A stretch of DNA of 34,136 bases, from positions 1 through 34,136 of IMG/VR virus record IMGVR_UViG_3300036716_000062; one strand, 5' to 3'. Source of the stretch: a virus. Both the position numbers and the translations under genes were made by a program. Each line of letters begins with the position of its first letter. Position 1 is the first letter of the stretch. The notes below the pieces were generated by a model, which did not search any database, was not told the DNA's origin, and was given only the letters and a program-made list of their open reading frames with translations. Positions 1-34,136 of the stretch are shown here, in pieces.

Positions 1-1641
1 ACGGGCACAAACAACACCTTTATTGGCGGTCTTGCAGGTGATGCGAATACTACTGCTAGTTCTAATACAGGTGTTGGTAGTGAAGCTCTTACAACTAATA
101 CAACTGGGGCCGATAACACTGCTTTAGGTAGAAGGTCTTTAAATTTAAATACTACTGGAAGTAATAATACTGGCTTAGGTTTACAAGCACTTTATTCAAA
201 CACCACAGCATCTTACAACACAGCAGTTGGTGTAAGTGCTTTACTCTCAAACACCACAGGGTCTAATAACGTAGCCGTGGGATCTTTATCTTTAGATGCA
301 AACACTACGGGCGATCAAAATGTTGCGCTGGGTACAAGTGCGTTAGGTGCTTTAACAGCAGGTGATAAAAATGTTGCGGTAGGTAATAGTGCGTTAGCAG
401 CATTCAATGTTACAGATGGGTCAGAAACATATAACACTGCTGTTGGGTACGCCGCAGGTGGTTCAGTCAGCTCAGGAATCCGCAACACCCTCATTGGTGG
501 TCTTGCTGGAGATTTTTTGTCTGATGCAGATCAAAATACAGCAGTGGGGTTTGGTGCTTTAAGTAGTGACGCTTTAGGCAGCAGATCAACAGCCGTAGGA
601 GAATCAGCTTTAGTTTCTCAAAACTTCACTACGGCTACCGATACTCACAACACCGCTGTGGGGTACTTTTCAGGCGGTTCAGTCAGCACGGGAATTCAGA
701 ACACCCTCATCGGCTCTCTTGCGGGTGATGCGCTTACTACTGGCAACGTAAACGCTGCTTTAGGTTATGGAGCACTTTCTTCTGCTACGATAAATGGGGG
801 GAATACTGCTATTGGCCCACAAGCCCTAATGAATTTTAACAATACAACTACCGCTTCAACTTACAACACCGCTGTTGGCTACAACGCAGGTGTGTCAGTC
901 AGCACGGGAATTCAGAACACCTATGTAGGTAGTCTTGCAGGGGACGGCGCAACTACTGGTGCGGGTAACACTGGGATGGGGTTCTCATCTTTGTCTGGAG
1001 CCATTACAGGGAATTATAACGCTGGGTTTGGATATAATGCACTTGGTAGCGTTACTTCGTCAGATAGCAACAGCGCATTAGGTACAAACGCAGGGTATAA
1101 CATAACTACTGGCGCGAACAACATTTGTATAGGTAGGGACGCAGGTCTAGCGGGAAGTCCAGCTAATATTACTACTCAATCTAATCTTATTGCTTTAGGT
1201 AACAATTCAATTACCGCCGCTTACATCGTAGTAGATTGGACGGTTACTTCCGATGCTAGGGATAAAACAGACTTTACACCATTAGATCTAGGTTTAGATT
1301 TTGTTAAGGCTTTATCGCCGTTAACCTACAGATGGGATATGCGTAGTGATTACGGAGATATAACCGCTGAAGACTACGATCTTAATGCACAGACCCCAGA
1401 TGGCACTCACAAAAAAGATCAGTTGATGGTTGGTTTCAAAGCTCAAGAGGTAGAAGCCCTAGAGATTGCTGCTGGGTACAACAAAAATAACAGTACCAAC
1501 CTAGTGTCTAGCTGCTCAGAGGATGGTGATAATTATGGCCTTCAGTACAGTAAGTTTGTACCAATCTTAGTCAAAGCCATTCAAGAGCAACAAACTTTAA
1601 TTGAATCACTAACAGCCCGTGTAGCTGAACTAGAAGGATAA
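1..1641 (+). CDS. Tail fibre/spike with C-terminal endosialidase-type chaperone, 5'-truncated by window
   Basis: The frame is open from base 1, so the gene begins outside the window and 546 residues are visible. The body is built of short Gly/Asn/Thr-rich repeats of the NTAVG / NTLIGGLAGD type, which suggests a trimeric beta-structured shaft. From about residue 417 the motif SDARDK followed by LSPLTYRWDM marks a peptidase S74 (intramolecular chaperone) domain. In that family it trimerises the fibre and then cleaves itself near the Ser of the SD motif. The last residues (QTLIESLTARVAELEG) form a short coiled coil typical of such chaperones. Role: host receptor binding at the virion tail. A small gene follows 4 bp downstream. 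Family assignment is secure; the receptor is unknown. Confidence 0.9.
   Translation, partial: TGTNNTFIGGLAGDANTTASSNTGVGSEALTTNTTGADNTALGRRSLNLNTTGSNNTGLGLQALYSNTTASYNTAVGVSALLSNTTGSNNVAVGSLSLDANTTGDQNVALGTSALGALTAGDKNVAVGNSALAAFNVTDGSETYNTAVGYAAGGSVSSGIRNTLIGGLAGDFLSDADQNTAVGFGALSSDALGSRSTAVGESALVSQNFTTATDTHNTAVGYFSGGSVSTGIQNTLIGSLAGDALTTGNVNAALGYGALSSATINGGNTAIGPQALMNFNNTTTASTYNTAVGYNAGVSVSTGIQNTYVGSLAGDGATTGAGNTGMGFSSLSGAITGNYNAGFGYNALGSVTSSDSNSALGTNAGYNITTGANNICIGRDAGLAGSPANITTQSNLIALGNNSITAAYIVVDWTVTSDARDKTDFTPLDLGLDFVKALSPLTYRWDMRSDYGDITAEDYDLNAQTPDGTHKKDQLMVGFKAQEVEALEIAAGYNKNNSTNLVSSCSEDGDNYGLQYSKFVPILVKAIQEQQTLIESLTARVAELEG
463..921 (+). repeat. 216-bp-period repeats inside the tail fibre gene
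   Basis: Three units start at 463, 679 and 895, spaced exactly 216 bp (72 codons). A 27-base stretch at 679-705 recurs without mismatch at 895-921; the unit at 463 is diverged. Each unit encodes NTAVGY...GGSVS.GI.NTLIG.LAGD. A further partial unit starts at base 1. Such repeats can lengthen or shorten a fibre by recombination. Confidence 0.85.
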
Positions 1642-1645
1642 ACCA

Positions 1646-1891
1646 ATGACTAGAGAAGCAGATCAAATCGCACAAGACTACTCAGCAATGGGTGACAGTG
1701 TAGACCTAATCAACGCAATCATTGCAGGTGACCAAATGGCTGATGAGTCAGCAGAAGACCGTCAAGACTGTGTAGATCGTAACAGTGAGCATTTGCAGCT
1801 TATGGTAGCTAAAGATGATTGGGGCAGTGAAGACATGACCACAGTTAACGCTGCTATAACTGCTGCAACTAATTATGACCCTAGTGAATAA
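1646..1891 (+). CDS. Small acidic protein downstream of tail fibre
   Basis: The 81-aa product is acidic (many Asp/Glu), with no membrane segment and no catalytic motif that I recognise. The ATG lies 4 bp after the fibre stop, and the fibre's final codons (GAAGGATAA) provide an AGGA ribosome site, so the two genes are translationally linked. Placement directly after an S74 fibre makes a fibre-assembly or tail-accessory role possible, but that is inference from position only. Confidence 0.7.
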   Translation: MTREADQIAQDYSAMGDSVDLINAIIAGDQMADESAEDRQDCVDRNSEHLQLMVAKDDWGSEDMTTVNAAITAATNYDPSE

Positions 1892-1896
1892 AACTG

Positions 1897-1925
1897 TTGA
1901 CTTTAGTTAACATCTGTGATAAAAT
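1897..1925 (+). promoter_or_regulatory. Sigma70-like promoter for small membrane proteins and virion operon
   Basis: TTGACT (1897-1902), a 17-bp spacer and TAAAAT (1920-1925) match the -35/-10 consensus at 5 of 6 positions each with ideal spacing. It sits in the only gap (1892-1943) between the fibre block and the next genes, just upstream of an AAGGA ribosome site and the ATG at 1944. Recognition by host RNA polymerase is inferred. Confidence 0.7.
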
Positions 1926-1943
1926 AATTTTTAAGGATTTAAT

Positions 1944-2105
1944 ATGGATTTATTAATAAATATATTTAACATTGCTACTGCTGCAATAGCTTTAGCATCA
2001 GCTATTACGGCTGTTACACCTACACCAAAAGATGATGAATTAGTAGGTAAAGCTTATAAGTATTTAGAATACTTTGCGTTAGTTATTGGTAAAGCAAAAC
2101 AATAA
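1944..2105 (+). CDS. 53-aa single-TM protein
   Basis: This short gene reads MDLLINIFNIATAAIALASA, then ITAVTPTPKDDELVGKAYKY and a Lys-rich end. Residues 5-24 form one hydrophobic Ala/Ile-rich segment followed by a PTPKDDE turn and a short charged helix. An AAGGA ribosome site (1933-1937) precedes the ATG. With the next gene, which also has one membrane segment, it forms a pair of tiny membrane proteins under the promoter at 1897. A holin-like or injection-associated function is possible but not shown by any motif. Confidence 0.7.
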   Translation: MDLLINIFNIATAAIALASAITAVTPTPKDDELVGKAYKYLEYFALVIGKAKQ

Positions 2106-2120
2106 AAGGTGAAGTTAATT

Positions 2121-2345
2121 ATGGCTGTTAAGACTGAGATGGAAATAGCTTTAGAAGCTTTAGACAAAATAGCTCAACATGAAAAAGAATGTGGTGAACG
2201 TTGGGGTGAAGCTACCGCTGAGTTAAGACAGTTAAGAGAATTGGCTGCGTCACATGCTGCTAGATGGGAAAGACTTGCTTGGCTTGTTATCTCTTCAGTT
2301 CTTGTTGGTATTATTACTATTTTTAGTACACATTTACTAGGATAA
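2121..2345 (+). CDS. Small coiled-coil protein with C-terminal TM (XhlA/holin-like)
   Basis: The start is taken at ATG 2121, with AAGGTGA about 8-14 nt upstream; an in-frame GTG at 2109 lies on top of that ribosome site and is less likely. The 74-aa product has a charged coiled-coil stretch (residues 5-45, ALDKIAQHEKECGERWGEA) and one C-terminal membrane segment (about 52-72, LAWLVISSVLVGIITIF). This matches the layout of haemolysin XhlA-type phage membrane proteins, which act as lysis accessories. Whether it works in lysis here is uncertain, because another holin lies at 15262. Confidence 0.65.
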   Translation: MAVKTEMEIALEALDKIAQHEKECGERWGEATAELRQLRELAASHAARWERLAWLVISSVLVGIITIFSTHLLG

Positions 2346-2348
2346 CAA

Positions 2349-5300
2349 ATGAGTAAGAAAAGAGCTAATCGTAATACTAAGAAGACTTTAAAGGCTTTGA
2401 AGAATAAACGTAAAGATTTTTTTATTGGAAGCGTGGCTAAGGGAGGTTCAAGTAGATCTGATGATATAAGCACAAGAAAAAAACTTGATGATAAAACTTT
2501 AGCACAAAGAGCTATGGATATAACAGGGATAAGCGGAATAAAAGACGCTGCTACAGCTATGGGTCGGGGTATAGGTAAAGTAGCTGAAAATTTTAGAACA
2601 AACAATGCTAATATAGCTAGTGATAAATCTACTCCTTCTCCTAGAGGTGAAGCTAGATTTACAGGGCGTATTGGGGCTGATGGTTTACCTGAACAAACGA
2701 CTACTCCAGAAAGAACTTATTCAATGGCAGGTAGACAGGCACTAGCACAGAGACAAGCCGGTATGGGCAATGTAACAACGGGGAATATAAGCATGGGCGG
2801 AAGAAAGGCAACTAATGATTATCAGGATGGGCAACAGCGTCAAGATCAGCCTCAAGGTGGGCAGGGTGCCAATACTGGTGGTAACCCTTCTGCTGCTTCT
2901 GCAAACACAACAGCAGCAGATAGAGAGGCTCAAAAAGCTAGAGAAGCGGCAGATCAAGCTCGTATAGATGCTACAGCTAAAAGAACAGAACAAATAGCTG
3001 CGGGTAATATTCCTGAAGGAACTATTCCAACAATAGATGTTGCTGAGACAGGCAAAGAAAGAGTAGGAGGTTATGATTCACAAGGAAACCCAATACTAAT
3101 AGATCCTCTTCAAACAAGAGATTCTGATATTGTAAAAGTAGCAGACCGTACAGCAACTACTGCTCCTGCTCCTGTCACTGCTGATGGTATTACAACTACT
3201 GATGCTACGCTTACTACCGCAACTACTCCAGAAGAGTTTGAAGCTGCTGGGTACACTCCTGAAAAAGCTAAACAACTCGCAGATACAGAAGCTGCACAGG
3301 GTACTGTAAGTGCCGATGCACAAGCTACAGCTACAGATGCTACGCTTACTGAAAGGGCAGTAGCTGCTGAGAGAGACACGGCACAAGAGCAAGCAGCACA
3401 AGCCGATGTAGCAGATTTTGATATTACTGATGGAGCGTATGTAGATAAAGTTACAGGTAAAACTACTGATGTAGCTCCTACACGCGAAGCAGAAGCTAAA
3501 CAGCGTGAGGCTATTACAGGTGTTAAAGCAGATGATGGTCAAGCTGCACAGATTGTTGACACCGTAGGTTATGAAGCTGCACAGAGACGTACAGTAAAAG
3601 GTGAAGCAGCTAAGGGTGCAGCAGCAGAAATGCTTGCAGTAGTAGGTGAACTACCACCAGATATTACAGCAGCTATTGTAGAAGATCCTGCTACGATGAC
3701 AGCAGCTATAGATGATCAACCTGTAGAAGTACGTGCAGCTATTGCAGCATTACCTACAGAAGCTTTGGTATCTTCTCAAATGGAAAGCTTACTAGCGGGT
3801 ATGGATGAAGGCAAGACTCCTGCATGGGCAAGACCAGCAGTTGCAGCTATTGAGGCTAACCTAGCTAAAAGGGGCCTCTCAGCCTCCACAGTAGGCCGTG
3901 ACGCTCTTTTCAACGCCATCATTACTTCTGCTATGCCTATGGCTCAAAGCAACGCACAGGCCCTTCAGCAGCGTTCTGCACAGAACCTATCTAATGAGCA
4001 GCAAGCCAACTTACAGCAGTCTACGTTAGATATGCAGAGACGTATGGCTAACTTATCTAATCAACAACAAGCTGCATCTCAAACTGCTACAATGGCACAG
4101 CAGATGAATATGATGCAGAGTCAGTTTACTCAAGATGCTGTAATGACTTCTGCACAGATGCAACAGCAGACACGTACTCAGAATCTTCAAAATCAACAAC
4201 AAGCTGCTGTATTGAATGCACAGCAACAGCAAGCTACTAATTCTCAGAACTTAGGTAATGAACAGCAGATAGAATTAGCTGAGTTGCAAATAGCAGACTC
4301 TACTGAGCGTGAGAACATGACTGCTCAGAATCAAGAGCGTCTAGCAGAGATGCAAGTAGCTGCTGACTTCCTTGCAAAGAATGCAGGATTTAAACAACAA
4401 ATGGAACTTGCTAATCTAAGTAATGATCAGCAGATGAGACTTGCTAACCTATCTTCTTTAAATCAGAATGCTTCTGAGAACCTTAGTGCTGCACAACAGA
4501 CTGAGTTAGCTAATCTTAATACTCGTATGCAGACTAATCTTACACAGGCAAAGATTGCTGAGAGTATGGGGTTAGCACAGCTTAATGTTGATCAACAAAG
4601 AGCAGTACAAAATGCTGCTATGGTTGCTAGGGTAGACTTGACTAAGTTCAATGCAGAACAACAGGTGGAGCTAACTAATAGTAAATTCATGCAGTCTATG
4701 ACTATGGCAGACTTTAATGCTGAACAGCAAGCAGCGATGCAGAATGCTACAGCGTTAGCAGCTATGGATGCTCAGAATGCTGATCAACGTACTAAAGTAG
4801 CTATCTCTAATGCACAATCATTTCTTCAGATGGATATGGCTAACTTAAATGCTAGACAGCAAAGTATTGTACTAGATCAACAGATGAAGCAACAAAGACT
4901 ACTTTCTGATCAAGCAGCAACTAATGCTGCTAAACAGTTTAATGCTGCGTCTGAGAATCAAACTAATCAATTTCAAGCTAATCTTGCTGCTAACATGAAC
5001 CAGTTTAATGCTAGTCAGGCTAATTCTATGGCACAATTTAACGAGTCAGAAGCTAATAGGGCTGCTGCTTTAAACGCTCAAAACAAATTAGAAGCAGATA
5101 AGATAAATGCAGACATAGGTCTTAAAATAGCTACCTTTGATCAAGAGCTACAGTTTAAAGCTGATTCTTGGAATGCTGCTAACGCTCAAGCTGTAGAGCA
5201 GTCTAATGTAGAATGGCGGAGAAAGTCTAATACAATTAATACTGCTGCACAAAATGCTTCTAATCAACAAAGTGCTCAATTTGCTTTTAATATGAGTACT

Positions 5301-5489
5301 CAAGCACAAGCTCAGTTGTGGCAAGAACTTAGAGATCAAGCTACTTTTGATTTTCAAGGCAATCAAACTGATATGGATCGTAAAGCTAACATTATTAATG
5401 CTGCGCTAGGCAATGATAGATTTTTAACAGATTCAAGTTTAAAAACTAATAGAGATAAAATATTTAACATGTTAAGGGATATGGAATAA
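2349..5489 (+). CDS. Large Gln/Asn/Met-rich virion protein (putative internal or tail protein)
   Basis: The product is 1046 aa. Residues 1-90 are basic, about 90-470 is Ala/Thr/Asp/Glu-rich and low in complexity, and about 475-530 is a more ordered stretch (MESLLAGMDEGKTPAWARPA, then GLSASTVGRDALFNAII). From about 535 to 1010 the chain repeats A/Q/N/M-rich motifs (NLSNEQQ, NLQNQQQAA, ANLSNDQQMR, FNAEQQ), consistent with a very long helical coiled coil. There is no signal peptide, membrane segment or enzyme motif. It overlaps the next gene by one base (TAATG) and heads the block of large structural genes. T7-like phages carry internal core proteins at a comparable place, so a virion protein is likely; the exact role is unknown. 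Confidence 0.75.
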   Translation: MSKKRANRNTKKTLKALKNKRKDFFIGSVAKGGSSRSDDISTRKKLDDKTLAQRAMDITGISGIKDAATAMGRGIGKVAENFRTNNANIASDKSTPSPRGEARFTGRIGADGLPEQTTTPERTYSMAGRQALAQRQAGMGNVTTGNISMGGRKATNDYQDGQQRQDQPQGGQGANTGGNPSAASANTTAADREAQKAREAADQARIDATAKRTEQIAAGNIPEGTIPTIDVAETGKERVGGYDSQGNPILIDPLQTRDSDIVKVADRTATTAPAPVTADGITTTDATLTTATTPEEFEAAGYTPEKAKQLADTEAAQGTVSADAQATATDATLTERAVAAERDTAQEQAAQADVADFDITDGAYVDKVTGKTTDVAPTREAEAKQREAITGVKADDGQAAQIVDTVGYEAAQRRTVKGEAAKGAAAEMLAVVGELPPDITAAIVEDPATMTAAIDDQPVEVRAAIAALPTEALVSSQMESLLAGMDEGKTPAWARPAVAAIEANLAKRGLSASTVGRDALFNAIITSAMPMAQSNAQALQQRSAQNLSNEQQANLQQSTLDMQRRMANLSNQQQAASQTATMAQQMNMMQSQFTQDAVMTSAQMQQQTRTQNLQNQQQAAVLNAQQQQATNSQNLGNEQQIELAELQIADSTERENMTAQNQERLAEMQVAADFLAKNAGFKQQMELANLSNDQQMRLANLSSLNQNASENLSAAQQTELANLNTRMQTNLTQAKIAESMGLAQLNVDQQRAVQNAAMVARVDLTKFNAEQQVELTNSKFMQSMTMADFNAEQQAAMQNATALAAMDAQNADQRTKVAISNAQSFLQMDMANLNARQQSIVLDQQMKQQRLLSDQAATNAAKQFNAASENQTNQFQANLAANMNQFNASQANSMAQFNESEANRAAALNAQNKLEADKINADIGLKIATFDQELQFKADSWNAANAQAVEQSNVEWRRKSNTINTAAQNASNQQSAQFAFNMSTQAQAQLWQELRDQATFDFQGNQTDMDRKANIINAALGNDRFLTDSSLKTNRDKIFNMLRDME

Positions 5490-6553
5490 TGGGATTTTTT
5501 AGCAAGGTTTGGAAGGGTGTAAAGAAAGGTTTTAAAAAGATTGGTAAAGGTATCAAGAAAGGGTTTAAAGCTTTTGGTAAATTCATGGGTAAGATTGGTA
5601 TCTTAGGAACCATTGCTTTAACTATGCTTACAGGAGGGCTAGGTATAGGGAGTATGTTCGGTAACTTTGGAGCTACCTTAGGCAAACTTGGAGCTAGCAT
5701 GGGTGGGCCTTTAGGGGGTGTTTTAAAGGGTGCATCTTGGACTATTGGTAAAGCTGCACAGTTTGGTACTGCTGTTAAAAGTGGATTTCAAACATTAACT
5801 AAAGGTGTTACTGAGTTCTTTGGGCAGACTGCTAAGTATGTAGCTAACAAAATACCCGGTGTAAACATCCAAGGAGCACCTACTAGCTTCTTAGGAGAAG
5901 GTGGTGTTTGGCAGAATACTTCTGAAGCAGTTGTTAAACAGTTTGAAACTTTTAAAGGGGACGCAATAAATTTATTTAATACTACTTCACCTACTTTAGA
6001 AGCAGGTAAGCTAGCGGCTTCAGTAAGTAAAGAGGTAGGTACTTTAGGGGAGTACAACGCTTCAACAGGGGGCTTTGAATATAATGGACAAACATTAGAA
6101 GCTGCTGCTTCTGTGACTGACCCTACAGTACCTACTTTAACGCCAGATATTCCCGGTACAGCAGTAGATGATACAGTAACTGTAGGTACTGGCGGACTTG
6201 AAGATATAAGTGCTGGAATAGCTTCAACTGAAACTCCAAGTCTTTTAAGTAGAGCCTATGATTCTGCTAAAGATAATCTTTTTGAAGGAGTAACTAAAGC
6301 ACCGGGTGCAGTAGTCACCACTGCTCTTGTAAATAAAGCAATGGGTGTTGGAGAAGTTGATCCTTACTATGGCAGCACACCTGTAGCTCAGTTTGATTCC
6401 TCTTATGCTTTAGCAGGTGCAGTTGAACAAGGATTAACACAAGGCCCTGATCCTCTATGGAGTCAGCAGTTGTTTGATTATGATGCTTATGGTGGTGGTC
6501 AAGGTGGTTACAGTAATGTCTACGCTAACAGAATGCAAGGAGCTATGTCCTAA
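5489..6553 (+). CDS. Putative membrane-active internal virion protein (gp14-like position)
   Basis: The 354-aa product opens with a strongly cationic amphipathic stretch (residues 4-30: KVWKGVKKGFKKIGKGIKKG), followed by Gly-rich hydrophobic segments at about 36-60 and 65-85. The rest is Thr/Ala-rich with a Gly/Tyr-rich C-terminus. The N-terminus resembles membrane-permeabilising peptides. A channel-forming or membrane-contacting role during DNA ejection, analogous to T7 gp14, is inferred from this and from gene order, not from detectable homology. Start and stop codons overlap those of both neighbours (TAATG), indicating translational coupling. Confidence 0.7.
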   Translation: MGFFSKVWKGVKKGFKKIGKGIKKGFKAFGKFMGKIGILGTIALTMLTGGLGIGSMFGNFGATLGKLGASMGGPLGGVLKGASWTIGKAAQFGTAVKSGFQTLTKGVTEFFGQTAKYVANKIPGVNIQGAPTSFLGEGGVWQNTSEAVVKQFETFKGDAINLFNTTSPTLEAGKLAASVSKEVGTLGEYNASTGGFEYNGQTLEAAASVTDPTVPTLTPDIPGTAVDDTVTVGTGGLEDISAGIASTETPSLLSRAYDSAKDNLFEGVTKAPGAVVTTALVNKAMGVGEVDPYYGSTPVAQFDSSYALAGAVEQGLTQGPDPLWSQQLFDYDAYGGGQGGYSNVYANRMQGAMS

Positions 6554-7080
6554 TGGCTGAAACACAATATAATCCTGAAGAGATTGAAAATGTTTTCATG
6601 GAAAAGGCAGGTCAAATGGATAGACCTCTTCCCGGTGAGTCTTTAACTAATGATCCTGAGAATCCTCTACCCTTTGAAAAAGCTCCTGAGTATACAGACT
6701 TAACTACTGCTCTTGAGTATTACTTTGCAACTTTTACAGAAGAAGGTACATACGATAGAATACTTGAGTTAATAGCTAGTGGTACGCCACTTATGGATAT
6801 TACTCAGATGGTTCTTTATCAAGGATTTCAAGAAGGACTATTTAATCCTGACCTAATGATGCTTCTTGCAGAACCTATCACTTACATGCTTGCAGCTTTT
6901 GCTGAACAAGAAGGTATTGAGTTTATTATTCAAGAAGATGATGAAGAAGATATAGAGGAAGAAGAGGCTCAAAGTTTACCTATGATGAAGAAAGCATTAA
7001 AGCAAGTTAAGACAGTTGACAACCCTGAAGTAATGCCTGAACAGGTACAATCTTTGTTAGCGGCTAGAGGAGAACAGTAA
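6553..7080 (+). CDS. Conserved acidic phage virion-associated protein
   Basis: The 175-aa product is acidic. An N-terminal linker (NPLPFEKAPEYTDLTTALEY) leads to a helical domain (about 60-118: LMDITQMVLYQGFQEGLFNP, LLAEPITYMLAAFAEQ) and an Asp/Glu run (about 124-138: EDDEEDIEEEEAQ). The pattern of a 'PFEKPPQ'-like start and a 'GF.EGKFNPD'-like core is familiar from structural clusters of marine phages, but I know no assigned function. TAATG overlaps on both sides tie it into the internal-protein operon. A partner or chaperone for the cationic protein encoded just before it is a plausible inference. Confidence 0.7.
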   Translation: MAETQYNPEEIENVFMEKAGQMDRPLPGESLTNDPENPLPFEKAPEYTDLTTALEYYFATFTEEGTYDRILELIASGTPLMDITQMVLYQGFQEGLFNPDLMMLLAEPITYMLAAFAEQEGIEFIIQEDDEEDIEEEEAQSLPMMKKALKQVKTVDNPEVMPEQVQSLLAARGEQ

Positions 7081-9494
7081 TGGCGATTAGTACTGGTGAA
7101 GGTTACTCATTACTAGGGCAAGGCTTTGCAAAGGCTGCTCAAGGTAACTTATCTGAACAAAGAAAGATGATGAAGGAAGCACAGCGTAGGCAGCTAATGA
7201 CTGCTGCTTTGACTCCTCTTGCTCAAGGTGTAGGACAGTTTGCAACTGATTTAATATCAGCACCATTTAGAGATCCAGCAAAAAGATTTATGACTACTGA
7301 TTATGGTCAGAAAATTAAAAGAGCTAAAAAACTTCGCAGATCAGAACAAGCTTCATTAGCAGCAGAAGCTAAACGTGTTTCTGAGTCTGGTATGGGGATG
7401 ATGGCTCTTTATACAAGAGAAGCTGGAGAAAATATTGATAGAGGTTATGCACAACAACTAGGTAAAGAAGAATACGAAAACAATAAAGAATTTTACGGAA
7501 CAACCAGAGAAGAAAGGGCGTTGGCAAATGCCCAAACTCGTTACGATGCTTATCAAAAAGCATACAAAAGTTTAAGTACAACTTACACAGATGAAGAATG
7601 GAAGGATGCTATTACTAAGTATGGTTCTGAGTCACCTAATGCCGCTACTTCTTTGTGGAGAGGAGCTAAAAGAATTTTAGGAGTAGGAAGAACTAACGAA
7701 GAGTTGAGAAAAGAAGCATTTAATAATATTGTGGACACAATGGACTTAGAGGGTTTTGTAGATCCAAAAAATCCAAAATTAATTGAGTTAAGAAGACAAG
7801 TTCAGACGGGGATACGTCCTTTAAATCCACAGCAAATTGCACAACAAATTGCAGAGGATAATAAAGAAAACCCTATTTATCAAACAGGGATTAAGGCTGT
7901 AAAAGAAGCTGTTAGGGATAATAGTTTTTACAACGAACATTTTCCTACAGAGTATGCAGATGCCAGAGCAGAAAATAACGGTAGCATTAAAAAATCTCAC
8001 GCTGCAATGCGTAAGTTGATAGTATCTAACGCTACCCTTGATGACTCGCGCAAGCCAGAAAATCAAAAACTATACAGTGGTAAGTATAGAGGTAATGCTT
8101 CTCTTGCTGGGGATTCTATTGCAAAATTAGAAGAAGGTTTTTACTCTACACTAACGAGTAAAACTTTTGAACGTGTAAGCACAGACGAATTGGCTGAGTA
8201 TAAAGAACAAGTTGATAAACAAGTTAATTCTACTTTAGCTAATGTATATGTTGAGGCTACAAGAGCAGCAGAAGTTCAGCTTTATCAACTAAAAAAAGGA
8301 AACCCTAATAAATTTAAGATGGAGTTTGGAGATCCTAGTTTAGCTAAGATAAATAAAGAGGCTCTTATTTTAAGAAATATGGATTATTTGGTGGAAAATG
8401 CTTTAGAAGAAACTCCTCTTACAGTTGATGGTAAGTGGAATATAGATAAAGAAATTTCTGTGGGTACAGGTAGATTAATACAGGCTGGTATACCTGATGA
8501 TTTTAAGCTACGCGAAGATGATGCAGAGCAGGGGAGTGCAGTAGAAGAAGGGAGTACATTGCAGCAAAATAGTGCAGGGAAGAAAAAGACTGATCCAGTA
8601 GCTTCTTCTGTTTCTAAAAAATCAACAAGCACGATGAAGGGGTTGTACGATTCTGGGTCAACTGCACAGGCATACAAGATGGGAAGGGATACAATTAGGC
8701 AAGATATAAAAAATCAAAATTTTAAAACTGCCGAAGAAGCGGTAAGGTATGGTTTAAGTATGTCTAGTCAATTAGGAAGCCAAGCAGGTATGCCTGATCT
8801 TTCAACTGTTAACGGTAGAGCTTCTGTAAAAAGTGAATTGTTTGCTAAAGATGGTGACACTCAAAAGTTTTCTGTCGGAGGTAATACTCAATCTTTATTA
8901 GGAAGGAGTGTAGATTCTACAGATGCTACATATACCTTATCAATGGAGGATGGACAAGTTAATGTTTCTACAAGTCAGCCGGGACAAATTAACAAAAGAA
9001 AACTTTCTCTAGATGAAATACCTAATGGAAATATTAAAAACCATTTAACTTATTTAAAACTTCAGTATTCTCAAAACATGGAAGCTTTAAATACATTGGG
9101 TCTTGATGATCCTTCTAGTAGAAGTTTAAGTGGATTAGGAGGAAAGGCTAGAGAACTAAAGATGATAAACAATGAAATATTAAGTGCTATTGATTTACCG
9201 GGACTAGGTGATAGAGAAGATGTAATTACCTTTTTAACTGAGCAAGCTCCTACAGCAGAGACTACTCCCACAGAAGTGAGCACTTCACTTCTTTCACCTA
9301 GCGAAGAAACTACAGAAGTACAAAACTCTAAATTAGAGGAGTCTTCTGATCCTGTTTATGTTGCTAATCAAATTAAAAATGTTCGCTCTTTTGACGCTGT
9401 TACTCCAGAAAGAGCTAAAGAAATTTTAATGGAAAGATACAAAGATAAAGCCTTTGTTGATTCTGTACTTAAAAACTTATATGAGACTTCTTAA
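7080..9494 (+). CDS. Large virion protein, gp15-like position (unknown)
   Basis: The product is 804 aa, mostly helical and charged, with a basic N-terminal third (Arg/Lys-rich around 80-100), an acidic Ser/Thr-rich region near 480-520, and a Thr/Glu/Pro-rich linker around 715-760. No catalytic motif, signal peptide or membrane segment is evident. It lies between a putative membrane-active protein and the giant 1798-aa protein, the slot held by gp15 in T7-type internal cores. The name therefore reflects position, not proven homology. Its stop abuts the next ATG (TAAATG). Confidence 0.7.
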   Translation: MAISTGEGYSLLGQGFAKAAQGNLSEQRKMMKEAQRRQLMTAALTPLAQGVGQFATDLISAPFRDPAKRFMTTDYGQKIKRAKKLRRSEQASLAAEAKRVSESGMGMMALYTREAGENIDRGYAQQLGKEEYENNKEFYGTTREERALANAQTRYDAYQKAYKSLSTTYTDEEWKDAITKYGSESPNAATSLWRGAKRILGVGRTNEELRKEAFNNIVDTMDLEGFVDPKNPKLIELRRQVQTGIRPLNPQQIAQQIAEDNKENPIYQTGIKAVKEAVRDNSFYNEHFPTEYADARAENNGSIKKSHAAMRKLIVSNATLDDSRKPENQKLYSGKYRGNASLAGDSIAKLEEGFYSTLTSKTFERVSTDELAEYKEQVDKQVNSTLANVYVEATRAAEVQLYQLKKGNPNKFKMEFGDPSLAKINKEALILRNMDYLVENALEETPLTVDGKWNIDKEISVGTGRLIQAGIPDDFKLREDDAEQGSAVEEGSTLQQNSAGKKKTDPVASSVSKKSTSTMKGLYDSGSTAQAYKMGRDTIRQDIKNQNFKTAEEAVRYGLSMSSQLGSQAGMPDLSTVNGRASVKSELFAKDGDTQKFSVGGNTQSLLGRSVDSTDATYTLSMEDGQVNVSTSQPGQINKRKLSLDEIPNGNIKNHLTYLKLQYSQNMEALNTLGLDDPSSRSLSGLGGKARELKMINNEILSAIDLPGLGDREDVITFLTEQAPTAETTPTEVSTSLLSPSEETTEVQNSKLEESSDPVYVANQIKNVRSFDAVTPERAKEILMERYKDKAFVDSVLKNLYETS

Positions 9495-12400
9495 ATGGCT
9501 GAACAACAAGATTACTTTGCTAAAGTTTATGCTGAATCTTCAGATGAAGACAAACAAGCTCTAGAACAAGGAGAGTCCTCATTCCTTAGAGAGCTTCAGT
9601 ATGGATTTGAAAAATCTACTTTTATGGGTGCTGATGCTGCTAGGCTTGCAGAAGCTTCTACAGGTGAAAGGACTATTCAAGAGATAGAGGCCGAAAGACT
9701 TGCTAAAATTAATGCAAAGTTTGGTGAGCTTTCTCAAGAGTCTAAAGAATCTTGGACTGCCTTTGGTGGAGAAATTATAGGTGAAGTAATTGATCCTACT
9801 TTGCTTGCTTTAGGCCCTGTTGGACTTGCCGCCAAAGGAGCTAAAATAGGGAAGCTAGGTCAAAGAGCTTATTCTACTGCTTACGGTGCAGGATTATTTG
9901 GCTCCGATGCAGCCTTAGAAATAGCAGCTAGAGGTGAAGATGTCACTGCTTCTGGTGTCGCACTAGCAACTATACTAGGAGGTGTAGGTGGTGCTTTTGT
10001 GAAACCCCTTGTGAAAGGTGGAGATGAAGTAGCTACTGGTGTTAAAACCGTACAACCTAGTAAGATTACTGAAAGTGAAGATATAGCAGTCAAAGAAATA
10101 CTTGCTGAAGTAGATGGTAGTAATCCTAGTCTTATTGGCGCACTTGAAGATGTTCCTAATATGGGAGCTAAAATAGCAGAGGCTACTGCTACACGACAAA
10201 GATATAGAGAAGAGTATGTTAAGTTTAAAGGTAAACAAGCTGGTGCTTTGTCAAAAGCAGAATTAGATGATCTTAGGTTAGCAAGAGATAAAGCAAAGTT
10301 GTTTACTCAAAGTTTACCTGAACAGATGCGTAAAAACTCTGAAATTATTTCAGATAGTTTAATAGAAACTACTGACAAATTAGCAAAGAATGGAATGCTA
10401 AATGGAAGTACTATAGGCAGAGTCCTTACTCGACCATTGTTAGGAGCAGGGATAGGGTATGGAGCGGGTGTTACTAATCAACTTGTATCTGAAGAAGATA
10501 CTGTGTCTCCTCTTGCTTTTATGACAGTAGGTCTTTTAGGCGGGCAGTTATCTAAGAAAATATTAAAAACAGATTACTCTACTAACGTCAAAGAAGAAGG
10601 CTTAAAGTCTTTACAGGACTTAAATAAAAACTTAGTAAAAGCACAAGTAAATGTACTGGGATCAGGAACTACTGCTGCAAGATTAAATTCTTTTGGTGGA
10701 GATGTATCTACTTTTGGTAAAACTTTACTAGCTCAACGTGGTGCAGACTTGAAAGGTGTTGCAACCGTTTCTGTAGAAGAAGCTAAAGACATTGCTATCC
10801 AAGACTTAACTAATGTATTTGATATACGAATGATGGAGTTAGGTGGATTAGGAGATGATTCTAAGGCTCTTAGAGAAGCAGCTTGGAAGTATGGTGAAAA
10901 GTTTGTAGATGAAGGTGACTTAGCTAATCAAGGCTTTAATAAGGCACAGATTGTAACTATAAAAGAAATTAGTGAGTCTTCTAAAGGTATTGTGAATACT
11001 GTTTCATCTGAAGCAGAGAGTGTTGGAATTAAATTTACAAAGTTAGAAGATTATGCTTTACCTCAGATGCACGATGCTAAAAAGATTTCCGATAATCGTG
11101 ATGCAGCTATAGTAGCATATGCTGATGCTTTCACAAAACAAAATATAGCCAAAACAAAAGAAGCTATGTTGTTGAAAGATCCTAAAGCAGATGTGTCTAA
11201 AGTAAAGATAAGTGAAAAGCAATTAGAAAGTTCTAAGGCTAGGGCTATTTCTTATGTGGATGAAATTATAAATTTAGGTTACTCAGGTAAAAGGTTAAAT
11301 ACTTGGAAGTCTAAAAGTGAGGGAGACTTAACTGATTTCAAATTAAGACTTACTCCTCTTTCAGATCATTTTGAAAAAGACAGGATATTCACAGATTTTG
11401 AAGCTCGTAAATCAATACAGGATTTTTTAGTTCAAGATGTAGCTGAAATTATTCCAGACTATGTTAGTAAATCAATGCCTAACATTGAGTTTGCAAGAGC
11501 CTTTGGAGCAAAAGGGGATGCCATTTTCCAGCTTAAAAGAAGCATACAGCTAGAGGCACAAGCTGGGAAGAAGGCTGCGGGGAGTGACGGTAAGTTATAT
11601 AAGTTAGCTGAGAAGGTTAGAGCTGAGAAAATAAAAAATATACATAACTCAGTAGATATGTATTTTGGAACATACGGTTCTCAATCTTCAAGGGCTACAA
11701 GTGAGGCTGCTACAAGCACACTGAGTCTTATGACTATGATGGGCAATATGACTATGCTTACTAAAGTAACCTTGGACAGTGTCGGTGACTTAGTTCAGCC
11801 TTTTGTTAATAGTGGCTTTAGTTCTTCTATGAGAGGTAAGGCACGAACTAATTCTAAAGAGTTAACAGATTTTGCGGAGAGTACAGGATTTGCAAAACGA
11901 GATGTGTTATCACAAGAACTACGTGCTTTGTCTCTTGATAAAAATACTGCGGGTTCTAAGGTTCAAAATTTTGCAGCAAAAACTAATGAGACGTTCTTTA
12001 AAGTTATCGGTCTTGGAAAGCTAACTTCTTATGCTAGAAGATTTGCTTACAACACAGGCATTGAAAATGCTTTTGATATAGCACAAGAGGTGACTGCTAA
12101 AGGCATGACTCAGACAGTGTTTAACAAAGCTAAAGCTTTAGGTCTTACTGATGACTATATACAAACTTTACAAAAGTTTAAGAATGTAGATGAAGCATTT
12201 GATGATAAGGACGGAAGAAGAATATTAAACATAGCAGGAATAAAGGCTTCAGATAGAGATGCTTTGATACCACAGGTAGGTAATAGACTAGGATTCTCTC
12301 AATCTAAAGACCCTTTGATACGCTCTCTTGGGCAGTTTTTATCATGGGCGCAAGCTAAAACTACACAGACAAATGCTCTTGTTCAGCGTATAGAAGATGG

Positions 12401-14891
12401 TGATGCTGCTTTAGCTGCAAGAGCTTTAGGTTCTTTGGTTGTTTATGATGGATTAATAACTCTCAAGCAATACTTTAACGATCCAACAGGTAAATACTTA
12501 GATGATGATGTAGACAGCTTTACAGAGAAACTAGTTACGAGGGAGCAGCTTGGTGCGTCTATTATGCAAGCGGGTGTCTCTCCTTACTATTTAAATAAAA
12601 TAGTAGCTATGGCAGCAAGACCTTACGGTTCTACAGTCTTCAGCAATCTTGCTCCTTCTATAAGTTTAATAGAAGATTATGCTAAGTTAGGGACAGCTAC
12701 AGTAAAGAACATTGAGCAAGGAGATGTGGAAGGTTTAGCTTTACAATACCTGCGAAGAGTTCCCGGCGGAAAAGAAGTAGAAGATATACTTGCTGCCACA
12801 GGTAATGAGTTAAAAGACAGAGGAGCTAAAGAAAAAGAAGCTCCTGCGGGGAGACTTACTACTCTAGGATTCAACAAAGGTGGTGAAGTCCTTGACGTAC
12901 CTAACGCCCCTGTGGAACCTGATCAACGCATTGATAAAATGACAGGTCAGCCTTATGATCAACAGGCTGGTACAGCTTTCGTAGATCAAGAAGATCCTCT
13001 GCGTAGGTTAGGCTTCAAAGGTGGTGGTGAGGTAGACCCTCTGTCTCGCCTTGGTTTTGGTATTGGTAGTTTAGTGTCTAAAGGTTTTGCAAAGCTTACT
13101 GGTAATACTGCTGACGCAAGTGATGATGTATTTAAGAAAGAGTTTGATGATCTTACAAAAGCAATTGATAAGGGTGAGACTCCAAAGATGTTTAAAGGTG
13201 TTCTTCCCGTGCAACATGCTTCATCTGAAAAATCTTTAAAAGAATTTATAGATCCTTCAGATGTAAAAGATTCTGCTCGTTATCCTGAAAATGAGTTTGG
13301 GAATAATGCTGTTTACTTTGGAGAAAAGAATAGTCCTTTTACAAATACTGAAGGTATGTATGGGTATGAGCCTTCTCCTTTTTTATATGATGTTGAAGCT
13401 AAATTTGATAATGCTTTCGTATTAACTCCTCAGAGTATAAAAGAGCTATCATCCCTAGTTCCTGAAAAACAAAGAAGGTTTGGCGGTAGTGTTGCTGATG
13501 TTCTAAAAAGTAAAGGATATGACGGATTAATTATAAGGGGTTTTGATAACTCAAATAAAACACAAAAAATAATTGATCAGGCGGAAAAGAAAGACAAGTT
13601 TTTTTACGGGATATTTCAAGATCAAGTTGTTTCTTTTGACCCTAAGAAAAATAAAATTTTAGGTGGCCCTGAGGTAAGAAAAGGATTTTCTGGAAGGGAT
13701 AGAGATATAGCTGCTAACATGACAGAGGAAGATATTTCAAAATGGCAAGAAGTCAATAAGCTTCCAGAAAGTAAGAGACAAAAGCAAAGACCTGAAATTA
13801 TTCAATCTCTTCAAAAAGTTTTGTCAGGAAATAAAAGTATAGAGGAACACAATAAACTAACAGACGAAGTTTTTCCTCCTTCTTTGTACACAAAAGATAA
13901 CGCACCTGAGTTTCCTACCTTAGTTGAAGTAAGAGGAGCAGTAGGAAAGAAAACTTTAACAGGTGGTAGAGGTATCATCGGGTCAGATGTTGATGTTGAG
14001 GAGGGACGTAGGGTGTCCTCTAGGTTAGACATTCCAGCTTATGATCAAAGAGGTGTGTGGGCTGTAACTTTGCATGAATTAGGGAAAGGTGGTAAAGCTT
14101 TTGCTTACGGTCAATCTGCAATACTTAAAAATGTAGATTTCACAACTGACCCAAAGGCTGCTTTGGACATTGCATTAGGACAAGCTAAGGGAACTATTGC
14201 TCGTATTGAAGGTGATTGGGTTAATCACAATCCAATAGAAACTTATCAACAGGCTCTAGACCTACTTGATAGTGATGAGTGGATTCAAGTAGGTATGAAT
14301 CCTTACAAGCACTCTTACTTTTATGACAAAGCCACAATGAAGCCTGTTAAGTCTGCATCAGAAGTTATTCAGGTAGGGCCTTTAGTACTAGCAAGAAAAG
14401 ACAAAGGCTTAGTGTACGCAGATGTAGAAGATTTTAATGTTGATCTTAGTCCTGAGAGTATCAAAGGGAAGAAGAAACTTAAAGATAATGATATAAACAT
14501 AAAGAGTGTTTCTTTCAATAGTGGCGGTAAAGTACTTAACGTACTGAAGAGGAAGCAGTATCAGAAAGGCTCTGAAGTACGCAGCGACATGCGGAGGTCT
14601 GATGGATCTACTAAATCAGCACGGGGTTACTTAGGGCCTATTAAAAACAACGTAGATGGTGGCACCATGACTGAGTTTGCTACTAACTGGGAAGATGCTG
14701 GTATAGAAATACCAACTATGGTTCCAACTTTGTCCAAGGAAGAAATAAAATATATGCAAAACATGAAGCCGGGGCAAGGATGGAATGTTAAAGAAAATCC
14801 TATAGATAAACAAATAATAAACAAGGCCCGTGAACATGCTCGTATGCGGATAGATCAAGGGAAGAGTCCTTTCTATCAGGATGGAGAATAA
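9495..14891 (+). CDS. Giant polyvalent virion protein with ADP-ribosyltransferase-like domain (gp16-like position)
   Basis: The product is 1798 aa. Residues about 90-170 contain Gly/Ala-rich hydrophobic stretches (LLALGPVGLAAKGAKIG, VALATILGGVGGAFVK), and the middle (about 200-1100) is a long helical region. Links of KGGEV type occur near 1128 and 1175. Residues about 1236-1390 look like the ART domain of phage polyvalent proteins: QHASSEKSLKEF, then NNAVYFGE, KGYDGLIIRG and DQVVSFDPKKNKIL. About 1505-1650 matches a large polyvalent-protein-associated domain (SSRLDIPAYDQRG, VWAVTLHEL, GMNPYKHSYFYD, EVIQVGPLVLA). The last 100 residues (RSDGSTKSARGYLGP to SPFYQDGE) are a recurring phage C-terminal module. 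Ejection into the host with the DNA is inferred from T7-like order. No transglycosylase motif was found. Confidence 0.75.
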   Translation: MAEQQDYFAKVYAESSDEDKQALEQGESSFLRELQYGFEKSTFMGADAARLAEASTGERTIQEIEAERLAKINAKFGELSQESKESWTAFGGEIIGEVIDPTLLALGPVGLAAKGAKIGKLGQRAYSTAYGAGLFGSDAALEIAARGEDVTASGVALATILGGVGGAFVKPLVKGGDEVATGVKTVQPSKITESEDIAVKEILAEVDGSNPSLIGALEDVPNMGAKIAEATATRQRYREEYVKFKGKQAGALSKAELDDLRLARDKAKLFTQSLPEQMRKNSEIISDSLIETTDKLAKNGMLNGSTIGRVLTRPLLGAGIGYGAGVTNQLVSEEDTVSPLAFMTVGLLGGQLSKKILKTDYSTNVKEEGLKSLQDLNKNLVKAQVNVLGSGTTAARLNSFGGDVSTFGKTLLAQRGADLKGVATVSVEEAKDIAIQDLTNVFDIRMMELGGLGDDSKALREAAWKYGEKFVDEGDLANQGFNKAQIVTIKEISESSKGIVNTVSSEAESVGIKFTKLEDYALPQMHDAKKISDNRDAAIVAYADAFTKQNIAKTKEAMLLKDPKADVSKVKISEKQLESSKARAISYVDEIINLGYSGKRLNTWKSKSEGDLTDFKLRLTPLSDHFEKDRIFTDFEARKSIQDFLVQDVAEIIPDYVSKSMPNIEFARAFGAKGDAIFQLKRSIQLEAQAGKKAAGSDGKLYKLAEKVRAEKIKNIHNSVDMYFGTYGSQSSRATSEAATSTLSLMTMMGNMTMLTKVTLDSVGDLVQPFVNSGFSSSMRGKARTNSKELTDFAESTGFAKRDVLSQELRALSLDKNTAGSKVQNFAAKTNETFFKVIGLGKLTSYARRFAYNTGIENAFDIAQEVTAKGMTQTVFNKAKALGLTDDYIQTLQKFKNVDEAFDDKDGRRILNIAGIKASDRDALIPQVGNRLGFSQSKDPLIRSLGQFLSWAQAKTTQTNALVQRIEDGDAALAARALGSLVVYDGLITLKQYFNDPTGKYLDDDVDSFTEKLVTREQLGASIMQAGVSPYYLNKIVAMAARPYGSTVFSNLAPSISLIEDYAKLGTATVKNIEQGDVEGLALQYLRRVPGGKEVEDILAATGNELKDRGAKEKEAPAGRLTTLGFNKGGEVLDVPNAPVEPDQRIDKMTGQPYDQQAGTAFVDQEDPLRRLGFKGGGEVDPLSRLGFGIGSLVSKGFAKLTGNTADASDDVFKKEFDDLTKAIDKGETPKMFKGVLPVQHASSEKSLKEFIDPSDVKDSARYPENEFGNNAVYFGEKNSPFTNTEGMYGYEPSPFLYDVEAKFDNAFVLTPQSIKELSSLVPEKQRRFGGSVADVLKSKGYDGLIIRGFDNSNKTQKIIDQAEKKDKFFYGIFQDQVVSFDPKKNKILGGPEVRKGFSGRDRDIAANMTEEDISKWQEVNKLPESKRQKQRPEIIQSLQKVLSGNKSIEEHNKLTDEVFPPSLYTKDNAPEFPTLVEVRGAVGKKTLTGGRGIIGSDVDVEEGRRVSSRLDIPAYDQRGVWAVTLHELGKGGKAFAYGQSAILKNVDFTTDPKAALDIALGQAKGTIARIEGDWVNHNPIETYQQALDLLDSDEWIQVGMNPYKHSYFYDKATMKPVKSASEVIQVGPLVLARKDKGLVYADVEDFNVDLSPESIKGKKKLKDNDINIKSVSFNSGGKVLNVLKRKQYQKGSEVRSDMRRSDGSTKSARGYLGPIKNNVDGGTMTEFATNWEDAGIEIPTMVPTLSKEEIKYMQNMKPGQGWNVKENPIDKQIINKAREHARMRIDQGKSPFYQDGE

Positions 14892-14892
14892 G

Positions 14893-15261
14893 ATGTATAA
14901 GTATTTCAAAGACTCAGAACTAATCTGCAAACACTGTGAAGGTGAAGGTATTGACCCAGCATTTATGCAGAAAGTAGATAAGCTGCGTGGTGACTTAGGT
15001 TTCTCCTTCCCAGTAACCTCTGCATACAGATGTAAAGACCATCCTATAGAGGCCCGTAAAGCCTCTCCCGGTGCTCATGAATCAGGCAGGGCCTTGGATA
15101 TAGGTGTACGTGGTAAACAGGCTTACAAGCTAGTACAGGCTGCTCTAGAGGCAGGTTTTACAGGCATTGGTATAGCTCAGAAGGGAGGCTCTAGATTTAT
15201 ACACATAGATGACCTACCAGACAGTGAAGGAAGACCAAGACCACACATATGGAGTTACTAG
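14893..15261 (+). CDS. Endolysin, peptidase M15 family (L,D- or D-Ala carboxypeptidase type)
   Basis: I take ATG 14893, which has GGAG 6 nt upstream; an in-frame ATG at 14881 inside the previous gene would add four residues. The product is 122 aa, the usual size for single-domain M15 lysins. Metal-site motifs are SPGAHESGRALDIGV (His-x6-Asp) and FIHIDD (second His), with the conserved SAYRC before them. The family cleaves peptide cross-links of peptidoglycan using zinc. No signal peptide is visible, so release through the holin encoded next is expected. It is followed directly by the holin at 15262. Confidence 0.85.
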   Translation: MYKYFKDSELICKHCEGEGIDPAFMQKVDKLRGDLGFSFPVTSAYRCKDHPIEARKASPGAHESGRALDIGVRGKQAYKLVQAALEAGFTGIGIAQKGGSRFIHIDDLPDSEGRPRPHIWSY

Positions 15262-15654
15262 ATGAGTATAGTTGCAAGCTTAGTAGGCCCTGTCACTGGA
15301 CTACTAGATAAGTTTATAGAGGACAAGGATCAGAAGAATGCTTTGGCCCATGAGATAGCTACAATTTCTGAGAAACATGCACAGGAGTTAGCTAAAGGAC
15401 AACTAGAAGTAAACAAAGTAGAAGCAGCACACTCTAACATTTTTGTTTCGGGTTGGAGGCCGTTTATTGGCTGGACATGCGGACTAGGAATGTTTGGTAA
15501 CTTCATTACAATTCCATTTTCTAACTTTGTATTAGCTCTTGTAGGGTATGACATTGTTATACCTCTTGTACCTTTAGAAACTATGATGCCAGTGCTTATG
15601 GGTATGCTAGGTTTAGGTGCTATGAGGTCATTTGAAAAGACTCGTCCTAAATGA
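15262..15654 (+). CDS. Holin, 3TM family
   Basis: The product is 130 aa. A charged helical N-terminus (residues 1-60, IEDKDQKNALAHEIATISEK) is followed by the family signature SGWRPFIGW, then hydrophobic segments at about 68-95 and 98-122 and a short basic tail (EKTRPK). This matches the phage 'holin of 3TMs' family, which forms lesions in the inner membrane to release endolysin. The ATG follows the endolysin stop directly, and its TGA overlaps the next start (ATGA). Membrane topology (two versus three passes) is not settled by eye. Confidence 0.85.
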   Translation: MSIVASLVGPVTGLLDKFIEDKDQKNALAHEIATISEKHAQELAKGQLEVNKVEAAHSNIFVSGWRPFIGWTCGLGMFGNFITIPFSNFVLALVGYDIVIPLVPLETMMPVLMGMLGLGAMRSFEKTRPK

Positions 15655-16103
15655 TTGCTGAGATAAGTGCAATTGTTGCAGGTGTTAACATGGCTACGTC
15701 TGCTATTAAGCAAGCAGCAGGTGCCGCAGATGACTTGTCTACTATAGGAGTCTTTCTAGGTAAGTTAGGAGGCGCAGAGGTAGAGCTTGCTAAGGCTCAG
15801 AATGCCGGTGGATTATCTGAAGCTGATGCTATCAAAGCTGCATTAGCTCGTAAACAAATTGCAGACACTATGCAAGAAGTTAAAGATTTATTTACAATGT
15901 CTGGTAACGGACATCTGTACCAACAGTGTATGCAAGAGATGGCGAATGCGAGAAAGGCTAAACAAGATGAGCTTGCAAGACTTGCACTACTTAAAAAGAA
16001 ACGTAACAAAGAGCTACGTCAGCTAGGAATGATAGTGCTATTATGTTTAGCACTAGTACCCGCAGTAGTGGGTGGTATTATTTTTATGTTAACAAATAGG
16101 TAA
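15651..16103 (+). CDS. C-terminally membrane-anchored helical protein of the lysis cassette
   Basis: The 150-aa product has an Ala-rich helical body (residues 1-105), a basic stretch (LLKKKRNKELRQ, about 111-124) and one membrane segment near the C-terminus (about 125-147, LGMIVLLCLALVPAVVGGII). It is start-stop coupled to the holin (ATGA). Position and one membrane anchor would suit a lysis accessory such as a spanin-like or holin-antagonist protein, but it lacks a lipobox and the usual i-spanin order, so I leave the function open. Confidence 0.7.
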   Translation: MIAEISAIVAGVNMATSAIKQAAGAADDLSTIGVFLGKLGGAEVELAKAQNAGGLSEADAIKAALARKQIADTMQEVKDLFTMSGNGHLYQQCMQEMANARKAKQDELARLALLKKKRNKELRQLGMIVLLCLALVPAVVGGIIFMLTNR

Positions 16104-16106
16104 AAC

Positions 16107-16295
16107 ATGGCAGCTAAAAAGAAAACTAAATCTAAAGTAAATGAGGCAGGTAATTATACTAAGCCTACTATGAGAAAAAACTTGTTTAATAAGATCAAAG
16201 CAGGGACTAAGGGTGGTAAGGCTGGTCAGTGGTCAGCACGTAAAGCTCAGATGCTTGCTAAAGAATATAAAGCTAAAGGTGGTGGGTACAAGTAA
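16107..16295 (+). CDS. Small lysine-rich phage protein
   Basis: The 62-aa product is very basic (MAAKKKTKSKVNEAGNYTKP; end GQWSARKAQMLAKEYKAKGG). It is the first of three consecutive lysine-rich small proteins, and TAATG couples it to the next. The KAGQWSARKAQ.LAK.YK pattern is familiar from marine phages but has no known function. Charge suggests binding to nucleic acid or packaging inside the head. Confidence 0.7.
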   Translation: MAAKKKTKSKVNEAGNYTKPTMRKNLFNKIKAGTKGGKAGQWSARKAQMLAKEYKAKGGGYK

Positions 16296-16549
16296 TGGCA
16301 CTCAAGAAATCTCAGAAGTCTTTAAAGAAGTGGACTAAGGAAAAATGGGGAACTAAGTCAGGTAAACCATCAACACAAGGAGGCAAGGCAACAGGTGAAA
16401 GGTATCTCCCGAAGAAGGCTAGAGAGGCTTTATCAGCAAAGGAGTACGCTGCTACTTCCAAAAAGAAAAGAGAAGACACAAAGAAAGGAAAGCAGCACAG
16501 TAAACAACCCAAAAAGATTGCAAAGAAAACAGCGAGGCACCGCAAATGA
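16295..16549 (+). CDS. DUF5872-like lysine-rich protein
   Basis: The 84-aa product is highly basic. The core GERYLPKKAREALSAKEYAA preceded by KWTKEKWGTKSGKPS matches the DUF5872 pattern seen in marine phages and some host genomes. No catalytic residues are apparent. The C-terminus (KGKQHSKQPKKIAKKTARHR) is almost all Lys/Arg/His. It overlaps the next gene by 4 bp (ATGA). DNA or RNA binding is inferred from charge only. Confidence 0.75.
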   Translation: MALKKSQKSLKKWTKEKWGTKSGKPSTQGGKATGERYLPKKAREALSAKEYAATSKKKREDTKKGKQHSKQPKKIAKKTARHRK

Positions 16550-16869
16550 TGGATAGAGAAGAGTATAAGAAGGGTGGTAAGACTAAGAAGAAAGACCCAC
16601 GCTTAGAACGTGCGGGTGTTAGTGGGTACAACAAGCCCAAGAGAACTCCAAAGCATCCAAAGAAGTCTCATGTTGTTGTTGCTAAAGAAGGTGACAAAAT
16701 TAAAACAATTAGGTTTGGTGAGCAAGGTGCTAGTACGGCAGGAAAGCCAAAGGCAGGAGAGTCAGCTAGAATGAAAGCAAAGCGTAAAAGCTTTAAAGCA
16801 AGACACGCTAAGAACATTAAGAAAGGTAAGATGAGTGCAGCTTATTGGGCTGATAGGGCCAAGTGGTAG
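16546..16869 (+). CDS. DUF6321-like basic protein
   Basis: The 107-aa product contains GVSGYNKPKRTPKHPKKSHV, a VVVAKEGDKIKTIRFGEQG beta-rich core, and KSFKARHAKNIKKGKMSAAY ending WADRAKW. This matches the DUF6321 pattern common in marine phages. The N-terminus holds a KKGGKTKK stretch. Two ATGs in a row (16546, 16549) are possible starts; the first overlaps the upstream TGA. Function is unknown in the family. Confidence 0.8.
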   Translation: MMDREEYKKGGKTKKKDPRLERAGVSGYNKPKRTPKHPKKSHVVVAKEGDKIKTIRFGEQGASTAGKPKAGESARMKAKRKSFKARHAKNIKKGKMSAAYWADRAKW

Positions 16870-17081
16870 CTCTAGTATCGCCCTCAGTATCATCCTCTAG
16901 TGTGTTGTTGAACAGCTATGTTAATACACAGACTAAGCAGGAAGTTACTAATGACAACGGTAATAAGACAGCCACTATAGATACTACTATTTATAGGACT
17001 GTCTTTTACCAATATGCTAACGGTACTGTAAGTACTCACAATGTTAGCAATAGTTCAAGGACTATTAACCTTTTAGTTTAA
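16863..17081 (+). CDS. Small Ser/Thr/Asn-rich protein, end of rightward arm
   Basis: The 72-aa product begins with GTG inside the end of the upstream gene. It is rich in Ser, Thr, Asn and Val (TKQEVTNDNGNKTATIDTTI) and would form beta strands, like a minor structural or decoration protein. There is no membrane segment or motif. It is the last rightward gene, and its stop lies 9 bp inside the convergent gene at 17073. Tight coupling supports it as real; function is unknown. Confidence 0.6.
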   Translation: MVALVSPSVSSSSVLLNSYVNTQTKQEVTNDNGNKTATIDTTIYRTVFYQYANGTVSTHNVSNSSRTINLLV

Positions 17082-17282
17082 AGCCTGTAGCTCTCTTTCA
17101 AGTTTATCATGTAGTCCATCTAGTTTAACTTCTACTTCATCTAGTACTTTACGCACAAGAATAGCATCTTCTTCTTCAAAGAATTCAGATACTTTTCCTT
17201 TAGGAAACTTGCGGTACTCCGTCATGAGAGTACCTCTAGAGTCAAGGTATACTTTAAAACTTATAATATTGCCCTCACTCAC
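17073..17282 (-). CDS. Small acidic protein downstream of nrdB
   Basis: The 69-aa product starts with GTG that overlaps the nrdB stop (GTGA). An N-terminal beta-like part (NIISFKVYLDSRGTLMTEYR) is followed by an acidic helix (FFEEEDAILVRKVLDEVEVK). There is no Cys pair, so it is not an obvious glutaredoxin for the RNR. It is the last gene of the leftward arm, and its function is unknown. Confidence 0.65.
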   Translation of the reverse strand: MSEGNIISFKVYLDSRGTLMTEYRKFPKGKVSEFFEEEDAILVRKVLDEVEVKLDGLHDKLERELQALN

Positions 17283-18241
17283 GCGAAGCTCACCTTGTTA
17301 ACATCACCACGCATACCAGCCTTCATGTATGTAGTAGCTCTACCTTCAAAGAAGTTCTGATGCTCTACACCTAGTACATCATCTAACCAGTTCAAAGGAT
17401 TATCTTTGATATTGTAGTTAGGCTTTAGTCCTAGTTGCAGTAAGCGTCTGTCTGCAATATACCTAATGTACTTTTGCATCTCAGCCTTGGTCAATCCTTC
17501 AATGTTACCCTGCTCAAACACTAGGTCTAGAAATCTATCTTCTAGATCTACCATCTCTCTACAAGCTTGGTAAATCTCAGCCTTGAAGTCATCGTCCCAG
17601 ATCTCTATGTTCTCTTGAATGAATTCCCTAAACAACTTGGTCATAGCTTCTACGTGTAGTGACTCATCTCTAATACTGTAAGTAATGATCTGACCCATAC
17701 CCTTCATCTTACCGAACCGTGGAAAGTTCAACAGTATTATAAAACTTGAGAATAGTTGAAGACCTTCAGTAAAACCAGAGTACACAGCAAGTGCTTTAGC
17801 AATGCTTCTCTTATCGCCCTTAGCGACCTTTACAGAGTCAATGTACTCATGCTTCGCTGCCATAGCCTCGTAGTCTGCAAACGCCTTGTACTCAACCTCA
17901 GGCATTCCTACGGTGTCTAGTAGTAGGCTGTAGGCGTGTTGGTGTATGGACTCCATGTTGTTAAAGGAACCCATCATCATCCGGGCTTCAGGCTTCTTAA
18001 AGATCTTCATGTATCTATCTACATAACCAGAGCTAACATCTACATCTGATTGTGTGAACAGTCTGAAGATCTGTGTAAGAAGGTTCTTCTCTTCAGAGGT
18101 CATAGTCTGCCAATCTTTTACATCATTGTGCAGTGGTACATCTTCAGGGAACCAGTGCATTTGATTCTGCTGTGAGTAATAGTCGAACATCCAAGGATGG
18201 TCAAACGGTTTATAATAATCTCTTGTTCCTAGTAGGCTCAT
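17279..18241 (-). CDS. nrdB: Ribonucleotide reductase class Ia small subunit
   Basis: The 320-aa product has the usual phage NrdB length. Iron ligands and radical site are visible: D66 or D68 region, E97-x2-H100 (MESIHQHAY) with the radical Tyr at 104, a later Glu in FTEGLQLFSSF, and E-x2-H in RDESLHVEAM. It supplies the tyrosyl radical to NrdA for making dNDPs. It lies two thirds of a kb from nrdA, separated by a MazG-like gene and three small genes, and overlaps the gene before it by 4 bp (ATGA-type). The C-terminal tail (KVSFA) may dock to NrdA. Confidence 0.95.
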   Translation of the reverse strand: MSLLGTRDYYKPFDHPWMFDYYSQQNQMHWFPEDVPLHNDVKDWQTMTSEEKNLLTQIFRLFTQSDVDVSSGYVDRYMKIFKKPEARMMMGSFNNMESIHQHAYSLLLDTVGMPEVEYKAFADYEAMAAKHEYIDSVKVAKGDKRSIAKALAVYSGFTEGLQLFSSFIILLNFPRFGKMKGMGQIITYSIRDESLHVEAMTKLFREFIQENIEIWDDDFKAEIYQACREMVDLEDRFLDLVFEQGNIEGLTKAEMQKYIRYIADRRLLQLGLKPNYNIKDNPLNWLDDVLGVEHQNFFEGRATTYMKAGMRGDVNKVSFA

Positions 18242-18543
18242 GCTACATCTCCCTCTTTAATAAATATACCTTCACTGTTCATGTGGCCCTTGCGATCTTT
18301 GATGTCATCGTAGGCGACCTCTAAGCACCGCTCTAAGGATGTATCAAACATGATAGCCAGTGTATTAAGTACCACCAAGCAATCGCCTATATCGTCCTCT
18401 ACGCTGCGCTGCTTTGCTATGTTATCCCCTAGCTCACCTACCTCAGACACTAGCTTTGCAAACTGTGCCAACGGTGTGCTGTTGTTTATGATACCTCTAG
18501 ACATACTCCAAAGGTTTATCTTGTGTATCAAATCTTCATTCAT
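18238..18543 (-). CDS. MazG-like nucleotide pyrophosphohydrolase
   Basis: The product is 101 aa. The motif SEVGELGDN followed about 15 residues later by VEDDIGDCLVVL fits the ExxE...ExxD metal site of all-alpha NTP pyrophosphatases. These enzymes hydrolyse (d)NTPs or alarmone-type nucleotides. Position between nrdB and nrdA points to nucleotide-pool management. The protein is shorter than full MazG, as is common in phages. Substrate is not predictable from sequence. Confidence 0.8.
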   Translation of the reverse strand: MNEDLIHKINLWSMSRGIINNSTPLAQFAKLVSEVGELGDNIAKQRSVEDDIGDCLVVLNTLAIMFDTSLERCLEVAYDDIKDRKGHMNSEGIFIKEGDVA

Positions 18544-18760
18544 ACTCTAGTCCCTGTACGTTTGCATTCAGTAGAGCTATTTTAAATAACTCTACGATGT
18601 ACAAAAGCTCTTTGTTGTCCAACGCACTAGAAGCTCTAGCCGTTAGGTTATCATCTTCATCCCAACCCAACACCAGTAGATCTGCATACTGATCTTTACA
18701 AAGCTCTAGTATCTCATTGGCAGTGGCTTGAGGAGGGTTCATGTGTACTATATTACTCAT
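18536..18760 (-). CDS. Small hypothetical protein between nrdA and nrdB
   Basis: The 74-aa product is mostly helical, with ANEILELCKDQYADLLVLGW followed by DEDDNLTARASS. It overlaps both neighbours by 8 bp. The pattern of a central hydrophobic beta strand (LLVLGWDEDD) and a helix recurs in small phage proteins, but I do not recognise a family. Confidence 0.6.
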   Translation of the reverse strand: MSNIVHMNPPQATANEILELCKDQYADLLVLGWDEDDNLTARASSALDNKELLYIVELFKIALLNANVQGLEYE

Positions 18761-18953
18761 TGAAATGTGTCTCCAATACTACCATCTTATCTTCATTCTC
18801 AGCTATCTGCTGTACTAGCTTGTCCATAGTTTCTAAGAATGTGTGCTCCCCTACGGCTGAGGGGTACTCCAAGTAACTTGTAAGCTCAGAAGCTGCCCAA
18901 GTTATCTGTGCTTTGTAGTGATCCTTCAAAGCTCTTATCTTATGATCTTCCAT
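18753..18953 (-). CDS. Small hypothetical protein
   Basis: The 66-aa product is helical and charged (MEDHKIRALKDHYKAQITWA; end NEDKMVVLETHFNE). No motif is recognised. It overlaps the genes on both sides (8 and 14 bp) inside the nrd operon, which supports it as a translated gene. Confidence 0.6.
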   Translation of the reverse strand: MEDHKIRALKDHYKAQITWAASELTSYLEYPSAVGEHTFLETMDKLVQQIAENEDKMVVLETHFNE

Positions 18954-19206
18954 CTTTATACCTTTGGTTGTAACCTTCTTTTAATAATTCTTCATACTTA
19001 CTTATATACTGTGCGTAAGTTAAAGGTGTTTGTCTACGAACTTCATCGTTCATATAGTTAGCCCACATCTGAGCACAGAAGCCTGAGTAGGTAGCTATGT
19101 CCCTATCTTGCTCTCTATAGTACTCTAAGTAAGAGGGCCAATCTACTGCTTTTTTTAGCTCATGTATATAAAACATAGCTCTATATATTGGGTGGCTATC
19201 CTTCAC
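18940..19206 (-). CDS. Small hypothetical protein directly after nrdA
   Basis: The 88-aa product starts with GTG, backed by GGGGAG about 10 nt upstream inside the nrdA 3' end; it overlaps nrdA by 11 bp. Aromatic-rich helices (MFYIHELKKAVDWPSYLEYY; MWANYMNDEV) suggest a compact helical protein. No family is recognised. Confidence 0.6.
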   Translation of the reverse strand: MKDSHPIYRAMFYIHELKKAVDWPSYLEYYREQDRDIATYSGFCAQMWANYMNDEVRRQTPLTYAQYISKYEELLKEGYNQRYKDGRS

Positions 19207-21097
19207 AGCTTAGGCACTCCCCTTCTTCAAGATTGATTCTTGGTATTTTAATGTTGACATTCTCTGTATTTCTAGCTGCTGTAGAGCGGAGGTAATACAT
19301 AGATTTGAGTTTGTTAGCTCCTGCCCAATGCACACTATTAACATATTCCAAATACTCATCATGTACCTCCTGTGGTGCTGTAGCTGCTGGTGGGTTAAAG
19401 AACAAGTTAACAGACTGTGCCTGACATACATACTGCTGACGCTGATAAGCATGTTCAATGATCCAGATCTGATTCAGTTCAGGTGCAGTTTTAAATACAT
19501 CTTTCTCTTCTTCAGTAAGTCCATCAAGCTCTGCCACAGATCCTTCAGCAGCCGCAATAGCCTTCCAAGTCTTCTCATTGTTCATGCCTTTAGACTCTAG
19601 TAGTTCGGTCAAGTACTTGTTCTGTACTTTAAAAGAACCTGTCAACGTTTTGTGCGTGAATACGTTAGCCCTTGTTGGCTCAATTGAAGGAGACGTTCCA
19701 CCGCATATAATGCTACTAGAGGCATTAGGAGCAATAGCAAGAAGGTGAGAATTACGCAGACCACTACCAGCCATATCAGGTGCTTCGCCACGTAGCTCCC
19801 CAAGAAACGCACTTGCTTCACTGGCCTGCTCTTTGATATGTTTAAAAGCTCTGTTATTGAAGGAGGAGGCGTACATACCCTCAAAAGGAATGCTATTACG
19901 TTGTAAGTAACTATGAAACCCCATTGCTCCAAGGCCAATTGCGCGTTCTCTATACGCTGAATAAGCGGCTTTTCTAAAACCTTCTTTACCTTCTTGTACA
20001 GTAAAGTCTTCATAAGTAGCTCCGTATGGTTTTCTATTATCTGCATATCTAGTGATACGCCCACAAGCATTCTCAATAAAATGTTCAATGATGTTATCCA
20101 GCATAGTAACTAGATCAGCAATGAACATAGGGTGTTCCTTCCACTCATCAAAGTATTCTAGGTTAACACTAGATAAACAACATACTGCTGTACGCTCTTC
20201 ACTGGTTGGTAGTGTGATCTCTGAGCATAGATTGCTCTGTCGTATCTCAAGACCTATTTCTTTCTGAGACTCAGGCAGTGCTTCATTACATCTATCCATG
20301 TTTACAATGTATGGTTCACCTGTCTCTGCTCTAGTGTGTAGTAGTTGCCACCACAGATCCCTAGCTGATACAGTCTTGATAGCTTGCTTAGACTTAGGGT
20401 CTATGAGTCTCCAGCTTTCATCATCTTTTACACGGTTGAGAAAGGCATCACTAATGTTAACACCGTTGTGTAGATTAAGACATTTACGATTAAGATCTCC
20501 GCCAGTTGTCTTTCGCATAGCAATGAATTCTTCAATCTCTGGATGATCAATGTCCATGTACGCTGCATAACTACCTCTTCTTGTAACGCCTTGATTAAAG
20601 GCTAGCATCTGACTGTCTACAACGTGCATGAAAGGGATGCTACCAGTAGACTGACTACCATTAGCAGTAGAAACCCCGTTACTTCTAACATCACCCCAAT
20701 ATCCACCCAAGCCTCCACCTCCACTCGCAAGCCATATGTTCTCATCATAATGATCAGAAAGGCCCCTACGCGAATCAGGAACATAATTGAGAAAGCAGCT
20801 AATAGGTAAACCACGACTGGTTCCCCCGTTGCTAAGTATAGGAGTGCTAAAGCCGAACCAGCCCTTGCTACTGTAGTCGTAAAGTCGCTGTGCAAGATTG
20901 AAGTCAGTATATCCTTGATACGTTGAACCATAGACTGAGGCTCTTGCGAAGGCTTCTTGTGCATGGGTTTCATCCTGCCATAAATATCTGTCTTTTAAAG
21001 TTTCTATTGAGAAGTTATTAAGATCATCTTCTCTAGAGTAATCAATCTGAATCCCTAGATAGTCTTGCTTCCCAATCTTTGATGTCGTTAATGTCAT
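19196..21097 (-). CDS. nrdA: Ribonucleotide reductase class I large (catalytic) subunit, no ATP-cone
   Basis: The 633-aa product reduces ribonucleoside diphosphates using the radical from NrdB. Active-site landmarks are PISCFLN (first redox Cys), NLCSEITLP (thiyl-radical Cys with the Glu two residues on), VCCLSSVNL (second redox Cys), SMYYLRS (radical-transfer Tyr pair) and a C-terminal ECLSCEG thiol pair for re-reduction. It is more than 100 residues shorter than typical bacterial NrdA, and the roughly 90-residue N-terminal ATP-cone is missing, so overall dATP shut-off is likely absent. Its first codons overlap the end of the small gene at 21042. Confidence 0.95.
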   Translation of the reverse strand: MTLTTSKIGKQDYLGIQIDYSREDDLNNFSIETLKDRYLWQDETHAQEAFARASVYGSTYQGYTDFNLAQRLYDYSSKGWFGFSTPILSNGGTSRGLPISCFLNYVPDSRRGLSDHYDENIWLASGGGGLGGYWGDVRSNGVSTANGSQSTGSIPFMHVVDSQMLAFNQGVTRRGSYAAYMDIDHPEIEEFIAMRKTTGGDLNRKCLNLHNGVNISDAFLNRVKDDESWRLIDPKSKQAIKTVSARDLWWQLLHTRAETGEPYIVNMDRCNEALPESQKEIGLEIRQSNLCSEITLPTSEERTAVCCLSSVNLEYFDEWKEHPMFIADLVTMLDNIIEHFIENACGRITRYADNRKPYGATYEDFTVQEGKEGFRKAAYSAYRERAIGLGAMGFHSYLQRNSIPFEGMYASSFNNRAFKHIKEQASEASAFLGELRGEAPDMAGSGLRNSHLLAIAPNASSSIICGGTSPSIEPTRANVFTHKTLTGSFKVQNKYLTELLESKGMNNEKTWKAIAAAEGSVAELDGLTEEEKDVFKTAPELNQIWIIEHAYQRQQYVCQAQSVNLFFNPPAATAPQEVHDEYLEYVNSVHWAGANKLKSMYYLRSTAARNTENVNIKIPRINLEEGECLSCEG

Positions 21098-21224
21098 CCT
21101 TTTCCCTTAGTTGTGATTGCCTGTACCCCTTGGTACGTGCTTTGTTTTGTTTCTTATCTTTTGCTTTGTTTCTTTTATGAAACATTTCAGACCTTTCAGT
21201 CTTTCTATCCCAGTTGTCTGCCAT
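21042..21224 (-). CDS. Small highly charged protein overlapping nrdA start
   Basis: The 60-aa product is very hydrophilic and rich in Lys/Arg/Asp (RNKAKDKKQNKARTKGYRQS). The ATG is two bases after the DUF3310 stop, which favours a real gene, while its 3' end overlaps nrdA by 56 bp. There is no motif. The overlap could also mean that nrdA starts further in, but nrdA's first residues show no ATG with better support. Confidence 0.5.
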   Translation of the reverse strand: MADNWDRKTERSEMFHKRNKAKDKKQNKARTKGYRQSQLREKDDINDIKDWEARLSRDSD

Positions 21225-21226
21225 TA

Positions 21227-21712
21227 CTATTCAACTGTATCTGATTCTAAAATAGCTAGTAGTCTGTTCTCGTACCACTGTGCTTTACGTAGATCTTTAA
21301 CAGCGTTGTCCTTACTCCTACAACGCCACCTGTACTTGAATGAGTTGCCTCTGAGGTAGCCTATGATTTCTTCTCTTGTCAGCATAGACTCCATAGCATC
21401 AATACATTCTATGTCACCCTGTGCGGCATAGTGTGCAGGGCTATTGACATCTTCATCACCCCAAGAAGTTTTGAACTTATACCCTTGGCGTGTGAACTCA
21501 CCGTGTTCTTTAACAAACCTTTTGCGGGGATTAACTTCTTTAGCATAACTGTCTGTCATCTTTTCCTCTGCTAATTTATAGTCTTCTTTTAACAGATCAC
21601 CCAACATTTTAGGGTCATCTTTTGTAGGGAATAGTGGGTGTTGATCTGGCCCATTACGGTGCCATTTGTTTATCCTATCCCACGCTTCCGGTGTTGCGTC
21701 ATCAATACTCAT
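21227..21712 (-). CDS. DUF3310 (SaV-like) protein
   Basis: The product is 161 aa. The C-terminal third carries the DUF3310 signature: VNSPAHYAAQGDIECIDAME, EIIGYLRGNSFKYRWRCRSK, AVKDLRKAQWYENRLL. The family is often labelled nucleotide kinase-like, but no P-loop is present and biochemical evidence is thin. The N-terminal half (KWHRNGPDQHPLFPTKDD) is charged and not recognised. The gene overlaps the endonuclease I gene by 4 bp, fitting a DNA and nucleotide metabolism cluster. Confidence 0.85.
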   Translation of the reverse strand: MSIDDATPEAWDRINKWHRNGPDQHPLFPTKDDPKMLGDLLKEDYKLAEEKMTDSYAKEVNPRKRFVKEHGEFTRQGYKFKTSWGDEDVNSPAHYAAQGDIECIDAMESMLTREEIIGYLRGNSFKYRWRCRSKDNAVKDLRKAQWYENRLLAILESDTVE

Positions 21713-22122
21713 TGCATCTTAACCTTTAGTTTATCATTACGTTTCTTATACTCATCAGACTCTCTAGCCTTAGCATCAATCCAGTGGTCAGGTATTGTAT
21801 CTTCACTATACCATCTGAAGTCATGTGCTTCTGCCCACTCAGCGTGAGATCTTTTAGTACCATCTTTACGCCGTTTAGCTCCGGGCATAGGGGCAGCAGG
21901 GTTGGCAAAAAGAAACACCAGTTCAACATCTTTAGGTAAGATCTTCTTTACCCAGATGTATTTATTATACTCTGCGAAGTCCCAGAATCTACCCTTAGAC
22001 TCAAGCAATATCTTCTTTCCGTCTACTTCCCTAACAAAGTCAGGCTCGTACTTATGTTCAATAACATAGGGTACTTTATCAACATGATGTTCCCAATCCT
22101 TTAGAATTGATTCATGTAACAC
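21709..22122 (-). CDS. T7-type endonuclease I (Holliday junction resolvase), start uncertain
   Basis: With GTG at 22122 the product is 137 aa. Catalytic residues match T7 gp3: EPDF (metal-binding Asp) and LLESKG (Glu and Lys), then AEWAEAHDF and DHWID near the end, as in gp3 HGIKF...PAEWI. The enzyme resolves branched DNA and helps degrade host DNA. However, the frame continues open upstream to 22239 with gp3-like sequence (KYDSIWEA just before the GTG) including the likely first catalytic Glu, yet no ATG, GTG or TTG lies there. The true start may be an ATC at 22224 or may involve a frameshift from the upstream gene. See findings. Confidence 0.85.
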   Translation of the reverse strand: MLHESILKDWEHHVDKVPYVIEHKYEPDFVREVDGKKILLESKGRFWDFAEYNKYIWVKKILPKDVELVFLFANPAAPMPGAKRRKDGTKRSHAEWAEAHDFRWYSEDTIPDHWIDAKARESDEYKKRNDKLKVKMQ

Positions 22123-22213
22123 AGCCTCCCAGATAGAGTCATACTTACTGCCATCTTCTTTAAGATACTTCTTAGGCCGAGGTACTCTAGCTTTACGCCA
22201 GCCATTTTTTACT

Positions 22214-22498
22214 TTAGTTGCGATGAGGTAGTACTCTTTCTAGTTGTTCCATGTTTATCTCCTCTACTACATGTCCAAGTTTAACAAGCTTCTTGATTGT
22301 CTTACGTACCCACTTAGGACTATAAAAGTTCAGTCTAAGTGTCCTACCTACATAGAAGTAAGAGGAGGGAGGAATGAATTCACGTACATTACTAACACTA
22401 ATCTTTGATTGTTCTTCTTCAGTCACAAGAGTTTTTAACCATTGGTATAGCACTATGTCTGTCTGTCTACTGATTCTTTTACAAATCTGTGGCTTCAT
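22214..22498 (-). CDS. Hypothetical basic protein
   Basis: The 94-aa product is basic and mostly helical, with SKISVSNVREFIPPSSYFYV and SPKWVRKTIKKLVKLGHVVE, which could be a winged-helix DNA-binding fold. The end overlaps the upstream-extended endonuclease I frame by about 10-25 bp. The start overlaps the Cas4-like gene by 4 bp. No known family was recognised; a DNA-processing partner is an inference from its neighbours. Confidence 0.6.
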   Translation of the reverse strand: MKPQICKRISRQTDIVLYQWLKTLVTEEEQSKISVSNVREFIPPSSYFYVGRTLRLNFYSPKWVRKTIKKLVKLGHVVEEINMEQLERVLPHRN

Positions 22499-23361
22499 TT
22501 TATAAAAATCTCCTGAACATTTGGTGTGGATGTGACTCTTGTGAAGTACTTAATACCATTAGAATATTTAAAAGCTCTCAAGCCTTTGCCGTTGTTGGCA
22601 TCTGACCAGCATTGATTCTTAAAGCCACAGTAGGAACAACCAGAACCGAGACGTAGGTTACCTTTCTTTCCTTCCACTACAGGTTCGTAGCATCTTTCAG
22701 GAGGAGTGTCTGACTCTAAGTTATTTTTTAGAGTCTCTATTCTAGTGTTGACATTGGGTTTTGTCAAGCCTCCGGGCCTAAATAAAGCAAGTTCTCCTGT
22801 CTCTTTGTTGATAGCAAGGAAGCCACCGTTGTCTGTACCCTCTGCTGCTTCATACCCTGCAAGCTGATACATGTAACCAAAGGGATCATCATGGTAGAGA
22901 CTACCTTCTTTGAACTTTTTGAAGCCGAAGTTAGATGCAGTCTTAACGTCAACAACTTCTCCGTTTATCTTACAGTCCATGTGACCTTTGATACCATCTA
23001 CTTTAACTTCTTTCTGCTCATCAGTTACCTCATGTCCTGCTAGCTTCACAAGTAGTAAGAGCAACTCTTCAAGAAGATGTCCGTACAGAAACTTAATATG
23101 GGTAGACCCTTTCAAGGGAGGTGCAGGTGTGTCGCTCTTTTGTTCGTACCATAACTGTCTAGATGGCTTGCCTATGTTGCTCATGCGTAGTCCCTTAGAC
23201 TGCTTGTGCGGTTCAGTCCAATGAACAAGGGCAGACTTCATGCGTTCTCCGAAGTCATGTATAAGATCATCTGAGATGTCTATTTGTTTACCATCTGATA
23301 ACACTTCAATCATCTTGTAGATGTCAGGTACTAGGTTGTCTAAGTTTTTAGAAGAGTTCAA
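22495..23361 (-). CDS. PD-(D/E)XK nuclease, Cas4/RecB-like, with Cys cluster
   Basis: The product is 288 aa. The start is TTG 23361, supported by AAGGAG 6 nt upstream. The nuclease core reads GHLLEELLLLL (helix with Glu), GIKGHMDCKI (metal Asp) and EVVDVKTAS (D-x-K), then a Gln-Tyr-type helix (YMYQLAGYEAA). C-terminal cysteines RCYEP and GCSYCGFKNQCW suggest a metal or Fe-S cluster, as in Cas4 and AddB. Phage members act as 5'-3' exonucleases in recombination or host-DNA breakdown. It lies between endonuclease I and the GIY-YIG gene. Confidence 0.85.
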   Translation of the reverse strand: MNSSKNLDNLVPDIYKMIEVLSDGKQIDISDDLIHDFGERMKSALVHWTEPHKQSKGLRMSNIGKPSRQLWYEQKSDTPAPPLKGSTHIKFLYGHLLEELLLLLVKLAGHEVTDEQKEVKVDGIKGHMDCKINGEVVDVKTASNFGFKKFKEGSLYHDDPFGYMYQLAGYEAAEGTDNGGFLAINKETGELALFRPGGLTKPNVNTRIETLKNNLESDTPPERCYEPVVEGKKGNLRLGSGCSYCGFKNQCWSDANNGKGLRAFKYSNGIKYFTRVTSTPNVQEIFIK

Positions 23362-23929
23362 ACTGTGCTCCTTCCGTGTTAAAATGTTTATTTAAAATAG
23401 TTTCTGCTACAACAGTAGAGCAAACAAACCATTCACCTTTACGTTCATGCTTCTGTGATAGAAGTTCGTGGGCTTCTGCTTCTGATTTTCTTCTGTCACT
23501 AACAGGGTAGCAAGCATGTACTCTATAGTCTCTGTAAGGTGATCCTGTTTGATACTGTTTGAGTCTGTCCTTAGAGTCAATAGCCATTCCTACCTTTACC
23601 CAGCTAGGGAAGGAGGGGCTGTATATAATATACACCTCACCTTCTAAGCTTTGCTCATAGTTAGATAAAGAACTAAACGCCGCGTCTGTAAAGCCTCCGT
23701 AATATCCGGGCTTGTGTAGTGGATGTGCTTTTGGGACATACTTACCATTCACATACATTTTTCCTGTGTTAGTCCTTCTGGATGTAGCACGATGACACTC
23801 TAAGCACCTGTATTTTTTTTGTCTTTGATTTGACTGAGGCCAGTTTTTATCTGCAACTAACTCTTGGCTACAATCTAAACAAAGTTTAGTGGGTTTCTGC
23901 CCAGTTGTTCCCGGCATTATACTCTCCAT
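23348..23929 (-). CDS. GIY-YIG (T5orf172-like) nuclease with N-terminal zinc motif
   Basis: The product is 193 aa. Residues about 16-52 hold a CLDC...CLEC pair likely to bind zinc. Residues about 97-180 are a GIY-YIG fold of the T5orf172/Mug113 type: EVYIIYSPSFPSWVKVGMAI, DRLKQYQTGSP (catalytic Arg region), SEAEAHELL (Glu) and GEWFVCS. Such proteins are often free-standing homing or DNA-cleaving enzymes. It overlaps the DNA polymerase 3' end by 44 bp and the Cas4-like gene by 14 bp. Insertion next to polA-type genes is typical of homing nucleases; targeting is unknown. Confidence 0.85.
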   Translation of the reverse strand: MESIMPGTTGQKPTKLCLDCSQELVADKNWPQSNQRQKKYRCLECHRATSRRTNTGKMYVNGKYVPKAHPLHKPGYYGGFTDAAFSSLSNYEQSLEGEVYIIYSPSFPSWVKVGMAIDSKDRLKQYQTGSPYRDYRVHACYPVSDRRKSEAEAHELLSQKHERKGEWFVCSTVVAETILNKHFNTEGAQFELF

Positions 23930-25676
23930 CCAATGGACATTTAAGATCGAAGTGCAGACCAGCTTCTATGATAGCCTCAACACCCAGCCTACCTACCTCA
24001 TCAGCTACAGACTCGTCAGCCTCTATCTGCCATTCATCATGTACGTTAGCCACGAAGTTAGCGTCTAGCTTCTTTATCTTTTCATTTAAAATGATCAAAG
24101 CTTTCTTCATAACAATAGCACCAGCACTTTGTAGTAGTGTGTTTAGAGCAGCATGTTGGCTGCGGACTGTAAGCTTACGCCCATCTAGCCCTTTGATGTA
24201 GCCCTCTTCTGATGCTCTTGCAACTCTATTCTTGAGAGCCGCGAATGCTGGAAGATTATCGAAGAAAGATTGTCTAAGTCTTGAACCAACTGATCTACCT
24301 CCCCCAGCCACGCTTCCAAGCTTTTCATCTCCTGCTCCGTATAGGAGGGCATAAATGAATGTCTTCGCCTGATTTCTTGATTCAAGTCCCGCAAGTTTTT
24401 GATTAGCGGTATGTATGTCTCCGTTAATGATTTCATTTGTGTAGTCCTCATCGTCCATATAATGTGCAAGCATTCGTAGTTCAAGTCCACTAGCATCTAT
24501 ACCCACCAGCTTCTTACCTTTAGGTACAGTCCACAAAGCTCTACACTCAGAGCCAAAAGGTGAATTAGATGAAGGTACTTGAGCCATGTTGGGTTGTCTG
24601 TGTGTCATCCTTCCAGTGATAGCACCATTAGGAATTACAAAGCCATGAACCCTACCATCCTCTTCAACTGCCTCACCCCAAGAGGTGATCTGAGATACAC
24701 GCTTTTGGTACATCAAGTAAGAGTTAATTAGATCAGCTTCAGGAATTCCCTGCACCTCTGCTAATGTCTTTTCATTTACAATAGGTCTACCATGAATTGT
24801 GAACTCAGTAGGCTTCCAGCCAAAGTCTTGTAAGTACTCACCAACCTGCTGCCTTGATGCTAAGTTAAAGTCCTTAGCTCTGCTGCGTATTACAGGGTCA
24901 CACTTACTCAACTCACCTTCTGCTTTCTCAATCTTCAGGGTCATCAACTCGTACTCTGGCTTAGTCATTCTGACACCAGTACCACTAGCTAACGCACAAG
25001 AGTCTGCCATCTTGCTCAACTTTCCTGTCGCTGTGTGGCGAGGGTATAACTTTATCTTAGTTACTTTTGGTTTAAACACATGCTTAACTTTTGCCTCTGT
25101 CTTAGCGACCACCGAGCGTAGGTCAGCGAGGAGAAGGTCAGCCTCCATTGCATCGTATAAGAACCCATGTTTCTCTTGCTCCTTTAGGATCAATGCTACT
25201 GCGTGTTCAATCTCCAGTGACTCCTTGCTGAAGCCACGGGACTCCTCACGCAAGGCATGGTACACCTTCAGATTAAGTTCTACATCTTGCACACAATAGT
25301 CCAACATCTCAGGGGAGAAACCACCTGTAAAATCTTTGAAGTCTATCTTGTTAGAACTTAGCTTATAGCCCCAAGACTTCAGGCCATGACCAGCTTCTCG
25401 TACAGGGTCGAACAGTCGAGATAGTACCAATGTATCTACTATCCTTTGTCCTTCTCCAAGTGTCTTGAAGCGTGTCAAGTCTTTTAGTACAGGGATGTCG
25501 AAGCCTATGATGTTGTGACCAATTAACTCATCAGCATCTGAAAGTAATTCACACCCTTCATCTATCTGACTAGGCCCATAGGTATAGACTTGCTCAGTGT
25601 CTATGTCTTTAGCAACGATGCACCATATCTTGGTGGCGTTAAGGTCATCAGTTTCTATGTCGAATACTAATCTCAT
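23886..25676 (-). CDS. T7-like DNA polymerase, family A, with 3'-5' exonuclease
   Basis: The 596-aa product is shorter than T7 gp5 (about 700) but complete. Exonuclease motifs are FDIETDD (Exo I), GHNIIGFDIPVL (Exo II) and YCVQDVELN (Exo III). Polymerase motifs are DASGLELRMLAHY (A), RNQAKTFIYALLYGAG (B) and NVHDEWQIE (C). In motif B the residue equivalent to E. coli Phe762 is Tyr, as in T7. It replicates the phage genome with the primase-helicase encoded directly upstream (1-bp overlap) and the SSB. A thioredoxin-binding loop is not obvious. Confidence 0.95.
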   Translation of the reverse strand: MRLVFDIETDDLNATKIWCIVAKDIDTEQVYTYGPSQIDEGCELLSDADELIGHNIIGFDIPVLKDLTRFKTLGEGQRIVDTLVLSRLFDPVREAGHGLKSWGYKLSSNKIDFKDFTGGFSPEMLDYCVQDVELNLKVYHALREESRGFSKESLEIEHAVALILKEQEKHGFLYDAMEADLLLADLRSVVAKTEAKVKHVFKPKVTKIKLYPRHTATGKLSKMADSCALASGTGVRMTKPEYELMTLKIEKAEGELSKCDPVIRSRAKDFNLASRQQVGEYLQDFGWKPTEFTIHGRPIVNEKTLAEVQGIPEADLINSYLMYQKRVSQITSWGEAVEEDGRVHGFVIPNGAITGRMTHRQPNMAQVPSSNSPFGSECRALWTVPKGKKLVGIDASGLELRMLAHYMDDEDYTNEIINGDIHTANQKLAGLESRNQAKTFIYALLYGAGDEKLGSVAGGGRSVGSRLRQSFFDNLPAFAALKNRVARASEEGYIKGLDGRKLTVRSQHAALNTLLQSAGAIVMKKALIILNEKIKKLDANFVANVHDEWQIEADESVADEVGRLGVEAIIEAGLHFDLKCPLDGEYNAGNNWAETH

Positions 25677-27376
25677 TACTCAAACCCCAATGCAATTTCA
25701 TTGTTGTCTGATGCAGAGTTAGTTAGGTCATCAGTTTCTACTTCAGCTAGCCTGCCTGTCTCATCATCAAACACTAGGGATGTGGCAAGTCCAACGTCAC
25801 CAGTGTACCTACTCTTGAGTATGCGTACCTTAGTTGTTGATGCCTCCAGTGGGTCATCTGATTGCTGATTCCTTTCAAGTGATATAACACAGTCAGATAA
25901 CTGAGCAATAGACTGACTGCCCCTGAGGTGTGACAAGCCTGTCTCTATGCCATTCTCGTGTCCCTTGTTACCGTCTACCCTGCGGAGGTGAGATACAAGT
26001 ATTACACCTGCTCCTGTCTCTTCTACAAGGGTTCTTAGTCGGTGCATGATAGCATCAATTGACCGTCTCTCGTCACCTTCCACCGTAGTGGACACTAACA
26101 TGTGCAGGTGGTCAATGACTACCCACTTACAGTTGCAACCAACTATCATGAAGCGAAGCTTGCTGAAGATAGAATCAATATCATTCGCACCAAAGTGCGC
26201 GTGAATCCATACACGGTTATTGTTCTGACCATCGTACATAACATCAAAGAAGTTATCTAACTCCTCTTCTGTGTACTGATCTCTGATCCTGTCGATGTGT
26301 AGTTTAGCGTTGGCTTCAATAGAAAGTATTCCATCTACTGTTCTGTTGAAGGTTTCTTCTAACGCGATCACACCTACGTTATCGTTTGTTGTTTTAATTA
26401 ACCAGTGCTCAAGCTCTCGCGTAACACTAGACTTGCCTAGTCCCGTGCCACCAGTTAATGTTATCAACTCACCATGCCGTAACCCTTCTAGCTTCTGATT
26501 CAAACCGTCCCAAGGGTAAGGGTACGACTGAACCTTCTCTCTGTTCTTATACTTATCACGATTCTCAGTGACACTAAGAACACCAGACGGTGTATAAGTT
26601 TTAGCTGCCCAGAAAGCTTGCACATAGTTTCTGTGGTCTTGTCTGTTCAGCATCTCGTTGGCATCTTTGTAGCCTTCAGGTAGCGTCATTACCCTAGCCT
26701 TGCTGGGCTTGAGTAAGCTAGCTACACGCTTGGCTGCTTCTCTACCTGCCTTGTCTTCATCGAAGTTGATGATGACTGTATCGAAGCTTTCAAGGTACTC
26801 AAGTGATGCTTTCACATCACGCTCTGCACCGTTAGCTCCTGATCTTATACTAACTACAGGCCACTTAGAACCTAGCAGTTCGTATGCAGCCATAGCATCA
26901 CACTCTCCTTCCACCAAGGTAATGTACTTACCACCCTCTTGGAATAGGTGCTCACCGAATAGTCCTGACTCCTTGATTGCTCCTCTAGTAAAGAAGTTTT
27001 CCTTTCCAGTAGCGCCAAGGATTCTTTCCTTGTAGGCTACAATCTCTTTGTCTTTAAGGTAAGGATAGAGGTGCTTCTGAATAGAGCCGTCTGGCCCTGT
27101 GATGCAACGTACACCATACTTCTTGGCTGTTGCCTCTGATATACCCCTGTCCCGTAACGCCATGAACTCACCCTCTTCTGCAAAGGTGATTGGCTCGCTT
27201 GTAATTAAGTTGATATTAATATCTCCTGTTGGTATGTGACCCGTCAATGCTTCGTACTTTCTACTGCTAAACCTGTCGTTACATGCGAAACAGAACGCAC
27301 TGCCGTCATCATTGACAGACAATGCGTCACTGCTCCCACACTCAGGACACGGTTGATGGAGTTTCACAAAACTCAA
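25676..27376 (-). CDS. T7-like primase-helicase (gp4 type)
   Basis: The product is 566 aa. The start is TTG 27376 with GGAG about 9 nt upstream. The zinc-binding domain has C10-x2-C13 and C29-x2-C32, and TOPRIM motifs LVEGECDAMAA (about 153-163) and VIINFDEDKAG (about 198-208). A RecA-like helicase has Walker A GGTGLGKSS (about 310), Walker B WVVIDHLHML and VILVSHLRR. It unwinds DNA 5'-3' and primes lagging strands. The ribosome site of this gene overlaps the stop of the small gene before it. Confidence 0.95.
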   Translation of the reverse strand: MSFVKLHQPCPECGSSDALSVNDDGSAFCFACNDRFSSRKYEALTGHIPTGDININLITSEPITFAEEGEFMALRDRGISEATAKKYGVRCITGPDGSIQKHLYPYLKDKEIVAYKERILGATGKENFFTRGAIKESGLFGEHLFQEGGKYITLVEGECDAMAAYELLGSKWPVVSIRSGANGAERDVKASLEYLESFDTVIINFDEDKAGREAAKRVASLLKPSKARVMTLPEGYKDANEMLNRQDHRNYVQAFWAAKTYTPSGVLSVTENRDKYKNREKVQSYPYPWDGLNQKLEGLRHGELITLTGGTGLGKSSVTRELEHWLIKTTNDNVGVIALEETFNRTVDGILSIEANAKLHIDRIRDQYTEEELDNFFDVMYDGQNNNRVWIHAHFGANDIDSIFSKLRFMIVGCNCKWVVIDHLHMLVSTTVEGDERRSIDAIMHRLRTLVEETGAGVILVSHLRRVDGNKGHENGIETGLSHLRGSQSIAQLSDCVISLERNQQSDDPLEASTTKVRILKSRYTGDVGLATSLVFDDETGRLAEVETDDLTNSASDNNEIALGFE

Positions 27377-27381
27377 TTAAC

Positions 27382-27609
27382 TTACTCCTCTACTATTGAT
27401 CCTTCAGCCGGTTCACTATCTAGTTCAGTGGATAGCTGTTTGGATAGCTGCAACTCAGCAGCCTGTAACGTCACAAGACGGTGGCTTACTTCACCCACCT
27501 CCTGTCTTATGTTAATCACATGGCCTACGATAGCCTTAGCTGTTTCAGATAGGTCATCTAGATTGTATTCATTACCATCTACAGTGACTGTCTGCTGCTC
27601 TTCACTCAT
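27382..27609 (-). CDS. Small acidic helical protein (DUF6447-like)
   Basis: The product is 75 aa: TVTVDGNEYNLDDLSETAKA, then a helix (IVGHVINIRQEVGEVSHRLV) and an acidic tail. The layout of 'V.g..Y..ddLse.ak.i...i......i..l' resembles DUF6447-type phage proteins, but I cannot confirm it. It sits between the SSB and primase-helicase genes, so a replication accessory is possible. Confidence 0.65.
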   Translation of the reverse strand: MSEEQQTVTVDGNEYNLDDLSETAKAIVGHVINIRQEVGEVSHRLVTLQAAELQLSKQLSTELDSEPAEGSIVEE

Positions 27610-27619
27610 GTTATCTCCT

Positions 27620-28072
27620 TTAAAATGCTAGTGATTCTACACTGGTAGGTGCTGCTGCTTCGCCTCTCTCAATTAGGTTGAGGATTTGCACAGCCTGTAG
27701 TTGAGGGCGAATGATCTTGGTCATTTGACCATACTCTTTTCTTGCCCACTGTACTGCAATGGTGGAGCCGTTACCTATGGAAGCAGTCGAAGGATTCTTA
27801 TCCTTGTCTACCACAATAGGTGGAGCAATTTGAGAGCCATCATTGTTGTGCGCCCAAGTTGCAAACTTAATCACCGGGTCGGGTGTATAGTTTTTCTTTC
27901 CAGCCGCGTACAGAAAAGAGTCAGAGAATCCTGCTTCCTTGAACATTTCAAATACATCATCTGATACAGCTAACTGCAACTCATACCAAGACTTGACTTT
28001 ATTATAGTCAAGGTTGGGTACTACGAGGTGTGGGAAGTAGACCTGCCCTTCTATAATGTTAGGTGGGTTCAT
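27620..28072 (-). CDS. Putative single-stranded DNA-binding protein
   Basis: The product is 150 aa. The sequence resembles phage SSB-like proteins of the DUF2815/gp2.5 kind: EGQVYFPHLVVPNLD near the start, PDPVIKFATWAHNNDG, APPIVVDKDKNP, GNGSTIAVQWARKEYG and IRPQLQAVQILNLIE. An OB-fold is likely from the beta-rich pattern. The expected role is coating ssDNA during replication beside the primase-helicase and polymerase. The acidic C-terminal tail of T7 gp2.5 is not present (end AAAPTSVESLAF), so the assignment is moderate. Confidence 0.7.
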   Translation of the reverse strand: MNPPNIIEGQVYFPHLVVPNLDYNKVKSWYELQLAVSDDVFEMFKEAGFSDSFLYAAGKKNYTPDPVIKFATWAHNNDGSQIAPPIVVDKDKNPSTASIGNGSTIAVQWARKEYGQMTKIIRPQLQAVQILNLIERGEAAAPTSVESLAF

Positions 28073-28308
28073 ACTTTATCTCCGTTGTTGTTTAAAGTTT
28101 GGTTATAATACTCCTTCAGGAAGGGGATGTACACATCTTTTTGCACATCAATATCAATTCCTTCTGAGATTTCTACGGCGTGTTCATCCTTACCGTAGTA
28201 ACCTAGAAGTAATCCTGTGATTGCACATTTGTTTTCGTACAAGATGCCCATGTATGAGGAAGCGTTGAACTTAGCGTATTGATCTTCACTCATCTGATAC
28301 TTACTCAT
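28069..28308 (-). CDS. Small hypothetical protein
   Basis: The 79-aa product is acidic (YYGKDEHAVEISEGIDIDVQ) with no membrane segment or motif recognised. It overlaps both neighbours by 4 bp in the replication operon. Confidence 0.6.
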   Translation of the reverse strand: MSKYQMSEDQYAKFNASSYMGILYENKCAITGLLLGYYGKDEHAVEISEGIDIDVQKDVYIPFLKEYYNQTLNNNGDKV

Positions 28309-28547
28309 TCGATACTTCCCTCCACTAAACTATCTAAGAAGTCACTGAACAGGTTGGATAAATCACTGTCATCTATCCGCCTGTTGTCTGTTTCACTACA
28401 CTTATCGTGAACAAATGAAATGAATTTACTTTTGGTTGACCCCAAAGGTAAGACAGCGTTGATGCGTAAGGCCCATAGCTGCGCCCACCAATCATCAATC
28501 TCTGCCTCAAACTCACCTCTCCATTCATCTGGATCTATGGCACTCAT
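28305..28547 (-). CDS. Small acidic hypothetical protein
   Basis: The 80-aa product is Trp- and Asp-rich (DEWRGEFEAEIDDWWAQLWA) with an acidic C-terminus. No family is recognised. It is coupled by 4-bp overlap to the next gene. Confidence 0.6.
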   Translation of the reverse strand: MSAIDPDEWRGEFEAEIDDWWAQLWALRINAVLPLGSTKSKFISFVHDKCSETDNRRIDDSDLSNLFSDFLDSLVEGSIE

Positions 28548-28548
28548 C

Positions 28549-28746
28549 TTAGCTCCTGTCGTGTTCGTTATTTAATTCTTCTTTACACACTGCTAGGTAT
28601 ATCTCAAGGAATGATAGCACGTATTCCCCATGCTTGAGAAGTAATTGAAGTGCCTCTTCTTGTACACTCTCACCAGCAGGTTCATCCATAAGATAGACCT
28701 GCGAATACTTTAGTACATGATTAGACACATCAATTATATTCTGCAT
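28549..28746 (-). CDS. Small acidic helical protein
   Basis: The 65-aa product is helical, with EEALQLLLKHGEYVLSFLEI and no motif recognised. It starts 2 bp after the DUF932 stop, so it is co-translated with it. Confidence 0.6.
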   Translation of the reverse strand: MQNIIDVSNHVLKYSQVYLMDEPAGESVQEEALQLLLKHGEYVLSFLEIYLAVCKEELNNEHDRS

Positions 28747-28748
28747 GA

Positions 28749-29735
28749 TTAAGCTACCGCTAGTAGTGCGCCAGCCGTCAGACGTATTGAGTCTTCACGC
28801 TTGGCCTTGATTGATAGGATGCTACCTTCCGCTGTCTTCTTAGCAGCAGGTGCATGTGTGCTCCAGTGTGTCATGGTGTTGTATACGGCCCAGTGTGTCG
28901 ATCCTAGAGACTTTTGATCGTCAGTGGTGTATTGGTTCCACATGTACTGTAGCGCCCTGTTACGGTACACCTCAGGCTCTACCATGAGGTCATACACAGA
29001 CATGTTAGGCTTGGCTAGTACAAACTTGCACTTAGCAGCCATTGCAAATACATCGAAGGCTTCACGGTTGGTGATGCTGTTCTTATTCCACTCCTTCCAA
29101 CGCTCTGCCTCATGTTGATAGCTGTTCAATGCAGCAGCCAACTTACGCTGTGCATGTTCAGTTGACATGGTGAGTGTGTGCTTGGACTTGTACATGCTGA
29201 AGTTATCTACAAACACTTGACCGTTTGTGCATACCATACGTACTGCACCTATCTGTAATACAACACTCCAAGTACCATTGAATGAGGTGCGACCATTGAT
29301 TTGGAATATACTCTCGTCACCCTTGGCAGTCTCTATGGTATACTCAGGCAAAGTCAGTGTCATAGTACCCAACGCACCATCAGGTGACATCATTGAGTCA
29401 ACCTTAGCACCAGCACAGTTGATACCTGAAGCCTTGCAGATATTAACCATAGCCTTGTAGATGTCTCCATACTGAGCACCTTCAAACTTGTAGCTTGGCT
29501 TAACAACAAACATAGGCGGGGTCATGTCTGAACCAACAACATGTAACCCTCTACGTGTTGTATCAAGTGCAGGGGAACCATTGGTACTGGTGTAGTACAT
29601 AGGTCTGGCCTCGATAACAGTGTTAACAATATCAGGCGGATCAAGTAGATCTAGTGGATGATCATTAACTAATTCACTTAGGGGTACAACATTTGGCTTG
29701 TTATCGTTTAGATATATTATGTTAGATGTATTCAT
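28749..29735 (-). CDS. DUF932 (YfjQ/LGT-like phage) protein
   Basis: The 328-aa product matches DUF932 proteins of phages and plasmids: SYKFEGAQYGDIYKAMVNIC, FQINGRTSFNGTWSVVLQIG, RMVCTNGQVFVDN, and KSLGSTHWAVYNTMTHWSTH near the end. The family is found in early or plasmid gene sets and has no settled function. It is the first gene of the replication operon downstream of the sigma70-like promoter at 29793-29821 and is probably expressed early. Confidence 0.85.
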   Translation of the reverse strand: MNTSNIIYLNDNKPNVVPLSELVNDHPLDLLDPPDIVNTVIEARPMYYTSTNGSPALDTTRRGLHVVGSDMTPPMFVVKPSYKFEGAQYGDIYKAMVNICKASGINCAGAKVDSMMSPDGALGTMTLTLPEYTIETAKGDESIFQINGRTSFNGTWSVVLQIGAVRMVCTNGQVFVDNFSMYKSKHTLTMSTEHAQRKLAAALNSYQHEAERWKEWNKNSITNREAFDVFAMAAKCKFVLAKPNMSVYDLMVEPEVYRNRALQYMWNQYTTDDQKSLGSTHWAVYNTMTHWSTHAPAAKKTAEGSILSIKAKREDSIRLTAGALLAVA

Positions 29736-29792
29736 CTTTTTCTCTTTGGTTTTAAATTATTTATTTTAATGCTGTCTCTTTATTTACAATAG

Positions 29793-29821
29793 AGGGTAGC
29801 ATATTTGTTTATGGTTGTCAA
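29793..29821 (-). promoter_or_regulatory. Candidate sigma70-like promoter for DUF932 and replication operon
   Basis: On the minus strand a perfect TTGACA (29816-29821) is followed by 17 bp and TACCCT (29793-29798), a weak -10. It sits in the 100-bp gap (29736-29835) upstream of the DUF932 gene, the largest gap within the leftward arm. An AT-rich leader of about 55 bp follows. Confidence 0.5.
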
Positions 29822-29835
29822 AATTATTCACTAGG

Positions 29836-30057
29836 TTAATCAAGCCAGAGTGGAGACTTCCTAATGGTACGTTGCACCTTAGAATAACTAGCCCCCAAGG
29901 TGTCAGCTATTGACTGTATGGTGTAACCCTCCCTCCTCATCTTGATCATCTCAATATTTTCAGATGTTACGAGTCCTGCCAATGGATGGTTCCTGTAAGG
30001 GATAATCTTATCTAGGTTACCCTGACACTGAATAGCTTGATAGAATGTATCAGTCAT
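29836..30057 (-). CDS. Small helix-turn-helix protein
   Basis: The product is 73 aa. Residues 33-66 (ENIEMIKMRREGYTIQSIAD, TLGASYSKVQRTIRKS) read as a classic HTH of the resolvase/sigma-4 type, so it likely binds DNA. It lies just upstream of the operon promoter at 29793 and may regulate it, which is inference. The gene overlaps the 56-aa gene before it. Confidence 0.75.
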   Translation of the reverse strand: MTDTFYQAIQCQGNLDKIIPYRNHPLAGLVTSENIEMIKMRREGYTIQSIADTLGASYSKVQRTIRKSPLWLD

Positions 30058-30220
30058 GCTTCATCACCTCAGTCATCCCATGCCAATCGTTAATGGTAAA
30101 CACACTACCACGGGTGTGATGAGGGACATACCAAGACCGCCTGCCCATATGAACTGCAAGATAGGAGCGACCATACTTGATACCATAACGCTTCTTAAAC
30201 TTCCTTAGACGATAGATCAT
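30050..30220 (-). CDS. 56-aa basic protein
   Basis: This short gene encodes MIYRLRKFKKRYGIKYGRSY, then LAVHMGRRSWYVPHHTRGSV and FTINDWHGMTEVMKHD. It is very basic, with aromatic residues, and likely binds nucleic acid. The stop lies inside the start of the HTH gene (8-bp overlap), which supports it as a real gene in the tightly packed early cluster. A 14-bp gap separates it from the upstream gene. Confidence 0.6.
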   Translation of the reverse strand: MIYRLRKFKKRYGIKYGRSYLAVHMGRRSWYVPHHTRGSVFTINDWHGMTEVMKHD

Positions 30221-30234
30221 CAGTGAAACTCCAG

Positions 30235-30462
30235 TTATTTAATTACCATAAAGCAGTAACCTTCAGGCACCTTGTACATTGTGTACTTTCCACGAAGGTA
30301 AATATTAGCAGACGCACCTACTCTTGAGTGGTCTTTCCTTTCAACAAACATCCAATCACCACGGCGCATACTTCCGAACAACTCTCTCCATACAGAGCGA
30401 GGTTGTGTGGTACGTGATGGTGCTTCACTTGACTGAACTTTTAAATATGCTACTCTTTTCAT
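30235..30462 (-). CDS. Small basic hypothetical protein
   Basis: The 75-aa product has PRSVWRELFGSMRRGDWMFV, then VGASANIYLRGKYTMYKVPE. It looks like a small beta-rich domain with Arg-rich loops. No family is recognised. The start overlaps the upstream stop by one base (TAATG). Confidence 0.6.
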   Translation of the reverse strand: MKRVAYLKVQSSEAPSRTTQPRSVWRELFGSMRRGDWMFVERKDHSRVGASANIYLRGKYTMYKVPEGYCFMVIK

Positions 30463-30773
30463 TATACTTCCTCACTTAATTCAATTTGCCATGCTTCTAT
30501 TTCATTTAACTTAGCAGTGTTGATAGCCTTATCTACTATTAATACTGCATCCTCTCTGCTGGAGGCATTCACAAAGAACCTCACCTCCACCATAAACTCC
30601 TGCTCTTCAGCGTCAGCCCAATGCTTGTCAATTAAAACAGCATCACTTAGCTCACGCAGCCTATCTATATCACTCACCCTATCTTCTCCTTTATTAAGAT
30701 TTAAAGTTGGATCAATATTTTTAAACAAACCTTCACCGATTATTTCATTTAACTCATTAAACAAATCAGACAT
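30462..30773 (-). CDS. Small acidic hypothetical protein
   Basis: The product is 103 aa. The N-terminal acidic part is followed by FMVEVRFFVNASSREDAVLI and EIEAWQIELSEEV, a beta-alpha-beta pattern seen in small phage proteins. Function is unknown. It is coupled to the next gene. Confidence 0.6.
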   Translation of the reverse strand: MSDLFNELNEIIGEGLFKNIDPTLNLNKGEDRVSDIDRLRELSDAVLIDKHWADAEEQEFMVEVRFFVNASSREDAVLIVDKAINTAKLNEIEAWQIELSEEV

Positions 30774-30803
30774 ACATTTTCCTTTTAGTTACATTGATAG
30801 GCA

Positions 30804-30983
30804 TTATTCTCCTCGACAGTCTACTGTTATTTTAATTGGTGGGTTTCGCATCTGGCTAAGTCTGAATGCCTCTGCCATTACATCTTGGCTAGTAGCATGG
30901 CAACTTATTAAGATACCGTCATCAGTTATAGACCAGCCCTTAGAGCCAGCCTTCTCTACTAATAGTTCACGCTCCATAGTCAT
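30804..30983 (-). CDS. 59-aa hypothetical protein next to tRNA-Cys
   Basis: The product reads MTMERELLVEKAGSKGWSIT, DDGILISCHATSQDVMAEAF and RLSQMRNPPIKITVDCRGE. Two starts (30983 and 30977) are possible. It has no membrane segment or motif. It begins 18 bp downstream of the tRNA gene, so processing of the tRNA could shape its mRNA 5' end. Confidence 0.55.
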   Translation of the reverse strand: MTMERELLVEKAGSKGWSITDDGILISCHATSQDVMAEAFRLSQMRNPPIKITVDCRGE

Positions 30984-31001
30984 TCCTATGTTATATAAAT
31001 T

Positions 31002-31076
31002 TGGAGAGGAAGGAGGGAATCGAACCCTCGTAAATGGAGTTGCAGTCCATTACATAAGCCACTCTGTCACTTCCTC
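31002..31076 (-). tRNA. tRNA-Cys (anticodon GCA), CCA encoded
   Basis: The minus strand folds as a cloverleaf. The acceptor arms GAGGAAG and CTTCCTC pair over 7 bp, the anticodon stem ATGGA/TCCAT flanks loop CTGCAAC, and the T-arm is GAGGG-TTCGATT-CCCTC. Base 73 is T, the identity base for Cys-tRNA synthetase, and CCA follows in the DNA. The 75-nt length matches bacterial tRNA-Cys, including the short D-loop form. It is the only tRNA seen, set among early leftward genes. Confidence 0.95.
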
Positions 31077-31117
31077 ATAGGTGAGCAGTTTAACAACATA
31101 CTCAGGTTGCGAGGGTT

Positions 31118-31834
31118 CTATGCTGCTTGAGCCAAAGGTATAAGGTTCACATCTACAACAAAACCATTGTCGTTCTCTTTGGCTGGGCCTTTCTCTGTTA
31201 GACCCACAACCACCTTACCTGCCTTGACATTGAACAGGTCAGATTGATCACCATCTATAACCTTACGCCCCATAAACTCTGTGGGCATCTTGCCTCTGAA
31301 CACCACAGCCATAGGTACATCAGACTCCATCCCTATAGCTACCTGCTTACGGTACTGTGGCCTACCACTATATGAGAACATCAACTTGTAATTAGAGGGT
31401 GTTTTGCCTAGACGTATGGCCCGTTTGGTATAGTCATAGAAGAACAGATCAGGAAAATCCTGAGGTATGCTATGATCTTCCCACGGTATATCAGATAGCA
31501 CATTGAGCCTGACCACACCCTGCACACCCTGCTTTGCACATAACTTAGTGAAGTTAGTTAACTCCCTTCGCAATTGTACTAAGAATCCTTCCTGATCAGA
31601 ATGCCAGTAGTCGGTCTTTGCTTGTCTTGCCTCATTTACAGAGTCATACACCGCAGCCAGTCCTGCCTCTTTTAAACAGAAATCCATGCACCCAGCAGCC
31701 TTAGCCCCAGCACATAGAATATTATCAGGCATCATTGATAGTTGTGCCATACGCACCGCACCTTTGCTTTTCTTGCCTGTCTTTGCCACCTTAGTGTTAC
31801 CACTTTTCTTGGCTGTATCTAATAACTTACCCAT
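31118..31834 (-). CDS. Gp88-like conserved phage protein
   Basis: The start is placed at ATG 31834, which has GGAG about 8 nt upstream and overlaps the stop of the preceding 51-aa gene; a GTG at 31906 would add 24 residues that merely overlap that gene. The product is 238 aa. It matches the mycobacteriophage gp88 family pattern: MPDNILCAGAKAAGCMDFCL (Cys cluster), GVVRLNVLSDIPWED, FPDLFFYDYTKR and NYKLMFSYSG. The family has no proven function. The cysteines suggest a metal site. Confidence 0.8.
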   Translation of the reverse strand: MGKLLDTAKKSGNTKVAKTGKKSKGAVRMAQLSMMPDNILCAGAKAAGCMDFCLKEAGLAAVYDSVNEARQAKTDYWHSDQEGFLVQLRRELTNFTKLCAKQGVQGVVRLNVLSDIPWEDHSIPQDFPDLFFYDYTKRAIRLGKTPSNYKLMFSYSGRPQYRKQVAIGMESDVPMAVVFRGKMPTEFMGRKVIDGDQSDLFNVKAGKVVVGLTEKGPAKENDNGFVVDVNLIPLAQAA

Positions 31835-31982
31835 GCGCTTGTCTCCATTCAACTCTGCGTACACGTTCCTCTTCACACCTTTGAAACAATCTACCTGCCC
31901 TAGCACGGATACACTCTTGGCTAAACTCCAATAGCTGTGAGTCCGATACTGCCTTTAATTTTGTGAGCACTTCACTAGTCAT
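31827..31982 (-). CDS. 51-aa charged protein
   Basis: It encodes MTSEVLTKLKAVSDSQLLEF, SQECIRARAGRLFQRCEEER and VRRVEWRQAHG, a charged helix ending basic. AGGG precedes the ATG. Its stop overlaps the Gp88 start (ATGGGTAA), so the two are coupled. Function is unknown. Confidence 0.6.
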   Translation of the reverse strand: MTSEVLTKLKAVSDSQLLEFSQECIRARAGRLFQRCEEERVRRVEWRQAHG

Positions 31983-32049
31983 ACGCTACCCTCGTATCTT
32001 ATTTAGAAAACATATTCAGACCCACCCTCAGATGGGCCTAGTATATTGT

Positions 32050-32211
32050 CTAATCTTGCGCCCTCTTATCTGCCTGTACTTTTAGCCAGTAGTGCTTTTT
32101 TATCTCCTGATCTATTTTCAACGGTGCTACTCGCATGGCGTTACGTCTCCGTGCTTTTAACCTCGCAGCGTTAGTGTTCCGCTGTACTCTTTTTGCTTGC
32201 TTCAATGTCAT
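32050..32211 (-). CDS. 53-aa strongly basic protein
   Basis: It encodes MTLKQAKRVQRNTNAARLKA, RRRNAMRVAPLKIDQEIKKH and YWLKVQADKRAQD, with about a third Lys/Arg. Nucleic-acid binding is likely from charge. It is isolated by a 67-bp gap from the next gene and by 60 bp from the one before. The downstream gap holds an imperfect hairpin (AGACCCA/TGGGCCT at about 32015-32036) of unclear role. Confidence 0.5.
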   Translation of the reverse strand: MTLKQAKRVQRNTNAARLKARRRNAMRVAPLKIDQEIKKHYWLKVQADKRAQD

Positions 32212-32243
32212 AGTTTTACCCTATGTTGGTTTAAGATTTTGCC

Positions 32244-32823
32244 CTTATAGATAGTATCGGTTTTGTTTTAGTTACGCTGCCTTGTGTGCTGCTTCGTGTG
32301 CTGCTAACTCTGCCTCAATTATTGCCGCCAGCCTATCGTTAAAGGTATTCCTTCTTGCCTTACCTTCTTCTACTGACTTACCCCAGCCAGCCATCATTGC
32401 TTTTGCTTTTAGGAGTAGATCCATATCTGGCTTTGCTACCCCAACTTTGTCGAAATCATACCAGTTGCTTTCTACTTCTTTAACTTCAATTGCGCCCTTT
32501 CCAATTTTCTTAACTACAAATCCGACCCCATCCTTAACTGGCGTGAATTTTACGTTTGCATGTTCCTTAATAAACTCTTTCAAAGTTTGCGAACGGATAC
32601 TTTTCATTTTGATACTAGCGTTAACTAGCATCTCAATGCGTGAAGTATCGCCATGCTGTCCATAAGTCTCAATAGCAGACACGGCCAAAGCTTGCACGTT
32701 ATCGCGCATTGTTGACTCATTAGCTACCACGTTATCTAACATCATTTTGAAATATACAGTTTTCATAATTTACCCTTCGATTTTTAAATTTTAATTTTGA
32801 TTCTTTCCGATACTATCTATAAG
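32244..32823. repeat. Perfect 17-bp inverted repeat flanking one early gene
   Basis: CTTATAGATAGTATCGG at 32244-32260 recurs as its exact reverse complement at 32807-32823. The pair encloses only the 164-aa gene, its 5' leader and 11 bp of 3' sequence (546 bp between arms). The right arm starts immediately after the U-tract of the terminator at 32827. Confidence 0.9.
32272..32766 (-). CDS. Putative early protein inside inverted repeats
   Basis: The 164-aa product is mixed helical and charged (MKTVYFKMMLDNVVANESTM; core FTPVKDGVGFVVKKIGKGAI; end Ala/His-rich EAELAAHEAAHKAA). No domain is recognised. An AAGGG ribosome site lies about 7 nt before the ATG. It is the first gene of the leftward arm, 41 bp downstream of the right repeat arm and 61 bp from the terminator that isolates it from the right-end transcript. 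First-expressed phage genes often target the host, but that is only positional inference. Confidence 0.7.
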   Translation of the reverse strand: MKTVYFKMMLDNVVANESTMRDNVQALAVSAIETYGQHGDTSRIEMLVNASIKMKSIRSQTLKEFIKEHANVKFTPVKDGVGFVVKKIGKGAIEVKEVESNWYDFDKVGVAKPDMDLLLKAKAMMAGWGKSVEEGKARRNTFNDRLAAIIEAELAAHEAAHKAA

Positions 32824-32826
32824 AAC

Positions 32827-32901
32827 AAAAAAACCCCACGAATTATAAGACAATCGCTTAACCTAATAGGCTTTGCGATTACCCGATAACTCGATGGGGT
32901 T
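32827..32901 (-). terminator. Very long hairpin intrinsic terminator
   Basis: On the minus strand AACCCCA and CGAGTTAT pair with ATAATTCG and TGGGGTT (15 bp, one bulged base, one G-U). Then come an internal loop, AATCGC/GCGATT (6 bp), and a terminal CCTATTAGG hairpin. Seven T residues end the structure (32827-32833). It would stop leftward transcripts from the right-end region before the gene at 32766. Confidence 0.85.
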
Positions 32902-33420
32902 ATTGTTCAAATAATTTTAACTAGTTGCCATCCTAATACTATGGGGATGCCATATTCACAAACCAAACGCTGACCGCTTGGCAATCTCTAATACTTTCGC
33001 ATGGATCTATTTTAATTTGTAGTGCTTGCGCTTTTGACTGTTTGATCAATCACTCGTTAACAAAATCTAAAACTCAGATTTTGAACATATAGCTAATGCT
33101 AGTTTTTTCGCATAGGTAAACCTAGTGGCGTGTCGCTTGTTACTCTCGAATTGCTCGTTAAAACAAAACGAGAGAATCAAAAAACTACTAACGCAAGTTA
33201 CAAAAAATTGTGCCGTTCTCTCTAAAGATACCTATCAATTTCAAATTAGAGTGCATGGGGTTTTGCCGTCTCCGCGATTGTTAACTTAAAATCAGTTCCC
33301 GCTCTAATTGTACGTTTCTTGTACCTGATCAAATTTTGCCAGTTTTTTACGGGGAGAGCTTAATCAAACTTGCGCCCCGACCGCCATACTTCGTGGCGAT
33401 GGGAGAACGTTATAGAATCT
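32827..33420 (-). ncRNA. Candidate large structured non-coding RNA
   Basis: About 590 nt have no reading frame longer than roughly 25 codons on the minus strand, many paired segments and a strong terminator at the 3' end. Stems (minus strand) include CGCCA/TGGCG (33382-33398), CGGGG/CCCCG (33349-33380), AATTAGAG/CTCTAATT (33244-33309), CTCTCG/CGAGAG with the competing CTCGTT/AACGAG (33144-33175), the perfect CAAAATCT/AGATTTTG (33061-33083), and an AGTATTAG direct repeat near 32932-32995. Purpose is unknown; the 5' end and promoter are not located. It could instead be an untranslated control region. Confidence 0.5.
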
Positions 33421-33494
33421 TATTTAAAATAGCAAACATTTGTAACTATCAATAAATGATATTCGATAGATAAAATCAATTGGACATAGGAAAG

Positions 33495-33514
33495 TACTGT
33501 ATAGATGTACAGTA
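33495..33514. promoter_or_regulatory. Operator-like palindrome, copy 1
   Basis: TACTGTATAGATGTACAGTA has arms TACTGTA and TACAGTA around a 6-bp centre, a typical dimeric repressor site. A second copy lies at 33701. The 9-bp AACTAACAT (33528-33536) follows downstream. Confidence 0.55.
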
Positions 33515-33700
33515 AATAGTGGTATGCAACTAACATGCCAAGTGCTATTTTCACTTTTTCTCCACTATTGGAAGGCGTACAGGAAGGCATCAAAACGTGG
33601 ATCTAAGGTAGGGTTTAGGAAACAGATAGCACACTGTCAGTAAATATATGGGGGTTTAGATGGGAGTATTGGAAGGATTAGAATATGTATATATGTACAG

Positions 33701-33720
33701 TACTGGATAGATTTACAGTA
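33701..33720. promoter_or_regulatory. Operator-like palindrome, copy 2
   Basis: TACTGGATAGATTTACAGTA matches copy 1 at 18 of 20 positions. It is preceded by GTACAGTAC (33695-33703), followed 11 bp later by the promoter candidate at 33731, and then by AACTAACAT (33759-33767), as with copy 1. Confidence 0.55.
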
Positions 33721-33730
33721 GTTTAAATCT

Positions 33731-33761
33731 TTGGAATTGTTGAGTATTTGGAATATATAAC
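33731..33761 (+). promoter_or_regulatory. Weak rightward promoter candidate
   Basis: TTGGAA (33731-33736), 17 bp, and TATATA (33754-33759), overlapping TATAAC, give a partial sigma70 match. It would fire rightward out of the window. It lies beside operator-like copy 2. Confidence 0.3.
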
Positions 33762-33787
33762 TAACATTGGCACGCTATTTGCATGTA

Positions 33788-33829
33788 TTTTAAATATTGT
33801 AAATCTATTCCTATTGGGAATATTTAAAA
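33788..33829. repeat. AT-rich 11-bp inverted repeat
   Basis: TTTTAAATATT (33788-33798) is the exact reverse complement of AATATTTAAAA (33819-33829), with 20 bp between. A related AATATTTAAAATATTG follows at 33858-33873. It could be an easily melted or structure-forming element beside the iteron-like repeats. Confidence 0.6.
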
Positions 33830-33868
33830 GTCCGGTATGGAATAGGTACAAATTCCAAATATTTAAAA

Positions 33869-33990
33869 TATTGTAAATAAGAATCTTTCTCATTTGCAAA
33901 TGGTAGTGCTAATCTTAATCGTATTGTAAATAAGAATCGTTTGCATTCGCATTTGCATTTGAGAATATTAACAATATTGAGAATAAGAAT
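33869..33990. repeat. 53-bp-period iteron-like direct repeats
   Basis: TATTGTAAATAAGAATC is identical at 33869-33885 and 33922-33938, and a third diverged copy (TATTGAGAATAAGAAT) starts at 33975. The spacing is 53 bp both times. GCATTC/GCATTT hexamers fill the second and third units. Resembles replication-initiator binding arrays. Confidence 0.7.
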
Positions 33991-34006
33991 GATTCGCATT
34001 CGCATT

Positions 34007-34046
34007 GGATGGGCCGGGCAGGTGGCCATGGGGGTAGGGGGTGGTA
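34007..34046. other. G-rich block with quadruplex potential
   Basis: Within AT-rich DNA the plus strand has four G-runs (34011-34013, 34016-34018, 34030-34034, 34037-34041) with loops CC, an 11-base loop and TA. It immediately follows the third iteron-like repeat. Confidence 0.55.
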
Positions 34047-34136
34047 GTAATACAATCATCTACATTTTGCACTATTTTAAAATTGTAAAGCTTACCACCC
34101 AATACTTATAAATATTCAGAATATTGCGCTCACCTT

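Follow-up and report, generated by a model that had tools for sequence, protein, structure and literature searches.

A predicted conserved structured noncoding RNA, possibly also an attenuated leader, precedes the first early gene of a marine Zobellviridae-like virus

The window, that is, the whole stretch of DNA analysed in this study, is a virus record of 34,136 bases (IMGVR_UViG_3300036716_000062) from a marine bacterial virus, a Zobellviridae-like podovirus. Its rightward genes, among them those for the tail spike and the virion proteins, occupy positions 1 to 17,081, and its leftward genes, among them those for primase/helicase, DNA polymerase and ribonucleotide reductase, run from 32,766 down to 17,279. 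A longer contig that is identical to the window (L002) carries terS and terL, which point away on the far side of the noncoding region. Because of this divergence, the region forms the divide at which the leftward arm of the genome parts from the rightward one. As seen on L002, about 1.57 kb (roughly 1.6 kb) between gp1 and the divergent terS is noncoding. No ORF of at least 60 aa was found on either strand from 32767 to 33800, and the longest minus-strand ORFs within the stretch are of 36-37 aa; a protein-coding reading was rejected for lack of a sizeable ORF. The original prediction had described about 590 bp without a gene in a phage where genes otherwise overlap. The stretch is indeed gene-free, but the gap is larger than was thought, and gaps of 60-100 bp are also present elsewhere near the same window end. 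The features of the region are as follows.

33768 to 33783, plus strand: divergent sigma-54-type promoter toward terS/terL, TGGCACGCTATTTGCA, kept in L002, L003 and L004
33525 to 33540, minus strand: sigma-54-type -24/-12 promoter, TGGCATGTTAGTTGCA, exact consensus, predicted start about 33513
33495 to 33514, no strand assigned: LexA-box-like palindrome, TACTGTATAGATGTACAGTA, 18 of 20 consensus positions, CTGT-N8-ACAG
32827 to 33402, minus strand: conserved structured noncoding RNA, long type (no gene, conservation against L004, no Rfam match)
33382 to 33398, minus strand: 5' hairpin CGCCAC..TATGGCG, in the window, L004, L003 and L015
32986 to 33004, minus strand: start of the 3' domain, CCATGCGAAAGTATTAGAG, invariant in four contigs
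32823 to 32908, minus strand: long intrinsic terminator, U7 at 32833-32827; the RNA is proposed to end here, and the terminator to act as an attenuator
32807 to 32830, minus strand: first arm of a 24-bp stem, beginning in the U tract
32272 to 32766, minus strand: gp1, a basic protein of 164 aa, first early gene (ICP2 p27 / RIO-1 gp1 family; PHROG 14737 and 1448)
32237 to 32260, minus strand: second arm of the 24-bp stem, starting 11 nt past the gp1 stop, in all four contigs

The locus was found in L002 and in three further virus contigs (L004, L003 and L015). The RNA of L004 is of the long type, as in the window, and those of L003 and L015 are of a short type of about 350 nt. The two types have the 5' hairpin, the 3' domain and the terminator in common, whereas their middles show no similarity, that is, they have been replaced. 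The profile match of the 3' domain between the types gave E values of 1e-23 to 1e-24. A search for further contigs with the long or the short interior added none. A nucleotide search of 50,697 phage records gave no match to the RNA, the short type obtaining only a chance match of 25 nt, and bacterial genomes contained neither a gp1 homologue nor an exact match to the 3' domain. In the phage records, bacterial genomes and contigs searched, homologous RNA sequence was found in these four contigs only.

The RNA bodies of the window and L004 were aligned over 557 nt, with 96.6% identity (19 differences) and no indels. The noncoding flanks of the same two contigs are mostly 54-78% identical, with many indels, and 6 of the 43 fourfold sites of gp1 differ (14%). 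That is, the divergence of the RNA body is 4 times lower than that of the gp1 fourfold sites (19/557 versus 6/43, p = 0.006). Thirteen of the 19 changes fall at the 215 unpaired positions and 6 at the 342 paired positions (p = 0.007), with the fold predicted from the same two sequences. All 6 changes at paired positions keep the pairing, including a double change at 33005/32985 from U-A to C-G.

The body outside the 3' domain has too little variation for covariation analysis. In the alignment of the 3' domain and terminator from the four contigs, two-sided changes were found at 10 of 52 pairs, as compared to 6.3 in shuffles, and 4 of 500 shuffles reached 10. The pairing was kept in 96% of the paired cells, as compared to 36-49% when the alignment was slid. 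Within the main stem of the terminator, 7 pairs are altered on both sides among the four contigs, and the consensus fold of the 3' domain and terminator had a z value of -8.3 against column shuffles. The homologues showed no protein-like conservation, and their compensatory changes bear out the earlier proposal of a large, leftward, structured noncoding RNA ending near 32827.

A leftward terminator of exceptional length with 7 T had also been predicted, and this was found to be correct. The terminator forms a single hairpin of -41.8 kcal/mol, and it shows a stable stem, kept by covariation, and then a U run. A generic terminator scan did not detect it, probably because it is long and bulged. 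The minus-strand fold as a whole has an energy of -169.6 kcal/mol, with a z value of -4.6 against shuffles (-4.3 in a second run), which becomes -2.1 once the terminator is removed; for the plus strand, of which the stem is followed by no T run, z was -3.75. Fold energy by itself is thus weak evidence for the RNA body, and it is the comparative evidence, taken from the sequences, that carries the case for the RNA. As for the internal stems, CTCTCG/CGAGAG and CTCGTT/AACGAG had been expected to exclude each other and to allow switching. They are mutually exclusive, but the former together with its inner stem has -13.3 kcal/mol and the hairpin of the latter -5.4 kcal/mol, so that nothing suggests switching, and a switch was rejected on energy.

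A comparison with 4227 Rfam families (introns, riboswitches, RNase P and others) gave a tRNA as the sole match in the window, and the relaxed threshold gave chance matches only. At gathering score, neither the GOLLD nor the ROOL covariance model matched the window or 8 related loci, and at E up to 10 neither matched within 32600-34136. The suggested connection with these families is thus not supported. The tRNA, a tRNA-Cys on the same minus strand at 31002-31076, had been noticed at about 1.8 kb from the RNA; it lies 1.75 kb downstream, but a special relation to the RNA found no support. Taken together, the comparative results indicate that the observed element is real, conserved and uncatalogued. 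Our confidence in the sequence conservation, the terminator and the 3' domain is firm, and that in a discrete RNA with an attenuator role is moderate.

The RNA nevertheless resembles several known systems in part. With GOLLD, a large noncoding RNA of phages, it has in common a constant 3' part and a variable 5' part (PMC12286853), the 3' domain being common to both types and the middle exchanged; this is a resemblance and not a membership. It differs from GOLLD in being shorter and in heading an early operon, whereas GOLLD lies in a tRNA island. ROOL is likewise phage-borne and of similar length (ROOL env-120 has 659 nt; PMC12286853), but its genome context is different. The phage ICP1 produces an abundant noncoding RNA of about 800 nt of unknown role (PMC7567579). 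That transcript, like ours, is large, occupies a gene-free gap and belongs to a phage of a marine host, but the phage is of another family, the transcript precedes the lysis cluster, and the likeness is one of description. Attenuators and antitermination leaders such as HK022 put and lambda nut are also structured untranslated RNAs with a terminator between a promoter and the first early gene; the RNA of the window is much longer, and its clade lacks nut- or boxA-like elements.

Sigma-54 promoters require an energy-dependent activator. Scanning the 34-kb window with the consensus TGGCAYRNNNNTTGCW (GG-N10-GC spacing) gave exactly 2 matches, both in the noncoding divide, where 0.05 were expected. 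The leftward site is kept in L002, L003, L004 and L015. Exact sites are confined to the equivalent region in 172P1, 1.208.B, 275E43-1, PQ867850 and the L033 contig, and 1.293.O has one site in that region and one elsewhere. RIO-1, HP1, KZY1 and ICP2 have no consensus site, and sigma-70-type promoters precede their leaders. A reversed control pattern gave zero matches in every record scanned. The sites are therefore like RpoN promoters in matching the consensus exactly, but they differ in belonging to phages without an activator gene of their own: none of 16 phage records encodes an enhancer-binding activator (PF00158), and use of sigma-54 would for this reason require a host activator. We regard the sites, on their sequence, as candidate promoters that host RpoN may use. 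Searches of the open-access literature gave no report of sigma-54-type promoters driving a phage; a putative sigma-54-like protein was described in a Pectobacterium phage (PMC7693777).

By the rule that transcription starts 19 bp from the motif centre (PMC4591121), the predicted start is about 33513, at the edge of the LexA-box-like palindrome, and the RNA including the leader from this start would be about 690 nt. The palindrome is kept in L003 and L004 and absent in L015, and a similar site lies at the start in PQ867850; it could serve as an operator or fold as a 5' hairpin of the RNA. In L015, an ORF of 64 aa (10524-10718, minus strand) lies between the promoter and the RNA. A consensus sigma-70 promoter toward gp1 is located further upstream (L002 2034-2062), and a near-consensus sigma-70 promoter facing the opposite way is found just outside the window. 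Between the terminator and gp1 no good sigma-70 promoter was recognised, which supports read-through into gp1. The part upstream of the RNA (33690-34020) is dense in short repeats and palindromes (TACTGTACAT.., AAATGAGAATATTCTC.., ATTTACAATATT). Equivalent repeat-rich parts are present in L003 (1430-1530) and L004 (1480-1630), and the number of repeats varies between the relatives. This region is possibly an origin or an activator-binding array.

Homologues of gp1 are present as an early gene in members of the Zobellviridae, namely RIO-1, HP1, KZY1, ICP2 and the Vibrio phages 172P1, 1.208.B and 1.293.O. Searches of Pfam, PDB sequences and PDB folds gave nothing significant, and a fold model of middling quality (pLDDT 68) matched only uncharacterised phage proteins. 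The protein is basic in every clade (pI 8.4-9.7), and it is thus plausible that gp1 binds its own leader RNA. The 24-bp stem around gp1 is free of mismatches. In 4 of 4 contigs it is kept, where its pairs are either unchanged or altered to G-U, with one double change. Its score was 24, as compared to at most 14 in shuffles. The covariation count (1 pair) is not significant alone, and it is the length and retention of the stem in these sequences that support it. Since the arms differ and yet stay complementary as RNA, we read the stem as an RNA element, most simply a putative ribonuclease III processing site. A search around gp1 in the other clades showed that they lack such a stem.

Every gp1 homologue examined has a noncoding leader of 0.4-1.0 kb upstream, barring a doubtful small ORF, p26, of ICP2. 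The annotation of ICP2 includes p26 and that of JPW does not, which makes the length of the ICP2 leader uncertain. The consensus folds of the leaders had z values against column shuffles of -6.0 for Melvirus, -5.4 for the Vibrio phages and -3.7 for ICP2, and the counts of two-sided changes in these sets were near the shuffled maximum. The leaders of RIO-1, HP1, KZY1, ICP2, 172P1 and 1.293.O thus resemble the RNA of the window in position, length range and folds conserved within clades, but they differ from it in sequence, and some have sigma-70 promoters instead. Comparison of leader profiles clade against clade showed no sequence homology across clades, so that the leaders may either be a single RNA that evolves fast or have been invented separately at the same place. 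The words CGGGTAA and ATAAAC, common to leaders, were dropped as unconvincing. The U tracts after the last hairpin are weaker or missing in the other clades, and attenuation may therefore be special to the window clade. BoxA ([CT]GCTCTT) is absent in the window, L003, L004 and L015 and present in 172P1 and 1.208.B only; TTGCTCTTTAATAATT in these two leaders (L016, about 2800, and L024, about 815) is near the boxA antitermination signal of rRNA operons. A gene for an RNA chaperone with a ProQ/FinO domain lies a few genes past the leader in 1.293.O (L039, 45845-46243) and 275E43-1 (L025, 3489-3887). Searches of the open-access literature turned up no earlier account of a leader of this kind in Zobellviridae.

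On balance, we think it somewhat probable that the locus makes a discrete noncoding RNA and that this RNA also serves the early operon as an attenuated leader. In this model, the minus strand between about 33513 and 32827 would give a noncoding structured RNA of 0.6-0.7 kb heading the early leftward unit, transcribed from the sigma-54-type promoter just upstream and from the consensus sigma-70 promoter farther up. Many polymerases would stop at the long terminator and release the discrete RNA, of which it would be the 3' end. The remaining polymerases would pass it into gp1 and the early operon, so that the terminator would double as an attenuator. On read-through, the 24-bp stem would fold around the gp1 message and could be processed there. 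Beyond serving as a leader, the RNA body may have a further role, perhaps in concert with the basic gp1. This explanation is supported by the low divergence, the pair-keeping changes and the two-sided changes of the 3' domain; by the retention of the terminator in both RNA types while the middle was exchanged; by the sigma-54-type site heading the RNA in 4 of 4 contigs; and by the leaders at the same place in other Zobellviridae, with conserved pairing in the clades tested. It is weakened by the z value of only -2.1 without the terminator and by the limitation of homologues to four contigs. A long structured leader was the second reading of the original prediction, and it fits the fixed position before gp1.

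If the RNA were instead purely trans-acting, it would be a free-standing ornate RNA like GOLLD or ROOL (e.g., a homo-oligomer) without control of gp1, which would have its own unrecognised promoter. Its size, its strong sequence conservation, its own terminator, the GOLLD-like arrangement of constant and variable parts (PMC12286853) and the precedent of ICP1 (PMC7567579) agree with such an RNA, but throughout the Zobellviridae the leader keeps its place ahead of gp1, which points to a link with this gene, and no promoter is recognisable after the terminator. We therefore consider a purely trans-acting RNA rather unlikely. A little less likely again, in our view, is a purely cis-acting leader that serves antitermination or attenuation, in the manner of put RNA or of a regulatory leader, and is never a separate RNA. 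It would account for the fixed place of the leader ahead of the early operon, for the terminal hairpin before gp1 of which the sequence is changed and the pairing kept in several clades, and for the rrn-like boxA that 172P1 and 1.208.B have in their leaders; however, 557 nt at 96.6% identity exceed the needs of an attenuator, and the window clade has no boxA. The repeats and palindromes of the AT-rich upstream part and the location at the divide between the two arms would suit a DNA-level element (a replication origin or packaging region) with RNA folds as by-products, but the repeats fall outside the conserved block, and the two-sided pair changes, G-U intermediates and strand-specific U tract are RNA-like, which makes this quite improbable. 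Recent exchange of a mosaic module, and not selection on the RNA, as the cause of the high identity between the window and L004 is more improbable still, since in spite of the occurrence of the long type in two contigs only and the strong mosaicism around the RNA, the changes fall preferentially at unpaired sites, the four contigs show covariation in the 3' domain, and folds are conserved in other clades.

We speculate, with considerable doubt, that a large RNA conserved in position and fast in diversification heads the early operon as a trait of the Zobellviridae and works with the basic gp1 in host takeover, and that several lineages drive this RNA (and the window clade its rightward arm too) from host sigma-54 promoters, so that a host activator would have a hold on the phage cycle. 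Large structured RNAs of phages have long been puzzling, since their jobs are unknown. The positional counterparts in cultured phages (RIO-1, HP1 and the Vibrio phages) lie beside a conserved gene, which makes the role genetically testable. Independently of the RNA, the sigma-54-type promoters are also unexpected, and their need of an activator would couple the phage cycle to the physiology of the host.

Some minor observations were also made. In PQ867850 (L038), regions 2 and 4 of sigma-70 are encoded on two different proteins (7216-7983 and 18084-18557), which looks like a split phage sigma factor. In L004, unrelated sequence takes the place of the minus-strand gene that lies at 31118-31906 of the window, between gp1 and the tRNA, although the adjoining tRNA-Cys is nearly identical. 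Finally, the minus-strand gene at 23348-23929, which has a T5orf172/MUG113 (GIY-YIG nuclease-like) domain, adjoins the polymerase gene.
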